NCBI GenBank assembly: GCA_013215505.1
Contig: JABSQZ010000002.1
Coordinates: 1 to 64,000, forward strand
Direction of reading: 5' to 3'
DNA: 64,000 nucleotides
From: Oceanospirillaceae bacterium
GTDB lineage: Bacteria; Pseudomonadota; Gammaproteobacteria; Pseudomonadales; Balneatricaceae
The position numbers and the translations under genes were made by a program. Positions 1 through 64,000 of this stretch are shown one piece after another. The notes below the pieces were generated by a model that worked only from the letters and a program-made list of their open reading frames with translations, did no database searches and was not told where the DNA came from. Position 1 is the first letter of the stretch. Each line of letters begins with the position of its first letter.

Positions 1-48
1 GGGTCGATGTAAATAGTGATTGCGCTCGGCGGGTGCCATAAACGGGCG

Positions 49-813
49 CTATACAAAAAGCGCCGGCATTAACGTGGGGCAGGACTCATAGGCGCGCATT
101 ACCCAGTCAACCATTTCCACGCCGTCACCGCCGCCGCCGGGGGTCACTAACAAGTACGGGTGTTGTGGGTAGTGGATGCTTTCAGTGTCAATATGTTCTG
201 GCAGCTGGCGCGGTAAGTAGCCGGTGTATTTGGTTTTAGCTCTCACCGACTCAGCGATGTCTATTCCCTCGAGAGGATCACCCATTTCCTGGGGGCCATA
301 GACCCAAATCTCGTTGTAATTGTGTTCCAATAGCGGCTGAACATTTTTTAACTTCCACTCTTCTTTGAGTAAGTGTGGAGCGTCCATGACGTCTCGAAGT
401 CCTAAAATACACTGAGTGTCAGTGTCCTTAAAATACTCTAAAGTTTTGATCGCCTCACCTTTTAAACCGCCGGGCTCTTTGTCGACTAAAAAGATGTCCG
501 GGCGAAATACTTTGGCGGTATGCAAGAGGATAGATTCACGCAGCTCCAAAGTATCCGCCAGGTCAATATGCAGCCCCAGAGAAGTATATTCACCGTTGTG
601 CAGCTTTATGACTCCGGGAATACGGACAAAATCTACTCTGGCCTTAAAGTCGAAGCGGCCGATAATCGGTGAGCCGGTCATAATCAGCACCGAAAGCCCC
701 TTGTATTGGTCGACCAGCGCGTGGGCCAGTGTACGACAGCGGCGCAGATGACCTAATCCAAAAGAGTCATGGCTATATATCAGCAGACGGCTATTATCTA
801 ATTTACTGCGCAC
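49..813 (-). CDS. Glycosyltransferase family protein (COG4671-like), cut short by an in-frame amber codon
   Basis: Predicted nucleotide-sugar glycosyltransferase of the GT-B-like COG4671 group. The N-terminus has a short hydrophobic strand followed by HDSFGLGHLRRC, the GxGH-type motif where these proteins begin, and residues 222-231 carry the glycine-rich LLVTPGGGGDG loop. Relatives are roughly 400 residues; this frame stops after 254 at a TAG (positions 49-51). Beyond the stop the same frame stays open to the window edge and reads RPFMAPAERNHYL, which looks like the continuation of the family's xGPFM motif. The gene is therefore probably nonsense-mutated, mis-sequenced or recoded. It is divergent from nothing in the window; the next gene, MscS-like, lies upstream on the same strand after 117 bp. 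Confidence 0.7.
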   Translation of the reverse strand: MRSKLDNSRLLIYSHDSFGLGHLRRCRTLAHALVDQYKGLSVLIMTGSPIIGRFDFKARVDFVRIPGVIKLHNGEYTSLGLHIDLADTLELRESILLHTAKVFRPDIFLVDKEPGGLKGEAIKTLEYFKDTDTQCILGLRDVMDAPHLLKEEWKLKNVQPLLEHNYNEIWVYGPQEMGDPLEGIDIAESVRAKTKYTGYLPRQLPEHIDTESIHYPQHPYLLVTPGGGGDGVEMVDWVMRAYESCPTLMPALFV

Positions 814-930
814 TTACGCTCTCTTCAGTCAATTTGGCAAAAGCGCAAGATTAGCAAAATTGTTTCCGCTAAGATAGTTTAGCGGTAATTAATCGAGCAT
901 AGCGTTGTGTTTGCCTAAAAAAGCAGCGCT

Positions 931-3144
931 TTATTCACTGCTGGGGCTGAGCGGGTCATCCTCATCATCAATTTTACTGTTGCGCCTTGCCGAAGCGGCT
1001 GTTGCCGCGGTAATAGCGGCAGCTCCTGCGTGCTGCAGAGCAACATCTGCAGTTTGTTCTGTCGTTTCCTCGAGCGATTGCTGTTCACCTTGTTGCATTA
1101 ATACATGTACAGATCTATGGGCGAATTCGATGCCGTTAGATTCGAGTGCATCTTTGACTAATCGAAACGCATCGCGACGGATCAGCCACTGCTCTCCCGG
1201 GATACAAGTAAACTTCATGCGAAATATCAGCGCAGATTCCTCTACCCGGATCACCCCCTGAGATTTCAGCGGCAACAAAAAGTGCTGACCGTACTCTGGG
1301 TGCAGTAACATTTTCTGCCCCACTTTTTTGATCAGTTTGCGTACTTTTTCCACGTCAGTCTGATAGCTGAGACGAAACTCCAGTTTCATCGTGATCCAAT
1401 CACGGGATAAATTTCTGACTGTGGCTATCTCGCTAAAGGGAATGGTTTGCACGGCACCTAAGTGATGGCGTAACCTGATTGAACGAATCGAAATGCGCTC
1501 CACAGTGCCTCGCAGGCCAGCAGCTTCAATGTATTCTCCGCGACGAAAAGCGTCGTCCAGTAAAAAGAAAATACCGGAGATGACATCCTGGACTAATTTT
1601 TGCGCACCAAAACCTACCGCGATACCGACAATACCGGCACCTGCAAGTAGCGGGGCTATTTCCACGCCGACAATACTCAGTACTGTCAAAGTGACGCTGA
1701 CCAATAAAAACACTAACAGAAAAGACCGCACTAGAGGTAGCAGGGTCTCGGAGCGCGAAGCCCCGGCGCCGCCGCCGTCTCCCTCAAGAGAGGACAAGCC
1801 GTTCTCTTTCTCTGCTGCTATCTCAATCGGCAGGTGTCTTTCAATCGCTGACTGTATAGCTTCCCAGGCGGCGTAAGCTAAAATGATGACTATCACTACG
1901 TCGACGGACTTCTTCAGATAGCCGCCAAATTGACTGGCGAGCATCTCCCAGGCGTTGTAGCCAAAACTGCTGTCTATGAGATACACCACTACTGCCAGCA
2001 AAATCACCCGGATAGCGATGATCACTCGGCTGATAAAAACGTCACAGCGCTGTTCAAAGGAGTGGCTCTGCAACCAGGAAATACGTTTCAGCTGTGACAA
2101 CAGCACAAAGATGATGCGGTCCAATATCGGAAAACTAAAGGTTAACCACCAGGCGGGTGTCAGCTGTTCTGCCTGTTGATAGTTACCCAAAAACTCGTTG
2201 GCCGCCCAGATGGTCCAAATGACGATCAACCAAAAAGTAATAACAGTGGGCCATATCTGGCTAAATACTTGAGTGACGCTGGACTCGTGTAGCGTTTTAC
2301 TGGTGAACATACGGGTGATGTTTTTGCGGTTAAACCAGACGAAACACACTGAGGCCACGTTTAAAATCAAACCACTGATAGGCACTAACATGGCGAACAT
2401 AATAGGTTCTAGCTCAAAGTGGGCCAGTACCCGCCAGAATGTAGTGATTATGTAGTACAGGGAAATAAAGCCTAAAATCCAATAATACAAGCGCCGCGCC
2501 GGATGCCGTTCAAGGGGGATCAGCCGTTGTCCGGCGGCGTAGGGCGCAAAGATAATATTTAAAAATATCGCCACTACTCTTATTTTCAGGATCAGTGCAA
2601 TGCCCTGTAAGCTGAGTAATCTAAAGGGATCGTTGCCCTCGTACATATAGACGGCAAAAGCGCCGCAGACCAGCGCAAATACCCCTAAACTGAGTAAGTC
2701 AAAAGCGCCGCGCATCAGCGTGAAGCTCAAACTGTCGCCCCAGCTACTCTCTTTTTCTGCGGCGATACGGTTGCAGGTAAGGTTCATTTTAAAACTGAAT
2801 AAGCGCTCAACGAAATATCCTGAGCCCAAAATCAACAGAAAAATACTCAGCAGTGAAAACAGGCCGCCAAAACCCCGGTCATTGGTCATGTTATGAATAA
2901 TCAGTGCCTGTTGTTCCGGCCAGCGATCAATGCTTTGCAATAGCTGTTCTTTTCTCTGCTGCGCTTTTTGCAGGAACACGAACTTGACCATGTCGGCGCC
3001 GTCATATTCAATATTCTGCTGGCTATGGGGCTGGTTTGTCGGGAACGAATCCGCATGATTAGCCCAGACGTTGGTAATGCTGAGCAGTGAAAAAAACAGA
3101 CCAACCAAGATTAGATTGACTACTTTGCGCATTAGATTGATCAC
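931..3144 (-). CDS. MscS-family mechanosensitive channel, YbiO-like
   Basis: Inner-membrane tension-gated channel that releases solutes under hypo-osmotic shock. The 737-residue protein starts with a signal peptide (cut likely near VWANHA, about residue 29), then a series of hydrophobic segments between residues 90 and 480. The MscS pore helix lies at about 495-525 with the conserved GFGAQKLVQDVISGIFFLLD stretch, and a beta domain plus C-terminal alpha/beta vestibule follow (about 530-690). The C-terminus is alanine-rich and acidic. The length and layout match E. coli YbiO (741 aa). A start at Met5 is equally plausible. A second, larger MscS paralogue sits at 53649-56837. Confidence 0.85.
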   Translation of the reverse strand: MINLMRKVVNLILVGLFFSLLSITNVWANHADSFPTNQPHSQQNIEYDGADMVKFVFLQKAQQRKEQLLQSIDRWPEQQALIIHNMTNDRGFGGLFSLLSIFLLILGSGYFVERLFSFKMNLTCNRIAAEKESSWGDSLSFTLMRGAFDLLSLGVFALVCGAFAVYMYEGNDPFRLLSLQGIALILKIRVVAIFLNIIFAPYAAGQRLIPLERHPARRLYYWILGFISLYYIITTFWRVLAHFELEPIMFAMLVPISGLILNVASVCFVWFNRKNITRMFTSKTLHESSVTQVFSQIWPTVITFWLIVIWTIWAANEFLGNYQQAEQLTPAWWLTFSFPILDRIIFVLLSQLKRISWLQSHSFEQRCDVFISRVIIAIRVILLAVVVYLIDSSFGYNAWEMLASQFGGYLKKSVDVVIVIILAYAAWEAIQSAIERHLPIEIAAEKENGLSSLEGDGGGAGASRSETLLPLVRSFLLVFLLVSVTLTVLSIVGVEIAPLLAGAGIVGIAVGFGAQKLVQDVISGIFFLLDDAFRRGEYIEAAGLRGTVERISIRSIRLRHHLGAVQTIPFSEIATVRNLSRDWITMKLEFRLSYQTDVEKVRKLIKKVGQKMLLHPEYGQHFLLPLKSQGVIRVEESALIFRMKFTCIPGEQWLIRRDAFRLVKDALESNGIEFAHRSVHVLMQQGEQQSLEETTEQTADVALQHAGAAAITAATAASARRNSKIDDEDDPLSPSSE

Positions 3145-3355
3145 CTTAGGGGAAAAAAATATTTTAGCACATAGCTGTACAGCTACGAGTGATAGATAGC
3201 ACTTGGGGACCGATAGAGCGGTGTAAATTACAGTAGTGTTAACCTAAATTTGTTAGGGAAATTAAAGTGGCTGGATTTGGATAGCCAAGAAAAAGCGATT
3301 GGGAAGGGAGTTAGCTATTTGCAAAGGCAGTTATGGGTATCTAGTACAGGGGGAA

Positions 3356-3375
3356 TGGCCACTTAAAAGTGACCA
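3356..3375. other. Short inverted repeat downstream of the AhpD-like gene
   Basis: TGGCCACTT and AAGTGACCA form a 9-bp stem with one mismatch and a 2-nt centre, 8 nt beyond the stop of the AhpD-like gene. No T-run follows on either strand, so it is at best a weak terminator or RNA 3'-end stabiliser. Confidence 0.35.
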
Positions 3376-3382
3376 TCGCTAT

Positions 3383-3922
3383 TTACAGCATTGCTAATAG
3401 TTCAGGGTTAGGCTCTGGTTTAGTCACGTGGTTAGTATAGTTAGACAAGGTTTTAATAGTAACAACCACTAACATTTCAAAGTACTGTTGGCGGCTAAAC
3501 CCGGCGGCCAAAAATGCATTTATTTGATCTTCTTCTACCCAGCCGCGGTTGTTGATCAGTGACTTAACCAAATTGACGATTGCCCTGTCTTGAAGGTCTG
3601 TAACTTCATCGCCACCATTAAGTGCGTCCAAGGTCTGTTGCTTTGCCGCAGACTTTTTGCCCATAGCCCGGTGGGCAATAGTACAGAATCCACAATCATT
3701 TTCGACACTGCTTGCCAATAGCGCCACCTGCAGTTGTGCCGGGGTGAAGGAACTCTCAGAGAGCAGCTCATTCAATTGTAAATAGGCTTTTATCGCTATC
3801 GGCGCCTCGGCCATATAGGCGAATAAGTTAGGTACGAAGCCGTAACCTTTTTGTATACCTGCAAGTAATTCCTGGCGTTCGCCGCTGCTGTTTTCTGTAG
3901 TGTGGAAAGTGAAGTCTGTCAT
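3383..3922 (-). CDS. Carboxymuconolactone decarboxylase / AhpD-like peroxidase-related protein
   Basis: Small all-helical protein of the CMD/AhpD family, 179 residues. It carries the family redox motif Cys77-Gly-Phe-Cys80 followed by His84 (sequence ENDCGFCTIAHRAMG), which in AhpD relays protons and reduces peroxide. The motif argues for a thiol-dependent peroxidase-type activity rather than lactone decarboxylation; no true substrate can be read from sequence. The gene is transcribed divergently from an AraC-type regulator, 255 bp away, a common arrangement in which the regulator controls the enzyme. The intervening region contains a decayed duplicate of the regulator's 5' end. Confidence 0.85.
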   Translation of the reverse strand: MTDFTFHTTENSSGERQELLAGIQKGYGFVPNLFAYMAEAPIAIKAYLQLNELLSESSFTPAQLQVALLASSVENDCGFCTIAHRAMGKKSAAKQQTLDALNGGDEVTDLQDRAIVNLVKSLINNRGWVEEDQINAFLAAGFSRQQYFEMLVVVTIKTLSNYTNHVTKPEPNPELLAML

Positions 3923-4036
3923 GCTTATATCCTTCTGTTAGTGTCAGTCGATAATGCTAGTTTATAGATAAATAATCGTACTATGAATGATCATTCGTGC
4001 TATTTTGTTGATCATTAGTGCAGAAGTTGAAATAGA

Positions 4037-4293
4037 TAGGTTTATTCAGATACCGGGGATTTCAGGTTTGCCAGACAGGTTACAAATGCAGGTTTGGATC
4101 AAGCACAATGACAGGGTTTTTGGACAGTGGCGGCTTAACGAAGCACGGATTAGGGCATTAACAGGTAAGTTTATTAGATGCAGGGATTTTCAGATTTAAT
4201 GGGCATGTTACAAATGCAGGTCCGGGTCTATCACAATGCCAAAGTGTGCGGGCAGTGGCAGATTAATGAACATGAACTGGGGGCGACCTGTTT
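4037..4293 (+). repeat. Diverged 128-bp tandem duplication of the 5' end of the AraC-type gene
   Basis: Two adjacent segments, about 4037-4164 and 4165-4293, align with an offset of 128 nt. Shared blocks include ttacaaatgcagg (4079 and 4207) and the following stretch. Translated, the upstream copy reads LQMQVWIKHNDRVFGQWRLNE and the downstream copy, inside the real gene, LQMQVRVYHNAKVCGQWQINE (first 20 residues compared). The upstream copy is in a different frame from the gene and is diverged, so it is an old remnant of a duplicated regulator gene or of an internal duplication. Confidence 0.75.
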
Positions 4294-5113
4294 TCATGTC
4301 GTCACTGAGGGGAATTGTTCGCTGCAAGTGCCAGGACAACTGCGTTGTCAGCTGCATACTGGTGACCTGTTGATATTTCCCCGGGAGCTGCCCCATAGCA
4401 TGGGGGCTATACAGCCCAGTGATGAGCCACAAGTGCACCTAAACTATCAGGCGAACAGTGCGCTATCAGGCACCGGAATGCTCTGCGGAAAAGTCAGCTT
4501 TGCCCATCCAGCGGCTCAGCAGATACTGGATGCCCTGCCGCCAGTGCTGATTATTCAGAGAGAGCAGAGTGCACCTTGGTTGGATCCGCTGTTGAGTTTG
4601 ATATTAACGGCCAGTTATCAACAGCATTCAGCGGGCACAGTGGTTTTGGACAGGCTATCAGAATTACTGTTTATCTATGCACTGCAACATCATTTTAGTT
4701 GGGAAAAACAGCATCCTCAAAGCAGTTTTATGGCGTTATATAACCACCCACGCTTAGTTAAAGCCCTGGCGGCTATGCATGCCAATCCGCAAAAGAATTG
4801 GTCGCTGGCCGAGTTGGCGACGACTGCCAATCAGTCTCGAACAACCTTCAGTAACAGTTTTCGCAGTGTCAGCGGCTGGACTGTGATGCAGTATCTGAGC
4901 TGGTGGCGGATGCAGTTGGCCTGGAGTTTACTGTTACAGGGGAAAACTGTGGCGAATGTGGCTGAACAAGTGGGCTATCAGTCCGAAGCTGCTTTTTCCC
5001 GGGTATTTACTAAGCACTTTAAACTCAGTGCCGGGGAAGTGCGCAGAGCGCCGCAAAAGTTTCGACAGCCGCCATTAGCTAAGTCTGTTTGGATGCCGGA
5101 CAGCAGAAAATGA
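4178..5113 (+). CDS. AraC-family transcriptional regulator with N-terminal cupin
   Basis: DNA-binding regulator, 311 residues. The N-terminal half has a cupin-type ligand domain (Cupin_6-like; HTGDLLIFPRELPHSM at about 66-81 is the typical strand-turn with a His). The C-terminal ~100 residues hold two helix-turn-helix motifs, around SLAELATTANQSRTTFSNSF and the second at VANVAEQVGYQSEAAFSRVF, ending in the usual F-K-x-S-x-G-E-x-R signature. Several Met codons crowd the start (4178, 4199, 4205, 4214); homology of the first residues to the upstream duplicate supports at least residue 5 onward being ancestral coding sequence. It is divergent from the AhpD-like gene, its likely target. Confidence 0.85.
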   Translation: MQGFSDLMGMLQMQVRVYHNAKVCGQWQINEHELGATCFHVVTEGNCSLQVPGQLRCQLHTGDLLIFPRELPHSMGAIQPSDEPQVHLNYQANSALSGTGMLCGKVSFAHPAAQQILDALPPVLIIQREQSAPWLDPLLSLILTASYQQHSAGTVVLDRLSELLFIYALQHHFSWEKQHPQSSFMALYNHPRLVKALAAMHANPQKNWSLAELATTANQSRTTFSNSFRSVSGWTVMQYLSWWRMQLAWSLLLQGKTVANVAEQVGYQSEAAFSRVFTKHFKLSAGEVRRAPQKFRQPPLAKSVWMPDSRK

Positions 5114-5232
5114 CCAGCCAGGTCTGGTTGTACACAAATGGATACATAGCATCGCTTGATACTGCAATGTTATGATGACGGCCGTTGTTGAAAATACTAT
5201 TAATAACATCACATTATTATTGGGAGCTTGCA

Positions 5233-5565
5233 GTGCCACATTGTATTATCGAACACTCGGATGACTTAGATAGCCAGCAGCTAATCAGCGCGGTATTTGA
5301 GGGGACATTAGCGTCGGGCCTGTTTAGCGAGCAGGACATAAAAACCAGAACCCAAGCCTTCACTCATTACCAAAGCGCCCGCAGCAGGCAATCATTTGTG
5401 CATGTCACGACTAAAATATTAGACGGCCGTAATTTACAGCAGCGCTCAATGTTGTCACAGGCAATTTTGGATCAGCTACAGCAATTGCAATTAGCAGCGG
5501 TTTCTCTGACTGTGGAAGTGCTTGAAATTGAAAAGGCCAGTTACGCCAAAGTAGTACTGGCATAA
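5233..5565 (+). CDS. 5-carboxymethyl-2-hydroxymuconate isomerase (CHMI/HpcD)-family tautomerase
   Basis: Member of the tautomerase (4-OT) superfamily, 110 residues from the start chosen here. I place the start at GTG 5233, not at the longer in-frame 5185. A GGGAG ribosome-binding site lies 6 nt upstream, and translation from this GTG puts proline second (MPHCIIEHS). That proline becomes the N-terminal catalytic base after Met removal, as the mechanism of the family requires. CHMI acts in homoprotocatechuate degradation, but no other hpc genes are nearby, so the native substrate is uncertain. It lies 119 bp downstream of the AraC gene on the same strand. Confidence 0.8.
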   Translation: MPHCIIEHSDDLDSQQLISAVFEGTLASGLFSEQDIKTRTQAFTHYQSARSRQSFVHVTTKILDGRNLQQRSMLSQAILDQLQQLQLAAVSLTVEVLEIEKASYAKVVLA

Positions 5566-5600
5566 AGGTTACGGGCAACTACCGGTGAGGGCGGATGCGC

Positions 5601-6104
5601 TTACTTGAGCGTCTGCGGCTGCAGATAATAGCGGTAGTAACCCACTAAATTGCTGGCTAGAAACAATATTTCCATTAACACTGCTGCCGGAGAGCCCACT
5701 GTATAATTGTGCAGTAGCCAAAAAATGCTGCCCAGCAACATCAATTGTCTGAGTCGCTGATCGCTTTTGCAAAATGCCGCAAAGGTATGCAACAGAGAGC
5801 CACAGCAACTGATTAAACTGACAGCGTCAACATAAGTTACTGCAGTGATCAGTACAGACAAGGCTATAAAAACCAGCATTATCAGCCTGGCGTCAGTGAA
5901 CAAGCTGCTGAAAAATCGCACGCTGGCCAGAGCCATTAGAGCCGCCGCAGTGTGTTGGTGCAGCAACATAAAATGCAGCGTAATCAGCACTCCTGAAATG
6001 CACAGGGCGCCAATAATTTTGGCTTTGCCTTTAAATTGAAATGAGGCCAGATCAAAGCCAATAGCCACCATGATTAAAAGTTGTGAGAGAGCAAAAGCAG
6101 ACAT
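5601..6104 (-). CDS. YgjV-family inner membrane protein
   Basis: Polytopic membrane protein of 167 residues with about six hydrophobic segments and short loops, matching the bacterial inner-membrane protein family represented by E. coli YgjV. The function of the family is not established. The motif region SCCGSLLHTFAAFCKSDQRLR between segments 4 and 5, and the following WLLHNYTVGSP..., are the recognisable family features. It lies 65 bp downstream of a Crp/Fnr-type regulator on the same strand, so the two are probably cotranscribed. Confidence 0.8.
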   Translation of the reverse strand: MSAFALSQLLIMVAIGFDLASFQFKGKAKIIGALCISGVLITLHFMLLHQHTAAALMALASVRFFSSLFTDARLIMLVFIALSVLITAVTYVDAVSLISCCGSLLHTFAAFCKSDQRLRQLMLLGSIFWLLHNYTVGSPAAVLMEILFLASNLVGYYRYYLQPQTLK

Positions 6105-6169
6105 TGATAAATACCCTGATTGTTGAATTGCAGGCGATTATCCGCAACTTCGTCAGCGGGGAAATTAAC

Positions 6170-6760
6170 TTAAGTTAAGGTGTGGGAAAATAAATCTGCC
6201 GGTTGCTTAATTCTGGCTTTTATTCTCGACAAGCTGATCGGACTGATGCCGATGTAATGGGCAATTTGCATGTTGTTAAGCTGTTCGATCCACTCTGGTG
6301 AGTGCTCAATTAAATGCAAATAGCGCTGCTGCGGGGTATTTAGCAGCAATAACTGCTCTTTTGCCTCTTTGTACAACAATTGTCGTTTCATCAGTTGTAG
6401 CAGAGCGGGTTGCCATGAATCAAGCAACAGCAGCTGTAGCGGGATACGAATGGTTTGCACAGTATCTAATGCTTCAAGTTGATATTGTGCAGCTGTTTTG
6501 CAGAACCAGTGGGAGTACAGCAGGCATAACTCGCCGCTAAAATAGTACTCTTTACAGCGGAGCGTCCCCGCGGTGGAATAATGGCAGGCCTGGACTATTC
6601 CAGAGCGGATCAAGTAGCCGTAATTTTGCAGCTCTCCCTGGATCAATAGCGGTTCTCTGGCGCTGAAATTGACCTCTTTGAACAGCTCAGATTGCTGCTG
6701 CACCGCATGTCTGTCGACACCCAGTTGGCTGAAAAAATTGACGGTGGTGGCAATGGACAT
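6170..6760 (-). CDS. Crp/Fnr-family transcriptional regulator
   Basis: Cyclic-nucleotide-binding-fold regulator, 196 residues from the ATG at 6758-6760. The frame is open 100 codons further upstream, but that stretch overlaps the same-strand methyltransferase gene and looks unlike protein of this family, so I reject it. Residues 25-120 fit the cNMP-binding beta roll (PLLIQGELQNYGYLIRSGIV), and the C-terminus ends in a helix-turn-helix (MQIAHYIGISPISLSRIKAR). No FNR-type N-terminal cysteine cluster is present, so iron-sulfur oxygen sensing is unlikely. The domain layout resembles small cAMP-receptor-like regulators that control an adjacent gene; here the neighbour is the YgjV-like gene. Confidence 0.75.
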   Translation of the reverse strand: MSIATTVNFFSQLGVDRHAVQQQSELFKEVNFSAREPLLIQGELQNYGYLIRSGIVQACHYSTAGTLRCKEYYFSGELCLLYSHWFCKTAAQYQLEALDTVQTIRIPLQLLLLDSWQPALLQLMKRQLLYKEAKEQLLLLNTPQQRYLHLIEHSPEWIEQLNNMQIAHYIGISPISLSRIKARIKQPADLFSHTLT

Positions 6761-6956
6761 AAGATTATGACAACAAGAAAAAGTTGAGTATCTTAAGGCA
6801 TGCCTTTGGCTGTTGGCAAGTATCAAAAAGTTAAGTGCAAAACACAGCAGCTGAGGGTCCCTATGTTTTAAAATAGATATTTGACATTGGTTCAGTAAGA
6901 GGCTGTCTGCAGATTTAATTCCTCTTACTTGATTGTGCGAGGGCTCAGGGCCAATG

Positions 6957-8063
6957 TCAGGACGTTTTTTTGCTGCCACGTCTGGAGCGACGCTCCCTGA
7001 TTGTGCCAGTGGCAGAGCCTCCAGCGATCGATAAATCACCGGAGAGCTGGGCCTTGGCACCCGTGCTGATCGGGCCCAACTGAGACTCTAATGACTCTAT
7101 CTCAGGGGTGGCCAGAGCTGCGCATTGCGCCAGTGCGTCGCGCATACTGGCGATGTGTTCTGGGGTGGTGCCGCAGCAACCGCCGATAATTCGGGCGCCG
7201 GCCCCATAGACCATGCGCGCGTACTCAGCCATTAGCTCGGGGGTACCTGAATAGACGATTTTCCCCTCTTGATATTCCGGCAGTCCGCAGTTAGCCTTAG
7301 CGACTAATACCGGATCCGTTTGCTGTAGATCGGCTGCCATTTTCATGTTCATAATGGCCGCAACTACTTCTGCGGCACCGACACCACAGTTAGTACCGCA
7401 AGCGCTTGCCGGTAAACTCAGTTGTTGGTTAAGCTCGATCAACTGCGCCGGAGTGACTCCCATCATAGTGCGACCGTTAGTATCTATGCTCATGGTATAA
7501 ACCACCGGTAAACCCGTGGCAGCGGCGGCTTCGTATGCCGCTTTGGCCTCGCTTAGGTCAGACATAGTCTCTATCCACAGCACGTCAACACCGCCTTCTT
7601 GCAGCGCCTGGGCCTGCTCGAAAAAAGCCTCGTAGGCCGATTGATAACTCAAACTGCCGGCGGGCTGCATTATCTCCCCGGTGGGCCCCATAGAACCTGC
7701 CACTACCACCTCACGCTGACTGTTGTCGGCCAGCTGTTTAAGAATTTGTGCCGCCGCTACATTGAGCTCGCGCACCCGGTCTTGCGCCTGGTGCAATTGT
7801 AACCGGTAGCGGGTGCCGCCAAAACTATTGGTCAGTATTATGTCGCTACCGGCGTCGATAAAGCGCTGCGCTAAATCTGCAATTCGCTCCGGGTAATCGA
7901 TATTCCACAGTTCCGGTGAATCTCCGGTTTGCAGCCCCATCAGAAACAGGTTAGTGCCTAGCGCACCATCGGTTAGCAGGTAACTGCGCTCGCCAAGTAA
8001 TTTAGTAAACAGATTCGAGGCAGTGGGGCTGGGCTTAGCGGGATTCGACATAGTGGTGACCAT
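6957..8063 (-). CDS. bmt: Homocysteine S-methyltransferase family protein, probable betaine-homocysteine methyltransferase
   Basis: Zinc-dependent methyltransferase that passes a methyl group from a donor such as glycine betaine or a dimethylsulfonium compound to homocysteine, forming methionine. The TIM-barrel domain occupies about residues 20-315. The expected zinc cysteines are visible as Cys226 (CGTNCGVG) and the Cys296-Cys297 pair (GGCCGTTPEH). The 50-residue C-terminal tail ends in a basic RRSRRGSKK stretch, a feature I associate with the marine bacterial Bmt group rather than with MmuM. A start at Met5 (8051) is also possible. It stands alone, followed after about 200 bp by the Crp/Fnr gene. 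The donor is an inference. Confidence 0.8.
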   Translation of the reverse strand: MVTTMSNPAKPSPTASNLFTKLLGERSYLLTDGALGTNLFLMGLQTGDSPELWNIDYPERIADLAQRFIDAGSDIILTNSFGGTRYRLQLHQAQDRVRELNVAAAQILKQLADNSQREVVVAGSMGPTGEIMQPAGSLSYQSAYEAFFEQAQALQEGGVDVLWIETMSDLSEAKAAYEAAAATGLPVVYTMSIDTNGRTMMGVTPAQLIELNQQLSLPASACGTNCGVGAAEVVAAIMNMKMAADLQQTDPVLVAKANCGLPEYQEGKIVYSGTPELMAEYARMVYGAGARIIGGCCGTTPEHIASMRDALAQCAALATPEIESLESQLGPISTGAKAQLSGDLSIAGGSATGTIRERRSRRGSKKTS

Positions 8064-8186
8064 AGGCTGGAGAAGTATCAGTGCTTGAGTCTAACTCAAT
8101 AAATCCACAGCGGGGCAAGGGCTGTCGCTGCGGGTCAATATTTGGTGGGCTAGAGCACTGTTTGATTTGCTCTATCTCGTCAGGGG

Positions 8187-8213
8187 ACCAAGCTACCTAG
8201 CAGATAGCTTGGT
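8187..8213. other. 9-bp perfect inverted repeat next to the MOSC gene stop
   Basis: ACCAAGCTA (8187-8195) and TAGCTTGGT (8205-8213) enclose a 9-nt loop, followed by TAATTTT on the plus strand, directly beyond the MOSC gene stop. It can fold in either transcript. It lacks a clean T-run on the minus strand, so a terminator role for the MOSC gene is only tentative. Confidence 0.45.
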
Positions 8214-8219
8214 TAATTT

Positions 8220-8801
8220 TCAGAGACCGCTGTGCTGGTAAGGGGGTTGATGCGGCACGTGCAAAATTAATTCATCGCCGAGCTGCAGTACTCCCTCGCG
8301 CTCTACCCAGCCGGTGACTCCGCGCAAGTTAAATGCGGCTTTAGGAAATCGTTTGCCTTTACCTGGGAAGTGATTATCTATGACATCGCCGACAAATTTG
8401 CAGGGGCCATTGGTCATATCGGCGACTATGGAAAGGCCATTGGCACTAATCAATCTGGAGGAAGGTGGGATCAGTGAAAAATCAGTAATACCTGAAAGCA
8501 GAATATTGGCTCCGAGCCACTGTGCTTTTAGCTCGGGGATGCCCATCTGCGCTCTGATAATCTCCAGCTCTTCGACTGACACTATAGTGACCTGACGGAC
8601 ATTTCTAATTTGCGTGCCGCGCGGATATTGGCCCAGTACTCTGGAGCATGAAGGGCGGGTGAAGCCGCCGTGGGATTCTCCCTCAATACCCGCATAACTG
8701 GCCTGCACTGAATCAATAGCCGTACTGACTAAGCCCTCGTCTCTGCAGGGGTTGATGAACAGCGCTTCGATACGTGCAGTGAGTTTAGTGGCTTTGAGCA
8801 T
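8220..8801 (-). CDS. MOSC domain-containing protein
   Basis: Stand-alone MOSC (molybdenum cofactor sulfurase C-terminal) domain protein, 193 residues. The family binds sulfur-carrier or molybdopterin ligands, with one conserved cysteine seen here in MTNGPCKFVGD (about residue 133). Other family hallmarks are the early strand IEALFINPC, the G-E-x-H-G-G stretch near residue 38-43, and RGVTGWVEREG near the C-terminus. Physiological role for this kind of short MOSC protein is not settled; reduction or sulfur transfer to molybdenum enzymes or N-hydroxylated compounds has been seen in relatives. Monocistronic, with an inverted repeat just past its stop. Confidence 0.85.
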   Translation of the reverse strand: MLKATKLTARIEALFINPCRDEGLVSTAIDSVQASYAGIEGESHGGFTRPSCSRVLGQYPRGTQIRNVRQVTIVSVEELEIIRAQMGIPELKAQWLGANILLSGITDFSLIPPSSRLISANGLSIVADMTNGPCKFVGDVIDNHFPGKGKRFPKAAFNLRGVTGWVEREGVLQLGDELILHVPHQPPYQHSGL

Positions 8802-9316
8802 AATCTATCCCTTGTCGCTAGGTTTTGAGGTTAACAATACTAAGTGTTCGCAGTGATTAATTCCATAAATGGATAAATACAAATAGAAATCCAAACCACC
8901 AGGCAGTTATAAAACCCAATTTTTCACTCATGTCAGTTTTAGTGTTCTGCTTGATGAGATGAATAATCTAGGTACTTTTCGGCATAGGGGTTGGCCGTGT
9001 ATCTGCATCGCCAGTTTGCCGATTGATCAGCAAGGGTATATTTGTGATACTGCCACAGTTACAGTTATGATCGACTGTACTGGCAGTGGCTTTTCATTGC
9101 TATGGGCAGATTTGCATACACAGGTCTGGAACGGCGACTCGAGGTTACAGTGCGTCCAGCGCAGGCGGGTATTATTGACCGGCGCTAGTCCTAGCGCTTG
9201 CAAAGTCAATTTCTAGCAGCCGCAGCCACCCTGGAAACTTGTGACAGTCTGTTACCGTCAGCTTTAAAAACCGACAATCGACATTTTTCATTTTGTAGAC
9301 CAACAGAGATTATTTT
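8802..9316. other. 515-bp intergenic region without recognisable gene
   Basis: Lies between the divergent MOSC and RidA genes and must carry both promoters. An 85-codon open frame at 8959-9216 has no recognisable domain, no convincing ribosome-binding site and is not supported as a gene. I see no RNA gene or operator that I can defend. Confidence 0.5.
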
Positions 9317-9802
9317 ATGAGCATGAGTGAACGTTTTAACCCGGAAAAGAACATTGCTGACATGGGCCTGAGCTTGCCCGACGAGGCTCCTGCACCGATC
9401 GGAGCATTTGCCAGCACCCGTCAGGTAGGAAATCTACTCTACGTTTCCGGCCAGGCTCCGGTGACAAGTAGTGGAGAATATTTAACCGGTAAAGTGGGAG
9501 CGGATGTGAATGTGGCACAGGCCAATGAGCACGCAAAATTAGTTGGCCTGAATATTTTGGCGGCGGTGAAAACTCACTGCGGGTCACTGGATAAAGTGAC
9601 AGGGGTGGTTAAGTTGTTAGGTATGGTCAACGCCACTCCGGAGTTTAGTCAGCACCCGGCTGTGATCGATGGTTGCTCCAGCTTGCTGCACAAAGTGTTT
9701 GGCGCCAAAGGTATACACGCCCGATCAGCGTTTGGTGTCGCATCTCTGCCGAGACAAATCACCGTCGAGATAGAGGCCATTTTTGAAATTGAAGACGAGT
9801 AA
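9317..9802 (+). CDS. RidA/YjgF-family protein (long YjgF-like type)
   Basis: Cytosolic 161-residue protein of the RidA/YER057c/UK114 superfamily, whose best-known members deaminate reactive enamine/imine intermediates formed by PLP enzymes. The core is recognised by RQVGNLLYVSGQAP at about 36-49 and by HARSAFGVASLPRQITVEIEA near the C-terminus. The fold belongs to the longer subgroup that ends in FEIED rather than the classical RidA. The position of the Arg that binds the carboxylate in RidA is ambiguous (Arg138 or Arg146), so deaminase activity is not certain. It is directly followed, 9 bp later, by a kinase remnant. Confidence 0.85.
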   Translation: MSMSERFNPEKNIADMGLSLPDEAPAPIGAFASTRQVGNLLYVSGQAPVTSSGEYLTGKVGADVNVAQANEHAKLVGLNILAAVKTHCGSLDKVTGVVKLLGMVNATPEFSQHPAVIDGCSSLLHKVFGAKGIHARSAFGVASLPRQITVEIEAIFEIEDE

Positions 9803-9811
9803 ACAGTCTTA

Positions 9812-10255
9812 ATGTCGTCCCATGGCCTGTTCCAGCATCAGTGCCGCTCTCTGGGAACTGCCACTGAGTCAGTGCACAAGCTGATGAGCCAATGTGACAT
9901 CGCCCTACCTGGGCTAGATGATGCGCGATTACTCACCGGCTTGTACGATCCTGAACAAATAGTGGCCTTCTATCATCAGTTAGGTGCCTCAATAGTGGCG
10001 CTGACTCTAGGTGCGGATGGGGTGTTAGTATCGAGCGGCAAGAAGATGCAGTTGATAGCGCCGATTGCCGTGCAAGCCATTGATGCTACTGGTGCCGGGG
10101 ACTGTTTTAATGGGGCATTTTTAGTCCAGTATTTACAGGGAAAAGATGTCTTTTGCGCTGCAAAATACGCCAATATTGCCGCTGGTATATCAACCCAAAG
10201 TTACGGTGCAGTGGCGGGCATCCTCAATAGGCGCGAAATTGAAGAGCGGTTTTAA
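9812..10255 (+). pseudogene. 5'-truncated PfkB-family kinase remnant (2-keto-3-deoxygluconate kinase-like)
   Basis: C-terminal part of a ribokinase/PfkB sugar kinase. Residues 19-147 align with the second half of KDG-kinase-type proteins: ESVHKLMSQCDIALPGLDDA, then LGADGVLVSSG, then the PfkB signature DATGAGDCFNGAFL with the catalytic Asp. The whole N-terminal half, with the lid and sugar-binding residues (about 150-170 residues), is absent, and the upstream RidA gene ends only 9 bp before. The first 18 codons do not resemble the family. I conclude the gene lost its 5' end by deletion and is not functional as a kinase, although it has an open frame and an ATG. Confidence 0.75.
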
Positions 10256-10260
10256 GTCGC

Positions 10261-10803
10261 TCAGGAATTTTGGGGTGCTTGAATGTTGCCAAGTATCTTG
10301 TGCAGTGTTTTTAAAAAGCTTTGCTGTTCAGCATCTGAAATTCCGCTAAAAAGTCTATTGTACTCTTCCAGCATGCTCGGCCAAAAAACTTCAAACTTTT
10401 CCCGGCCTAAATCCGAGATATAAATCTTGCGCACCCTGCCATCTTTTACGCTGGCTACCCGGCGAATCAACTCCTGAGCTTCAAGTACATCCAGTGAGCG
10501 GCTCATAGTTGACTGTTCAATAACAGTGTAAGCGGATAACTCGTTAATGGTTAAACCGGAAATTACCGACAGGACTGCCAGAGTACGCATTTTTACAATC
10601 GACAATCCTTGGTCGCGCAGCGGTGCCTGTAAATTGCTGCTCCAGCTACCCATAATGCGGTTAAGCAAATAGGGGGTAAATTGAGAGAGTCCAATCTCAC
10701 CGAGAGACCTGCTCTCGTCGCCACTATCGATAGAGGGCTGAGATAGCTCATTGGTTTGTTGGTTAGATTCAAGGGCAGATTTATTATTTTCAGACATAGT
10801 CAT
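10261..10803 (-). CDS. MarR-family transcriptional regulator
   Basis: Winged-helix repressor or activator, 180 residues. A polar N-terminal extension of about 38 residues precedes the conserved MarR core: helix 1 (FTPYLLNRIMGSW), the recognition region SAYTVIEQSTMSRSLDVLEAQELIRR, and the wing VKDGRVRKIYISDLGREKFE with the family's D-x-R-x-R pattern. It ends 6 bp from the end of the kinase remnant in convergent orientation and is divergent from panE. The ligand and target are not readable from sequence. An inverted repeat in the intergenic region (10861-10878) is a candidate operator. Confidence 0.85.
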   Translation of the reverse strand: MTMSENNKSALESNQQTNELSQPSIDSGDESRSLGEIGLSQFTPYLLNRIMGSWSSNLQAPLRDQGLSIVKMRTLAVLSVISGLTINELSAYTVIEQSTMSRSLDVLEAQELIRRVASVKDGRVRKIYISDLGREKFEVFWPSMLEEYNRLFSGISDAEQQSFLKTLHKILGNIQAPQNS

Positions 10804-10860
10804 TTATTACCCGGTCAGTTAGCTTGCTAAAGATAAACATAAATCGATAGTACCGTAGAA

Positions 10861-10878
10861 GTGACGCAATTATGTCAC
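10861..10878. promoter_or_regulatory. Candidate operator between marR-type gene and panE-like gene
   Basis: GTGAC-gcaattat-GTCAC, a 5-bp inverted repeat with 8-nt spacer, 58 bp upstream of the regulator start in the divergent intergenic region. The size fits MarR-type sites, but the arms are short and chance occurrence is possible. Confidence 0.35.
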
Positions 10879-11034
10879 AAATAAATAATCAGTGTCTCAG
10901 GTGTTTTTCTGAAAATGCAGCTCAGTGCCAACAGATCAGAAATAAATTAATCTAATGATGAGGTTATGTATTCGACTCTTGATGGAAATTAACTTATAAC
11001 AGAGCTAATTCGGTTAACGCACAGTGGAAAAAAG

Positions 11035-11979
11035 ATGAAAGTAGCAGTTTATGGAGCAGGTGGGGTAGGCGCTTATTTTGGTGGTCGTTTATTAGAGGCG
11101 GGAGTAGATGTCAGTTTTGTTGCCCGCGGTGCACATTTACAGGCGATTAAACAGCGGGGGTTGCGGGTAGACAGTATTAATGGCAATTTCCTGGTTCACC
11201 CCACAATGGCCACTGCGGATCCGGCTGAGATAGGCGCAGTGGACTTAGTGCTGGTCTGTGTCAAAGGCTGGCAAGTGGCGCAGGCGGCAGAGGCGATGCA
11301 ACCTTTAATTGCCGAGCACAGCTTAGTGTTACCGCTGCTGAATGGCGTAGATGCAGTGGAAATTTTGTCAGCCCAGCTGGGGCGAGAAAAAGTATTGAAT
11401 GGCCTCTGCGGTATTTTTGCGAAGATGCATGGTCCAGGTCATATCAATCATTTAGGTGCAGCCCCATGGTTGCAATTTGGTGAGCAAGACAATGCTGTTA
11501 CTGAGCGATCCCAGTGTGTGTTAGCGTTGCTACAACGCACACAGGGGTTTACCACTGAGTTAGTGGAAAATATCACTACGGCTGTATGGCGCAAGTTTAT
11601 ATTTATCGCCAGCACCAGTGGTGTCGGCAGTGTCACTCGTGCGCCTTTTGGTGCGCTGCGCTCCAACCCTGCGACTGCCAATTTTTTAAAGGGGGTAATC
11701 TCAGAGATTATTGCGCTAGCGGTGGCACTTAAGGTTGATCTGCCCGCTGATATGGAACAGTTGGTCTGGCAGCAAATAGAAAAATCCGGCGCAAACAGTG
11801 ATACTTCGATGCAGCGGGATGTGTTGGCTGGCAGGCCTTCAGAACTGGACAGTCAAACCGGAGCGGTGCTCAGGTTAGCTGATCGCGTCGGGGTTGCCAC
11901 TCCGCTAAATCAGATGATTTATGCCAGTTTGTTCCCGCAAGAGCAAGCTGCCAGAGCTACGGCTAGCAACTGTAAATAA
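11035..11979 (+). CDS. 2-dehydropantoate 2-reductase (PanE/ApbA family)
   Basis: NADP-dependent reduction of ketopantoate to pantoate in coenzyme A synthesis, or a related 2-oxoacid reductase. The Rossmann motif GAGGVGAYFGG begins at residue 7; the second domain has the family's catalytic Lys in VWRKFIFIASTSGVGSVTRAPFG (around residue 186), Asn in LPLLNGVD, and Glu in SEL/Ser-Glu region GRPSELDSQTGAV. Length 314 is normal. Many bacteria have several paralogues of this family, so a role outside pantothenate synthesis cannot be excluded. It is followed after 26 bp by a DUF2237 gene, likely in one transcript. Confidence 0.8.
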   Translation: MKVAVYGAGGVGAYFGGRLLEAGVDVSFVARGAHLQAIKQRGLRVDSINGNFLVHPTMATADPAEIGAVDLVLVCVKGWQVAQAAEAMQPLIAEHSLVLPLLNGVDAVEILSAQLGREKVLNGLCGIFAKMHGPGHINHLGAAPWLQFGEQDNAVTERSQCVLALLQRTQGFTTELVENITTAVWRKFIFIASTSGVGSVTRAPFGALRSNPATANFLKGVISEIIALAVALKVDLPADMEQLVWQQIEKSGANSDTSMQRDVLAGRPSELDSQTGAVLRLADRVGVATPLNQMIYASLFPQEQAARATASNCK

Positions 11980-12005
11980 TTTTAAATCTAATAGGGACTC
12001 AAATT

Positions 12006-12383
12006 ATGGCGATGGATAAATCGGTTAACGTCTTTGGTGAGCCACTGGTAACTTGTGGCGATAACCCAAACACAGGTTATTACCGCGACGGCAAGTGTAA
12101 TACTTGCAGTGACGATATTGGCTCACATACAGTCTGTATTGAGGCCTCTAGCGAATTTCTAGACTATTCCAGGTTGCGCGGCAATGATTTGTCGACTCCT
12201 ATGCCGGAGTTTGATTTTCCTGGATTGCAGCCGGGGGATAGTTGGTGTCTGTGTGCAGCTCGTTGGTTGCAAGCACAGGAACAGGGGATGGCACCTAAAG
12301 TGCATTTAATGAGAACGCATATAAAAGCCCTAGAAATAGTGCCGATGCCGTTGTTAAAAAAATATGCCGTTGACCTCAATTGA
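12006..12383 (+). CDS. DUF2237 family protein
   Basis: Small cysteine-containing cytosolic protein of 125 residues, essentially a single DUF2237 domain. The family is recognised by NVFGEPLVTC at the start, NTGYYRDGKC, HTVCIEASSEFLDYSR, GNDLSTPMPEFDFPGLQPGD and WCLCAARWLQA. Five to six cysteines are conserved in pattern and could bind a metal, though none has been shown to my knowledge. Function unknown. It lies 26 bp after the panE-like gene and 72 bp before a DUF1294 gene, all on the plus strand. Confidence 0.85.
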   Translation: MAMDKSVNVFGEPLVTCGDNPNTGYYRDGKCNTCSDDIGSHTVCIEASSEFLDYSRLRGNDLSTPMPEFDFPGLQPGDSWCLCAARWLQAQEQGMAPKVHLMRTHIKALEIVPMPLLKKYAVDLN

Positions 12384-12455
12384 AGTCACCGACACTGCTG
12401 GTTGTGAAATTTCAATAGCAGTGGATCTGAAAATTAGCATGCAAAAGGCAGCAGT

Positions 12456-12818
12456 GTGAAAAAATTAGCGCTGCTGATAACCCTGACCTTTTGCCTGTTA
12501 TTGTCCTACAGTATCTATCTCCAACAGATACCAGAGGTGATTGGCCTGATTTATCTCTGTGTCAGTGTGCTGACTTATGTTCTTTATGGCATAGATAAAA
12601 GTGCTGCTAAAAAAGGGCAGTGGCGAATCAAAGAGGCTAGCCTGCAGATATGTTCACTGCTAGGAGGTTGGCCCGGTGCTGTTATAGCCCAGGTAATGTT
12701 GCGGCATAAATCCAGAAAATTGCGCTTTCAAATAGTTTTCTGGTTGACCTTAGCAGTGAACTTAACCTTGTTTATTTTCTACTATGATGATCGAGTCCGG
12801 CCTTTTCTTTTCCTCTGA
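12456..12818 (+). CDS. DUF1294 small membrane protein
   Basis: Integral membrane protein of 120 residues, starting at GTG 12456. It has an N-terminal hydrophobic segment pair (about 4-21 and 25-45), then the DUF1294 hallmark YGIDKSAAKKGQWRIKEASL and LLGGWPGAVIAQVMLRHKSRK, then a last membrane segment. In many bacteria this domain follows a cold-shock domain in the same protein; here the nucleic-acid-binding part is absent. Function unknown. Confidence 0.8.
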   Translation: MKKLALLITLTFCLLLSYSIYLQQIPEVIGLIYLCVSVLTYVLYGIDKSAAKKGQWRIKEASLQICSLLGGWPGAVIAQVMLRHKSRKLRFQIVFWLTLAVNLTLFIFYYDDRVRPFLFL

Positions 12819-12994
12819 ATAATCCGCTCTAGTATCCAGCTACACTACCCAGTTACAGCGCTTGGGCAGAGACTTTTCTGTGTGTTTATTGTTCTCTTCA
12901 ATGCAACTATAAGTTGCTAATCCTAGTGTTTATTCAATTGTCATCAATAACTAAACTAATGCTAAGGATTAACAAAGCCCAATAGGAGTGAATA

Positions 12995-13855
12995 ATGAGC
13001 CTTACATCAGCAGCAATCGACAACAACAGAGTAAAAGAATTAATCGCTGTAACATCCGGGGTTCCTGCCTCAGACGGCGCGGGGGTGAAACTGACGCGTA
13101 TTATCGGCAATGCAGAAGTAGATATGTTAGATCCATTTTTGATGTTGGATTGCTTTGAAAGTGACAACCCGGATGACTATCTGGCGGGGTTTCCGACCCA
13201 TCCGCACCGCGGTTTTGAAACAGTCACTTATTTGTTGAATGGGCGTATGCGCCATAAAGACAATCAGGGCAACGAGGGGGTAATAGCCCCAGGTGGGGTG
13301 CAGTGGATGACCGCGGGGAAAGGCATCATGCACTCGGAGATGCCCGAGCAACAAGACGGCTTATTGAAAGGTTTTCAGCTGTGGGTCAACTTACCTGCCA
13401 GCGCCAAGATGACCGAACCCGCTTATCAGGAGTTTCCCGCCGAGCAAGTGGCACTGGAGCAGCGTGATGATGGCACAGTGATACGGGTAATTAGCGGGGT
13501 CACTGATAGAGGCACCCGTGGACCGGTGGTGAATCATTACACCCAACCCACCTATTTAGATGTGAGTTTAAAGTCCGGGGCAGAGTTTAGTCAGTCAATT
13601 ACTAACGGACACAATAGCTTCATCTACGTGATTGAAGGGCAAGTGCAGATAGCCGGGCGCAGCCTGAGGGCAAAACAACTGGGTATTTTTGGTGAAGGTG
13701 AAGAGATTTTGTTGTCGGCCCCGGCCGCCACTCGATTTTTGCTGGTAGCGGGTAAACCATTGAATGAACCTGTAGTGCGACACGGGCCTTTTGTGATGAA
13801 TACGCAAGCTCAAATAAGACAGGCGGTTGAGGATTACCACAGTGGTAATTTTTAA
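12995..13855 (+). CDS. Pirin family protein (YhhW-like, possible quercetinase)
   Basis: Bicupin metalloprotein of 286 residues. The N-terminal cupin has the full pirin metal set: His69 and His71 in PTHPHRGFET, His113 and Glu115 in GIMHSEMP. Bacterial relatives such as YhhW oxidise quercetin in vitro, while others have regulatory roles; the sequence does not decide between them. A RBS aataggag precedes the ATG with good spacing. It is followed after 39 bp by a glutathionyl-hydroquinone reductase gene, a pairing that suggests handling of aromatic or quinone compounds. Confidence 0.85.
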   Translation: MSLTSAAIDNNRVKELIAVTSGVPASDGAGVKLTRIIGNAEVDMLDPFLMLDCFESDNPDDYLAGFPTHPHRGFETVTYLLNGRMRHKDNQGNEGVIAPGGVQWMTAGKGIMHSEMPEQQDGLLKGFQLWVNLPASAKMTEPAYQEFPAEQVALEQRDDGTVIRVISGVTDRGTRGPVVNHYTQPTYLDVSLKSGAEFSQSITNGHNSFIYVIEGQVQIAGRSLRAKQLGIFGEGEEILLSAPAATRFLLVAGKPLNEPVVRHGPFVMNTQAQIRQAVEDYHSGNF

Positions 13856-13894
13856 ATCTAATTAATAAAACGATAACCAGAGCGAGAAAATTAC

Positions 13895-14899
13895 ATGGGT
13901 TTTTTAGTCAATGGTCAATGGAGTAGCGCTGGATTAGATACTGCGTCCAATAAAGGTAAATTTGTCCGCCAGCAAACGCAATTTCGCAATTGGTTGACTG
14001 CGGATGGCAGTCCGGGGCCGACCGGTGCGGGAGGGTTTAAGGCAGAGTCGGGTCGCTACCATTTATACGTTTCACTGGCTTGTCCCTGGGCACATCGCAC
14101 GTTGATTTTTAGAGCGCTTAAAGGGCTTGAACAGATGATTTCTGTGTCAGTGGTGAATGCATTAATGGATGATAATGGCTGGAGCTTTGCGCCGGGTCAG
14201 GGAGTGATCGAAGACAGTGTTAATGGTGTCGGCCAGGTACATCAGCTCTACACATTAGCTCAGCCTGATTACTCTGGCCGGGCCACTGTGCCGATCTTGT
14301 GGGACAAACAACAGCGCACGATTGTCAGTAACGAATCAGCAGACATTATACGCATGTTTAACTCTGCCTTTGATCAGATAGGCGCCACAGCCGGAGACTA
14401 TTACCCACAGCAGTTACGCAGTGAAATCGATGCCGTGAATGAGCAGGTTTATAGTAAAATTAATAACGGCGTCTATAAAGCGGGGTTTGCCACGACTCAA
14501 TCTGCCTACACTGAGGCGGTCACTGAGATTTTCAGCGCCTTAGACAGTTTGGAGCAGCGCTTGTCGGGGCAGCGGTATTTAGCCGGGAACATAATTAGTG
14601 AAGCGGATTGGCGTTTATTCACCACCTTGGTGCGTTTCGATGCGGTGTATGTCGGCCATTTTAAGTGCAACATAAAACGCATTGTCGACTATCCGGCGCT
14701 AAGTAATTACCTGCGGGAATTATACCAAATACCGGCTATCGCCGAGACTGTCGATATGCAGCAGATCAAGGCACATTATTATGCATCGCACACCAGCATT
14801 AATCCAACAGCGATTATCCCAGTGGGGCCGCAACTGAATTTACAACAGCCACACAACAGAGCAGATATGCCAACGCGAACCAATACCGCGGTTGCCTGA
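13895..14899 (+). CDS. Glutathionyl-hydroquinone reductase (YqjG/ECM4-type glutathione S-transferase)
   Basis: Xi-class glutathione transferase that reduces glutathionylated hydroquinones to hydroquinones with release of oxidised glutathione. The catalytic cysteine is Cys63 in the motif LACPWAHRTL. The N-terminal thioredoxin-like domain runs to about residue 165 (ESADIIRMFN region) and the all-helical domain to about 300. Length 334 is typical, with about 20 extra polar residues at the C-terminus. It probably forms an operon with the upstream pirin gene and ends before the convergent LysR gene. Confidence 0.88.
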   Translation: MGFLVNGQWSSAGLDTASNKGKFVRQQTQFRNWLTADGSPGPTGAGGFKAESGRYHLYVSLACPWAHRTLIFRALKGLEQMISVSVVNALMDDNGWSFAPGQGVIEDSVNGVGQVHQLYTLAQPDYSGRATVPILWDKQQRTIVSNESADIIRMFNSAFDQIGATAGDYYPQQLRSEIDAVNEQVYSKINNGVYKAGFATTQSAYTEAVTEIFSALDSLEQRLSGQRYLAGNIISEADWRLFTTLVRFDAVYVGHFKCNIKRIVDYPALSNYLRELYQIPAIAETVDMQQIKAHYYASHTSINPTAIIPVGPQLNLQQPHNRADMPTRTNTAVA

Positions 14900-14980
14900 C
14901 GAGCAGGTGAACCAGTCCGGTGCGCCTCTGGCTTACCGGGCATTTCAAACTCTAGACATGCTCGCCAAAGGGGATTTTCC

Positions 14981-15838
14981 CTAAGCGGCGTGTAACGCCC
15001 GTTTAAATTCTGCAATCAGCTGTTCCCGGCCGCTTTGGCGGTGCGTAAGCAGCTGAATATTTCGATGGTATTTAGCCTCATTAATGGGGCTAATATATAA
15101 GTTGTTGGCAAGATCCTGCAGTCCCTGCCAGTGCGGTACTAAAGACACTCCCATGCCCAGCTTAACCATTAAGGCAATAGATTCCAGTGAGTCTATTTCA
15201 CACAGGGGTGCGACATTGATCTGCTGATCGATTAAATAGCTATTGGCAATGGCACCGCCCCAGGCACTTTTATCGTAGGCAATAAAAGGTTGGCTGCTGA
15301 TGCTGTTATTGATCGCAGAGCTGGGTTGCAAGCTAATCAACGCCAGTGGTTCAGCAAACAAAAATTCTGACTTGAGCACTTTTGCCGGCTTAAAAGGCGG
15401 CTGGACCAGAATCGCCAGGTCAATTTGTTGCTGTTGAAGCTGTTGGTATAAATCCCTGGAGGTGCCAGGTACTATTTGCAGTAATAGCTTTGGAGCACTG
15501 CCGGCTAAGTATTGAACACAACGTGGCAGTAGACCACTGAGTAGTGTTGAAATCACCCCAATTCTCAACTCGCCACTCGGCTGTTGGTTATCTAAATCGG
15601 TTGCTATACCTGAGACCTCAGCGGCGATGCGTTTTAATCTGGGCAGTATCCTCAGGCAGGCTTGCGTCGCTTTGGCGCTGTGACCGGTACGCGATAGCAA
15701 GTCACAGCCTAAGCTGTTTTCCAGAGATTTTACTCGCTGACTGACAGCGGCAGCCGTGAGGTTTTGCCTGCGGGCAGCAGCTGCGATAGAGCCGGTCTCA
15801 ATAACGACAATTAAGCTGTGTAAAAAACGAGTATCCAT
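14981..15838 (-). CDS. LysR-family transcriptional regulator
   Basis: LTTR of 285 residues. The N-terminal winged helix is clear: LHSLIVVIETGSIAAAARRQNLTAAAVSQRVKSLENSLGCDLLSR. Residues from about 88 form the periplasmic-binding-protein-like effector domain (GELRIGVISTLLSGLLPR, then GMGVSLVPHW). It is divergent from a VOC protein and a 2-hydroxyacid dehydrogenase operon, 99 bp apart, so that operon is the likely target. Confidence 0.88.
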   Translation of the reverse strand: MDTRFLHSLIVVIETGSIAAAARRQNLTAAAVSQRVKSLENSLGCDLLSRTGHSAKATQACLRILPRLKRIAAEVSGIATDLDNQQPSGELRIGVISTLLSGLLPRCVQYLAGSAPKLLLQIVPGTSRDLYQQLQQQQIDLAILVQPPFKPAKVLKSEFLFAEPLALISLQPSSAINNSISSQPFIAYDKSAWGGAIANSYLIDQQINVAPLCEIDSLESIALMVKLGMGVSLVPHWQGLQDLANNLYISPINEAKYHRNIQLLTHRQSGREQLIAEFKRALHAA

Positions 15839-15937
15839 AACTATTTCTTATGCTCAAGACAATAAAAAGATAGTATCTGTTGTTGTTTTAAATTGCTACT
15901 TTAGCTTTCACTAAGTTATAAAATGCCGGGAGAAATT

Positions 15938-16348
15938 ATGCAGTCAATATTCCACTTTGCTTTCAATGTTACTGATTTAGATAAAGCTTGTGATTTTTAT
16001 ACTAATGTACTCAGTTGCCAGCAGGGGCGCAGGAGCGACACTTGGGTGGATTACAACTTTTTTGGCCATCAGTTGTCGCTGCATTTAGGCGAGACATTTG
16101 CGGTGCAAAATACCGGCTTAGTCGATGGTGTAGCTGTGCCTATGCCGCACTTCGGAGCAATACTTCCGATTGGAGATTGGCGTGCATTAGCCGCAGAGCT
16201 GCAGCGCCAGCAACTGGATTTTGTGATAGCTCCGACAGTGCGTTTTGAAGGCGAAGCGGGGGAGCAACACACTATGTTTTTCACAGATCCCTTTGGCAAT
16301 CCAATAGAGCTGAAAGGTTTTGCGGATCTGACTAAGGTGTTTAACTGA
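15938..16348 (+). CDS. VOC superfamily protein (glyoxalase/dioxygenase fold)
   Basis: Small metal-binding-fold protein with two beta-alpha-beta-beta-beta modules, 136 residues. I use the ATG at 15938, preceded by GGGAG with 7-nt spacing, rather than 15923. Candidate metal ligands are His at the first strand (FHFAFNVTDL), and His/Glu in the later strands (MPHFGAIL, NPIELKGF). The tight D-P-F-G-N-P-I-E-L-K-G ending is the usual VOC signature. The substrate is unknown. Its stop overlaps the start of the next gene by one base (TGATG), so the two are translationally coupled. Confidence 0.82.
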   Translation: MQSIFHFAFNVTDLDKACDFYTNVLSCQQGRRSDTWVDYNFFGHQLSLHLGETFAVQNTGLVDGVAVPMPHFGAILPIGDWRALAAELQRQQLDFVIAPTVRFEGEAGEQHTMFFTDPFGNPIELKGFADLTKVFN

Positions 16349-17313
16349 TGAGCTCTATAGTATTTATCAGCACTTTAGCGCGTGCTGAACAACAGCAGTG
16401 GATAGCGCTGCTGGCTAAACTACTGCCCGATGAAAGCATTGTATTTCCTGAAATGTTCTCTGTCGATCAGGCTGCAGAGGTGGACATCGCTATAGTCGCC
16501 AATCCAGATCCGAGTATTTTGCGCAACTTCCCTGGTTTAGTTTGGGTGCAAAGCTTGTGGGCCGGAGTCGAAGCACTAGTGCCGAGCATCAGGCAACACA
16601 ACCAGCAGTTAGAGCAGAGTAAGCGGCTGCAATTGGTCAGGTTGCTAGACCCGCAGATGGCGGCGACTATGGCCGAGGCGGTGCTTGCCTGGACTTTGTA
16701 CCTGCATCGTAATATGCCGCAATACGCATCCCAGCAGCGCCAGAAGCTCTGGCAGCAGCTGCCTTGTGCAACGGCGCAGGAGACTCGGGTCACCGTGTTG
16801 GGTGCTGGCGAGTTGGGGCAGGCAGCGATTAAAGTATTGTTGCAGCAAAATTATAAAGTCAGCTGCTGGAGTCGCAGCGAAAAAAACATTGCCGGGGTGA
16901 ATAACTATGTCTCTGTGGGGCAGCTGCCTGAAGCACTAGCGCAAACAGATATTCTGATTAATTTGTTGCCCCTGACCGCCGAGACTAAAGGCCTGCTAAA
17001 CCAGCAGTTGCTCTCGAATTTGCCGTGCGGCGCTAAACTGATTAATTTTTCCCGAGGCGCAGTAATAGATCACCCGGCACTGCTTGAATTGCTGGACAGT
17101 GGACAGATAAGCCACGCGGTATTAGATGTCTTTGAGCAGGAGCCGCTGCCCACTGATAACCTTTTATGGCAGCACCCGCAGATAACCGTACTGCCACATA
17201 TATCAGGTCCGACTAATATGAACACAGCTGCACAAGTGGTGGCCGACAATATTATTCGCTACAGGGCAGACAAAGTACTGCCTGCCACTGTTAATCTGAG
17301 CCGAGGGTATTGA
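16348..17313 (+). CDS. D-2-hydroxyacid dehydrogenase, glyoxylate/hydroxypyruvate reductase A-like
   Basis: NAD(P)-dependent 2-oxoacid reductase of 321 residues, closest in layout to GhrA. The nucleotide-binding motif is VLGAGELGQAA (about 151-161). The catalytic triad positions are in NFSRGAVIDHPAL (Arg), FEQEPLP (Glu) and LPHISGPTNMNT (His). Substrate in GhrA is glyoxylate or hydroxypyruvate, but close paralogues use other 2-oxoacids. Starts within the stop codon of the VOC gene. The divergent LysR gene is its probable regulator. Confidence 0.82.
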   Translation: MSSIVFISTLARAEQQQWIALLAKLLPDESIVFPEMFSVDQAAEVDIAIVANPDPSILRNFPGLVWVQSLWAGVEALVPSIRQHNQQLEQSKRLQLVRLLDPQMAATMAEAVLAWTLYLHRNMPQYASQQRQKLWQQLPCATAQETRVTVLGAGELGQAAIKVLLQQNYKVSCWSRSEKNIAGVNNYVSVGQLPEALAQTDILINLLPLTAETKGLLNQQLLSNLPCGAKLINFSRGAVIDHPALLELLDSGQISHAVLDVFEQEPLPTDNLLWQHPQITVLPHISGPTNMNTAAQVVADNIIRYRADKVLPATVNLSRGY

Positions 17314-17458
17314 CCGCGGAGGGGCATGGCAGAACAACGGTGGATCTCAGATCCCAATTGCGCTGCATTAGTGGCTCAGTCTATAGCAACGGGTACCAAG
17401 GGAGCTAAACTGGCGGTGAATCACCGATGCCGCTATGCCTAAGCTAACAGCACAGCAG

Positions 17459-17492
17459 TTTTAATTTTTAATTTTTAATTTTTAATTTTCAG
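17459..17492. repeat. Heptanucleotide (TTTTTAA) tandem array
   Basis: About four and a half copies of TTTTTAA in the 292-bp gap between the GhrA-like gene and the lipoprotein gene. Same period (7 bp) as the AAGTNGN arrays elsewhere in the window but a different, AT-only unit. Confidence 0.8.
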
Positions 17493-17623
17493 TTCAGATA
17501 TAGCTAGCCTGGCGGGCATCTGTTACTGTGCCTTTGTTAGAAAACTCTATTTAAATCTATCGTCTATGAACCGGGCTCAGTGCCTGGGACTGGATTGGTT
17601 ACCCTTTGCTAGTGGATGGTGAA

Positions 17624-18451
17624 ATGTTAAAGAAAAGGCTGTTGTTGTCGTTGGTTGGTTTGCGCTTGTTAGTTATTGTCGGCTTGTTGTTGTCTGTTAT
17701 CGCTTGTACCCCCAATGCAAACAGGGGCGAAAGGGTAGATACCCGCAGTGCTATCAGCGAGCAAGATATTCTGGATATCGTCGAGCTTGTGCAGCGAGAG
17801 TTACCTCTGGCAACAGGACGAAAATTACACAGCACGCCAAAAATCACTTTTATGACCGCGGATGAATTGCAAAAAAAATTGATTGAAGCCCGACCTGATG
17901 TCAGTGACAAAAAGCAACAATATACCTCTTTAGGCCACTATTCCCGATCTGTCTCGGCCATTTATGATGATGGGGATAAAGGGATCTACGTGGTACCTGA
18001 GAACATAAAAATCTATAAACGTAAAAATAACTTGGATAATTCGCAGGTTTACTACGCGATGATGGATGTGCTCAGTCATGAGTTTGTGCACGCCCTGCAA
18101 GATCAGCAAGGTCTCTTAGATTGGGATATGCATGGCAATCTGAGCAGCGGGCAAAAATATGCATTTTCAGCTTTAGTTGAAGGACACACGGCAATGCAGA
18201 CGGCGCTGATTCTAGATAGGCTGAACATTATCCAGGATCTCTATGATTACGGCACTGAAGATGAAATGGACACTGATACATTAAGCGAAGAGCGGATTGC
18301 ATTCCAAGAGCGGATGAGGAATAAATATATCACCGGCAAAAAATTTATGAATCGAATGCACAAGAAAAATGGTAACGAAAAAACCTGGTCTGCACTACAA
18401 AACCCCGAAGAAAGTGTTGAATTACTGTTGGACCTTTTAAAGTCGGCGTAG
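17624..18451 (+). CDS. Putative zinc-metallopeptidase lipoprotein
   Basis: Predicted outer-membrane or periplasm-facing lipoprotein of 275 residues. The start chosen is ATG 17624 (Met7 of the longest frame): it is preceded by GGATGGTG and followed directly by KKRLLL. The signal peptide ends in a lipobox LSVIAC, with Cys28 as lipidated residue. HEFVH at 152-156 with Glu186 (LVEGHTAMQ) about 30 residues later is the gluzincin zinc site. Beyond this I do not recognise a named family. The neighbours, separated by about 240 bp on each side, give no functional hint. Confidence 0.7.
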   Translation: MLKKRLLLSLVGLRLLVIVGLLLSVIACTPNANRGERVDTRSAISEQDILDIVELVQRELPLATGRKLHSTPKITFMTADELQKKLIEARPDVSDKKQQYTSLGHYSRSVSAIYDDGDKGIYVVPENIKIYKRKNNLDNSQVYYAMMDVLSHEFVHALQDQQGLLDWDMHGNLSSGQKYAFSALVEGHTAMQTALILDRLNIIQDLYDYGTEDEMDTDTLSEERIAFQERMRNKYITGKKFMNRMHKKNGNEKTWSALQNPEESVELLLDLLKSA

Positions 18452-18574
18452 ATTTTTAGCGCTGCGCTTATGGCCCAGGCTAGCTACTGGGCCAGAAATC
18501 CACAAAAAATTTTAGAGGCACTTTTTTACAATTTTTTTAAGCTTTATTTAGTTGCCGTCTACTGCAGTGAGTAA

Positions 18575-18635
18575 ACTTCCAACTTCCAACTTCCAACTTC
18601 CAACTTCCAACTTCCGACTTCCGACTTCCGACTTC
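18575..18635. repeat. Heptanucleotide array (ACTTCCA)5(ACTTCCG)3
   Basis: Eight full 7-bp units plus a partial one, upstream of the sulfatase gene. On the minus strand the units read AAGTTGG and AAGTCGG, so they belong to the AAGTNGN family of arrays also seen at 36127, 48514 and 51246. The switch from ACTTCCA to ACTTCCG within the array suggests expansion of two variant units. Confidence 0.92.
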
Positions 18636-18692
18636 TATATCGTCTCAGAAACCGTATAATAGCGCTCAAGTTAATATCTGAGGCCTGATTTT

Positions 18693-20660
18693 GTGAACAA
18701 TGTATTGAATAACCATGACAATTTACGCTTGCTAGAGCGGCTGAAACAATTTTTTGGGCCCAACTGGATAATCATCGTCTTTTTCACTAGTACATTGTTG
18801 CTACTCTCCTGCTCCAGATTGATGTTGATGATCTGGCAATCGGAGCGGGTCAGCGCCAGTGAGGGCTGGCTGCAAGTATTACTTAGCGGCATGCGTATTG
18901 ATGCTTCAATTTTAAGCTATGTGGCTTTATTAGCGCTGTTAGTTACCAGTGTCGGGGTTTTAGTGCGGCGCACCGCCAAATATATTTATCCGCTGCTACT
19001 GGTTTGGTTAAGTGTGTTTTTTGTCATCTTTGCCTATCTGGAGGTGATCACTCCCAGCTTTATCATGGAGTATGACTTACGTCCTAACCGCTTGTTTATC
19101 GAATACTTGATGTATCCTAAAGAAATCGCCGCGATGCTTTGGAGTGGCTATAAACTGGAAATTTTTATCGCTAGCAGTACTCTAGTGATTGCCACTGTGG
19201 TGGCGCTGAAGTTATTTCGCTCGCAGTGGCAGGAGCGCTCTAATGCCTCGCTGGTACTACGTTCGATAAGCATTCTGCTGTTGATATCGCTGAGTGTAGT
19301 TGGAGCGCGTTCATCCTTCGGACACCGGCCTATTAACCCGGCTATGGTGGCTTTTTCCACCGATCATTTAATCAATGACTTGATTCTCAACTCGACTTAT
19401 TCGGTCGGTTTCGCCATCAATGGCTTAGGCGCTGAAAAATCTAGCGAGCGCTACTACGGTAAAATGGATGACAGCGAAGTACTGGAAGTAGTGCGTCAGT
19501 CAAGTAGCTTGCAGGAAGCCCAGTATAGGGATCCAAGTGCACCGACATCGACGTTTCGCCAGGCGACTAATGAGGGTGCTGGCAAAAATATCGTTATCTT
19601 GTTACAGGAAAGTTTAGGTGCCAGATATGTCGGTGCTCTGGGTGGTTTACCACTGACCCCACACTTGGACAAATTGATGCAGGAGGGCTGGAATTTTACT
19701 AACTTGTACGCCACTGGCACTCGTTCCGTGCGCGGTATCGAGGCGGTACTGACTGGCTTTACCCCGACGCCTTCCAGATCTGTAGTTAAACTTTCTAAGT
19801 CGCAAACTAACTTCTTTACCATGGCCAGTATGCTGACCGATCAGGGCTACCACAGTCAATTCATCTACGGTGGAGAGAGTCACTTCGATAATATGAAAAG
19901 CTTCTTTTTGGGTAACGGCTTTTCCGACATAGTCGACGGACCCAGATTCGAAAAGATCGATTTTGAAGCGTCATGGGGGGCTTCAGATGAAGATCTCTAC
20001 GATCAGGCGCACCTCGAATTTGAGCGCCTGGCCAAAGGTGACAAGCCTTTCTTTAGCTTAGTGTTTACCAGCTCTAATCACTCTCCCTATGAATTCCCCG
20101 AGGGTAAAATTGAGCTGTATGATGAAGACCCTCAAACCCGTAACAACGCCGCAAAGTACGCGGATCACGCGCTGGGTGCTTTTATGCAGAAAGCCAAAAA
20201 ATCCAGTTACTGGAAAGACACTATCTTTATAATAGTGGCGGATCACGATTCCAGAGTCCACGGCGCCAGCTTAGTGCCGATTGAGTACTTTAGAGTTCCC
20301 GGCTTAATATTAGGAGAGGGGATAGAGCCTAAAACAGACTCCAGATTAATCAGCCACATCGATCTGGCGCCGACGCTGTTATCGCTGGCGGGAATCAGTG
20401 GCGATATGCCAATGCTTGGCCATGATTTGACCAGAGAAGTAGCAGTAGAGAAACAGCGGGCGATGATGCAGTACGATAAGAACTTCGCCTATATGTCGAC
20501 ACAATCAGTGACGGTATTGCAGCCGGAAAAAGCCCCCCTTACCTTTGAGTACAAAGATAAAAAATTTAAGGCACTGCCACTAAACCAGCGCCAGGCGCGC
20601 CAGGCCAGGGCCCATGTTATCTTTGGTAGCAAAGCGTACGACAACGGCTGGTACCACTAG
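18693..20660 (+). CDS. LTA synthase family / alkaline-phosphatase-superfamily membrane sulfatase
   Basis: Membrane-anchored phosphoglycerol- or phosphoethanolamine-transferase-like enzyme, 655 residues from GTG 18693. Five hydrophobic segments lie before residue 180. The extracytoplasmic catalytic domain starts near NIVILLQESLGARYVGALGG. The metal site and nucleophile are seen in ATGTRSVRGIEAVLTG (nucleophilic Thr or Ser), GGESHFDNM, and IVADHDSRVHG near residue 520. In Gram-negative bacteria such proteins (MdoB-like) modify periplasmic glucans or LPS with glycerol phosphate or ethanolamine phosphate. The gene is monocistronic and lies downstream of a heptanucleotide array. Confidence 0.85.
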   Translation: MNNVLNNHDNLRLLERLKQFFGPNWIIIVFFTSTLLLLSCSRLMLMIWQSERVSASEGWLQVLLSGMRIDASILSYVALLALLVTSVGVLVRRTAKYIYPLLLVWLSVFFVIFAYLEVITPSFIMEYDLRPNRLFIEYLMYPKEIAAMLWSGYKLEIFIASSTLVIATVVALKLFRSQWQERSNASLVLRSISILLLISLSVVGARSSFGHRPINPAMVAFSTDHLINDLILNSTYSVGFAINGLGAEKSSERYYGKMDDSEVLEVVRQSSSLQEAQYRDPSAPTSTFRQATNEGAGKNIVILLQESLGARYVGALGGLPLTPHLDKLMQEGWNFTNLYATGTRSVRGIEAVLTGFTPTPSRSVVKLSKSQTNFFTMASMLTDQGYHSQFIYGGESHFDNMKSFFLGNGFSDIVDGPRFEKIDFEASWGASDEDLYDQAHLEFERLAKGDKPFFSLVFTSSNHSPYEFPEGKIELYDEDPQTRNNAAKYADHALGAFMQKAKKSSYWKDTIFIIVADHDSRVHGASLVPIEYFRVPGLILGEGIEPKTDSRLISHIDLAPTLLSLAGISGDMPMLGHDLTREVAVEKQRAMMQYDKNFAYMSTQSVTVLQPEKAPLTFEYKDKKFKALPLNQRQARQARAHVIFGSKAYDNGWYH

Positions 20661-20668
20661 AGGAAGGA

Positions 20669-20691
20669 TGCCCCTCTAATGACAAGGGGCA
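20669..20691. terminator. Hairpin between convergent sulfatase and DgcA-like genes
   Basis: TGCCCCT (20669-20675) and AGGGGCA (20685-20691) enclose a 9-nt loop, just after the sulfatase stop. No T-run follows, so this is a weak or factor-assisted terminator at best. Confidence 0.4.
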
Positions 20692-20720
20692 AACGGTGGA
20701 TAATTGCTTGCAGTGGCGCT

Positions 20721-22775
20721 TTACAAATCTTTCAACAGCCGTAAAGCGTCATAAATAGCGGCATGGGTATTGCGCCCGGCCACTGCATCGCCAATGCGGA
20801 ACAACTGAAACTGCCCATGCTGGTTACGGGTGATAGCTTGGGCTCTGCCGGCAATTAAATCTTCATAATTAACTTCCCCCAGATTCGAGGACAGCGGCTT
20901 CAATTGGAAATACAGTTCATCCAAAGGTAAGGTGCCGTGATTGACCACCACTTGGTCGACTGTCCTTACTTTTGCGCCTTCGTCAATACCGCTAATCAGG
21001 TAATCGCTGCCGATATCAGCGATGATTTTGTCGGCCTGTTTCGCCACTGCTAAAAGCCTGTAAGTGACAGTGAAAATGACCTGTTTTTTCTGCATCTCGC
21101 GCATATAAGGGACTAAATTCATCGCCATCACTTGCGGTGCGAACGTCCGGTCAGGGGTCATTATCTCCAGCTTGGCACCACTGGCGGCTATGATTTCTGC
21201 CGCCTGTAAAGCGCTGTGATCACCGGCGTCATCAAAGAGTAATACATTTTTGGCAGGCTTTATTGCGCCACTGATAATATCCCAGCTAGAGACTAATAAA
21301 TGGTTGTTGTGCTGCAAAATGTCGACGTCGGGGATGCCGCCGGTGGCGACAATGACTAAGTCGGGCCGATGGCATAAAACATCTTTGCTTTCGGCCCAGA
21401 TATTAAAATGAAATTCAACGCCCATTGCCAGACACTGCTGCATACGCCAGTCAATGATGGACATCATCTCTTTGCGTCGGAAACTGCGAGCGGTCAGGCA
21501 CAGTTGGCCACCGGGATCAGCCGCCGCCTCTAGTACCGTGACTTTATGGCCGCGTTCAGCGGCGACTCTGGCCGCCTCCAGACCGCCGGGACCGGCGCCG
21601 ATAATCAGTACCTTGCGCAATACTTCTGCTCTGGGGATATTATGCGGCATACTCAGCTCCCGACCGGTCGCGGCATTGTGAATACAGAAGGCATCGCCAC
21701 CTTGATAAATCCTGTCCAGGCAGTAAGTGGCACCGACACAAGGGCGGATTTGCTCTTCTGTACCAGCAATGATCTTCTGCACTATATGCGGGTCGGCCAG
21801 GTGTGCTCTGGTCATACCGACCATATCCAGTTTGCCGCTGGCGATAGCATGGCGTGCGGTGGCCACATCGGGAATTTTAGCGGCGTGAAAAGTGGGGAAA
21901 CCCGTGGCGGCTCTGACTTCACCGGCAAAATCCAGATGCGGCGAATTTTTCATGCCCATAACAGGTATAACATCCGTGAGTGCCGCATCAGTATCGATGC
22001 GACCGCGGATTACATTAAGGAAATCCACTTGTCCGCTGTCTTTTAACAGCCGGGAAATTTCCAGGCCCTCTGCAAAGCTAATCCCCCCGTCTATGACCTC
22101 GTCTGCAGTGTATCGAACGCCGACGATAAACTCATCTCCCACTCTGCTGCGGATGGCATTCAGAACACGTCGGGTAAAGAACAGACGATTTTCTAAGTCT
22201 CCGCCATAGGGAGCCTCTAAGCTATTGGTCAGCGGTGACCAAAATTGGTCCATTAAATGACCGTAGGCCTGCAGTTCAATACCGTCAACTCCCGCCGCCT
22301 GCATCCGCTGCGCCGCATCTGCGTAATCCACAACGATACGGTCGATATCCCAATCCTCAATCTTTTTTGGAAAAGCTCTGTGGGAGGCCTCCCGGCGGTG
22401 CGAAGGTGAAACCACTGGCAGCCAGTCGCCCTTGGACCAACCGGTACGCCGACCCAAGTGGGTTAATTGAATCATCACCGCACAGTCGTGTTGATGGCAG
22501 GCATCAACCAATTCGCTCATCCAGGGAACCACTTCATCCTTATAGGCCAGTATATTGTTAAATACCGGTGGGCTGTCCCGAGAGACGGTGGCGGATCCCG
22601 CGGTCATGGTCAGGGCCACACCGGCTTTAGCCCGCTCCTCATGGTAAGCGCGGTACCGCGCTTTGGGCATGCCATCTTCGGGGTAGGCAGGTTCGTGTGA
22701 GGTAGTCATTATGCGGTTTTTTAACCGCAAGTGTTTCAGTTGGTAAGGTTGAAGAAGCGGGTCATTGCTCTGCAT
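20721..22775 (-). CDS. FMN/FAD-dependent N-demethylase-like oxidoreductase (DgcA / N-methylproline demethylase type)
   Basis: Two-part flavoenzyme of 684 residues: an old-yellow-enzyme TIM barrel (1-370), then a FAD/NAD(P)-binding module (GAGPGGLEAARVAAERGH at about 392). I start at ATG 22775; the frame is open to 22943, but that would cross the divergent LysR gene. The sequence follows Pseudomonas DgcA closely, for example GRRTGWSKGDWLP, MVGMTRAHLADPH, CVGATYCLDRIYQGGDAFC and the terminal RNTHAAIYDALRLLKD. DgcA demethylates dimethylglycine, and a close family demethylates N-methylproline. The Cys pattern lacks one of the iron-sulfur cysteines of trimethylamine dehydrogenase, as in DgcA. No dgcB gene is adjacent, so the substrate is open. 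Confidence 0.78.
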   Translation of the reverse strand: MQSNDPLLQPYQLKHLRLKNRIMTTSHEPAYPEDGMPKARYRAYHEERAKAGVALTMTAGSATVSRDSPPVFNNILAYKDEVVPWMSELVDACHQHDCAVMIQLTHLGRRTGWSKGDWLPVVSPSHRREASHRAFPKKIEDWDIDRIVVDYADAAQRMQAAGVDGIELQAYGHLMDQFWSPLTNSLEAPYGGDLENRLFFTRRVLNAIRSRVGDEFIVGVRYTADEVIDGGISFAEGLEISRLLKDSGQVDFLNVIRGRIDTDAALTDVIPVMGMKNSPHLDFAGEVRAATGFPTFHAAKIPDVATARHAIASGKLDMVGMTRAHLADPHIVQKIIAGTEEQIRPCVGATYCLDRIYQGGDAFCIHNAATGRELSMPHNIPRAEVLRKVLIIGAGPGGLEAARVAAERGHKVTVLEAAADPGGQLCLTARSFRRKEMMSIIDWRMQQCLAMGVEFHFNIWAESKDVLCHRPDLVIVATGGIPDVDILQHNNHLLVSSWDIISGAIKPAKNVLLFDDAGDHSALQAAEIIAASGAKLEIMTPDRTFAPQVMAMNLVPYMREMQKKQVIFTVTYRLLAVAKQADKIIADIGSDYLISGIDEGAKVRTVDQVVVNHGTLPLDELYFQLKPLSSNLGEVNYEDLIAGRAQAITRNQHGQFQLFRIGDAVAGRNTHAAIYDALRLLKDL

Positions 22776-22879
22776 TACGAATACCTTAAGGTCAGGATTA
22801 TTGTTTTTTATTTTGGCAACATCGGCACTAGATGATGCCTTTAGTAGAAAAAAGCCACAAACAATATTAAAGTATGGCT

Positions 22880-22902
22880 TCAGATAACATTTTGTTATCT
22901 GA
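22880..22902. promoter_or_regulatory. Perfect 10-bp inverted repeat, probable LysR operator
   Basis: TCAGATAACA and TGTTATCTGA flank a TTT centre, in the gap between the DgcA-like gene and its divergent LysR gene, directly before the LysR ribosome-binding site (GGAGAG). It contains the LysR-type T-N11-A core (T-AACATTTTGTT-A). Position fits autoregulation and control of the divergent enzyme gene. Confidence 0.7.
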
Positions 22903-22913
22903 AAGGAGAGGGT

Positions 22914-23861
22914 TTGTTGAGCGCTATGCGTAATTTGAAGCAACAGTTACCGCCGCTGAATGGTTTAATTACTTTTGAAGCCGCTGCCAGACAGCTCAGT
23001 TTTACCGCTGCCGCTGACGAGCTCAACGTCACACAGGCCGCTGTTAGCCGGCAGATTAAAAACCTTGAACAACATTTGGGCACGCTGTTATTTAATCGCT
23101 ACAACCGGCGCTTAACACTGACCCCCGCGGCACAGCAGTTACTGCCGAACTTGCAGAGTGCTATCGCATTAATTATAGATTCCGTTGCGCAGATAACCAC
23201 AGCTGAAGAACCCAAAACAGTCACTATCGCCGCCACTATTGCCTTTACCACCTTTAAATTAAATGATTGGTTGAGCCAATTTCTGCAGCAGCACCGGGAT
23301 ATTGAAGTGCGGGTGATAGCCACAGACAGGGATGTAGACTTGCAGCGCGAAGGGGTAGACCTGGCGATCAGCTATGGCGATGACCGACAGAATAATAACT
23401 TGTGCAGCACTTTCATGTTTAACGACGAAATATTCCCCATTTGCAGCCCCGAATATCTACACAATGCGGGGATAGAGCGCACTAATCTGCCGCTGCAGGT
23501 AGCAGATTTACTGCAACAACCGCTGTTGCATTTAGATGAGGAGCATTGGCGCGGTCTGCATTATAAGGCGATTGACTGGAAAGTCTGGTTTCGCAGTCAG
23601 GGGTTGATACCGCCAAAGCGTCTTAAAGGGTTGATGATCAATAACTATCCGCTGTTGCTGCAAGCGGTATTGAAGGGTCAAGGGATTGCGCTTGGCTGGC
23701 GACACTTAGTCTCTGATTTGCTGGATACGGGTGAGCTGATCGCACCGGTAAGCGCTTCATTTAATAGTCAGCGAGAATACTATTTAGCCAGAAAGGCAGA
23801 TTGCAATAATCCCCATGTGGCCAGTTTGCAGGATTGGATACTGCACTGTGCATTAGATTAG
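22914..23861 (+). CDS. LysR-family regulator, GcvA-like
   Basis: LTTR of about 315 residues. The first residues PPLNGLITFEAAARQLSFTAAADELNVTQAAVSRQIKNLE are the GcvA-type helix-turn-helix signature; the C-terminal effector domain ends near residue 300. The start is TTG at 22914 or 22917, both close to AAAGGAGAG; the ATG at 22926 would be too far from it. It is divergent from the DgcA-like demethylase, with a palindromic candidate operator in between, so it is the likely regulator of that enzyme. Confidence 0.85.
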   Translation: MLSAMRNLKQQLPPLNGLITFEAAARQLSFTAAADELNVTQAAVSRQIKNLEQHLGTLLFNRYNRRLTLTPAAQQLLPNLQSAIALIIDSVAQITTAEEPKTVTIAATIAFTTFKLNDWLSQFLQQHRDIEVRVIATDRDVDLQREGVDLAISYGDDRQNNNLCSTFMFNDEIFPICSPEYLHNAGIERTNLPLQVADLLQQPLLHLDEEHWRGLHYKAIDWKVWFRSQGLIPPKRLKGLMINNYPLLLQAVLKGQGIALGWRHLVSDLLDTGELIAPVSASFNSQREYYLARKADCNNPHVASLQDWILHCALD

Positions 23862-23905
23862 TAAATTAAATATTTATAATAAATATCAGATAGATAGCGG
23901 TAGTA

Positions 23906-23930
23906 AAAAGCCGCAGAGCAAGCGGCTTTT
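23906..23930. terminator. Bidirectional Rho-independent terminator
   Basis: AAAAGCCGC (23906-23914), loop agagcaa, GCGGCTTTT (23922-23930). GC-rich stem with A-run on one side and T-run on the other, placed between the 3' ends of the LysR gene and the periplasmic binding protein gene. Good structure on both strands. Confidence 0.85.
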
Positions 23931-23947
23931 GCTATAGACCCAAACAG

Positions 23948-24988
23948 TTATTTTTTTAGATTGGTCCAGATTCTATCGTATACCAACTGGGTCTGCTCGT
24001 CGCAGACGGCGACAAAAGTGCCCACAGGGGCGGAAGCTGGTGGATTGTTTTCAGGGGAGTTGCGCAATTTCTCTGTCAAAAAAGGTGCCACTCCTTGAAT
24101 ACCCGCAGAGTATTGAGAGAAGTTGGTGATTTTACCCATCACTTCAGGTTCCAGCATATAGTTCATGAAAGTGATAGCACTGGCGCGATTCGGTGCATCT
24201 CGTAGCAGAACGACATTATCCATCCAGGCCACATACCCCTCTTTAGGGTAAGCGTACTCGACGTTGGCTCCCTCCTCTTTAGCTTTGGCGGAGTAGCCGT
24301 TATAAATCATACCCGCTGCGGCATCACCTGAAACTAAGACTTCTTTTGCGGTATCTGAGCCAAAACTTGCCCACTGCGCTTTGGCACTCAAGAGCAAGTC
24401 ATTTAACTTTTTTAGCTGTTTTCTGTCAGTGGAGCACTGCGGGATTCCCAAGTGCAACGAAGCCATGGTTAAAACTTCGCCTTGGCTGTCCAATACGTTA
24501 ATCTTGCCCCGCAGCTCTTTTGGTGGGTCGAAGATAATGGCGGTAGAATCAATAGAGCCGGAATACACATCGCGGTTCACTGAGAAGCTGGTAGTCCCCC
24601 ATTGGTAGGGGATAGATGACTTGCGGCCCTTGTCAAATTCCACATCAATCCACTGTTTTTGGATATTGTCAAAGTTAGAGAGTTCCGAGCGCTGGTAGGT
24701 ATCTAATAATCCTTGATTGGCCATGATGGCGACCATGTAATCGCCGGGAAATGCCAAATCATAACTGCCGATTTTTCCGGCTTTTAGCGAGGCCAGCAGC
24801 GATTCGTTAGAGTCGTAAGTATCCATGGTAACTTCTATGTCAAACTTAGCTTTGAAGTCATCCAGTACTTGTTGTGGCATATACTCAAACCAGTGGTAGA
24901 TGGATAATTTACCGCTGGCGCTGGCGCTTGTTGCAGCGAGACTCAGTGCTATAGCGGCGACCAGCGTTTTAGTTGATGAAATTTTCAT
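23948..24988 (-). CDS. potD: Spermidine/putrescine-type ABC transporter substrate-binding protein
   Basis: Periplasmic solute-binding protein of 346 residues from ATG 24988, which follows a GGAG site; the frame extends 20 codons upstream but the signal peptide begins here (MKISSTKTLVAAIALSLAATSASASG). The mature part opens with KLSIYHWFEYMPQQVLDDFKAKF as in PotD/PotF and continues with GSYDLAFPGDYMV and VEYAYPKEGYVAWMD. Polyamine is the family ligand, but marine relatives also bind other amines and amino acids; the ligand-pocket residues cannot be assigned here. Last gene of the potABCD-like operon on the minus strand, 84 bp after potC. Confidence 0.85.
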   Translation of the reverse strand: MKISSTKTLVAAIALSLAATSASASGKLSIYHWFEYMPQQVLDDFKAKFDIEVTMDTYDSNESLLASLKAGKIGSYDLAFPGDYMVAIMANQGLLDTYQRSELSNFDNIQKQWIDVEFDKGRKSSIPYQWGTTSFSVNRDVYSGSIDSTAIIFDPPKELRGKINVLDSQGEVLTMASLHLGIPQCSTDRKQLKKLNDLLLSAKAQWASFGSDTAKEVLVSGDAAAGMIYNGYSAKAKEEGANVEYAYPKEGYVAWMDNVVLLRDAPNRASAITFMNYMLEPEVMGKITNFSQYSAGIQGVAPFLTEKLRNSPENNPPASAPVGTFVAVCDEQTQLVYDRIWTNLKK

Positions 24989-25072
24989 ACAATATCTCCA
25001 ATTGACTATAGTTATTTTTATATATCCGAATACTGCATTGTTGAACACAACCGTTAATGCCTGATCCGGGGG

Positions 25073-25882
25073 TTATTTTTGTTTATTACCGATACGACCT
25101 ACAAAGTGTGAAAGGGTGACTAGCAGCACTGAAACCAACAGCATCAGTGTCGAAATGGCCATGATATTAGGTTTTATTCCCTGCTTTACCGCACCAAAAA
25201 TAGCGGTAGGCAAGGTCTCAATTCCCGCCCCTTTGACGAAGTTAGTGATGATGAAATCGTCCAGAGAAATGATAAAAGCGAGTAGGAAACCCGCCATCAT
25301 CCCCGGCATCATCAGTGGCAGCAATACTAGTTTGAAAGCGCGCCAGCGGCTGGCGTACAAATCCATTGCCGCTTTCTCGTAAATGTCTTCGATGCCCTGC
25401 AGTCGAGCCGCTATCGGCAGGTAGGCAAAGGGAATACAGAAGACGATATGCGCCAATAAAATCGTGGCGTAGCCTGTTTTAAAACCTATCGCAGAGAAGA
25501 AGATCAAACTGGCCACAGCGATGACTATCTCCGGTACCATCAACGGCAAATTGATCAGTGTGAAACTGGCGGTTTTGGCTCGAAAGTGACCGCCGCGAAT
25601 CAGTGCCACTGCGGCGCAAGTGGCAATCAAGGTACTGGCGATGGCGGCAATACTAGCGATCACCAGTGAGTTTCTGGCGGCTATTTTGAACTTGGCAGCT
25701 TCCAGACCAAAAAACACATCTTCGTACCAACGCCAGGTAAAGCCCTGCCAGTGAGAGATGGAATTACTGTCGTTAAAAGAATAAACCATCACGATAATCA
25801 GCGGTGCGTACAACATAAACAAACAGAGCAGAGTGAATGATAGGAACCCAGGGTAACCTCGTACAGTGTGGTGACTAGCCAT
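25073..25882 (-). CDS. potC: Polyamine-type ABC transporter permease, PotC/PotI-like
   Basis: Inner-membrane permease of 269 residues with six predicted segments. The cytoplasmic EAA loop that couples to the ATPase is seen in [30 protein letters not shown], about residues 165-195. The N-terminal region [23 protein letters not shown] is typical of the second permease of the polyamine systems. Its ATG overlaps the stop of the upstream permease gene (TAATG), a sign of translational coupling. Confidence 0.85.
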
Positions 25883-26820
25883 TAGCTGTTCTCCCGGCGA
25901 GTTTGTGAGCGGGCATAGTAAGTCAATACCACTAATACCATCGACAGCAATATCATGGATATTGCAGCGCCAAAGGGCCAGTTCCCGGCATTGCCTTTAA
26001 ACTGTTCTTCAATCAGTGAGCCGATCATGAAATTCTTGGCGCCTCCCAGTAAATCCGGGGCCAAAAACGCCCCCAGGCTGGGCACAAAGACTAAAATGCA
26101 TCCGGCGATAATGCCGGGTTTCACTGCGGGCAGCACAATCTTAGCTAAGATTGTCCAGCGCCCGGCGTATAGATCCGCAGCGGCCTCGGAGAGGGCGAAG
26201 TTGTAGCGCTCGACACTGGCGTATATCGGCAGCACCATAAAAGGCAGATATGAATAAAACAGCCCCAGTTGCACTGCCAGGTTGGTGTTGATGATCGAAA
26301 GAGGTTCGCTGATGGCGCCCAGTGTTAGTAGCCAGTCGTTGACTGGTCCGTTATCGCGGATTAGAAATTTGAGCGATACTGTGCGAATCAGTAAGTTAAC
26401 CCAATACGGGATAGTGATTAAGAACAACCAGATGTGTTTGCTGTTACCGGTGCGTGTGGCAATGTACCAGGCGGTGGGGAAACCTATCAGGAAACAAAAA
26501 GTGGTCGCCAGTCCCGCCTGCCAAAATGAACGCCAAAAGATATTGATATAGGTCCATTCAATTTTTATCGGCTCATCACCAAACAAGCCCCGATCAATGA
26601 AAAATTGATCGTAGGCGGCTAAGCTAAACTCCCATATAACTCCGCCGCGAAACTCTTTGGTCAAAAAAGAGTAGACCAACATCATCAACACCGGCATCAC
26701 TAAAAAAAGGCCTATGACTAACCAGGAGGGCATTAGCAGCCAGTCGCGTATGTTACCAACTAAACTGCTGTGGTTGCTGCTTTCAGCAGTCGTGCTGTTG
26801 GGTGCTATAACAGTGGCCAT
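25882..26820 (-). CDS. potB: Polyamine-type ABC transporter permease, PotB/PotH-like
   Basis: Inner-membrane permease of 312 residues, six transmembrane segments after a short cytoplasmic N-terminus. Family features: [24 protein letters not shown], a coupling loop at [30 protein letters not shown], and the closing hydrophobic helix. It overlaps both neighbours by the last or first base of TAATG, so the permeases and the ATPase are translated as a coupled set. Confidence 0.85.
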
Positions 26821-27953
26821 TAGTGTTCTAACAAGTGCGCAGCACCCGCCTCCAGTTTCAGGCCTAAGACATCCCCAATATTAGGGATTGCGACCAAATT
26901 AGAGTTCTGCATCCGCACTTTGATGAGTTCATCTCCGGGCAGTTTGACCACTATTTGCACATCCGTTCCCAGATAGATACGCTGACTGACTTGGCCGCGT
27001 AAATCCCCCTGTTGGGCACTGCAAAAGGAGATGCGTTCCGGGCGGATAGAGATGACTCCAGTGTCACCGGTATGCACTTTATTAAAAGAGCACTGCAGTG
27101 AAGTACCGTCAGCTATGCGGCATTGGGCGTAGTCGCCAATGGCAGATTTAACATCGACACTCAGGAAATTTGTTTCACCGATAAAATTGGCAACAAATTT
27201 ATTGCTCGGTGCCTCGTAGATTTCACTAGCGCTGCCGACTTGCTGTACTTGCCCCTCTGACATAACCACTATCCGATCGGACATTACTAATGCCTCCTCC
27301 TGATCATGGGTGACAAAGATAAAGGTAATGCCTGTGTCCTGTTGTATTTGTTTTAACTCAGTGCGCATTGATTGGCGCAGCTTTAGATCCAATGCCGATA
27401 GTGGCTCATCCAGTAGCAGTACCTGAGGCGCGGGAGCCAGTGCGCGTGCCAGTGCCACCCGTTGCTGTTGGCCGCCGGAGAGTTGCAGCGGGTAGCGCTC
27501 GGCAAAACTGTTCAATTGAACTAACTCCAACATTTCAGCGGCGCGGCGATTGCACTCACTGTCATTTTTGCCGAGCATTTGCAGACCAAACTTGATGTTC
27601 TGTCGTACGGTCAGATGTGGGAACAGTGCATAGTTTTGAAACACCGTATTCACTGGTCTTCGGTTGGGTGGCAAGTTGGCTATCTGCTTGCCATAGAGTA
27701 GTATCTCTCCTGTGGAAATCTGTTCAAAACCGGCAATCATTTTCAAAAGAGTGGTTTTTCCACAGCCGGATGGGCCGAGTAAGGTGAAAAATTCACTGTC
27801 TTTGATTTCCAGAGAAATATTTTTTATCGCACAGAAGTGATCATAGTTTTTTACTACATCACATATGGCTATTGCGATATCGTCGTGACTATTACTGTTA
27901 TGCAAACCAATGCCCTCATATTTATTTTTTTTGGGTTGTTTAACGCCCTGCAA
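26820..27953 (-). CDS. potA: Polyamine-type ABC transporter ATP-binding protein, PotA/PotG-like
   Basis: Cytoplasmic ATPase of 377 residues. Walker A is GPSGCGKTT (about 58-66), the signature LSGGQQQR, Walker B VLLLDEPLSALD, and the His switch TFIFVTHDQEEALVM. Residues 280-377 form the TOBE-type regulatory domain (VISIRPERISF). The first 23 residues are polar and not part of the fold, so a start further in is possible but no better ribosome site is visible. First gene of the transporter operon; a perfect 13-bp hairpin lies about 93 bp upstream. Confidence 0.88.
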   Translation of the reverse strand: MQGVKQPKKNKYEGIGLHNSNSHDDIAIAICDVVKNYDHFCAIKNISLEIKDSEFFTLLGPSGCGKTTLLKMIAGFEQISTGEILLYGKQIANLPPNRRPVNTVFQNYALFPHLTVRQNIKFGLQMLGKNDSECNRRAAEMLELVQLNSFAERYPLQLSGGQQQRVALARALAPAPQVLLLDEPLSALDLKLRQSMRTELKQIQQDTGITFIFVTHDQEEALVMSDRIVVMSEGQVQQVGSASEIYEAPSNKFVANFIGETNFLSVDVKSAIGDYAQCRIADGTSLQCSFNKVHTGDTGVISIRPERISFCSAQQGDLRGQVSQRIYLGTDVQIVVKLPGDELIKVRMQNSNLVAIPNIGDVLGLKLEAGAAHLLEH

Positions 27954-28045
27954 ATTAATGGCCGCTGTACATGTGAGTTGGCGACTAATATCTGTGTTTA
28001 AAGACTGTAATTGTTTGAACAGAACTACGAAAGCGATATTAATAC

Positions 28046-28078
28046 CTTGTTAGTGTTATGTTTTGTAACACTAACAAG
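28046..28078. promoter_or_regulatory. Perfect 13-bp inverted repeat upstream of potA-like gene
   Basis: CTTGTTAGTGTTA and TAACACTAACAAG around a 7-nt loop (tgttttg). It lies in the 251-bp gap between the GS-like gene and potA-like gene on the minus strand, and has no following T-run. An operator for a dimeric regulator or an mRNA-processing or stability hairpin are both possible. Confidence 0.6.
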
Positions 28079-28204
28079 TACCTTAAAGGCGGCAGTAGTT
28101 TTGATAATCAGCAGGTAATACACTGTTAAATAGACCAAAAATATTTATTTGTGCTACTCAAAAAATACTAGCGCGGCGAAACTTAAGCAGCGTCCCTAAA
28201 ATCA

Positions 28205-29500
28205 TTAGAAATTCAACAAATATCGATCCAACTCCACTTGGGTCACTTGTGCGTTAACAAATTCGATTTCCCGCTCCGCCTGCTTAATAATGATAGCCAG
28301 CCGGTCTTCACCGTAGACACGACGCATAAAGTCAGACTTTTTAGCCAGTGCCACTGCCTCATTTAAGCTTAGCGGCAGTGGTTGTGCCGGGTTGTCCTCA
28401 TAGGCATTACCACTAGTCACAGGTCCAGGCTCCAGCCCTTGTTCTATACCATCTAGCCCCGCTGCTATGTCAGTGGCCAGTAAGTAGTATGGGTTGCAAT
28501 CTGCTGAGGCATCGCGCTTTTCAATGCGCACAGCAGAGTCCTTACCTTCGATAACCCGCAGGCCAACAGTGCGGTTATCGAAACCCCAGCTGGCGTTGAT
28601 TGGACAGAATGAATAGGGCTGTCGGCGGCGGTAGGCGTTGGGCGTCATAGAACCTGATAGTGACATCTCCGCCATGCGCTGTTGCAGACCCGCCATAAAG
28701 GAGATGCCGGTGCTGTTTAACTTGCCGTTGTCGGCAAACTGATTAACACCATCGCGCCACAGTGAATAGTGCGTGTGGAAACCACTGCCAGCCTCTTTGA
28801 TGAAAGGCTTGGCCATAAAAGTCGCCAGATAACCGTAGTTGCCAGCCACTTCTTTAACCATCGCACGAAATAACATGCAGCGGTCCGCGGCCAACAGAGC
28901 TTCATCGTAGCGAATGTTAATTTCAACCTGGCCGGCTGCATACTCTGGGTTGGATTGTTCAATGGGAATGTCCAGGGCGCTTAAGTGCTCGCGAATGGGT
29001 CCCAGTACATGCTCCATTTCTGCGGAGCGGTTAATACCATAAACCTGGTTGTTACCAAAGGTCGGTTGTTTCGTCTCTGGGTCGAGCAGATAAAATTCCA
29101 GCTCTGTGCCCACTTGAATTTCAAAACCCATCTGACTGGCGCGATCTAATTGTGCGATCAGTGCGTTGCGCGGGTCTATGGGAACCGGCTGGTGGTCCAG
29201 GCCCTCGGCCCGACCGATACAAATCGCTACACCGGGCTCCCAGGGGGAGGCGATTGGCACGTGGGAGGGAAACATGTGCACATCAACATAGCCATTATCA
29301 AAGCTGCAGTAGGGGGTGTCCCAGATGTCACTGGTCATATCCATGGCGAAGATAGCAGCTATGATTGCATTGCCCTCTTCGCAAGTGCGCTGCCATTGAG
29401 TGGCGGGAATGCGTTTTCCACGCATAAATCCATTAATATCGCCTACACCTAATACTATGGTGTGGGTGCCTTCTGGTAGGGAATAGTTAGTAAATGCCAC
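28205..29500 (-). CDS. Glutamine synthetase-family protein, probable gamma-glutamylamide synthetase (PuuA/IpuC-like)
   Basis: ATP-dependent ligase of 431 residues that likely joins glutamate to an amine instead of ammonia. The GS catalytic features are present: VGTELEFYLLD (Glu pair for metal), GQVEINIRYDEALLAAD, GSGFHTHYSLW (His of the n2 site) and the C-terminal RRQPYSFCPINASWGFDNRTVGLRV plus RIEKRDASADCNPYYLLA, where NRT/R replaces the NPTVNSYKR pattern of true GlnA. Length (~430-450) fits PuuA-like enzymes. Located between a polyamine-type transporter and a GntR gene, supporting an amine substrate. Expected product: gamma-glutamyl-amine. Confidence 0.85.
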   Translation of the reverse strand: MAFTNYSLPEGTHTIVLGVGDINGFMRGKRIPATQWQRTCEEGNAIIAAIFAMDMTSDIWDTPYCSFDNGYVDVHMFPSHVPIASPWEPGVAICIGRAEGLDHQPVPIDPRNALIAQLDRASQMGFEIQVGTELEFYLLDPETKQPTFGNNQVYGINRSAEMEHVLGPIREHLSALDIPIEQSNPEYAAGQVEINIRYDEALLAADRCMLFRAMVKEVAGNYGYLATFMAKPFIKEAGSGFHTHYSLWRDGVNQFADNGKLNSTGISFMAGLQQRMAEMSLSGSMTPNAYRRRQPYSFCPINASWGFDNRTVGLRVIEGKDSAVRIEKRDASADCNPYYLLATDIAAGLDGIEQGLEPGPVTSGNAYEDNPAQPLPLSLNEAVALAKKSDFMRRVYGEDRLAIIIKQAEREIEFVNAQVTQVELDRYLLNF

Positions 29501-29568
29501 TGAGATATGCCTCTTGTTCTTTTAAGTTAGGTTCAGGTTTGCATTATTGAATACAGAATGCAAGAAAA

Positions 29569-29580
29569 ACTGTATACTGT
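29569..29580. promoter_or_regulatory. GntR-type operator half of a shared motif, gntR/GS promoter region
   Basis: ACTGTATACTGT, 11 of 12 matching the perfect palindrome ACTGTATACAGT at 32383-32394. It lies between the divergent GS-like and GntR genes. FCD-type GntR regulators commonly bind TGTATAC-A palindromes, so I read this as the site of the adjacent GntR protein. Confidence 0.6.
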
Positions 29581-29677
29581 TTTTTAAACATTAGATTGAA
29601 AAAAACTAAACATATACAGCAAGCCTAAATATGGCTTAGGTTATATCCATTGCAATATGCTTTTTGCATAGGTATAA

Positions 29678-30376
29678 ATGTCCATCAACTTTGTTGCAGA
29701 GAACACTATGCCCGTCTTAAAAAAGATAGCCGCACCTAGAATTAGGCTCGCCGATGAAGTCTATACGCAAATACTTGAAGCGATTCAGCAGGGCTATATA
29801 GATCCCGATAAAAAGTTAATACAGGAAAAACTGGCGGCTGAATTAGAGATAAGCCGAACTCCGGTCAGGGAGGCGCTGCTCAGGCTGGAGCAAGAGGGAA
29901 TACTGGAAGTTGCCGGGCGCGGAGGCTTTAAGATTCGCAAAATAGGTGATGATGAAGTGCGGGAGATTTACGATACTCGCGCAGCCATCGAAGGACATGC
30001 TATTTGCCTGCTTACTGAACGCGGCAATGTTAAGTTGTTCGACCAGATATCGGCCGTCATTACCTTGGAGGAAACCAGAGATTTAAGCACAGTCTATGAT
30101 TATTATGATGCCAATCGTAACATCCACAGAGCTTTTGTTGAGCGCACCAATAATCGCTATTTGCTAGAAATGTTTGATCAACTCTGGAACCGAGGCTTCT
30201 CCAACTATTTGTTCACGACCATTGAGTCATCTGAGCTGGAAAAATCCCTCGGCAACCATCAGGCGCTCTGTGAAGTGATGCGCGCAGGAGATCCTATGGA
30301 GGCTGCGTTGGCCATGCGTGCGCACATTAATGATGGTCTGTCACTACAGCTGGATTCTCTGTCGAGAACCCAGTGA
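29678..30376 (+). CDS. GntR-family regulator, FCD subfamily
   Basis: Transcriptional regulator of 232 residues. The winged helix spans about 20-85, with the recognition part KLAAELEISRTPVREALLRLEQEGIL; the C-terminal FCD domain has the metal-binding His/Asp pattern (YDANRNIHRAFVE, LGNHQALCEVM, MRAHI). Two starts are possible: 29678, or the second Met at 29708, which has a modest GAGAA site and gives the usual N-terminus (PVLKKIAAPRIRLADEVY). Divergent from the GS-like gene. Its likely target site is duplicated upstream of the P450 operon. Convergent with the alcohol dehydrogenase gene. Confidence 0.85.
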   Translation: MSINFVAENTMPVLKKIAAPRIRLADEVYTQILEAIQQGYIDPDKKLIQEKLAAELEISRTPVREALLRLEQEGILEVAGRGGFKIRKIGDDEVREIYDTRAAIEGHAICLLTERGNVKLFDQISAVITLEETRDLSTVYDYYDANRNIHRAFVERTNNRYLLEMFDQLWNRGFSNYLFTTIESSELEKSLGNHQALCEVMRAGDPMEAALAMRAHINDGLSLQLDSLSRTQ

Positions 30377-30422
30377 GTTTTTACTACATACCCCCTCTGT
30401 TTAGCAGCGCTGTGGCCGGATT

Positions 30423-31514
30423 TTACAGTGAGAAATCGACGATAGTACGGATCCCCTCACCGCGTTTCATCATTTCGAAACCCTGATTTATCTCTGGCAG
30501 TGGGATTCTGGCGCTGAGCATGTCGTCTAAATTCAGGCGGCCATCCAGGTAAAATTTCACCAGCCGCTGCATGTCGGTGCGAAACTGATTGGAGCCCATG
30601 TCGGAACCTAGTACCTTTCGCTGGGCGATGAATTGCTGGAAGGGCAGCGAAATCTCAGCGCCCTCGCGCATCAGCCCGATCAGTACTAAAGTGCCGTTTT
30701 TACGCAACATCATAAACGCCTGTCTGGCCAGTTGTTGATCGCCAACTGCTTCAAATGCATAGTCCACTCCCCTGTTTTCGGTGATAGCCATGACTTCAGT
30801 GCTGGCATCTACGCTCTTGGAGTTGATAGTATGAGTCGCGCCGAACGCAGCAGCCATTTGCAGTCTCTGCACATTGATGTCTATGGCGATGATATCGAGT
30901 GCCCCCGCCAGCCGTGCGCCTTGAATAGCGCTTAATCCCACAGCCCCACAACCAAACACCAGCACGCTGGAGCCAAGCGTCACTTTTGCAGTATGCATGA
31001 CGGCGCCTACTCCAGTAGTCACGGCGCAGCCGATCAGGGCTGCTCTGTCTAAAGGCATTGCCGGATCAATCTTGGCCAGTGCGTGTTCGTGCACTAACAT
31101 GTGATCGGCAAAGCCGGATAAGTTCATAAACTGCGTTAATGGCTGACCGTCCAGGCTTAATCTCGGCGGTTGATCCGGATCGCGATTAATAGCGTCCTGA
31201 TCTTCACAGATGGACGGGTGGCCCGACAGGCACATATGACAGCAGCCGCAAAAAGCCGACAGGCAACCAATCACGTGGTCGCCCGGCTTTAGGTAGCTGA
31301 CCCCCGCACCTACCACGCGAACGATGCCGGCTGACTCGTGGCCTAGCACTGCCGGGGCTAGCAGTGGTAAATGACCCTGCATAAAATGCAGGTCGGTATG
31401 GCATAAACCGGTGGCATGTACTTCTACCAAAACCTCGCTGTGAGCCGGGTCGGCTAATTGGATTTGTTGTATCTGTAGGGGTTGGTCCGGTCCTGTATAG
31501 ATTGCGGCACGCAT
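30423..31514 (-). CDS. Zinc-dependent alcohol dehydrogenase (MDR superfamily)
   Basis: NAD(P)-dependent oxidation of an alcohol, 363 residues. Start chosen at ATG 31514 after AAGGAG; the longer frame (31562) would run into the upstream hydrolase gene. Catalytic zinc ligands: Cys in TGLCHTDLHF and His-Glu in GHESAGIV; structural zinc: four cysteines in CGCCHMCLSGHPSIC. The Rossmann motif is VFGCGAVGLSAIQGA. The similar length and domain order fit class III-like or aryl-alcohol dehydrogenases; substrate unknown. Cotranscribed with the hydrolase 13 bp upstream. Confidence 0.87.
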   Translation of the reverse strand: MRAAIYTGPDQPLQIQQIQLADPAHSEVLVEVHATGLCHTDLHFMQGHLPLLAPAVLGHESAGIVRVVGAGVSYLKPGDHVIGCLSAFCGCCHMCLSGHPSICEDQDAINRDPDQPPRLSLDGQPLTQFMNLSGFADHMLVHEHALAKIDPAMPLDRAALIGCAVTTGVGAVMHTAKVTLGSSVLVFGCGAVGLSAIQGARLAGALDIIAIDINVQRLQMAAAFGATHTINSKSVDASTEVMAITENRGVDYAFEAVGDQQLARQAFMMLRKNGTLVLIGLMREGAEISLPFQQFIAQRKVLGSDMGSNQFRTDMQRLVKFYLDGRLNLDDMLSARIPLPEINQGFEMMKRGEGIRTIVDFSL

Positions 31515-31527
31515 AGCAAGCTGCTCC

Positions 31528-32319
31528 TTAAAGGTGTTTAGATAAATGTGATTGCAGGGCACGATTGACTGCCCCCGGGTTTTCTAGATTGGAAACGTGG
31601 CCAGCGTTGGCGATAATTTGCAGGGTGGCATCGGCTATCTGCCTGCATAAGTATGCGGCGTATTCAATCGGGGTATCGAGATCATCGGCGCCGACTAAAA
31701 CCAAAGTCCGAGCCCTGATTTTAGGCAGCTGGGTGAGTGCGTTATGATTGCCGATTAAATGAGTACACAACTCAAGCCCCGCACGACTGGCGCGACACAT
31801 AGATGCAATGCAAGTGCGTATTAATTGCTCGTTGCACTGGGGGCCGACAATGGCACGAATCATGCCATCGCTGAAATCAGCGATACTTTGTCCATCGGCC
31901 AGAGCCTGCAGGATCGGTTTGATAAAATCAGCGGCCAGAACATCGCCAGAGAGCCCGAATTTAGGGGATGTATCTAAAAGGGCTAAACTTTTCACTCGCT
32001 GGGGATATTGGGCACTGAAGTGTTGCAAAATCATCCCCCCTACCGATAAACCGACAAAATGGGCGCTGCTCAGCTTAAGTTCAAAATGGACAAAATGCTC
32101 TAGCATTTCTACCAGCGCCTGCATGTTATCAGCACAGGGGGGGGAGTTGCCAAATCCGGGCATATCCCAGGCTATACAGCGGTAGCTGTTGGCGAAATAG
32201 GCAAACTGCGGTTGCCAGGCGGTGGCCGAACCCGCCATGGCGTGCAAAAAAATCACAGGCTCTCCAGTGCCTTGTTCGCACCAACTTATCTGACTCGTAT
32301 CGAAATGTTTTATCTGCAT
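31528..32319 (-). CDS. Alpha/beta-fold hydrolase (enol-lactonase/PcaD-like)
   Basis: Serine hydrolase-type protein of 263 residues. The oxyanion region is EPVIFLHAMAGSATAWQ, the nucleophile elbow HFVGLSVGGMILQHF (Ser at about 96), and the catalytic His is in IIANAGHVSNLENP near residue 240; the acid is probably Asp in VLVGADDLDTP. 3-Oxoadipate enol-lactonase-like in motif spacing, but no catechol pathway genes are nearby. Upstream partner of the alcohol dehydrogenase and divergent from the P450 gene across a perfect palindrome. Confidence 0.82.
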   Translation of the reverse strand: MQIKHFDTSQISWCEQGTGEPVIFLHAMAGSATAWQPQFAYFANSYRCIAWDMPGFGNSPPCADNMQALVEMLEHFVHFELKLSSAHFVGLSVGGMILQHFSAQYPQRVKSLALLDTSPKFGLSGDVLAADFIKPILQALADGQSIADFSDGMIRAIVGPQCNEQLIRTCIASMCRASRAGLELCTHLIGNHNALTQLPKIRARTLVLVGADDLDTPIEYAAYLCRQIADATLQIIANAGHVSNLENPGAVNRALQSHLSKHL

Positions 32320-32381
32320 ACTGATGCTCCAATAATAATTAAAAGAGTAATCCGAAAGGAAAAGATTGCTTGATCAAAAAT

Positions 32382-32395
32382 TACTGTATACAGTA
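32382..32395. promoter_or_regulatory. Perfect 14-bp palindrome TACTGTATACAGTA, predicted GntR operator
   Basis: The palindrome lies in the divergent region between the hydrolase-alcohol dehydrogenase operon and the P450 operon. It contains the TGTATACA core typical of GntR/FCD sites and nearly matches the site at 29569-29580 near the gntR gene. No other instance of the 12-mer core was noticed in the window. Confidence 0.72.
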
Positions 32396-32502
32396 TTCAC
32401 AAATAAATCTAGCAATATACAAACACTTATTAACGGATTGTAGTAAAGACTAAAGAAATGCCTGAGCGTTGATAATTGATATACAAAATAAGGAGAAGAG
32501 CA

Positions 32503-33747
32503 TTGCCTGATCGTCAGATTTTTACAGCCGACCTGAATGACGCCGGACTGTTTGATGCGGGAATCCCGCAAGATGTTTTTAGCGGAATGCGCGCAACTCG
32601 AGGTTTGGTATGGACCCCAATAGGGGCAGCCGGGGATGGGTTTTGGAGTGTCGGCAGGTTTGCAGATATAGTCGCTGTTTCCCGCGACCCCGAGACTTTT
32701 AGTTCTGCGGCGGGCCATATTCAAATCTATTCTATAGATGACGACGCGCTGCAGGCCCGCGCTTCGATGATCGATATGGACCCCCCGGATCACAGCAGAT
32801 TGCGGCGTTTAGTGAATCCGGGATTTATTCCAAAAAACATTCGCGATTATGTGCCTATTGTCCGCGATCGTGTGAGCCTGCTGTTAGATGACATTATTGA
32901 GCAAGGAGGCGCTGACTGGGTTACGGCCCTGGCTAAGCCGATTCCTATAGGTATCATTTGTGACATGTTGGGGGTACCGGAGGAAGATCACGACTATATG
33001 ATTGAGCTGACCGACTATCTAGTGGCAGGCACTTCCGCCAGGCCCCTGGATCCAACAGCTTACGGAAATACTACGCCGTTGCGGTTGCTGCCATTTAATT
33101 CTCCCGCTGCTCATGGACTGACAGAATACGCCCGTGCGCTGGGGGAAAAAAGACGGGCCGATCCCCGTGATGATATGGTTTCCAAACTAGTGACAGCAGA
33201 AATTGATGGTCAGCGGATGTCCGATGAAGAGTACTGTAACTTCTTTCGCCTGTTAATCTTTGCCGGCAATGAGACCACCCGCTCGGCGATGAGTAATCTG
33301 GTGATACAAATGGCCCGTTTCCCGGAACAATTTGCCCGCCTAAAGCAACAGCCGGAGCTGATTCCAAGTGCCGTTGAAGAGGTCGTGCGCTTTGCCTCGC
33401 CAATTTTATATTTCCGCCGCACAGCCACCCGAGACACTGTGTTGAGCGGTACACAAATTAAAAAAGGCGAAAAAGTAGTGATGTGGTATTGCAGTGGCAA
33501 CTTTGATGAGCAGCAGTTTGAGAATCCGCAGCAGTTTAGGGTTGATAGACCTAAAACTGTCCACGTCGGCTATGGCGGAGGTGGGGTGCACACTTGTTTG
33601 GGATCTGGACTGGCGAGACTCGAGCTGAAAGTATTGTTGGAGGAAATACTGAAACGGGATATGCAATTTACCATCACCGAAACCCCGGAATATGTGCACT
33701 CCAACTTTGTAAATGGCATTGAACATTTACATGTGAAACTGTCATAA
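32503..33747 (+). CDS. Cytochrome P450
   Basis: Soluble bacterial P450 monooxygenase, 414 residues. Start TTG 32503 with AGGAG 7 nt upstream; the frame is open to 32476 but lacks a site there. Hallmarks: I-helix FAGNETTRSAMS, K-helix ExxR in EEVVRFASPILYFRR, and the heme loop YGGGGVHTCLGSGLARLELK with the Cys ligand. The KKGEKVVMWYCSGNFDEQQF stretch recalls CYP125/CYP124/linalool-hydroxylase type P450s. The electron partner is presumably the reductase encoded next. Substrate unknown: the operon context suggests an amide or amine derivative, the family resemblance a terpenoid or lipid. Confidence 0.87.
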   Translation: MPDRQIFTADLNDAGLFDAGIPQDVFSGMRATRGLVWTPIGAAGDGFWSVGRFADIVAVSRDPETFSSAAGHIQIYSIDDDALQARASMIDMDPPDHSRLRRLVNPGFIPKNIRDYVPIVRDRVSLLLDDIIEQGGADWVTALAKPIPIGIICDMLGVPEEDHDYMIELTDYLVAGTSARPLDPTAYGNTTPLRLLPFNSPAAHGLTEYARALGEKRRADPRDDMVSKLVTAEIDGQRMSDEEYCNFFRLLIFAGNETTRSAMSNLVIQMARFPEQFARLKQQPELIPSAVEEVVRFASPILYFRRTATRDTVLSGTQIKKGEKVVMWYCSGNFDEQQFENPQQFRVDRPKTVHVGYGGGGVHTCLGSGLARLELKVLLEEILKRDMQFTITETPEYVHSNFVNGIEHLHVKLS

Positions 33748-33764
33748 CTATGGAGGCAGAAATT

Positions 33765-34877
33765 ATGCAAAACCACAATAAAGCAGCCCTGATCGACTTT
33801 TTAGTGACTAAAATTGTGTGCGAGTCAGAGAACATCCGCTCCTTCTATTTGCGGCCAGTGCGCGGCGAATGTCCTGAATATACGCCGGGTGAGTACTTAG
33901 TGTTTGAGTTGACAGACTCAAATGGAAAAAAAATTAAGCGCGAGTACAGCATTTCCAATGGGTCAAAACAGCAATTACGCATCACCATTAAACGTGAAGA
34001 CCCACCATTGCAAAGTCCGGATTTGCCAGCGGGAGTAATGTCTGAATATTTTCATCAGCAGCTGCAAGTTGGTGACTCACTGATAGCTTACGGCCCTGTC
34101 GGTAAGTTTAAGTTACAGTCCTCCGCTAGACCTGTGGTGCTGTTGGGGGGAGGCGTGGGGCAAACGCCACTGCTGGCGATGGCGCACGCGCTGGCCGAGC
34201 AGGGCACAAGAGCAACTACCTTTATCCACGCCTGTGAAAACGGTGCCGTACATGCATTGGGGGCAGAAATAACTGCGCTCAAGCAATCTTTTAAACTGCT
34301 GCGCAGCTATGTCTGCTACGCCAATCCGCGCAGCTGCGATAGACTCGGCAGCGATTATCAAAGTAGTGGTTTTATCAGCAAAGAGATACTGCAATCATTG
34401 TTAGTACTGGATGATTACGAGTTTTACCTCTGCGGTCCGGGGCCTTTCATGCAGGCCATGTACAATCACTTGCAGCAGTTAGGAGTGGATGACGGCCGGA
34501 TTTTCTACGAGTTCTTTGGCCCGGCGACGCTGCTGAAGAAAGCTGCGGCGACAGTCGAAGCGGTCAAGCTGCCGGTACCAACTACAGCTGCTGATGATAG
34601 TCAGCCAGGGACAGACAGCGCTTCCCCGCTAATCACTTTTAGCAGGTCGGGCTTTGCGGTGCCCTGGGATCCAGAGTTTGAAAATTTATTAGAGTTTGCC
34701 GAAGAGCAAGATTTAATGCCCGATTTCAGTTGCCGGGCGGGTACTTGTGATACTTGCAAAACTAAAATTTTGCAGGGGCAAGTGAGTTATCCGGATGAAC
34801 CTATGGCGTTACCTGAAGAAGGCTATGCGCTGATCTGCTGCGCCATCCCCAAAGGTAGTATCAGTATTGATTTATAA
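33765..34877 (+). CDS. FAD-ferredoxin fusion reductase, predicted P450 electron-transfer partner
   Basis: Three-part reductase of about 370 residues: ferredoxin-NADP+ reductase-like FAD domain (YTPGEYLVFEL... KREYSISNGS), NAD(P) domain (VVLLGGGVGQTPLLAMA, YLCGPGPFMQAM), then a C-terminal plant-type 2Fe-2S domain with Cys ligands in CRAGTCDTC and a last Cys in ALICCAI. ATG 33765 is preferred over 33750 because it follows GGAGG with 8-nt spacing. The order resembles phthalate-dioxygenase-reductase-like proteins reversed, or hydroxylating oxygenase reductases. Immediately downstream of the P450, 17 bp apart, so it probably reduces it directly. Confidence 0.85.
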   Translation: MQNHNKAALIDFLVTKIVCESENIRSFYLRPVRGECPEYTPGEYLVFELTDSNGKKIKREYSISNGSKQQLRITIKREDPPLQSPDLPAGVMSEYFHQQLQVGDSLIAYGPVGKFKLQSSARPVVLLGGGVGQTPLLAMAHALAEQGTRATTFIHACENGAVHALGAEITALKQSFKLLRSYVCYANPRSCDRLGSDYQSSGFISKEILQSLLVLDDYEFYLCGPGPFMQAMYNHLQQLGVDDGRIFYEFFGPATLLKKAAATVEAVKLPVPTTAADDSQPGTDSASPLITFSRSGFAVPWDPEFENLLEFAEEQDLMPDFSCRAGTCDTCKTKILQGQVSYPDEPMALPEEGYALICCAIPKGSISIDL

Positions 34878-34895
34878 TAGTTATGGAGAGCGTTG

Positions 34896-35582
34896 ATGAA
34901 AATTGGCATTTTACAAACTGGCCATGTAGTGGAACCGCTGCGCAGCAAGCACGGAAATTTCAATACGATGTTCGAAAAACTGCTGGCTGCTGAGGATTTC
35001 GAATTTGTCAGTTATCCGGTGATAGACGGTCATTTTCCAGCATCTGCAGAAACAGCGGATGGCTGGTTGATCACAGGTTCCGCCAGCAGCAGTTATGAAC
35101 AGTTAGACTGGATAGTTGAACTGGAAGACTTTATTCGCAGTGTTTATGCGCGGAGTATTCCCATCGTCGGTATCTGTTTTGGCCATCAAATTTTAGCTCA
35201 GGCTCTGGGGGGCAAAGTAGAGAAATTTACCGGGGGATGGTCGATCGGCAATCAACAATATCAGCTGCACAATAGCGCAGAAAACCCGCGTATCGTCGCC
35301 TGGCACCAAGATCAAGTGACACAATTGCCCGAGGATGCCCAGTGTATAGGCAGTTCAGATTTTTGTGAAAATGCGTTTCTGCTGTACGGGAAAAAAGCGT
35401 ATTCAGTGCAAGCGCACCCAGAGTTCAGTGTGGAGTTTGCTAAAGACCTGATGGCGTTGCGCAGGGAGAACCTGCCCGCTGAGTTAGTTCAAGCGGCAGC
35501 AGCAAACTTTGACGCAGATCTTGATACCGCCGCAATGGCGGAAACTATAGCGCGGTTTTTTAAAACCGGGAGGCGGGAATAG
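34896..35582 (+). CDS. Class I glutamine amidotransferase-like hydrolase, candidate gamma-glutamyl-amide hydrolase
   Basis: GATase-1 fold enzyme of 228 residues from ATG 34896 (GGAG 8 nt upstream). The nucleophile Cys is in VGICFGHQILAQALGG (about residue 90) and the His-Glu pair in VQAHPEFS near residue 170. The rest of the protein resembles stand-alone GATases often misnamed GMP synthase. In the isopropylamine pathway IpuF, a GATase-like enzyme, cleaves a gamma-glutamyl amino alcohol, and in polyamine catabolism PuuD plays a similar part. Third gene of the P450 operon and 18 bp after the reductase, so a deglutamylation role is the best hypothesis. Not demonstrated by sequence alone. Confidence 0.8.
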   Translation: MKIGILQTGHVVEPLRSKHGNFNTMFEKLLAAEDFEFVSYPVIDGHFPASAETADGWLITGSASSSYEQLDWIVELEDFIRSVYARSIPIVGICFGHQILAQALGGKVEKFTGGWSIGNQQYQLHNSAENPRIVAWHQDQVTQLPEDAQCIGSSDFCENAFLLYGKKAYSVQAHPEFSVEFAKDLMALRRENLPAELVQAAAANFDADLDTAAMAETIARFFKTGRRE

Positions 35583-35629
35583 CTGCTCAGTGCCTTGTAG
35601 TCGTTATCAAAGCTGCTCAAGCTAGGTGG

Positions 35630-35935
35630 TCAATCAGCTTTCTGGTAACTGGAAATTGTAGTGACACTGCCGACTGAATTGACGAAGTATTTTTCTTTCA
35701 CCTGTAAATACTTAGGATCACTAAAGAAGCTTTCCATCCGCTGCTTGTCATTAAAGGTAATAGTGAAAACTCTATTAATATCGGGGTTCTTTTCGCAGAT
35801 CAGAACTTCAGAAACCTTGAAATCGTAGCCGAAACGACCACCGTAACTGCTTAAAATAGGCTTCATCGCCGCACGATAATCATCGTATTGCGGGTCATCT
35901 AATACTTCTAAACCAATCAGTATTTCAAAAGACAT
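35630..35935 (-). CDS. DUF1330 family protein
   Basis: Small ferredoxin-like alpha-beta barrel protein of 101 residues. DUF1330 members show the pattern Y-x-x-Y...G-G-R...F...F-F-x-D-P-x-Y, here DYRAAMKPILSSYGGRFGYD and FFSDPKYLQVKEKYF. Function unknown. Lies convergent with the glutamine amidotransferase gene, with 47 bp between, and is followed upstream by a region of heptanucleotide repeats. Confidence 0.75.
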   Translation of the reverse strand: MSFEILIGLEVLDDPQYDDYRAAMKPILSSYGGRFGYDFKVSEVLICEKNPDINRVFTITFNDKQRMESFFSDPKYLQVKEKYFVNSVGSVTTISSYQKAD

Positions 35936-35992
35936 ATCTACTCCAAAATCAATTATTTACACCTGTTTAGGTATCTGGGGATTGAAAGGACT

Positions 35993-36182
35993 AAGTCGTG
36001 AGTAGCAAGTCGTCAGTAGCAAGTTTAAAGACCGACAATAACAGTAAATTAGCTAAAAGTAGCGGGTTGTTGATCTCGTGAACTAGTATGTTCGCTACTC
36101 GGCTTTTTATGCGCTCAAGGCTGCCGACTTATTACTTACGACTTACGACTTACGACTTACGACTTACGACTTACGACTTACG
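35993..36182. repeat. Inverted pair of AAGTNGN heptanucleotide arrays
   Basis: At 35993-36024 about four units with variants (AAGTCGT, GAGTAGC, CAGTAGC) run on the plus strand. At 36127-36182 eight units of ACTTATT/ACTTACG (AAGTCGT on the minus strand) run oppositely. About 100 bp separate them. The arms are complementary and could form a long imperfect hairpin between the DUF1330 and GNAT genes. Confidence 0.85.
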
Positions 36183-36193
36183 CATTGTAGTGC

Positions 36194-36697
36194 TCATACC
36201 GGTCTGGGGAAGATAAAGATGTCGCGCTCTAAGCCATCCGGGAATTCTTCTCTGCGGTTTTTAATGCCACCTAGTTTCTCTACTAATGCCAGGGCGGGCT
36301 GGTTGTTATCGTTCATATAAGTGGCCACTTCGCTCCAGCCAAAATGTTCATAGGCATGCTTGATCGCCGCCACTGAAGCTTCGTTAGCCACACCTCTACC
36401 TCGGGCCTGGGGTAATAGCCACCATGTTAGCTCTCGCGGCCAGCCCTTTCCCTGCCAGAAGCCGCAAACCCCCAATAGTGCAGATGAATATTTATCTTTT
36501 ATCGCCCAGACGCCAAAACCCGATAAATGCCAAGAACCCAGATCAGAATTTAACCGGGTCCAGGCGGCAGCGCTGGAAATAGGCCCGCCATAGGCTTTGG
36601 AGGCATCTGCATCGGTATAGAATTGTTGATAGAGTTGCTCGCAGGCCCTGTCTAGTGGGACTAATAAAAGACGTTCAGTTTCGAGTGTGGGAATCAT
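36194..36697 (-). CDS. GNAT-family N-acetyltransferase, RimJ/RimL-like
   Basis: Acetyl-CoA-dependent acetyltransferase of 167 residues. Motif order matches the RimJ/RimL subgroup: opening METERLLLVPLD (here PTLETERLLLVPLD), the substrate-facing FGVWAIKDK, and the acetyl-CoA loop LLPQARGRGVANEASVAAIKHAYEHFGW around residues 100-125. The acceptor (ribosomal protein, other protein or small molecule) is unknown. Downstream DNA contains repeats rather than a hairpin terminator. Confidence 0.82.
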   Translation of the reverse strand: MIPTLETERLLLVPLDRACEQLYQQFYTDADASKAYGGPISSAAAWTRLNSDLGSWHLSGFGVWAIKDKYSSALLGVCGFWQGKGWPRELTWWLLPQARGRGVANEASVAAIKHAYEHFGWSEVATYMNDNNQPALALVEKLGGIKNRREEFPDGLERDIFIFPRPV

Positions 36698-36810
36698 TGT
36701 AAGTGGTATAACCTATCAAGAGCATCGGCAGAAAATGAATGCATTAAGTTACCTGATTAGAAAGCATCAGTTAGTAGAGTGCAATAGTTTTAAGTATATT
36801 CATTAGCGAC

Positions 36811-38121
36811 TCAAACCCTCCTGAACCACTCAGTCAATGCCGATTCTGGTTTAAGTAAGCAGCGCTCGGCAAGCAGGCCCTCAAGCATTTGCCGATCGGC
36901 AGATCTTCTGGCGGCTTCCAGCAAGGTCAAACTCAATATATCTCGCTGGGCGATGGAGCCACCGATTAAATGGGTCAGATGTCGGGTGCTGGTCAGTAAT
37001 TTTTTAGCGCGGCTAAAATCACCATCTGCAAATGCCATAATGGCTTTGAGAATAGGCAGGCCCGCCAGGCGGATGATCATAGATCGGGTACTATCACTCT
37101 CAGCCTGGAGCTCTAAAACCGCAATCAACAACTCTGCTTCGCTGCTGCGTCCAGTCATCACAAAAGACATCATCGCGTGCATGTCATTAAAGGGCATATA
37201 AGCTTGATCAATAAATTTGCAGTAGTTATCTGCCACGCTATGCCAGCGGTCGCCAACATCGCAACCCATTAGTGTCAACCGCCAGAGCAGAGCGACTGCA
37301 TCGTGCATATCCATTAGCTCCGAATTGACGTGCACTTTCAGGTGTTGATCGTACACCGCCAGAGCCTGGCCAAATTCACATTGCTCCAACAAAAATAAGG
37401 TTGAATGCCAGCGGTTGTGGATAGCTAAATAGTTGCCGCTAGCCCAATTGGCTTCAGTGTGCTGCATAAAGTCAACGCCCTGCTGAGTCTTTCCCTGCAT
37501 CTCATAGCAGTGCGCCAGTGCGTGAGTACCCCAAGTGTCTTGTGGGTTTAAACTTAAACATTGCTCTGCCATGGCCTCTGCCTGTGGGTAGTGACCAGAT
37601 TCTTCAAGTCCAAAGGCAAGCATGCCATACAGGAAAGAGCTGTCGCTATCGGTGCTTGACCAGTGTTTTAATACTCTGGCACTACGGTCGCGGTTGGAGC
37701 TGGCCTGGCCCAGCAAAAAATCGATCTGATGACCAAATTGCAGCGCGGTTAAGTCCCTAGGGTAATAATACAGTATATCGGCGTAGACTTGAGAGGCGCC
37801 GTACCAATTTCCGTTTAACCACAGTCCTATCGCCTTAATATGACCAAGTTCGCGGTCATTGGCGGCGGGGGATAACTGCTGCAGGATCTGGAATTTGTTG
37901 GCCAGTTTTTGTTGCTGGTTATGGTCGCTGGCAATTAAGTGCATACCGGCGCGAAAGCAGTGACCCATAATGAATTCTGGGGAGCGTTGCAGAACCTGGT
38001 TAATTTTATTGATTGGGTCCGGTCTATAGCCGAGTAAGTCTTGAGCAGCGCTGTAAAAATCGTCTACATCTCGCTGTTTGTGGTGCGATACAGCTGCGCC
38101 GAATCCATCGATTAATGCCAT
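36811..38121 (-). CDS. TTC38-like tetratricopeptide repeat protein
   Basis: Soluble helical-repeat protein of 436 residues. TPR-like helix pairs are evident from about residue 50 to 300 (for example FIMGHCFRAGMHLIAS, PRDLTALQFGHQIDFLLG, YPQAEAMAEQCLSLNPQDTW, THALAHCYEMQGK). The closest recognisable match is TTC38, a eukaryotic protein with bacterial homologues, whose role is unknown. It lies 145 bp downstream of the desulfinase gene on the same strand, and its function in that context is unclear. No signal peptide. Confidence 0.75.
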   Translation of the reverse strand: MALIDGFGAAVSHHKQRDVDDFYSAAQDLLGYRPDPINKINQVLQRSPEFIMGHCFRAGMHLIASDHNQQQKLANKFQILQQLSPAANDRELGHIKAIGLWLNGNWYGASQVYADILYYYPRDLTALQFGHQIDFLLGQASSNRDRSARVLKHWSSTDSDSSFLYGMLAFGLEESGHYPQAEAMAEQCLSLNPQDTWGTHALAHCYEMQGKTQQGVDFMQHTEANWASGNYLAIHNRWHSTLFLLEQCEFGQALAVYDQHLKVHVNSELMDMHDAVALLWRLTLMGCDVGDRWHSVADNYCKFIDQAYMPFNDMHAMMSFVMTGRSSEAELLIAVLELQAESDSTRSMIIRLAGLPILKAIMAFADGDFSRAKKLLTSTRHLTHLIGGSIAQRDILSLTLLEAARRSADRQMLEGLLAERCLLKPESALTEWFRRV

Positions 38122-38266
38122 GTAGGGTTCTCTTTGTTGTTGTGCCAGTTGCGGGCTAAGCTGTTGCGGATTGTCACTAGCTGCCAGTTAAAAAAATGCC
38201 GCTGCAAGACCAGTTGACAGCGGCAGAGCCAGCAGCCATAAGACTGCCGGCGAGAAAAAGGTGCGG

Positions 38267-39463
38267 TTATCTTTCTGCCTGCAGTTTAGTGTAGCCATCT
38301 CTGGTCTGGGGTATCTTCATCTTTAATACCGAACCAGCTACTTGGTTGCGTAACATCTGCGCGGTGCCTCCACCAATGGTGAACATTCGGGCATCTCGGA
38401 CCATGCGCTCCATTGGCAGTGAACGGCCGTAACCTACCGCCCCGTGCACTTGCAGAGCGCTGTTGGTCACTGCGATAGCGTTGTCGGCGGCGAAGATTTT
38501 TGCCTGAGCAGCTGCGTTCTTATCTGGGTAGCCGCTGCCACCACTGAGGGCGGCTTTGTAAATCAGCGCCTGGGAGGCGGCTAAGCCGGTAGCCATATCG
38601 GCAATCATCCACTGAATACCCTGGAATTCGGCGATCGGGCGGCCGAACTGCTCGCGGCTTTTGACAAAATCCAGTGCTCGTTCGTAAGCGCCCTGAGCAA
38701 TGCCGTGAGCAACAGTAGCGGCGCCCACTCGCTGTCCATTGTAGGCGCTCATCAGTGCGGCAAAACCGCGTTTGAATCCCTGAGGTAATTGGATTACTTG
38801 CCGCTGAGGTATGATCATGTCTTTAAATAGCAGTTGGGTTTCCGGGATGCCGCGCAAGCCCATAGCATACTCGCGTTTACCTACTATCAGGCCTTCTGTT
38901 TCACCGCGAATCGCGATAAAGCCGCCGATCCCCTGATCGACTCCATCTTCGATCACCCGGGCAAAAATCAAATGCAACTTAGAGACACCGCCACCGGTAA
39001 TCCAGTGTTTTTCACCGTTGATTATATAGTTGTCACCTTGTTTAACAGCCACAGTGGTCATTTCTGTGGCCGCGCTGCCGGCGTTTGGCTCGGTGATGCA
39101 AATAGCCGGTTTGTCACCTTTGAGCACTAGGGAGGCAGCCATTTTTTTTTGCTCATCGCTACCGTATCCCATGATGGCGCCGACACCACCCATGTTGGCT
39201 TCCACCACTATGCGAGCGGTGACTCCGCAATTGCGGGCCATCTGCTCTATTACCAGTACCGCATCAAAATATGAGAGCCCACGGCCACCGTATTCTCTGG
39301 GGATAGTCATGCCCATAAAGCCAGCTTCAGTGAGTCGCTCTACTGTGTCCCAAGGGTACTCCTCACTTTTATCTACCTCCGCAGCCCGAGATTTGACATG
39401 GCTGTCGGATAACTCTTTGGCTGCTTGCTGCAGCATGTTTTGCTCTTTAGTCAATTGGAACAC
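38267..39463 (-). CDS. acd: Acyl-CoA dehydrogenase-fold enzyme, probable 3-sulfinopropanoyl-CoA desulfinase
   Basis: Flavoenzyme of the acyl-CoA dehydrogenase fold, 398 residues. The usual catalytic Glu is missing at both known positions: the C-terminal site reads TIGGGTAQML (Gly instead of Glu), and the helix site reads AYNGQRVGAA with Gln244. Arg84 (VTARIVVE) is present. This Arg84/Gln pattern, plus stretches such as KPAICITEPNAGSAATEMTT and GFAALMSAYNGQRVG, matches 3-sulfinopropionyl-CoA desulfinase of Advenella/Variovorax as I recall it, which releases sulfite and gives propionyl-CoA. It follows a class III CoA-transferase gene (26 bp), the partner expected for making the CoA thioester. 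Confidence 0.82.
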   Translation of the reverse strand: MFQLTKEQNMLQQAAKELSDSHVKSRAAEVDKSEEYPWDTVERLTEAGFMGMTIPREYGGRGLSYFDAVLVIEQMARNCGVTARIVVEANMGGVGAIMGYGSDEQKKMAASLVLKGDKPAICITEPNAGSAATEMTTVAVKQGDNYIINGEKHWITGGGVSKLHLIFARVIEDGVDQGIGGFIAIRGETEGLIVGKREYAMGLRGIPETQLLFKDMIIPQRQVIQLPQGFKRGFAALMSAYNGQRVGAATVAHGIAQGAYERALDFVKSREQFGRPIAEFQGIQWMIADMATGLAASQALIYKAALSGGSGYPDKNAAAQAKIFAADNAIAVTNSALQVHGAVGYGRSLPMERMVRDARMFTIGGGTAQMLRNQVAGSVLKMKIPQTRDGYTKLQAER

Positions 39464-39489
39464 AGTTAACTCTCCTGATATTTTTAATT

Positions 39490-40704
39490 TTATTCGGATT
39501 GTAGTTGTTGCAGCTCAGCTAGAATCTCCTCAGTATCAGCTCCGCACTTAGGAGGAGGGCGCCGATAGCTGACCGGTGTAGCGGAAAACTTGATCGGGTT
39601 GCCGATCAGCTCTACAGAGCCGCTTTGAACATTCGGATCCGCCAGGCTGATTTTCATCTCCCGCGCCGCCACTTGCTCGGTGGCAAATACTTCAGGCAAA
39701 GTGTTGATAGGTCCACCTGGGATGGTCGATAGCTCCATCTGTGCCAGTAGCGCATCTTTGTGCTGCATCGCCAGCATCGGGGTTAATAACTCAATCAATT
39801 TTTCGCGGTTTTTCAGCCGCAGTGTATTAGTGCTAAACCTGGCATCCATCGCGAGTTCAGGAGTACCTAATAATTTGCAAAAACGTACAAATTGCCCGTC
39901 ATTACCGACGGCAACGATGACGTGCCCGTCTGCTACCTGGAAAACCTGGTAGGGCACTATATTGGGATGTTGATTACCGCGACGCTGTGGCTGCTCGCCT
40001 GAGAGTAGATAGTTAGTGCCCTCGTTGACCAGCCAGGCGGTTTGAACATCGACCAGTGCGATGTCTATGTGCTGTCCACCACCCCCGGATTTTTGATGGT
40101 AGAGCGCTGCCAGTATCGCCGAACTGGCGTACATGCCCGTCATCACATCACAGATGCCAACACCGACCTTCATTGGCTCGCCTTGCGGATCACCGGTCAA
40201 ACTCATGATACCGCCGAAGCCCTGTGCCAGTAGATCGTAACCTGCTCTGTGGGCATTCGGGCCAGTCTGGCCAAAGCCGGTGATAGAGCAGTAAACTAGC
40301 TGTGGAAAATCTTTGCACAGATCGGCGTAAGCCAGGCCATATTTCTTCAGCCCACCGACTTTGAAGTTCTCTATTAAAACATCACAAGTTACCAGTAGCT
40401 CGCGTATTTGTCTGGCCCCCCGCGGGTCGGCGATATCGATAGCAATAGAGCGCTTATTGCGATTGGCTGACAGGTAATAGGCGCTCTCTGCGCTGGGCTG
40501 GCCCTGTGCGTCAGTGACAAAAGGAGGTCCCCAGGCGCGAGTGTCATCACCGGCCCCGGGCTTTTCGACTTTGATTACATCGGCACCCATATCACCGAGT
40601 AGCTGAGTGCAGGTGGGCCCTGCCAAAATGCGGCTTAAATCTAATATTCGCAGCCCTGCCAAGGGGCCTGTAATGTTGATGCCTGATTTGTTGTTATTAG
40701 TCAC
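39490..40704 (-). CDS. CaiB/BaiF class III CoA-transferase, candidate 3-sulfinopropionate CoA-transferase
   Basis: Family III CoA-transferase of 404 residues. Recognised by PLAGLRILDLSRILAGPTCTQLLGDMGADVIKVEKPGAGDDTR at the start and by the catalytic Asp in the ICDVMTGMYASSAILAALYHQ region (about residue 175). Family members move CoA between carboxylates with a covalent Asp intermediate. In Variovorax TBEA6 and Advenella a class III transferase (Act) activates 3-sulfinopropionate next to the desulfinase; the 26-bp spacing to the desulfinase gene here makes that the most likely role. Substrate is inferred from context, not motif. Confidence 0.8.
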   Translation of the reverse strand: MTNNNKSGINITGPLAGLRILDLSRILAGPTCTQLLGDMGADVIKVEKPGAGDDTRAWGPPFVTDAQGQPSAESAYYLSANRNKRSIAIDIADPRGARQIRELLVTCDVLIENFKVGGLKKYGLAYADLCKDFPQLVYCSITGFGQTGPNAHRAGYDLLAQGFGGIMSLTGDPQGEPMKVGVGICDVMTGMYASSAILAALYHQKSGGGGQHIDIALVDVQTAWLVNEGTNYLLSGEQPQRRGNQHPNIVPYQVFQVADGHVIVAVGNDGQFVRFCKLLGTPELAMDARFSTNTLRLKNREKLIELLTPMLAMQHKDALLAQMELSTIPGGPINTLPEVFATEQVAAREMKISLADPNVQSGSVELIGNPIKFSATPVSYRRPPPKCGADTEEILAELQQLQSE

Positions 40705-40870
40705 GTCTAAATCCTGGAGTAATAGTTGGCGGTGTTGGGTTCAAAAGATTGAATAGCATCAATTGCAGCTTGCTGAGTCGTTCGGGCTTACGAGCATATT
40801 CCTTAGACTAGCGTTAAAAATCTCTGAACAAAAGCGCTAAATATTCGATGCTAGTGTTAGTGTTTCTAAC

Positions 40871-40897
40871 ATAAAAAAGCAGAGCTTAGTGCTCTGT
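40871..40897 (-). terminator. Rho-independent terminator of the chemoreceptor gene
   Basis: On the minus strand CAGAGC-actaa-GCTCTG followed by CTTTTTTAT. Stem is 6 bp GC-containing with a clean T-run, about 22 bp past the stop of the chemoreceptor. Confidence 0.85.
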
Positions 40898-40918
40898 TAG
40901 TTTATTTAGCTGCGCAAC

Positions 40919-43243
40919 TCAGATTTTAAACTGCTTAACCAGTGATCTGAGTTCAAAGGCCAGGGCGGCCAGTTCGAGTGAGGCTTCCGCTGTTCTACCG
41001 GAGCCAGAGGCGTTTTCGTTGGTGATTTCAGAAATGGCATTGATGTTTTTGTCTATCTGATTAGTAATGACTTGCTGTTGCTCTACGTCGGTAGTGATTT
41101 GGTTATTCATTTGTGCGATAGAGGCAACAGAATCGGATACTTCGGAAAAAGCTTGCTCGGCGTTGCCCGCCTGAGTCACCACTTCAGTGGCCAGTGCCTG
41201 GCTTTGGACCATAGCGTTAATGGCCTGATCAGAGTTGATCTTAAGTTTATCAATGACGTCATTAATCTCACTGGTGGAACGCTGAGTGCGTCCGGCCAGT
41301 GCTCTGACTTCATCGGCAACTACGGCAAAACCACGGCCTTGATCTCCGGCTCTGGCAGCCTCAATGGAGGCATTTAAGGCCAGCAGGTTAGTTTGATCGG
41401 CTATACCTTTGATGACATCTAAGACACTAGTAATCTCATTGCTGTGAGTCTCAAAATCGCTGATAACTTTTGATGCACTATCTATCTGTTGGGCGAGACG
41501 CTCAACCAGCACTATGCTCTCCTCCATAGTGCGGTGACCTTGGCTGCTCTTTTGATCGGCTTGATGGATAGCGGCGACTGTGTCTTGTAAATTGCTGGAG
41601 ATAGATTCCAGTGAGGCGGTCATCTGATGCATAGAGACCACCACATCGTTGGTCTGATTCTGCTGAGTATCCAACAGCTGGTTACTCTGCTTGGTGATTG
41701 CGGAGGTCTGCTCTGCAGATTCAGAAATCTTCACAGCATTTTCAGCAACTTGATTAATACCCTGGTGAAACTTTTCGAGCATAGAATTGAGTGCCGCTGA
41801 GGCGCTGCCAATTTCATCATTACCGCTGTGAGTTAAACGGTAAGTCAGGTCCGAGTCTTTTTCTATGGCTCTGATATTGCGCGATAGTTGGATAATAGGT
41901 TGGCTGATACTTCTGGCAAACAGGCCGCCACAGGCGGTGCCGAGCAGGATAAAGATGGCGCCGATCACTAAAGCGTAAAACTGAATTTTATCACTGAGAG
42001 CAAATGCTGCGGCAAAAGCTTCGGATTCATCAACCTCGGCCAAAATGGCCCAGTGCAGACCCGGGAAATTAATTTTATCATAGGCGGATAACACTGGAAT
42101 ATTGCGGTAGTCGTCGACTATCTGGATACCGGATTGGCCTTTTAAGGCTAAGTTGGCGGTGGCGCTGTTGACCGGTTGCAAACTGATGGCGGTGTTTTTG
42201 GAGTCAATAGCTTTAATGATACTGCGATCCATGCCGGCGTCAGTGATCGCCTTTAAATAGTCTCTTTTGCCCTCGATTAAGAAGCGGCTCTGAGACCTTA
42301 AAGTATTATCATCACCGACCAGATAAGTTTCACCGGATTCTCCTAAACCCGCCTCCTTCCATTGTTGCCCGTGAGTCATAATTTCATTGAGATGACCTAT
42401 GGGCATTTGAAAAATCAAAATCCCAATAATTTTTCCGTTTTCAGTAATAGGAGACGAGATAAAAGCGGCCGGATCTTGATAGGAGGGGGGATAGCTATCG
42501 AAGTCGTCGATGCTAGTATAATTCGCGTCAGCTTGATTGTTGGCGGCGTTATAGACCCTGGCAATCCCAGTATTGGCGAAAGTCCCTCTTTTTAATGAAG
42601 TGGCGTAATCCAATTCTTTAAACACTGAGTAAACAATGTTGCCGGATTTAGCATCCACCAGAAAAATATCATAGTATTCAAATTGTTCCAGGTAATAGCG
42701 GATAGAGGGGTGATACAGCTGATGGACTTTGTCGTAATCACTGTTATCGCCCAGGGCGTCTAACAAGTGTTTTTCCCCAAGCGGGTTGGGGTTGGTTTGA
42801 ATCAGCTTGTGCTGCAGCAGCGCGGCAGTGTCAGAAAGCTTGGCCAGCCAGTCCTTTATATTGGCGGAGCGATTATCATTGTGCTCTTTAAACACCCGAT
42901 TAAATTCTGCACTGTAGTATTGATGCAATTCTTTCCTGGCGTTGGCCGCTGTCACCGAACTCTGGCTCGGATACGCATTATAAGCGGTTGAAAACTCTTG
43001 CATTGCATCGATGATCATCCGATTGTTAGAAAATGTTTTTACTTGTTTATCAATGCTATGCAGATAATCTTCGATTCGCCCTTTTGTGATATTCCTGACT
43101 GAAAGCAGCTGAGCTTCACTGGATTTTTCCAGTGCTAACAGTGAATCTGTGGAGGAGTTATAGCCGAGGATAGCTGAAGAAATAATGATGGGAATAGCCA
43201 CTAACAATGCAGAGCCAATAAGGATTTTAGTTCGCAATCTCAT
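40919..43243 (-). CDS. Methyl-accepting chemotaxis protein with large periplasmic sensor domain
   Basis: Transmembrane chemoreceptor of about 774 residues. Start ATG 43243 follows GGGAG; the frame upstream (TTG 43258) has no site. TM1 is at 6-25, then a periplasmic domain of about 390 residues (Cache-like size and layout), TM2 near [20 protein letters not shown], a HAMP domain ([27 protein letters not shown]), and a cytoplasmic signalling hairpin with the conserved tip [36 protein letters not shown]. No pentapeptide tether for CheR is visible. The ligand is unknown; chemotaxis genes are not in the window. Confidence 0.87.
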
Positions 43244-43489
43244 CTTTAGCACTCCCAATATTAACTGGTCACTCTACAAATACATGAAATGGATACATGA
43301 ATTCAGAAATATATTAACTAAAAAATGGCCAATAAAACATCAGATATTGGAGTAGTTTTTATTTTCTGTTAACAAAAGTTTGGCTGAAAATATTTTACTG
43401 GCCAGCTTTGCAATATTAGTGTTAGGTTAGTTATAATTATTCTATTTTTTGTTGTATTAGTGTCTTGTTTGATAACTTTAAGGTGCGCT

Positions 43490-44371
43490 ATGAATCTCAG
43501 ATTTTTAAGAACCGTTATCGCCATTTCCGAGTACCCTACTTTTGTCGCTGCCGGTGAGGCATTGGGCTTGTCTCACTCGGCAGTCAGTGTGCATATCAAA
43601 TCGCTGGAGGACGAGCTGGGGATGTTGATAGTCGATCGCCGCAAGCGGCCACCGATATTAACTGACCGTGGCATAGCACTGATTGAGAACGCCAGGCGAA
43701 TTTTTGAAATCATTGATAATATTAAATCTCTGGGGGATGAAGAGGCCTTAATAGGTTCAATGACCATGGGAGTGGTACCTTCCGCCTTAGTGAATTTAGT
43801 CCCCCCAGCTCTGGCGGCCCTGAGATTGAGCCATCCAAAACTGCAGATAAAGATTAAAGCAGAGCTGTCGGCAGAACTGGCGCAACAAGTGCGCAATAGA
43901 GATATTGATGTTGCTATTTTAACGGAGCCGGAATCTCTGATTGAGGGGCTTCGCAGCCAGTATATTTGTGACGAACCTTTTAATATCATTGCCCCTGCCG
44001 ATGTGCAGGCGAGTAGCAGTGAAGAGTTACTGAGTCAACATCCGTTCATCTGGTTTAACCGCCGTACTTGGGCGGGACAGCTGATCGAGAGACAATTGAA
44101 TAAGAGTAAAATTCACGTGCACTCAGTGATGGAAGTCAATTCTCTGGAGGCGATTGAATCTTTGGTACGCAACGGCATAGGGATCTCGATAGTGCCGCAG
44201 CGAGTCTGTGCTCCGGCTTATGATGCGTCGATAAAAGTAGTGCCTTTTGGTGATCCTCAAACCGCCAGGCGCTTAGTATTAGTAGATAGAATCAACAACC
44301 CCAGAGCAAGGCTAGCCAACGCGCTACTCCGGGAACTGCTACTGCTGTCGGGAGCTGCAGGCGCTGAGTAA
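43490..44371 (+). CDS. LysR-family transcriptional regulator
   Basis: LTTR of 293 residues from ATG 43490, which follows AAGGTG; ten extra codons upstream lack a site. Helix-turn-helix: NLRFLRTVIAISEYPTFVAAGEALGLSHSAVSVHIKSLEDELG. The effector domain has GSMTMGVVPSALVNLVPPA and GIGISIVPQRV. It ends 6 bp from the convergent oxidoreductase gene. It could regulate the divergent chemoreceptor gene or a distant locus; the sequence does not say. Confidence 0.85.
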   Translation: MNLRFLRTVIAISEYPTFVAAGEALGLSHSAVSVHIKSLEDELGMLIVDRRKRPPILTDRGIALIENARRIFEIIDNIKSLGDEEALIGSMTMGVVPSALVNLVPPALAALRLSHPKLQIKIKAELSAELAQQVRNRDIDVAILTEPESLIEGLRSQYICDEPFNIIAPADVQASSSEELLSQHPFIWFNRRTWAGQLIERQLNKSKIHVHSVMEVNSLEAIESLVRNGIGISIVPQRVCAPAYDASIKVVPFGDPQTARRLVLVDRINNPRARLANALLRELLLLSGAAGAE

Positions 44372-44377
44372 AAGCAG

Positions 44378-47300
44378 CTAAGCGGCTTTAGGATCATACT
44401 TTTCAACAGCTGAGGGCTGTTGGTCTGCTAAGTACTCTTGTAATGCGGTATTTTGGCGTTGTGCGGCTGCTGCTATGGAGCGGCGCTTGATAGCGCCGAA
44501 GCCGCGAATGGATGCCGCTATCTCGGCTACAGCCACTGCGGCAGATAAATTTTCAGCATCTAAATTTCCCAGCAGTTGCTCAATCAGCTGTTGATATTGC
44601 CCGGCCAGTAACTGCTCTTGACGCCGGTCAGCTGTATAGGAAAATAGATCCAATCGGCTGTTACGCAAAAATTTAAGTTTCGCCAGAATTTTAAAGGCTA
44701 AGTTCATCCAGGGGCCGTAAAGGCGTTTTTTTGGTGGGGCATCGCCTTTATGGAAAAGACTAAAAATTTCCGGTGCCAGCTGGAAGTTGACTTTATAATC
44801 TCCGGAAAAATTAGCCTGCAGCTGCCTGGCAAAGTCGCCATTAGAGTACAGACGGGCGACTTCGTACTCATCCTTATAGGCCAGCAATTTAAAATAGACC
44901 TTAGCCACGACTTTGCTCAGTCGCTCAGAGTTAGGGTCGATCTGCTGCTCTTGGGCCGCCAACTGCAAGATGTAGCGTTTATATCTGTGCGCCGTCGCCG
45001 CATCTTGGTAATCGGTTAGGTATTTGACCCGAAACGCTAATATTGAGGTTAAATCTTCGGCCACAGCAGGCGCTTTTAGCAGACCTAACTGGGTTTTCAA
45101 TTGTGCTCCATCAGCAGCTGCTAACCTGCCGGCGTTGAAGGCTTGCAAGTTATCAGTGACCGCTACGGCGTTGATTTCAATCGCCTGATAAAGGGAACTC
45201 AGCAGCAGTGGAATGCCCCCTTGCTGGTAGGCGTAGCCAAGCATGAAAATATTGGCAGTGGTGGCTGTGCCCAATGCCGCAGTGGTGATTGCTGTGGCGT
45301 TGATTTTAGAAAAGTCAGCACAGTGCCTTTGAATCTCATCAACTATTTGTTGCCGATCATTGGCGATAGGACGGCCCAGTACAAAATCTGCAGTGGGGAT
45401 CAGGTCAGTATTAACGATAGCGATGGTTTTATCTGGATTGAGTTTGCTCAGGCAAGTGAGGTTGTTGCCTGCCGCGACTAAATCGCAGGCGATTAACATG
45501 TCAGTATTGGCGTCCCCTATCCTCACCGCGTGCAGTTGTGCATTACTGTTGGCAATTCGGATATGCGAATAGACGGCGCCGCCTTTTTGCGCCAGGCCGG
45601 TCTGGTCCAGTACAGTGACGGCTTTGCCTTCAATATATGCAGCCATAGCCAGTAGCGCGCCGACGGTGACCACCCCGGTTCCCCCGACTCCGGTAATCAA
45701 GATGTTCCAAGGTTTATCTAAGGTTTTTTGGGCAGCCGCTGGCAGGCTTTTAGCCTGCTCGATGAAATCAATGTTGGCACCACTGGGGCGTTTCAATTGC
45801 GCGCCTTGCAGAGTGACAAATGAAGGGCAAAATCCTTTAACGCAAGTTAGGTCGACATTACAGCTACTTTGATTAATCTGTCGCTTGGTCCCCAGAACCG
45901 TGTCCACAGGTTCCACCGAAGTGCAATTGGATTGCACCGAACAGTCGCCGCACGCTTCGCAGACCGCAGCATTGATAACCACTCGAGAGCTAGCGGGGGC
46001 AGCCAGGCCACGTTTTCGCTGTCTGCGTAGCTGCGTGGCACAAATCTGGTCATAGATAATGACTGTGACACCTTCAGTCTCCCTGAGCTGGCGCTGGATA
46101 ACATCGAGTTGATCGCGGTGCTGGATGCTGACATTCTTGGGAAAGTGCATTTTCCCCGCATATTTATCGACATCGTCCATCACTATCACTAATTGGGCGA
46201 TACCTTCAGCCAGTACCTGTCGGGCAATCATATCCGGGCGCAGCTCGCCATCGTGACGCTGACCACCGGTCATCGCCACGGCATCATTAAACAAGATTTT
46301 ATAAGTGATGTTGATCCCGGCGGCCACCGCTGCACGAATGGCTAAAATGCCGGAGTGAAAGTAAGTGCCATCCCCTAAATTGACAAACACATGTTTAGTC
46401 TCAGTAAAAGCGGACTGACCTATCCAACTGACACCCTCAGCGCCCATCTGGGTGAAGGTATGAGTATTACGATCCATATTCTGTACTAAATAGTGACAGC
46501 CGATACCGGCCAGGGCACGTGACCCCTGTGGAACTTTAGTGGATGTATTGTGCGGACAACCGGAGCAATAAAACGGGCTGCGAGTGGTGCTCAACGGGTA
46601 TTGTGCCGCTCGCGCAGTGCAGCTGGTCAGTGTCTGTAAGTGCTGTTGCACACTGGGCAGTTCGCTGGCATCAGGCAGGGCGCGGATCAGAATATCGGCT
46701 AATATTGCCGGGGATAACTCCCCGTACACGGGCAGCAGGGGGTTGTCCTGGGAGTCGAGTTTGCCGATGATTTTAGGAAAATGTGGATCGACTATTTCTA
46801 CGTTGTACAGCTCTTCTTTGAGTTGCACTTCCATTAAGCTGCGCTTTTCTTCGACGACTAACAAATAATCTAACCCCCGGGCAAAATCGCGGATTTCAGC
46901 GACATCTAAAGGGTAGGTCATAGCGACTTTGAGGATACGTATCCCCAACTGCTGGGCTCTGTCGTTATCCAGCCCTAAGTCATCCATGGCCTGCAGTAGA
47001 TCTAAGTGTGCCTTACCGGCACTGACAATGCCCAAACGCGCGTTGGCATTGTCTAAAATTACTTTGTTGAGTTTGTTGGCACGACAAAAAGCGATAGCCG
47101 CCGGACGCTTGTAGCGCCAGAGTCTCTCCTCTTGCGCCAGCGGGGTATCAGATAGGCGAATATTGACCCCACCCTCGGGCATAACAAAATCGGTGGGTTG
47201 GACAATTTGTACCCGCTGCGAATCTATATCAACAGTGGCAGAACTGTCCATATTTTCGGTCAGGGTGATCATCGCCACCCAGCAACCGGAGTATCTGGAA

Positions 47301-47872
47301 AGCTCGATACCATAGACGCCAAAGTCCAGTACTTCCTGGACATTAGCAGGATTGAGGACCGGCATATGCATATCGACAAAGGCGAATTCACTCTGCCCCG
47401 GGTAGGAAGAGGATTTACAGCCGTGGTCATCACCCGCTATCACTAATACCCCACCGAGTTTGGCGGAACCGGCGGCATTGGCGTGTCTGAAAGCATCGGT
47501 GGAGCGGTCTACCCCCGGAGTTTTACCGTACCAAATGCCGCAGACCCCATCCACGGTAGCCCCTTCAAAAAGGTTCACTTGCTGAGAGCCCCAAACGGCA
47601 GTCGCCCCCAACTCTTCGTTGACCCCAGGTTGAAATTTAATATTGTATTGCTGCAGCAGTTTTTGCTGGCGGCCCAGTTCTAAGTCGTAGCCGCCCAGCG
47701 GCGAACCGCGATAACCGGAGATAAAAGTGCCAGTGTTGAGTTGACGCTGACGATCGCGACGCATTAAATCTAAAGGCAGGCGCACCAGGGCCTGGATACC
47801 GGACATCAAAACCCGGCCGTGCTCAATCTGATAGCGGTCCGCCGTGGACACACAAGTTTTTTTCATATTCAT
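44378..47872 (-). CDS. Indolepyruvate ferredoxin oxidoreductase, fused alpha-gamma type
   Basis: Thiamine-diphosphate and iron-sulfur enzyme of 1164 residues that oxidatively decarboxylates aryl pyruvates (from Trp, Phe, Tyr) to acyl-CoA. The N-terminal half is the IorA-type alpha module, with FISGYRGSPLGGYD near residue 47 and the TPP region FYCSGCPHNTSTKVP, GIGCHYLVQNMDRNT and NLGDGTYFHSGILAIR. A cysteine-rich segment near 640 (VCEACGDCSVQSNC, then CNVDLTCVKGFCPSF) binds 4Fe-4S. The C-terminal gamma part follows GVGGTGVVTVGALLAMAAYI. The fused form is common in Proteobacteria. Met3 is an alternative start. Divergent from an Lrp-type regulator. Confidence 0.87.
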   Translation of the reverse strand: MNMKKTCVSTADRYQIEHGRVLMSGIQALVRLPLDLMRRDRQRQLNTGTFISGYRGSPLGGYDLELGRQQKLLQQYNIKFQPGVNEELGATAVWGSQQVNLFEGATVDGVCGIWYGKTPGVDRSTDAFRHANAAGSAKLGGVLVIAGDDHGCKSSSYPGQSEFAFVDMHMPVLNPANVQEVLDFGVYGIELSRYSGCWVAMITLTENMDSSATVDIDSQRVQIVQPTDFVMPEGGVNIRLSDTPLAQEERLWRYKRPAAIAFCRANKLNKVILDNANARLGIVSAGKAHLDLLQAMDDLGLDNDRAQQLGIRILKVAMTYPLDVAEIRDFARGLDYLLVVEEKRSLMEVQLKEELYNVEIVDPHFPKIIGKLDSQDNPLLPVYGELSPAILADILIRALPDASELPSVQQHLQTLTSCTARAAQYPLSTTRSPFYCSGCPHNTSTKVPQGSRALAGIGCHYLVQNMDRNTHTFTQMGAEGVSWIGQSAFTETKHVFVNLGDGTYFHSGILAIRAAVAAGINITYKILFNDAVAMTGGQRHDGELRPDMIARQVLAEGIAQLVIVMDDVDKYAGKMHFPKNVSIQHRDQLDVIQRQLRETEGVTVIIYDQICATQLRRQRKRGLAAPASSRVVINAAVCEACGDCSVQSNCTSVEPVDTVLGTKRQINQSSCNVDLTCVKGFCPSFVTLQGAQLKRPSGANIDFIEQAKSLPAAAQKTLDKPWNILITGVGGTGVVTVGALLAMAAYIEGKAVTVLDQTGLAQKGGAVYSHIRIANSNAQLHAVRIGDANTDMLIACDLVAAGNNLTCLSKLNPDKTIAIVNTDLIPTADFVLGRPIANDRQQIVDEIQRHCADFSKINATAITTAALGTATTANIFMLGYAYQQGGIPLLLSSLYQAIEINAVAVTDNLQAFNAGRLAAADGAQLKTQLGLLKAPAVAEDLTSILAFRVKYLTDYQDAATAHRYKRYILQLAAQEQQIDPNSERLSKVVAKVYFKLLAYKDEYEVARLYSNGDFARQLQANFSGDYKVNFQLAPEIFSLFHKGDAPPKKRLYGPWMNLAFKILAKLKFLRNSRLDLFSYTADRRQEQLLAGQYQQLIEQLLGNLDAENLSAAVAVAEIAASIRGFGAIKRRSIAAAAQRQNTALQEYLADQQPSAVEKYDPKAA

Positions 47873-48037
47873 AACTCGGTTTGTCAGCTAGTTTTGTCGG
47901 TGAAACTGCTACTAGCAATATTATTATTATTTGTCTGCTAATAATTTTACTCCTCGAACAGTGAGATTATTTTGTTTAATTGCACAACTATGCGATAGTA
48001 AATAGGATAAAAAACATAATAAACGAGATTAAATAGG

Positions 48038-48508
48038 ATGAGTATTTCAAGTGAGCTGGATGACTTTGACTTTAAAATACTGCGGGCCCTGCAGCAAAAT
48101 GCCGAATACTCTATGACCGAGTTAGGTGAAAAAGTGGGTTTGTCACACACCCCTTGCTGGCGCAGAGTGAAAAAAATGCAGGCGCTGGGGGTCATTCAAG
48201 GCAAAGTAATTGTATTAGACCCGAAGCAGTTGGGACTGAATGTGACGGTATATGCCTACATCAGGATAAAAGATCATTTGGAGGAATCGCTAATCGCCTT
48301 CGAATCCGCGGTGCAACAAGTTGCGGAGATAGTCGAATGCTACTCTACCAGTGGTGAAAAAGACTATGTGCTGCGTGTGGTAGTGAGCAGTGTCGAACAC
48401 TATGAGCGACTGCTAAAACAAACCTTGGCGCACTTGCCAAATGTCGCATCAGTCAACTCCAATTTCGCCCTGAAAAGAGTTAAATACACGTCCAATCTAC
48501 CGATTTGA
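48038..48508 (+). CDS. Lrp/AsnC-family transcriptional regulator
   Basis: Feast-famine regulator of 156 residues. HTH: LDDFDFKILRALQQNAEYSMTELGEKVGLSHTPCWRRVKKMQALGVI; the C-terminal RAM domain (about 75-145) has YSTSGEKDYVLRVV, where an amino acid would bind. Divergent from the indolepyruvate oxidoreductase gene by 165 bp, so aromatic amino acid or their keto acids are plausible effectors. Confidence 0.88.
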   Translation: MSISSELDDFDFKILRALQQNAEYSMTELGEKVGLSHTPCWRRVKKMQALGVIQGKVIVLDPKQLGLNVTVYAYIRIKDHLEESLIAFESAVQQVAEIVECYSTSGEKDYVLRVVVSSVEHYERLLKQTLAHLPNVASVNSNFALKRVKYTSNLPI

Positions 48509-48513
48509 AAAAT

Positions 48514-48604
48514 AGTCGTAAGTAGGAAGTAGGAAGTAGGAAGTAGGAAGTCGTAAGTAGGAAGTAGGAAGTCGTAAGTAGGAAGTAGCGAGTAGTGAGT
48601 TAGG
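48514..48604. repeat. Heptanucleotide array of AAGTAGG and AAGTCGT units
   Basis: Thirteen contiguous 7-bp units starting 6 bp after the Lrp gene stop: AGTCGTA, four AGTAGGA, AGTCGTA, two AGTAGGA, AGTCGTA, AGTAGGA and three degenerate units. The AGTCGTA unit recurs with a 3- to 5-unit higher order. Same family as the arrays at 18575, 36127 and 51246. Confidence 0.93.
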
Positions 48605-48654
48605 TCAAGCCAAGATTTTTGCTTTGGATCTGAATGTGGAGGGTTATCGGTAGC

Positions 48655-48766
48655 GTACATCTCGTACATAGGCTCCTTGGCATCCATGCCAGCGCTAATA
48701 CTGTACATCCTTTGCATGCGCTCTTTGGCATCCATGTCATCGCTAATACTGTACATCTTGTACATA
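48655..48766. repeat. 48-bp tandem repeat, 2.3 copies
   Basis: Copies at 48655-48702 and 48703-48750 plus a 16-bp partial copy. On the minus strand each copy reads in frame as a variant of MYSISxxMDAKExM, so an open frame of 121 codons arises there. The unit length (16 codons) keeps frame, but no ribosome site or protein family supports translation. It lies directly beyond the cold-shock gene terminator. Confidence 0.85.
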
Positions 48767-48791
48767 AAAAAAGCAGGCGCTGCCTGCTTTT
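48766..48791 (-). terminator. Rho-independent terminator of the cold-shock gene
   Basis: Minus strand: GCAGGC-agc-GCCTGC followed by TTTTTTTA. Perfect 6-bp GC stem, 3-nt loop, about 15 bp after the stop of the cold-shock gene. Confidence 0.9.
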
Positions 48792-48805
48792 GTTGTGTTT
48801 TGCGA

Positions 48806-49015
48806 TTAGCCGGGGGTTACTTCATCCGCTTGTGGGCCTTTTTGCCCTTCGACTTCGATAAAAGTCACAGCTTGTCCTTCAATTAATGTTTTGCGGCCAT
48901 CTCCAGTGATAGAGCGAAAATGCACAAAAAGATCGGCACCTCCCTCACGTTCAATGAATCCATAGCCTTTTTCGTCGTTGAACCATTTTACGGTTCCGTT
49001 GATTCTCTCTGACAC
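48806..49015 (-). CDS. Cold-shock protein, CspA-like
   Basis: Single-domain OB-fold RNA chaperone, 69 residues from GTG 49015, preceded by GGAAGGAT with 6-nt spacing; an in-frame ATG at 49048 would add 11 residues that do not fit the family. RNP1 is KGYGFIE and RNP2 DLFVHF. The protein begins [20 protein letters not shown], the usual cold-shock sequence. It lies downstream of the DbpA helicase gene on the same strand, 200 bp away. Cold-shock regulation would be through its leader, but no structure could be assessed here. Confidence 0.9.
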
Positions 49016-49215
49016 GATATCCTTCCCAAGTTTAATTACGATACCCACTCAATGTTAGGCATTTCCCGGTAAGTTATCCTTTACTGTCGATTTTCTTAAC
49101 TTTCGAAAAGTGCGAGTAGCGCAAAGAGAATTTGCTGTTAAGGTAAAATACCGCCAATTGGAAGTCTAGCATTCTTTGTGTGCAAAAAGTAACCAATAAA
49201 TGCTAACGTCCAGCG

Positions 49216-50595
49216 TTATAAATTGAGCAGTTTAGCGCGATACTTTTTACCCTTGATGCGGCCATTTTGTATTTGCTGCAGGGCGGTTTTAGCATAGCTG
49301 TTGACGATAGCGACATAGCTGACGTTTTGCATCACATCGATTTTACCAATCTGCTCACGGCTTAAGTGGTCGTCTCTGGTCAGGGCACCGAGTAAATCAC
49401 CGGGACGCAGCTTTTGCTTGCGTCCGCCCAATACACAAACTGTTTTATAGGGGGCAAAAATTGGCTGTTTGCCCAGCGGATCTTTACTGAGAATAGGGTC
49501 GACTTCGGTTTCTTGCAGCTCCAGAATTCGCTCCCAGCGATGGGTCTCCTGGTTGGAGCACAGAGTAATAGCTACCCCCAATTGTCCGGCGCGTGCTGTG
49601 CGCCCGATGCGGTGGGTGTAAGTGGCAGGATCGGTAGGTACATCGTAGTTAATCACCCCTGGCACCGCCTCTATGTCCAACCCTCTGGCGGCTACGTCAG
49701 TGGCGATTAGGATAGTGGCGCTGTTGTGGGCAAACTGTACTAAAATATCTTCGCGTTCAGTCTGCTCTAAGTCACCGTGTAAAGTCAGGGCGGCGTGGCC
49801 CATATTACGCAGGTCGATACGCAACTGATGGCAGACTTTTTTGGTGTTACAGAATATTATACAAGATGAAAATTGATGTTGGATCAATAAGTTGTGTACA
49901 GTCTGAGGGCGGTTTTCGGTGGTGCAGCGACACAATTTTTGTTTCAGATTAACAGTCGTCTGCTCCGGTTCTACCTCGATAAATAGCGGATCATCGGTGA
50001 TTGCGTTAGCCAGTTCGCGTGCCTGTTGATTAAAAGTAGCAGAGAACAGTAAGGTTTGATGTTTTTCGGGAAAATGGCTGACAATATCGCCAATTTGCGG
50101 TGCAAAACCCATATCCAGCATCCGGTCTGCTTCATCTAAAACCACGGTCTGCATCTCACTTAAGGTAAGATAGCCGCTTTCCAGATGATCGAAAATCCGA
50201 CCCGGGGTGCCGACGATGATATGCACACCCTTTTTTAAGCTGTCCCGCTGTGGATGTTTAGCGGTGCCGCCACATAACGTCAGGACCCGCAAGTTGGCTT
50301 TAGAGCGACCAAAACTGCGCATGGCGCTGGTGATCTGGTTGCACAGTTCACGGGTGGGAGCAATAATCAGCGCCTGTGGCTGTAATTTCTCCAGAACAAT
50401 TTTTTCGATGATGCCAATGCCAAAGGCGGCAGTTTTACCACTGCCAGTTTCCGCTTTTGCCTGTAAATCTCTGCCCGCTAAAACCGCCGGTAGCCCTTGA
50501 GCTTGAATAGGGGTGGGTTGTTTGTATCCTAATTGCGCTAAATCCTCTAAGGTGCTGTCACTTAAAGGAAGATCTGCAAAGCTCTGTATGTTCAT
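49216..50595 (-). CDS. dbpA: ATP-dependent RNA helicase DbpA
   Basis: DEAD-box RNA helicase acting in 50S ribosomal subunit assembly at helix 92 of 23S rRNA. Residues in order: Q motif YKQPTPIQAQGLPAV, motif I AKAETGSGKTAAFG, motif II VLDEADRMLD, motif III LFSATFN, motif VI HRIGRTARAG. The last ~75 residues form the DbpA RNA-binding domain (KLRPGDLLGALTRDDHLSREQIGKIDV and GRIKGKKYRAKLL), which distinguishes it from other DEAD-box proteins. Length 459 matches E. coli DbpA (457). Confidence 0.92.
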   Translation of the reverse strand: MNIQSFADLPLSDSTLEDLAQLGYKQPTPIQAQGLPAVLAGRDLQAKAETGSGKTAAFGIGIIEKIVLEKLQPQALIIAPTRELCNQITSAMRSFGRSKANLRVLTLCGGTAKHPQRDSLKKGVHIIVGTPGRIFDHLESGYLTLSEMQTVVLDEADRMLDMGFAPQIGDIVSHFPEKHQTLLFSATFNQQARELANAITDDPLFIEVEPEQTTVNLKQKLCRCTTENRPQTVHNLLIQHQFSSCIIFCNTKKVCHQLRIDLRNMGHAALTLHGDLEQTEREDILVQFAHNSATILIATDVAARGLDIEAVPGVINYDVPTDPATYTHRIGRTARAGQLGVAITLCSNQETHRWERILELQETEVDPILSKDPLGKQPIFAPYKTVCVLGGRKQKLRPGDLLGALTRDDHLSREQIGKIDVMQNVSYVAIVNSYAKTALQQIQNGRIKGKKYRAKLLNL

Positions 50596-50777
50596 GTCGC
50601 TACCGTGGTATTAAAAAAGGGGGATGCAACTCTGTGCTGCTGCCGCTGTGGTAGCGGTAGAGGATCAGAGTTGAAATTGATCGGCGCATTTTAACAGAAG
50701 TCAGGCGGCTATATTTAAAAATCCACAACTAAAATAAATTTTGCTGTTGTGGATAAATTTTTCAGCGGAGGCAGTAG

Positions 50778-51257
50778 TTGCAAACACTTTCATTTATTGG
50801 CGCTAAAACCCCAAAAATAGTGCTTTATTTGGATAATCGGCCGCACTTGGAGCGCGCTGGTGATGTACAAGTGCCGCAATTGATTGCCACCAACGGCAAT
50901 CACTGGCGAAAGATACTGACTATTTATGCAAAGTTGTGCAGTGGCGATAACTGGCGCGAGTACCGAGACAGTGAATTATTAAACACTGAGCAGCAAATCT
51001 GTTTTAGCGATCAGCGAGTGGATACTGCAGGTATCCATATTTTCTCTGGCAAGAGCTGCTGGCAGCGCTTTGGGGTGACGGCTGATGCATTGTCAAAAAT
51101 GCAACAGAGTAACTGTGGCAGAGTTTATTTCCAATACTCAACCCAGTGGGGACTGTGTCTGTATACCCCCTATTTTGACTATCGACAATTCCCCAATATT
51201 CTGATCGAACAAGTTAAAGAAATTTTAAAAGAAACAGACAAAATTAGTAGTAAGTAG
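50778..51257 (+). CDS. Conserved hypothetical protein, possible DUF6942 family
   Basis: Soluble protein of 159 residues, starting at TTG 50778 with GGAGG 7 nt before it. I do not recognise a function. The sequence has the look of a conserved gammaproteobacterial family (opening YLDNRPHLERAG, later SGKSCWQRFG, YFQYSTQWGLCLYTPYFDYRQFPN), which I tentatively match to DUF6942. Its last two codons and stop (agt aag tag) lie inside a heptanucleotide repeat, so the repeat forms the C-terminus of the protein. Divergent from dbpA, convergent with malate synthase. Confidence 0.7.
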   Translation: MQTLSFIGAKTPKIVLYLDNRPHLERAGDVQVPQLIATNGNHWRKILTIYAKLCSGDNWREYRDSELLNTEQQICFSDQRVDTAGIHIFSGKSCWQRFGVTADALSKMQQSNCGRVYFQYSTQWGLCLYTPYFDYRQFPNILIEQVKEILKETDKISSK

Positions 51258-51325
51258 TAAGTAGTAAGTAGTAAGTAGTAAGTAGTAAGTAGAAAAAACT
51301 TACGACTCGCTACTTACGACTTGTA
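51246..51325. repeat. Inverted pair of heptanucleotide arrays between two stop codons
   Basis: At 51246-51292 six units of AGTAGTA run on the plus strand; at 51298-51325 four units (ACTTACG, ACTCGCT, ACTTACG, ACTTGTA) run oppositely. The two arms face each other over about 5 bp and could form a hairpin between the convergent hypothetical gene and glcB, possibly acting as a bidirectional terminator. Confidence 0.9.
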
Positions 51326-51328
51326 ACT

Positions 51329-53497
51329 TTACCCTCGAGCTTTTGCTGCTAAACGGCTGCGGTGCAGGACCGGTTCGGTGTAGCCGCTGGGCTGTGCACA
51401 GCCTTCAAAGACCAGTTCACAGGCGGCGGCGAAGGCGATGCCCTGGGCGAAGTCATCTGCCATAGGTCGATAATCCGGGTCGGCGCTGTTTTGCTGGTCG
51501 ACCACTTTGGCCATTTTCTTCAAAGTCTCTAACACTTGCTGTTTAGAGCAGATGTCGTGGTGAATCCAGTTGGCCATGTGCTGCGAGGAGATGCGCAGTG
51601 TCGCCCGATCTTCCATCAAGCCGACATTGTTGATATCTGGCACTTTGGAGCAGCCGATTCCGGCGTCCACCCAACGCACCACATAGCCGAGTAGGCTCTG
51701 GCAATTGTTGTCTAGCTCCTGTTGGATTTCTTGCGCAGACCACTGGGGATCAATGGCCAAGGGGATGTCCAGAATGTCGTCGACATTCGCTCTGGGACGC
51801 AGTTTAATCTGCTTCTGCCCGGCAAATACGTCGATTTGATGGTAGTGCATAGCGTGTAATGTGGCTGCTGTCGGTGAGGGTACCCAGGCGGTGTTGGCAC
51901 CAGATTTTGGATGGGCAATCTTTGCCTGTAACATGTTCTCCATCTGATCGGGGATAGCCCACATGCCCTTGCCTATCTGCGCTTTACCCGAGAGACCGCA
52001 GAGTAATCCGGTATCGACATTCCAGTCCTCGTAAGAGGCAATCCACTGCTGTGCTTTCATGTCGTTTTTGCGGATCATTGGTCCCGCTAGCATAGAGGTG
52101 TGTATCTCATCACCGGTGCGGTCCAAAAAGCCGGTGTTAATAAAGGCGACCCGCTCTTTGGCGGCGCGTATGCATTCTTTGAGGTTGACGGTAGTGCGAC
52201 GCTCTTCATCCATAATGCCCATTTTAAGGGTGTAGCGATCCAGGGACAGCAGATCTTCAACCCGGCCAAATAATTCATCGGCAAAGGCTACTTCGGCGGG
52301 ACCGTGCATTTTTGGCTTGACGATATACATCGAGCCGGTGCTGGAATTTTGGTATTTACCTAAGCCCTTGAGGTCGTGAATGGCCATCAGTGCGGTAAAC
52401 ACCGCATCCATAATGCCCTCGGGAACTTCCTCGCCATTGTGGTTGAGTATTGCAGGGTTGCTCATCAGATGGCCGACGTTACGCACAAACAATAAGCTGC
52501 GGCCTTTTATCGTCACAACGTCTGAATTTATGCCCAAATACTGGCGATCAGGGTTCATAGAGCGGGTGAAAGTATGGCCATTTTTAGTGATCTGTTCAGT
52601 CAAGTCGCCTTTCATCAATCCCAGCCAGTTGCGGTAGATGACAACTTTGTCGGCGCCATCAACGGCGGCCACTGAATCTTCGCAGTCCATAATAGTCGAC
52701 AGTGCCGACTCTAACAGAATGTCTTTGACCCCCGCGGCATCGGTCTTACCTATAAGATGGCTGTGATCTATTTGTATTTCCAGATGCAGGCCATTGTTGC
52801 GACACAAGATTGCGTTGGGGGCACTCATTTCACCGTTGTAGCCGATCAACTGGCTATTATCTTTTAGTCCGCTGGCACTGTCTTTAAGCTGCACCTGCAG
52901 TTGCCCACCGACAATACTGTAGCTGCTGGCATCGCCATGGCTGCCAGTGGCCAGAGGGATCGATTGATCGAGAAAGCGGCGGCCGTACTCTATGGTTTTA
53001 CGCCCGCGAACCGGGTTGTAGTCGTCACCGGGCGCAGCTCCATCAGCTTCACTGATAACATCGGTACCGTAAAGTGCATCGTAGAGGCTGCCCCAGCGAG
53101 CATTGACTGCGTTTAAAGCAAAGCGTGCATTCATTACTGGAACTACCAGCTGCGGCCCAGCCATCTTGGCCATCTCAGGGTCGACATTAGTGGAGCTGAT
53201 CGTGAAGTCCGGGCCCTCTGGAAGCAAGTAGCCAATTTCCTGTAGAAATGTTTTGTACTGGGAGAAATTGAAGAGTTCGGCGCTATTGTCTGTGTGCCAC
53301 TGGTCAATCTGCTGCTGTAACTGTTGACGGACTTGCAACAAACTGGCATTTTTTGGCATCAAATCGTCAATCAGAGTCTCTAGCCCCGACCAAAAACTAT
53401 CGACTTCAATACCCGTGCCAGGGATGGCTTCCCGGTTGACAAAATTGTACAGTTCACTGGCAACTTGAAGCTTGCCTACATTGGTTATCTGGCTCAT
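51329..53497 (-). CDS. glcB: Malate synthase G
   Basis: Condenses glyoxylate with acetyl-CoA to malate in the glyoxylate pathway. 722 residues from ATG 53497 (E. coli GlcB 723); the 34 codons of open frame further upstream have no site and do not fit the family. Recognised by the opening [20 protein letters not shown], by [17 protein letters not shown] with metal-binding Asp/Glu, [15 protein letters not shown], and [16 protein letters not shown]. The catalytic Asp and Cys regions lie in the C-terminal half. Followed only by repeats. Confidence 0.93.
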
Positions 53498-53648
53498 ATG
53501 GGTACCTGATTGAGAGTGAATAATTATCCTTGCCAGGGGATAATAGCAAAAATGAAAATAATTTCCATTTTTGCTTGATAGCACTTTAGTTCGAAACATA
53601 GCAGCCTTGGTTAAAGGCTCATTTTGTTAATGGGCAAACATCAGCGGA

Positions 53649-56600
53649 TTACTTTTGCCGATGTAAATGCACATCTAGCTGTGGGAAAGCGATGCAGACG
53701 TTTTGCCGCTTAAAACTGTCGTTAATCTGTTGGTTAATTTCGTGAATGGCGCGGTTTCTATCGCCTAAGTTGTCCACATAAAAACGCAATTCGAAATCTA
53801 AACTACTGTTGCCAAAAGCGGTGAAAAACACTTCTGGTTGCGGATCGGTTAACACCCGCGGATTGTCTGTGGCGGCCTCTTTAAGCAAACGTTGTACCAG
53901 CTCAGTATCCGATCCATAGGCGACCCCGACATTAACCAGCACCCGGGTAATAGCATCACTTAGAGACCAGTTTATCAATTGATCAGTGACAAATGTTTTG
54001 TTGGGAATGATCACTTCTTTTCTGTCCCAGTCGGAAATGGTGGTGGCGCGGATTTGGATTTTGGTTACCCGTCCGGTCACTCCGCCAATAGTGACAGTGT
54101 CGCCAATACGGACGGGTTTTTCAAACAAGATAATAATACCTGAGACAAAGTTGGCCACTATTTCCTGTAGTCCAAAGCCCAAACCGACACCCATAGCGGC
54201 AACCAGCCACTGTAGTTTTGCCCACTCGACTCCGAACTGGCTGGCACCGGCCAAAATGCAGATGATGATTAATAAGTAGCGGGTGATAGTCGTGATTGCG
54301 TAACAACTGCCAGGGGTTAAATTGATGTGTCTGAGGATTAACAACTCCAGCAGGCCCGGTAGGTTGTATGCGGCTAAGATTGTGATACCTATGACAAACA
54401 TACTAGTGATGACACTGAGTAAGGTAATGTTTTCGGATATTACGCCACTGGCGGTGGTGATTTGATTACTCCACAGTACTACTTTATCCAGCACATCCAG
54501 TGATGGCAGTAGATTTTTTACCAACAGCCACATGGCGATAAACATCAAGCTGAAACAGACGGCTTTAAGCAGTGCAGAGGCTTGATCGGAAATAGATCTT
54601 AGATCCAGATAATTTTCTTCCAGCGGCGTGATATCTTCGTTTTTCTCTCTCGCCGCTAGAATTTCGGTGCGTCGGGCACGGGCTCTGGAAAACGAAATTC
54701 GCCGCTCGGCAATTAACAGCCAACGCATACCGAGTCGGTACAGTGAAAAGGTTGCGTACAAAATTAAAGTGGTTGCCAGCAGGCTGGACATGATCACTAA
54801 ACTGGTAAATAAGTAGCCAAAAAGTGCCGCCACTATCAGTGCCAAGTGGATGAACACGAGTGTGGTCAGCCATAATTTTGCGTGTTGCCACCAACTAATA
54901 GAGTGCTGTTGCTGATCGTTTTGGGTAGATACTTTCCACAGCGCCGCCCAAAAAACTGCCGATAGCAGTGCCAATAAGATAAAGGTTAAACGACCAAGCC
55001 CTGAGTGCAGCTGCAGTGAGGGGATATTATCAAAATGCATTAGCAGCCAGATCAGCGGCACACCTAAGACAAACAGTGGCAGCAGTAGCTTTTTAACCCG
55101 AACACAGGGCTCTTCAGCGATGTCTAAGTGGCTGATGAAAAGTCCGTAGGGGCGCCTGAGCCAGCAGGATAACGTCAGGTAAATCCAAATAGAGAGACTG
55201 AATAATTGATTAAGTGCCAAGGTTTCTGGATTCTCAATAATCAACACTTGTTGCAGAAAAATCCATACCAACAGCGGTATCGGCACAGAGGTAATAGGTG
55301 CTAGCAGTATTAGTCTGATGCTGCGGCTAAATTTATCCTGAATAACATTACCGATTTGCCGGGACCAAATTTTTTCATGCTGGCGCTGATATCTAAACAG
55401 CAACAGGCAGACACTAGTGACCACTAAATACAAAATTAACCAGCGCAACCACTGCTGAAACGGCCGGAACTGTAGATTATTAAGGTACTCATAGCCCTGA
55501 GCAAATTGCTTTCGACTACTTTGACTTATCTGCTTCAACCAACTGCTGTCGATGCTTGGCACACTGGGCAACCACAACAGATATTCGGTTAAAAGGCTCT
55601 GGCCCTTTTTAAACTGTTGTCCTATCTGCGATTGCAAAGTCAGGATCTTTGACATGTCATCCAGTTCGCGGCTGTAGGATAAATGCAAATTGTCGATTAA
55701 ATCCAGGCTAGTTCCCTGTAACAATTGCAAGTCGATAATCGATTGGTCACTCCATTCACTGATATCTGGACTGTTGCTGACCATGTTCAGTTTAAGCTGG
55801 TCGAGTTCAATCTCTCGCAGCCGCAGCTTGGCGATTTCTTGTTTGCTGTCAAAGTTAAGTTTAGGGCTGGCAAACTTCTGGCTGAAGCTTTTTAATTCAA
55901 TACCAAAGCTGTTTTCGCTGAGCTCCAGCTGTTGCTGTATGACATTGTAACTCTGCTGAATTAAGCGCTGCTGTTGTTCTAATGTACGCAGAGCTTGAGC
56001 TGTAGTCGCAGTGTTGGCGACGCTACTGTGCAGTTGAGTGCTGAGTGTTTTGTTTTGGACGATCAGCGCCAGCAAAGCAGCGGGGCGGTTCTGGCTGTCG
56101 TCGGCGACACTGAGCTCACGCAGTAACTGATCGGTTTCAGTTTGCCTTAATAATTGTATCTGATCCTGGAATATACGAATTTTTTGAGTGATCTTGATCA
56201 GTTCAATATCCGTCCAGTTCAATCGCAGTCGGTCGTATTCACTGTGCAGCGGTATCACTAACAATTGTAAGTTTATCGCCTGGATTTTATGGCCCTTTAA
56301 TGAAAATAGTACGGCGTCTAGGAGTTGCTGAGCTTTAGTCGGCGAGCTGGCCTCAAGCGGTATGTTTTCCTGCTCTAGAGCGGAGAGAGTGTCTCTTAAC
56401 TCTACGGGCTTAGTGGAGTAACCGATAATTAGTTTTTCGAAATTGTTGCGATTTTGTTGCAATTCTAACTGGCTGGATTGTAGCTGGGTTAACTCTAATT
56501 CTAACTTAGACAACGGTAAGCTTGGGATGGCGGCGACGGTGACTTTTTTCTGCGCATCACTGAGCAGTTTCTTCAACTGGCCTATTTTTCCAGGCAGCGT

Positions 56601-56837
56601 TTGCAGGCCATCTTTAAATTCGACTATTTGCTGTTTAATCGCATCCGCTTGTGAATATGCATCTATAGTTTGTAGGTAGATCGTTCTTAATGCTGCAGTA
56701 TTTTTGTTATTCGGATCTAAACGCTGCAATTGGCGTTGCACATTTTCCAGTGCAAGGTTAGTGTCAGCCAGCACCGGTAAGGATAAAAACAGCAGTAAAA
56801 ATATACAGCCCCAAGTACGGGTTAATAGTGATCTCAT
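53649..56837 (-). CDS. Large MscS-family mechanosensitive channel (MscK/MscM-like)
   Basis: Inner-membrane tension-gated channel of 1062 residues. A signal peptide (1-24, ending VLADTN) precedes a coiled-coil-rich periplasmic region (about 25-470) and then about eleven transmembrane segments. The MscS core is at the C-terminal end: pore helix MGVGLGFGLQEIVANFVSGII near 890-915, beta domain KPVRIGDTVTIGGVTGRVTKI, and vestibule to the end. The size and order resemble E. coli KefA/MscK (1120) and YjeP/MscM (1107). Selectivity cannot be judged. Divergent from the alpha/beta hydrolase gene. Confidence 0.87.
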   Translation of the reverse strand: MRSLLTRTWGCIFLLLFLSLPVLADTNLALENVQRQLQRLDPNNKNTAALRTIYLQTIDAYSQADAIKQQIVEFKDGLQTLPGKIGQLKKLLSDAQKKVTVAAIPSLPLSKLELELTQLQSSQLELQQNRNNFEKLIIGYSTKPVELRDTLSALEQENIPLEASSPTKAQQLLDAVLFSLKGHKIQAINLQLLVIPLHSEYDRLRLNWTDIELIKITQKIRIFQDQIQLLRQTETDQLLRELSVADDSQNRPAALLALIVQNKTLSTQLHSSVANTATTAQALRTLEQQQRLIQQSYNVIQQQLELSENSFGIELKSFSQKFASPKLNFDSKQEIAKLRLREIELDQLKLNMVSNSPDISEWSDQSIIDLQLLQGTSLDLIDNLHLSYSRELDDMSKILTLQSQIGQQFKKGQSLLTEYLLWLPSVPSIDSSWLKQISQSSRKQFAQGYEYLNNLQFRPFQQWLRWLILYLVVTSVCLLLFRYQRQHEKIWSRQIGNVIQDKFSRSIRLILLAPITSVPIPLLVWIFLQQVLIIENPETLALNQLFSLSIWIYLTLSCWLRRPYGLFISHLDIAEEPCVRVKKLLLPLFVLGVPLIWLLMHFDNIPSLQLHSGLGRLTFILLALLSAVFWAALWKVSTQNDQQQHSISWWQHAKLWLTTLVFIHLALIVAALFGYLFTSLVIMSSLLATTLILYATFSLYRLGMRWLLIAERRISFSRARARRTEILAAREKNEDITPLEENYLDLRSISDQASALLKAVCFSLMFIAMWLLVKNLLPSLDVLDKVVLWSNQITTASGVISENITLLSVITSMFVIGITILAAYNLPGLLELLILRHINLTPGSCYAITTITRYLLIIICILAGASQFGVEWAKLQWLVAAMGVGLGFGLQEIVANFVSGIIILFEKPVRIGDTVTIGGVTGRVTKIQIRATTISDWDRKEVIIPNKTFVTDQLINWSLSDAITRVLVNVGVAYGSDTELVQRLLKEAATDNPRVLTDPQPEVFFTAFGNSSLDFELRFYVDNLGDRNRAIHEINQQINDSFKRQNVCIAFPQLDVHLHRQK

Positions 56838-57004
56838 TAAAAGTTGATCCAGTTATTATTAATAGTGCGCACAGTTGCCGCTAGCTTAGCAATCCTCAGA
56901 ACTTGCACAGATGTTTCACCGTCGATCGGGAGCCAAGCATTGATCAAGGCTATATGATTGTTTTAGATTGGTAAACACTGAAAGATCAACAGGGAGATTT
57001 ATTT

Positions 57005-57958
57005 ATTACAAAGTCAACTGAGACACTCTTTAACGCCCGGGAATTAGCTGGACTATTACCGCAAAATAACACCCCGAACGCTCTCCATCCGCTGTGGTTA
57101 AACTACTACTCTTTCTACGGCTTTTTCCAGCTGGAAAACTATAAAATTACAATCCAAAGTATAGCCACAGAGGTTGGAGATACGGTGCTGCAGCATTATC
57201 GACAAAAATATGCCAGTAAAGGCACAGTGATCATAATCCATGGTTATATGGATCACAGTGCGCTTTACCGGCAGCTAATTATGGATAGATTAAACAGTGG
57301 TTGGGATGTATTGATCTACGATAAGTTGGGGCATGGGCTCAGCGCTGGCGCCAGATACGACATAGCAGGCTTCACCCAGTATGCGCTGCAACTGGATGCG
57401 GTACTGAGGTATTTAGCGGGCTGTGCTGAGCAAACCGACCACTGGCAGTTGATAGGTCAAAGTACTGGCGCTGCCGTTATTATGGAGCATGTATTTAACT
57501 CGCAGATGACAGAGTTCGAGCAGCTAAAACAGCGCATCTTATTGGCTCCGCTGGTACGTTGTCAGCAATTTAACCGGGTAAAACTGCATTATCAGTTAAT
57601 GCGCTGGCTGCGCAGTAAAGTAAAACGCAGCTTTAGCAGTAATAGCCATGATGCGGATTTTTTACAACTTATACGCCACCGGGATCCTTTTACCTGTAAT
57701 TTTATGAAAGTGCGCTGGGTGGGAGCCATGTTGCAATGGGAAAAAGAATATCTGTTGCAGTCTAAATCTGAACTAGCATTGCTTATTGTACAAGGGGACG
57801 ACGATGGAACTGTGGCCTGGCGCTACAATGTTGAGGCTATAAAAAAGCAATTTCCCAATTCTGAACTCGTGGTGATAGCCGGGGCCAGGCATCAGCTAGT
57901 GAATGAAGCGGCGCTGTGGCGAGACCAAGTCTTTAAGGCTATCGAGCAATATTCATAA
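57005..57958 (+). CDS. Alpha/beta-fold hydrolase, probable ATT start
   Basis: Serine-hydrolase-fold protein of the lysophospholipase-like group, about 317 residues. No ATG, GTG or TTG occurs upstream of 57185, yet the frame is open and coding-like to 56975; ATT at 57005 sits 8 nt after GGGAG. The added N-terminus (NALHPLWLNYYSFYGF...) matches the pre-domain found in related proteins. The catalytic motifs are IIHGYMDHSALY (oxyanion), LIGQSTGAAVIMEH (nucleophile Ser), GDDDGTVAW (Asp) and AGARHQLVNE (His). If the ATT is not used, translation may begin at GTG 57185 and lack the pre-domain. Its 3' end overlaps the next gene by 20 bp. Confidence 0.72.
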   Translation: MTKSTETLFNARELAGLLPQNNTPNALHPLWLNYYSFYGFFQLENYKITIQSIATEVGDTVLQHYRQKYASKGTVIIIHGYMDHSALYRQLIMDRLNSGWDVLIYDKLGHGLSAGARYDIAGFTQYALQLDAVLRYLAGCAEQTDHWQLIGQSTGAAVIMEHVFNSQMTEFEQLKQRILLAPLVRCQQFNRVKLHYQLMRWLRSKVKRSFSSNSHDADFLQLIRHRDPFTCNFMKVRWVGAMLQWEKEYLLQSKSELALLIVQGDDDGTVAWRYNVEAIKKQFPNSELVVIAGARHQLVNEAALWRDQVFKAIEQYS

Positions 57959-58964
57959 CACTCTTGGGTGGTTTGTCGCCTGTCGGTAAATTGAGGATTT
58001 CCCAGAGTTGGGTTTGAATGGCCTGATATTGCTCGCGACTATAAGCTGAGGGCAATACAATATTGTGCTGCTGCCCGCTGGCACTTACCGATGCCCAGCG
58101 CTGCGGGCTGGACACTCGGTTTTCACCAAAGAAGGTCAGTGTTGCAGTATTGCTGGCGGCCGCCAAATGCATAGTACCAGTGGAAGTGCTGACAAATAGC
58201 TGGAAATGACTAAGTAGTATGCAAAAGTTAGTCAGAGAGCCGCTGGAGTTGTAAATAATCGCTTTAAAATCAAGCTTGTCAGCCAGTTGTTGGCTAAGAT
58301 TTTGATCGTCGGGGCCGAAGGTGAAAACAATGTTTATGCCATGATGATCAACGATGCTTTTGGCCAGTAGTAAATAATCATCAATGCTTAAATTCCCCTC
58401 GGCACTGCCTCCGGAACCCGGGTGAAAAGCGATGATTTTATCGCTACTGTGCAACTGATGCTCTCGCCTGAATTTAGTAATAACAGCCTCACTGGCACTT
58501 GCATCGAAAGTCAGCAGAGGTTGCGAGTATTCAAGCTGTAACTGATCATCAAAAGCGGCTAGCAGATCTAAGTTGTATTCAAATTCTCTTTTTTCTACTC
58601 GACTGCGTCTCTGGATCAAGCGCCGATTGAATAAAAATTGGGCAATTTTGGTGCCCGGTGCAATGCGTTGCTTTATCCCGGCGCGAAATAAGACCCAGGC
58701 CAGCTTAGTGTCAATAAAAGCGGAAATGCTGGTATCGATTTTGGCCTGTTTAATCTCGGATAATGTCTGCTGTAGATTGTCTCTATTGTACAAAATCACA
58801 TGGTCAATAAAATCGATACTGCTGGCGAAATCGTAATTTACTTTTGACACTAGAGCATACAGCACTAATTCGGGCCGCTGCTGCTTCAATAATTTAAACA
58901 TAGGCAGCGAGACCACAAAATCGCCTATTTTGTCGTGACGGGTAATTAGTATGTTAGCGGTCAT
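57939..58964 (-). CDS. Glycosyltransferase family 9 (heptosyltransferase-like)
   Basis: Inner-core LPS-type ADP-heptose transferase of the GT9 family, 341 residues. Begins ILITRHDKIGDFVVSLPMFK as in WaaC/WaaF; C-terminal domain has IIAFHPGSGGSAEGN and the late signature LSHFQLFVSTSTGTMHLAAASN, with the Asp of GT9 in STGTMHLA region not obvious. The gene has a partner GT2 gene 163 bp upstream on the same strand with repeats between, suggesting a small LPS-core pair. Its 3' end overlaps the alpha/beta hydrolase gene tail-to-tail. Confidence 0.82.
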   Translation of the reverse strand: MTANILITRHDKIGDFVVSLPMFKLLKQQRPELVLYALVSKVNYDFASSIDFIDHVILYNRDNLQQTLSEIKQAKIDTSISAFIDTKLAWVLFRAGIKQRIAPGTKIAQFLFNRRLIQRRSRVEKREFEYNLDLLAAFDDQLQLEYSQPLLTFDASASEAVITKFRREHQLHSSDKIIAFHPGSGGSAEGNLSIDDYLLLAKSIVDHHGINIVFTFGPDDQNLSQQLADKLDFKAIIYNSSGSLTNFCILLSHFQLFVSTSTGTMHLAAASNTATLTFFGENRVSSPQRWASVSASGQQHNIVLPSAYSREQYQAIQTQLWEILNLPTGDKPPKSVMNIAR

Positions 58965-58987
58965 TATCTAGCTCTTTATTGGCTTGT

Positions 58988-59185
58988 TAGGGTTTCATAT
59001 ATTTTCAGATATCAGCGCTTATTGTCCGGTTCTATATTGGCCTGTTATTGTTTCATATATTTTCAGATATCAGCGCTTATTGTCCGGTTCTATATTGGCC
59101 TGTTATTGTTTCATATATTTTCAGGTATCAGCGCTTATTTTCCAGCTCTTTATTGGCTTCGTATAACTTCATATATTTAAAAAAG
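58988..59185. repeat. 58-bp tandem repeat derived from the 3' end of the GT2 gene
   Basis: The block tttcatatat recurs at 58993, 59051 and 59109, and tcatatat at 59169 inside the GT2 gene, all at 58-bp spacing. The innermost copy is the gene end (protein end KYMKLYEANKELENKR and TGA stop). The downstream copies are diverged out-of-frame duplicates. The first full copies are nearly identical to each other, so this looks like recent tandem amplification of a gene end, with a slightly older first step. Confidence 0.85.
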
Positions 59186-59898
59186 TTGGTGGTCATATGT
59201 GAAAAGGCAATGACCAGTCCGGGATAACCGTCTAGAAAGCCCGCTTTGAGAATATAGGTTTTAATGAACGAGAAAATGGCATTGAGCAGTGCCTTGGTCG
59301 GCGAAGATTTTTTGATGCCGACTTTTTCGCTGGCAAATAGTGTTGAGTAGCGATCGGCTTTAAGCATGAAATCGCTTAGATTCTGGTAGGGGTAATGATT
59401 GACTAACCCGGGTAGTAATGAAACTTGTAAGTTGTCTGTCAATACAAACTCGTGCACTTTATTATCGTTAAAGCCGGTGCTGGATCTGTTGTATAAACGG
59501 GTGATCCGCTCTTTTCTCCAGCAGTGTTTTATCTCTTGTTGACGGTAGTAGTTGGTGCGTAATATCTGATAGGCGCACGCAGTATTTAGAGAGAGACTGC
59601 TCAAGCTATTGATAAATTCATCGCCAAGTGTTTCATCCGCATCTAAAGACAAGATCCAGTTATTAGTGGCATATCCCACCGCTTTATTTTTTGTTTCACC
59701 AAAGCCGGAAAAATCCCCTTGAATAATCTTCACATTGGCAAACTCGGCAGCGATTTGCAGAGTGTCATCGGTTGAGCCATTGTCGTACAAAATAACTTCA
59801 GCAAAACAGCTCAGAGAATTTAAGGTCAGCCTGATAGTGTGCCCGGCATCTCTGACAATAATGACACAGGAGATCGAGTGGATAGTGGAAGTGCTCAT
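59128..59898 (-). CDS. Glycosyltransferase family 2 (WaaE/KdtX-like)
   Basis: LPS-core-type glycosyltransferase of 256 residues. GT-A fold signs: ISCVIIVRDAGHTI, the metal/nucleotide motif LYDNGSTDDT, then SLDADETLGDEF (DxD-like). The C-terminal region has the WaaE-type W-R-x-x-R... (CWRKERITRLYNRSSTGF) and VHEFV. Members transfer glucose or similar sugars to heptose in the core. The 3' end is embedded in a 58-bp tandem repeat series. Likely cotranscribed with the GT9 gene. Confidence 0.83.
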   Translation of the reverse strand: MSTSTIHSISCVIIVRDAGHTIRLTLNSLSCFAEVILYDNGSTDDTLQIAAEFANVKIIQGDFSGFGETKNKAVGYATNNWILSLDADETLGDEFINSLSSLSLNTACAYQILRTNYYRQQEIKHCWRKERITRLYNRSSTGFNDNKVHEFVLTDNLQVSLLPGLVNHYPYQNLSDFMLKADRYSTLFASEKVGIKKSSPTKALLNAIFSFIKTYILKAGFLDGYPGLVIAFSHMTTNFFKYMKLYEANKELENKR

Positions 59899-60224
59899 AT
59901 TAGCCTTTACGATGGTTTACGATCCATATTTTAACACTAGGGCAGCGCTAACAGCTTAGTTTTTGCGGGGTAAAATTGATGTTTTAGAGCTTCTAGTAAT
60001 CGCTGAAGATAGTACTTTAATTAACTATCAATGTGAAATCTATCTTGGCAACATGTGAACAACTTTGGTGTGTAGCAAGTGAGCGGTAACTTAGCTGGCA
60101 GAGTCGAGGAGGTGCTCCTGGCAGTGCTTGGACTCTGTATGTCGCCGCTTCACTGGGGTCAGCCTGGAAAGTTATTAACGGTCCAATACCTCAGGCTGTT
60201 GCCGAGATATTGGACTCTTACAGG
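59899..60224. other. 326-bp intergenic region with a serA 3' hairpin
   Basis: Holds the 3' flank of serA and the promoter region of the GT2 gene. Apart from the stem at 60181-60215 I see no gene, operator or RNA. Sequence is not notably repetitive. Confidence 0.6.
60181..60215. terminator. 12-bp hairpin downstream of serA
   Basis: GTCCAATACCTC (60181-60192) and GAGATATTGGAC (60204-60215) form a 12-bp stem with one wobble or mismatch and an 11-nt loop, 10 bp after the serA stop. The following stretch (cgttaataac) has no T-run, so it is a weak or RNA-stabilising structure rather than a textbook terminator. Confidence 0.55.
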
Positions 60225-61466
60225 CTAGAACAATCTGCGGCTGCGGATAGTGCCCGACACTGCAGAGAGTTTCTCCAGTGCTTTTGCCGAGCAGTCGGCA
60301 TCCACGTCTATGACCACGTAGCCCACTGAGTCATTGGTCTGTAAGTGTTGGCCGGAAATATTGATATTATTTTCAGAGAGAATGCTGTTGATCTGAGTTA
60401 ACACCCCAGGAATATTATGGTGCACGTGCAGCAATCTGTGTACACCATCAGCTTCAGTGTGATCTGGTAGCGACACTTCAGGGAAGTTCACAGAGGTTAC
60501 TGATGAGCCATTGTCACTGTATTTAACCAGTTTATCGGCAACTTCTGAGCCGATGCTCTTTTGCGCTTCCATGGTCGAGCCACCGACATGCGGGGTTAAT
60601 ATGACATTGTCAAAGCCGCGCAGTGGTGAGATAAACTCATCGGCGTTAGAGCGGGGCTCAACCGGAAATACATCGATAGCGGCGCCGGCCAGTTGTTTGC
60701 TTTCCAGAGCCTGGCAGAGTGCATCGATATCTACTACTGTGCCTCGTGCTGCGTTGATGAAAATAGCACCTGCTTTCATCTGTGAAAACTCACTGCTGGA
60801 CATTAAGTTATGGGTTGAGCCGGTCTCCGGGATATGCAGTGTGACAATATCACTTTGAGCTAAGAGTTCGCCTAAGCTACCTACTTGCTTGGCGTTCCCC
60901 AGTGGTAATTTGCCGACCACATCGTGAAATATAACATTCATACCCATAGCTTCAGCCATGATGCTCAGCTGGGAACCAATGCTACCGTAGCCGATAATCC
61001 CCAAGGTTTTATTTCTGATTTCGAAAGAGCCGCTGGCGCTTTTTTGCCAGATACCGCGATGCGCTTTAGCACTTTTTTCTGCAATACCGCGCAGTAAAAT
61101 AATAGATTCGGCGATCACCAGCTCCGCCACTGAGCGAGTGTTAGAAAAAGGTGCATTAAACACGGCGACCGCTTTTTTAGTGGCCGCGGGCAAATCTACC
61201 TGGTTGGTACCGATGCAGAAACAACCGACAGCGACTAATTTATTGGCGGCGGCAAACACTTTGGCATTCAACTGAGTTCTGGAGCGGATACCGATGAAAT
61301 GCACTTCACCGATACGCTCTAGCAATTCTTCTTCGGTTAGCGAGCCGGTGTGATATTCAATGTTCGAGTAGCCGTTACTTTCCAGGGAATCTACGGCGCT
61401 TTGATGCACACCTTCTAATAATAAAATTTTGATTTTGCTTTTATCTAAAGATGTAGGAATGCTCAT
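60225..61466 (-). CDS. serA: D-3-phosphoglycerate dehydrogenase
   Basis: First enzyme of serine synthesis, 413 residues, close to E. coli SerA (410). The NAD motif is GIIGYGSIGSQLSIMAEAMG; catalytic Arg, Glu and His lie in NAARGTVVDIDAL, FPVEPRSNADEF and ILTPHVGGSTMEAQ. The C-terminal ACT domain for serine feedback is present from about 340 (HRLLHVHHNIPGVLTQINSIL ... VGYVVIDVDADC). Monocistronic, with a hairpin just after its stop. Confidence 0.93.
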   Translation of the reverse strand: MSIPTSLDKSKIKILLLEGVHQSAVDSLESNGYSNIEYHTGSLTEEELLERIGEVHFIGIRSRTQLNAKVFAAANKLVAVGCFCIGTNQVDLPAATKKAVAVFNAPFSNTRSVAELVIAESIILLRGIAEKSAKAHRGIWQKSASGSFEIRNKTLGIIGYGSIGSQLSIMAEAMGMNVIFHDVVGKLPLGNAKQVGSLGELLAQSDIVTLHIPETGSTHNLMSSSEFSQMKAGAIFINAARGTVVDIDALCQALESKQLAGAAIDVFPVEPRSNADEFISPLRGFDNVILTPHVGGSTMEAQKSIGSEVADKLVKYSDNGSSVTSVNFPEVSLPDHTEADGVHRLLHVHHNIPGVLTQINSILSENNINISGQHLQTNDSVGYVVIDVDADCSAKALEKLSAVSGTIRSRRLF

Positions 61467-61847
61467 GTAAATTCAACCTTACCCTGTGGCTTTAATTTGG
61501 AATTTTGGCTGCTGAGGATTTGTCCCCGGCAACGGCTGAAGATCTTAACATAGGGTTAAGTGTATAAAAGGCCACCACTAGTCAATTAGCGGATATTTAG
61601 CAGATTTTCTTACTCCAATTATCCAGTAAAAGAAACATTTTCTAGATTGGCAATTAAAGTTTCCCATACGCTAATTTATTGCCGATTGGCTATGGGTTTA
61701 AAGTGATTTAGAAGTAAAAAAAGCGTTGTAAGTCTTGTATCATGAATTGCCAAATAAAGCGTTTTTGTTGTTTTTCCCAGCTGCTACTCAGAGTAAAAAA
61801 AGAGAGCGGACAGCTCTCAAGAGGGTAAGTTTCAGGTCGAATTTAGC
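61467..61847. other. 381-bp intergenic region
   Basis: Between serA (transcribed from 61466) and the ppnP stop at 61848, both on the minus strand. It contains the ppnP terminator at 61795-61818 and presumably the serA promoter. Nothing else recognisable. Confidence 0.6.
61795..61818 (-). terminator. Rho-independent terminator of ppnP
   Basis: Minus strand: GAGAGC-tgtcc-GCTCTC followed by TTTTTTTAC. 6-bp stem, 30 bp past the stop. Clean T-run. Confidence 0.9.
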
Positions 61848-62129
61848 TTAGCGGTAAAAGCACAAATAGGCCGTTTGCTGTTTAACACTGACTTCGAATT
61901 CGGAGTTGGCAGCGACTGCAAATTCGCTACCGCTGGGGTAGCTGGTATAGCTATCTTGACCGGCCAACTTTACCAAAAGTTCACCGCAGATCACTTGCAT
62001 CAACTCATTCTTAGCGGTGGAAAAAGTGTATTCTCCGATATCCATAACCCCACTGGTTACTTGTCCCTGAGAGTTTTCAAAGCTGAGAGATTTTACTTTT
62101 CCCTCGAAGTACTGATTTACTGCAATCAT
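61848..62129 (-). CDS. ppnP: Pyrimidine/purine nucleoside phosphorylase PpnP (YaiE)
   Basis: Cupin-fold broad-specificity nucleoside phosphorylase of 93 residues (E. coli YaiE 94). The start is ATG 62129, which follows AAGGA with 6-nt spacing; ten extra open codons upstream do not fit. Family features: YFEGKVKSLSFENSQG, GVMDIGEYTFSTAKNELMQVICGELLVKL and YPSGSEFAVAANSEFEV. Length and order match the family exactly. Monocistronic with its own terminator. Confidence 0.92.
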   Translation of the reverse strand: MIAVNQYFEGKVKSLSFENSQGQVTSGVMDIGEYTFSTAKNELMQVICGELLVKLAGQDSYTSYPSGSEFAVAANSEFEVSVKQQTAYLCFYR

Positions 62130-62430
62130 AGGTTTTCCTTTAAGATAATGAGGGAGCATACGCGCACGTTCGATACGCCCCTTCGGGCGGGCTCTAAAGC
62201 GATCATCAGTATTATTAGACAGGCTGGGGAGGTGAAGTCATTCCCCGGAGTTAGCTGTCGTACATCGGATCGCTTTGCAGCACGCAGAGAAGATATCGGA
62301 CTTACATGTTCCTTTGTGTGCAGGGGATTATAAACCCAAATAAATCATTTTCGCTAACCAAGCTAGTAATTACTTTTCAGTGATTTAGATTGATAATAAA
62401 GCTTACTGTGGCAGTAAGCTTGTGCGGCTA
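62130..62430. other. 301-bp intergenic region with terminator hairpin
   Basis: Between the ppnP start (62129) and the diheme cytochrome stop (62431) on the minus strand. Apart from the hairpin at 62399-62421 and the ppnP promoter presumed within, nothing recognisable. A 152-codon plus-strand frame here is a shadow of ppnP. Confidence 0.6.
62399..62421 (-). terminator. Perfect 10-bp hairpin downstream of cytochrome gene
   Basis: AAGCTTACTG (62399-62408) and CAGTAAGCTT (62412-62421) around a TGG loop, 10 bp past the cytochrome stop. On the minus strand it is followed by TATTATC, a weak T-run. Likely terminates the cytochrome operon. Confidence 0.7.
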
Positions 62431-63315
62431 TTATTTTCGATTTAACAAGTAGTAGGCAATGGCCTGCAAATCTTGTTTTTGCATGTAAGCAGTGCCGTCT
62501 TTGACAACTTCCGCCATGCTGCCACCAAAGACATCACCATCGGGTTTGATCCCCGATTGCAGTGCATATGATAAATCACTGTGGCTCCAGCCCGCCTGCT
62601 TTAATTGATCAGCAGTGATTGCTGGAATTTTCCCCTCTCCCTGTAATAATGACTCAGAACCGGCAAACTGCTGCTGTTGCTGCAGTGCTCCAAAGAGATT
62701 GCGCGGGGTGTGGCAAGCGGCGCAGTGGGTGACACTTTCCACTAAATATTCGCCACGGGCATACTGTGGATCTGCGGATTCTGTCGCTGTAAATTCAGCT
62801 TGATCGAAAAACAATGACTGCCACAGGTTTAGCCCGAATCTTAAGTTAAAGGGGAAACTTAAGTTGTGCTCGGGACTGCTTTGCGCCACCGCTGGTACCG
62901 TCTGAAAAGCGGCCCACAAATCTGCTACGTCCTGATCAGTTAACTTACTATAAAAACTGTAGGGGAACGCAGGATAGTAGGGTTGACCATCGGGAGATGT
63001 GCCCTGGCGCAGTGCAGTGGTAAATTGTTGCAGTGTCCAAGCGCCAATACCGTGCTCTGGATCGGTGGTTAGATTTGGTGCATAGAAAGTACCAAAGGGA
63101 GTGTCTAGTGCAGCGCCACCGGCTAAGGCTCTTCCGTCCGCATCTGTGGCTGTATGACAGGCAATGCAGCCGGAAGCTCTGGCCAGGTAGGCACCGCGGT
63201 TGACGTCACCCTGGGTAACGTTCACTGCTGCCAGGTCACTTGTGGCGAATAGTGACCAACTGCTCAAGGTAGCAATGAGCAGGGCTGAAGTCAGCAATAT
63301 AGTTTTAATCCTCAT
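62431..63315 (-). CDS. Diheme c-type cytochrome
   Basis: Periplasmic electron-transfer protein of 294 residues with two class I c-type heme sites: GCIACHTATD (about residue 50) and HCAACHTPRN (about 200). ATG 63315 follows GGGAG; the frame upstream begins with GTG 63327 without a site. A signal peptide (IKTILLTSALLIATLSSWSLFA) leads it to the periplasm. The motif order (PFGTFYAPNLTTDP, then YYPAFPYSFYSKLTDQD) resembles cytochrome subunits of membrane dehydrogenases, such as alcohol, gluconate or sorbitol types. No dehydrogenase large subunit is in the window. Downstream partner of the cytochrome c' like gene. Confidence 0.85.
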   Translation of the reverse strand: MRIKTILLTSALLIATLSSWSLFATSDLAAVNVTQGDVNRGAYLARASGCIACHTATDADGRALAGGAALDTPFGTFYAPNLTTDPEHGIGAWTLQQFTTALRQGTSPDGQPYYPAFPYSFYSKLTDQDVADLWAAFQTVPAVAQSSPEHNLSFPFNLRFGLNLWQSLFFDQAEFTATESADPQYARGEYLVESVTHCAACHTPRNLFGALQQQQQFAGSESLLQGEGKIPAITADQLKQAGWSHSDLSYALQSGIKPDGDVFGGSMAEVVKDGTAYMQKQDLQAIAYYLLNRK

Positions 63316-63327
63316 ACAAACTCCCAC

Positions 63328-63948
63328 TCAGTTCTTTGCTCGAAAGCGACTGTGACAAGAAGAGCAGTTATCGGTGAGCTGTTTAAACACCAGATTGGAC
63401 GGCATAGTGGCATAGTTTTCAGTAGTATCCTCAGCTACCCCCATCAATTGACTGCTACTGGTCATGCTGGGTGACGGCGTCCCCATCATATTGGATAGCT
63501 GGTTATTTTGCTGTTGCGGGATGTTGTCGGCGGCTGAGAACAGTCCCTGGCTGATTAATTTTTGACGCTCTGCAAGATGGCTGAAATCGTCCCACTGCTG
63601 CCAGATATTGGCTTTGGCAGTGCTGGGTTGCTGCAGGCTGCCCTCGGGGAACAACCGGGCCATTGTTGCAGCTGAGTGCTGTTCAATAATAGTTGCCGCC
63701 TCCCGCACTTGTTGCGCATCGTATGCCTGGTCTCCCCTATAGATAGTAGCCAGAGACTTCATCGCCACTTTCAGTTTGTCCATTAAATCCATGCGCTCTT
63801 TGATTATCCCAGTCGCGCCATTATGTGCCTGTGCTGGTGGCGAAACCAGCAGGGCGACAGTACAGAAGATAACCAGAAACAGAGCGGCTATAGACAGTTT
63901 AGAGGCGGTAATAGCGGTGCGGTTTTGTATTGTTGAATTGTTGTGCAT
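63328..63948 (-). CDS. Cytochrome c'/c556-like protein
   Basis: Periplasmic c-type cytochrome of 206 residues from ATG 63948 (GGAAT 8 nt before); the alternative ATG 63972 adds eight residues with no site. N-terminal hydrophobic signal (ALFLVIFCTVALLVSPPAQA, cleaved before HNGATG). The C-terminal CSSCHSRFRAKN is the class II (c') heme site at the chain end. The helical stretch KERMDLMDKLKVAMKSLATIYRGD is the c' helix A motif. Residues 130-160 are Ser/Pro/Gln-rich, a linker unusual for the family. Upstream of the diheme gene by 12 bp, so cotranscribed. Confidence 0.8.
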   Translation of the reverse strand: MHNNSTIQNRTAITASKLSIAALFLVIFCTVALLVSPPAQAHNGATGIIKERMDLMDKLKVAMKSLATIYRGDQAYDAQQVREAATIIEQHSAATMARLFPEGSLQQPSTAKANIWQQWDDFSHLAERQKLISQGLFSAADNIPQQQNNQLSNMMGTPSPSMTSSSQLMGVAEDTTENYATMPSNLVFKQLTDNCSSCHSRFRAKN

Positions 63949-64000
63949 TTTTGTAATTCCAAAGCGAAACATTGCAGTAAATTGGCACAGCCGGGCCTTA

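Follow-up and report, generated by a model that had tools for sequence, protein, structure and literature searches.

The window, the whole 64,000-nucleotide stretch of DNA analysed here, carries two adjacent open reading frames on the (−) strand, acd (398 aa) and act (404 aa), with act lying upstream of acd and 26 bp between them, just as the original prediction had described them. That prediction was right about the pair but missed that it lies at one end of a conserved island in which amine-type genes also occur. Eleven genes between 28.2 and 44.4 kb of the window (ligase, GntR, alcohol dehydrogenase, hydrolase, P450, reductase, amidotransferase, TPR, acd, act and LysR) recur clustered in other bacteria. 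The features are given below, percentages being those of the counterparts in three island relatives.

23948–27953 (−), four-gene Pot-type ABC transporter beside the island (PotA/B/C-like matches; SBP_bac_8)
28205–29500 (−), glutamine-synthetase-like ligase, candidate gamma-glutamyl-amide synthetase (TIGR03105, 215 bits, cut-off 470); 67–80%
29678–30376 (+), GntR/FCD regulator (PF07729, PF00392); 55–74%
30423–31562 (−), Zn-dependent alcohol dehydrogenase, class III-like (TIGR02818, 323 bits, cut-off 544; nearest solved chain S-(hydroxymethyl)glutathione dehydrogenase); 63–76%
31528–32319 (−), alpha/beta hydrolase (PF00561); 47–58%
32476–33747 (+), cytochrome P450 (PF00067; nearest solved chains named CYP125 and CYP124); 69–72%
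33750–34877 (+), FAD/NAD/[2Fe-2S] reductase, candidate redox partner of the P450 (PF00970, PF00175, PF00111); 36–53%
34893–35582 (+), class I glutamine amidotransferase-like protein, candidate de-gamma-glutamylase (NF004212, 172 bits, cut-off 309); 58–59% in loci L086 and L088, no match on the Mesorhizobium plasmid
36811–38121 (−), TPR-repeat protein (weak Pfam TPR matches), possibly TTC38/StaR-like; 59–60%
38267–39463 (−), acd, predicted 3-sulfinopropionyl-CoA desulfinase with an acyl-CoA dehydrogenase fold (NF042439, 5af7, clade, residues)
39490–40704 (−), act, class III CoA-transferase (PF02515, 419 bits; NF052585, 505.7 bits)
40919–43258 (−), methyl-accepting chemotaxis protein between LysR and act (PF00015, PF00672)
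43460–44371 (+), LysR regulator, probable pathway regulator (PF03466/PF00126)

Acd scores 659.5 bits against the NCBIfam equivalog NF042439 (3-sulfinopropanoyl-CoA desulfinase), above the cut-off of 600 and far more than chance would give. Its best solved chain is the Advenella enzyme 5af7 (1e-158; next solved chain 7e-79), with which it shares 62.8% identity over 393 positions, compared with 24.0–36.4% for 27 ordinary acyl-CoA dehydrogenases. Arg84, Gln244 and Gly365 (the last in TIGGGTAQML) align with Arg84, Gln246 and Gly366 of 5af7, in agreement with the original prediction of Arg84, Gln244 and a Gly in place of the catalytic Glu; neither of the two Glu positions of acyl-CoA dehydrogenases is occupied. 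Arg84 and Gln246 presumably matter in the Advenella enzyme. The triad is present in 90 of 90 desulfinases and in 0 of 27 ordinary enzymes, a count that does not describe an unselected sample, since 80 of the 90 were picked by their similarity to a desulfinase alignment; the patterns used to find loci (GDK[PL]AICI and KHWITGGG) cover none of the three residues, however. The ordinary enzymes carry Glu at position 365 in 24 cases and at position 244 in three, and none has Arg84. A quick maximum-likelihood tree was built from the 90 desulfinases (window, best 80 loci of the scan, 8 loci from a genome search and 5af7) and the 27 ordinary enzymes (23 NF042439 matches below the cut-off with loci, and 4 from the window genome). 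It gathers all 90 desulfinases, 5af7 and the window protein included, in one clade (SH-aLRT 99). Excerpts of PMC8360864 describe the replacement of the YEG motif by AGG in the desulfinase, and the elimination of sulfite by the enzyme.

Of 299 genomes surveyed across the phylum, 237 have a match to NF042439 at E ≤ 0.001 and seven exceed the cut-off (608.6–671.4 bits); the best match below the cut-off reached 318.7 bits, a gap which indicates that the desulfinases are a discrete family. Among 57 relatives, three exceed the cut-off (the window genome and two congeners), the next best scoring 305.8. As a refuting case the original prediction named an ordinary acyl-CoA dehydrogenase whose Glu sits at some other position. 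The fold and Pfam domains of Acd would allow this, yet with both Glu positions empty, a separate and well-supported clade and the equivalog cut-off passed, we find it barely conceivable and reject it on the strength of residues and tree. Judged from its sequence, the window Acd is thus a 3-sulfinopropionyl-CoA desulfinase, an enzyme of a known kind.

Act has the PF02515 domain expected of a class III CoA-transferase and, given its distance from acd, fits its predicted role as the activating partner. Its best NCBIfam match, the succinate-glutarate CoA-transferase model NF052585, falls short of the cut-off (505.7 against 750 bits), so that the acceptor of Act is only predicted. We propose that Act would load 3-sulfinopropionate with CoA taken from a donor, by analogy succinyl-CoA, and that Acd, which has no catalytic Glu, would then remove the sulfino group of 3-sulfinopropionyl-CoA to give propionyl-CoA and sulfite. 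The NF052585 match and the presence of succinate-hydroxymethylglutarate CoA-transferase among the PDB matches would also suit a scheme in which the dicarboxylate accepted by Act is glutarate or succinate and the sulfinyl-CoA desulfinated by Acd is another one. However, the triad and the clade of Acd match those of the characterized 3-sulfinopropionyl-CoA desulfinase, and relatives of the CoA-transferase lie within 2.5 kb of the desulfinase gene in 26 of the 80 best loci of the scan (one of them a distant relative), which makes that scheme very unlikely. Combining the gene content, family membership, residues and conserved linkage observed here with the reactions of characterized relatives, we consider it highly probable that act and acd encode the enzymes that complete the catabolism of 3-sulfinopropionate in two steps, CoA activation followed by release of sulfite, as originally proposed. 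The pairing of a desulfinase with a CoA-transferase is itself of a known kind. A ribosome-site scan gave fewer matches than chance.

The origin of the 3-sulfinopropionate is a different matter. The original prediction suggested that it could arise from 3-mercaptopropionate or dithiodipropionate and, in a marine bacterium, from dimethylsulfoniopropionate. In the available parts of the reports on Variovorax and Advenella (PMC6370202, PMC5373536), the thiol dioxygenase Mdo converts 3-mercaptopropionate into 3-sulfinopropionate, which is activated by Act or SucCD and cleaved by Acd to propionyl-CoA and sulfite. With the Bordetella Mdo as query and E values up to 1, the open reading frames of the window yielded no Mdo relative; of the 80 related loci, 79 likewise gave none, and the single match was Bordetella's own locus. 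At least 2.5 kb are available on both sides of acd in 58 of these 80 loci, and contig ends hide some neighbours. In that Bordetella trematum locus the product of the CDO-like gene adjoining acd is a genuine relative of Mdo, which scores 206 bits to 4wvz and just 25.9 bits against PF05995. An earlier search for CDO genes near acd, run with a model of the genus' own CDO that scores the Bordetella Mdo at 19.4 bits, gave the same result as the Mdo query. On plasmids of Diaphorobacter and Paraburkholderia, acd does stand together with a cysteine-dioxygenase gene, the classical arrangement.

Genome-wide, the Mdo search of the host (genome 98% complete) returned one cysteine-dioxygenase-type protein and one remote cupin and nothing else. 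The former, a CDO_I protein, is closest to mammalian cysteine dioxygenases and carries Arg and Cys at positions that we take to be typical of the Arg-type enzyme; it occurs in all seven genus members, with or without acd. The cupin (G000:C19:86688–87047) matches the Bordetella Mdo with 34% identity (E 2e-8) and scores only 26 bits against 3-mercaptopropionate dioxygenase, compared with 206 for the Bordetella Mdo; a similar cupin is present in the acd-bearing congener G304. Neither protein is a convincing Mdo. A thiol dioxygenase elsewhere in the genome might still oxidize 3-mercaptopropionate and leave the 3-sulfinopropionate to act and acd: the route is described in two genera, a CDO_I protein is universal in the genus, and the cupin recurs in G304. 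Nonetheless, the mammalian-like CDO is distributed independently of acd, the cupin scores poorly, and the search with the Bordetella Mdo found no linkage to acd in the window or in nearly all related loci. We regard this route as unlikely. The 3-mercaptopropionate source named in the original prediction is accordingly possible but unsupported in this host, and the suggested origins from dithiodipropionate and dimethylsulfoniopropionate likewise lack support.

All eleven island genes are clustered in Maritalea (50–80% identity) and in Zongyanglinia (53–81%). Plasmid pML2037 of Mesorhizobium loti NZP2037 carries ten of them in another order, at 36–75% identity (annotation and tblastn), and in a tblastn search of plasmids its acd (75%) and P450 (69.5%) lie about 7 kb apart. 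A putative sulfate exporter directly follows acd on the plasmid, a gamma-glutamyl-GABA hydrolase and an APC permease are also part of the cluster, and genes for propionyl-CoA carboxylase, methylmalonyl-CoA mutase and biotin lie beyond the two regulators. The exporter and the propionyl-CoA genes fit both products of Acd. In Maritalea and Zongyanglinia, the stretch from the TPR gene to the amidotransferase gene holds genes for a YeiH-type exporter, a GABA-transaminase-like protein and an aldehyde dehydrogenase. The Maritalea transaminase passes the NCBIfam equivalog for 4-aminobutyrate transaminase (728.6 against a cut-off of 724); its exporter is below the NCBIfam cut-off (125.8 against 232.6) but passes Pfam PF03601. 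Linkage of GabT and aldehyde dehydrogenase is thus seen in two of four islands, and the partial gene table of the Mesorhizobium cluster lists no GabT.

Among the best 80 loci, the nearest acd genes outside the genus are alphaproteobacterial: Zongyanglinia (81–82%), Maritalea (80%) and two Rhodobacteraceae bins (79% and 77%). Together with three genus members they make up the seven-row clade that holds the window acd. Among the matches listed, acd genes in records named Gammaproteobacteria or Arenicellales are 62–67% identical to that of the window. Only three of seven genus members carry acd, and an orthologue of the LysR regulator (88–90%), which probably regulates the act-acd genes, is confined to the same three (best match in the other four, 118 bits). 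This patchy distribution and the alphaproteobacterial nearest relatives point to acquisition of acd and LysR by horizontal transfer, as far as sequence comparison can indicate. Base composition was rejected as a sign of transfer, since the G+C content of act-acd (52.8%) is not distinctive against the window (48.0%).

What the remaining island genes contribute depends on whether the P450/ligase/amidotransferase block and the act-acd block belong together. The P450 was not found in six other genus members (draft genomes, 87–98% complete), including the acd-bearing G301 and G304. In 50 acd-bearing genomes (50 of the best 80 loci), a P450 of at least 70% identity is present in two, the next best being 38%, and some P450 at E ≤ 1e-50 in 11. 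Thus acd does not need the P450. In the window a DUF1330 gene and a putative acetyltransferase (identified by eye), both on the (−) strand, stand between the blocks. These observations would suit two separate pathways that are neighbours by chance, a reading to which we assign appreciable but less than even weight. Against it stands the clustering of all eleven in Maritalea and Zongyanglinia and of ten, reordered, in Mesorhizobium; a grouping that recurs despite shuffling argues for a joint function, though transfer in one piece is possible. We judge the chances about even that the P450, glutamine-synthetase-like, amidotransferase, alcohol dehydrogenase and TPR genes share a pathway with act-acd and make 3-sulfinopropionate from a sulfur-containing amine rather than from 3-mercaptopropionate.

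For such a shared pathway we can sketch a route, in which the island substrate and the order of steps are our inference. Catabolism of gamma-glutamylated amines, as in the Puu pathway for putrescine and AtdA1/AtdA2 for aniline, employs a ligase of the glutamine synthetase family and a hydrolase of the amidotransferase family. The island ligase and amidotransferase would work like these pairs, although they miss the curated cut-offs and we do not claim membership. The ligase would gamma-glutamylate a sulfur-containing primary amine, and the P450 with its reductase may oxidize the amine, for example at an S-methyl group, in which case the class III-like alcohol dehydrogenase would deal with the formaldehyde set free. 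The amidotransferase would then strip off the glutamyl group to leave 3-aminopropanesulfinate (homohypotaurine), which GabT and aldehyde dehydrogenase, acting as a GABA shunt for sulfinates, could turn into 3-sulfinopropionate. GabT and the aldehyde dehydrogenase fit this shunt because such a pair oxidizes homohypotaurine in vitro: excerpts of PMC11396700 report the conversion of homohypotaurine to 3-sulfinopropionic acid by a commercial preparation of GABA transaminase and succinic-semialdehyde dehydrogenase. Act and Acd would finally split the product of the shunt into propionyl-CoA and sulfite. That the whole forms one mobile catabolic island, leading end to end from a sulfur-containing primary amine via homohypotaurine to propionyl-CoA and sulfite, is a tentative and rather doubtful proposal. 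The gene content of the island suggests a source of 3-sulfinopropionate that has yet to be described.

Two neighbouring features might serve the same pathway. The Pot-type transporter possibly takes up the amine, a weak inference: no counterpart of the full set was found in L086/L212, L088/L213 or L216, which have other transporter types. Similarly, the chemotaxis protein is a possible chemoreceptor for the pathway substrate. It occupies the same place in G304 and has no match in the three island relatives, and relatives of 66–67% in other surroundings of two acd-less congeners make its part in the pathway a weak suggestion.

The TPR protein may be a further enzyme or factor of the island pathway, to which we assign no role. 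Of the 80 loci that come closest to the desulfinase alignment, 14 have its gene no more than 2.2 kb away from acd. Mapped on the acd tree, for the window and the 58 loci with flanks of 2.5 kb or more in either direction, the association requires at least eight changes. In an unselected sample of 398 genomes, 52 have a TPR relative at E ≤ 1e-30, six of these carry acd, and the two genes are adjacent only in the window genome, so a general partnership with acd is unsupported. Within the genus it occurs in two of seven members and is absent from the acd-bearing G304. On four other plasmids, the genes around it offered no clue to its function. The island links a TPR protein to sulfur catabolism.

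Apart from CoA-transferases (26), the genes within 2.5 kb of acd in the best 80 loci encode ThDP enzymes (33), LysR (32), MsrB (15), TPR (14), YeiH (3) and GabT (2), at score thresholds chosen by us. This variety suggests that different feeders for the desulfinase may exist. The desulfination pair is wider than the island, which is one of its versions. All 80 loci carry the triad; by record name they are mostly Alphaproteobacteria, with Gamma- and Betaproteobacteria, Nitrospinota, Nitrospirota and Acidobacteriota also represented, and they come largely from metagenome-assembled genomes. The family hence reaches well beyond the degraders of xenobiotic thioethers in which it was first described, and the island, with its amine-type, exporter-like and propionyl-CoA genes, offers a concrete, testable candidate for a feeder route.

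In the literature searched, with most subscription journals outside its scope, no title brought this desulfinase together with either a P450 or a ligase of the glutamine-synthetase-like type. One review of non-heme iron centres (PMC4019311) contains both 'sulfinopropion' and 'P450'. The novelty of the island as a context for the desulfinase is not proven. The Mesorhizobium cluster, an annotated record that claims no pathway, has a gamma-glutamyl-GABA hydrolase where the window has an amidotransferase unmatched there, and differs further in gene order, in its APC permease and in the propionyl-CoA and biotin genes alongside. The Acd of Advenella mimigardefordensis DPN7 (PDB 5af7, 5ahs) has the same Arg84, Gln and Gly at the three sites as that of the window. 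As excerpted from PMC5373536, methylcitrate genes adjoin its cluster, which comprises a LysR gene, acd, mdo, an AhpD-type gene and a gene for a family III acyl-CoA transferase; transferase and acd have consecutive locus tags (MIM_c31380/31390), yet it is SucCD rather than this transferase that is credited with the activation. In contrast, no mdo was found in the window, and P450, ligase and TPR genes stand there instead. The Variovorax paradoxus TBEA6 cluster, according to the parts of PMC6370202 available, also differs from the window in having mdo and the enoyl-CoA hydratases needed for thiodipropionate. There too, however, a class III CoA-transferase adjoins the desulfinase (act-acdA, VPARA_05450/05440), as in the window.

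The TPR-repeat protein of the island (window 36811-38121) belongs to a family in which many charged and aromatic positions never vary: R90, E91, H94, H200, H204 and E207, followed by W238, H239, R281, H315, Q392 and D394. This pattern may point to an active or binding site in the protein, rather than to a mere scaffold. The methyl-accepting chemotaxis receptor (window 40919-43258) is placed between the LysR gene and the CoA-transferase gene act, an arrangement repeated in G304, an acd-bearing congener of the host. No match to this receptor was found in the three alphaproteobacterial islands (Maritalea, Zongyanglinia and the Mesorhizobium loti plasmid). Two further genes lie upstream of the island.

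18693-20660, sulfatase-family gene
20721-22943, Oxidored_FMN flavoprotein gene

A pattern scan also picked up a short run of AGGAAGT-type repeats at window 48524-48582.

Relatives of acd also occur at these plasmid loci.

L217, Paraburkholderia phenoliruptrix pSYM, NC_018696.1, 316688-333869
L218, Ruegeria sp. SCSIO 43209 plasmid, NZ_CP065362.1, annotated desulfinase

On pSYM, which is carried by an isolate from Mimosa, acdA and a CoA-transferase gene share their locus with two more genes, one for a cysteine dioxygenase and one of the MalY/PatB family. This gene set could supply 3-mercaptopropionate, with a plant S-alkylcysteine (S-carboxyethylcysteine, for example) as the source; a literature search on this idea returned no useful paper. 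The L218 desulfinase matches that of the window at 57%, and a LysR gene is divergent to its gene; no CoA-transferase or dioxygenase is among the genes listed for this 17 kb stretch, the gene table of which is incomplete by design.

Within 2.5 kb of acd, an acetolactate synthase-like ThDP enzyme is encoded at 33 of the 80 loci that were the best of one scan for desulfinase relatives (L086-L165), and a SelR-domain (MsrB-type) protein at 15 of the same 80. For the Variovorax gene ilvX, a possible counterpart of the ThDP enzyme gene, the published study reports higher abundance on 3-sulfinopropionate, but growth on thiodipropionate was the same after its deletion (PMC6370202).
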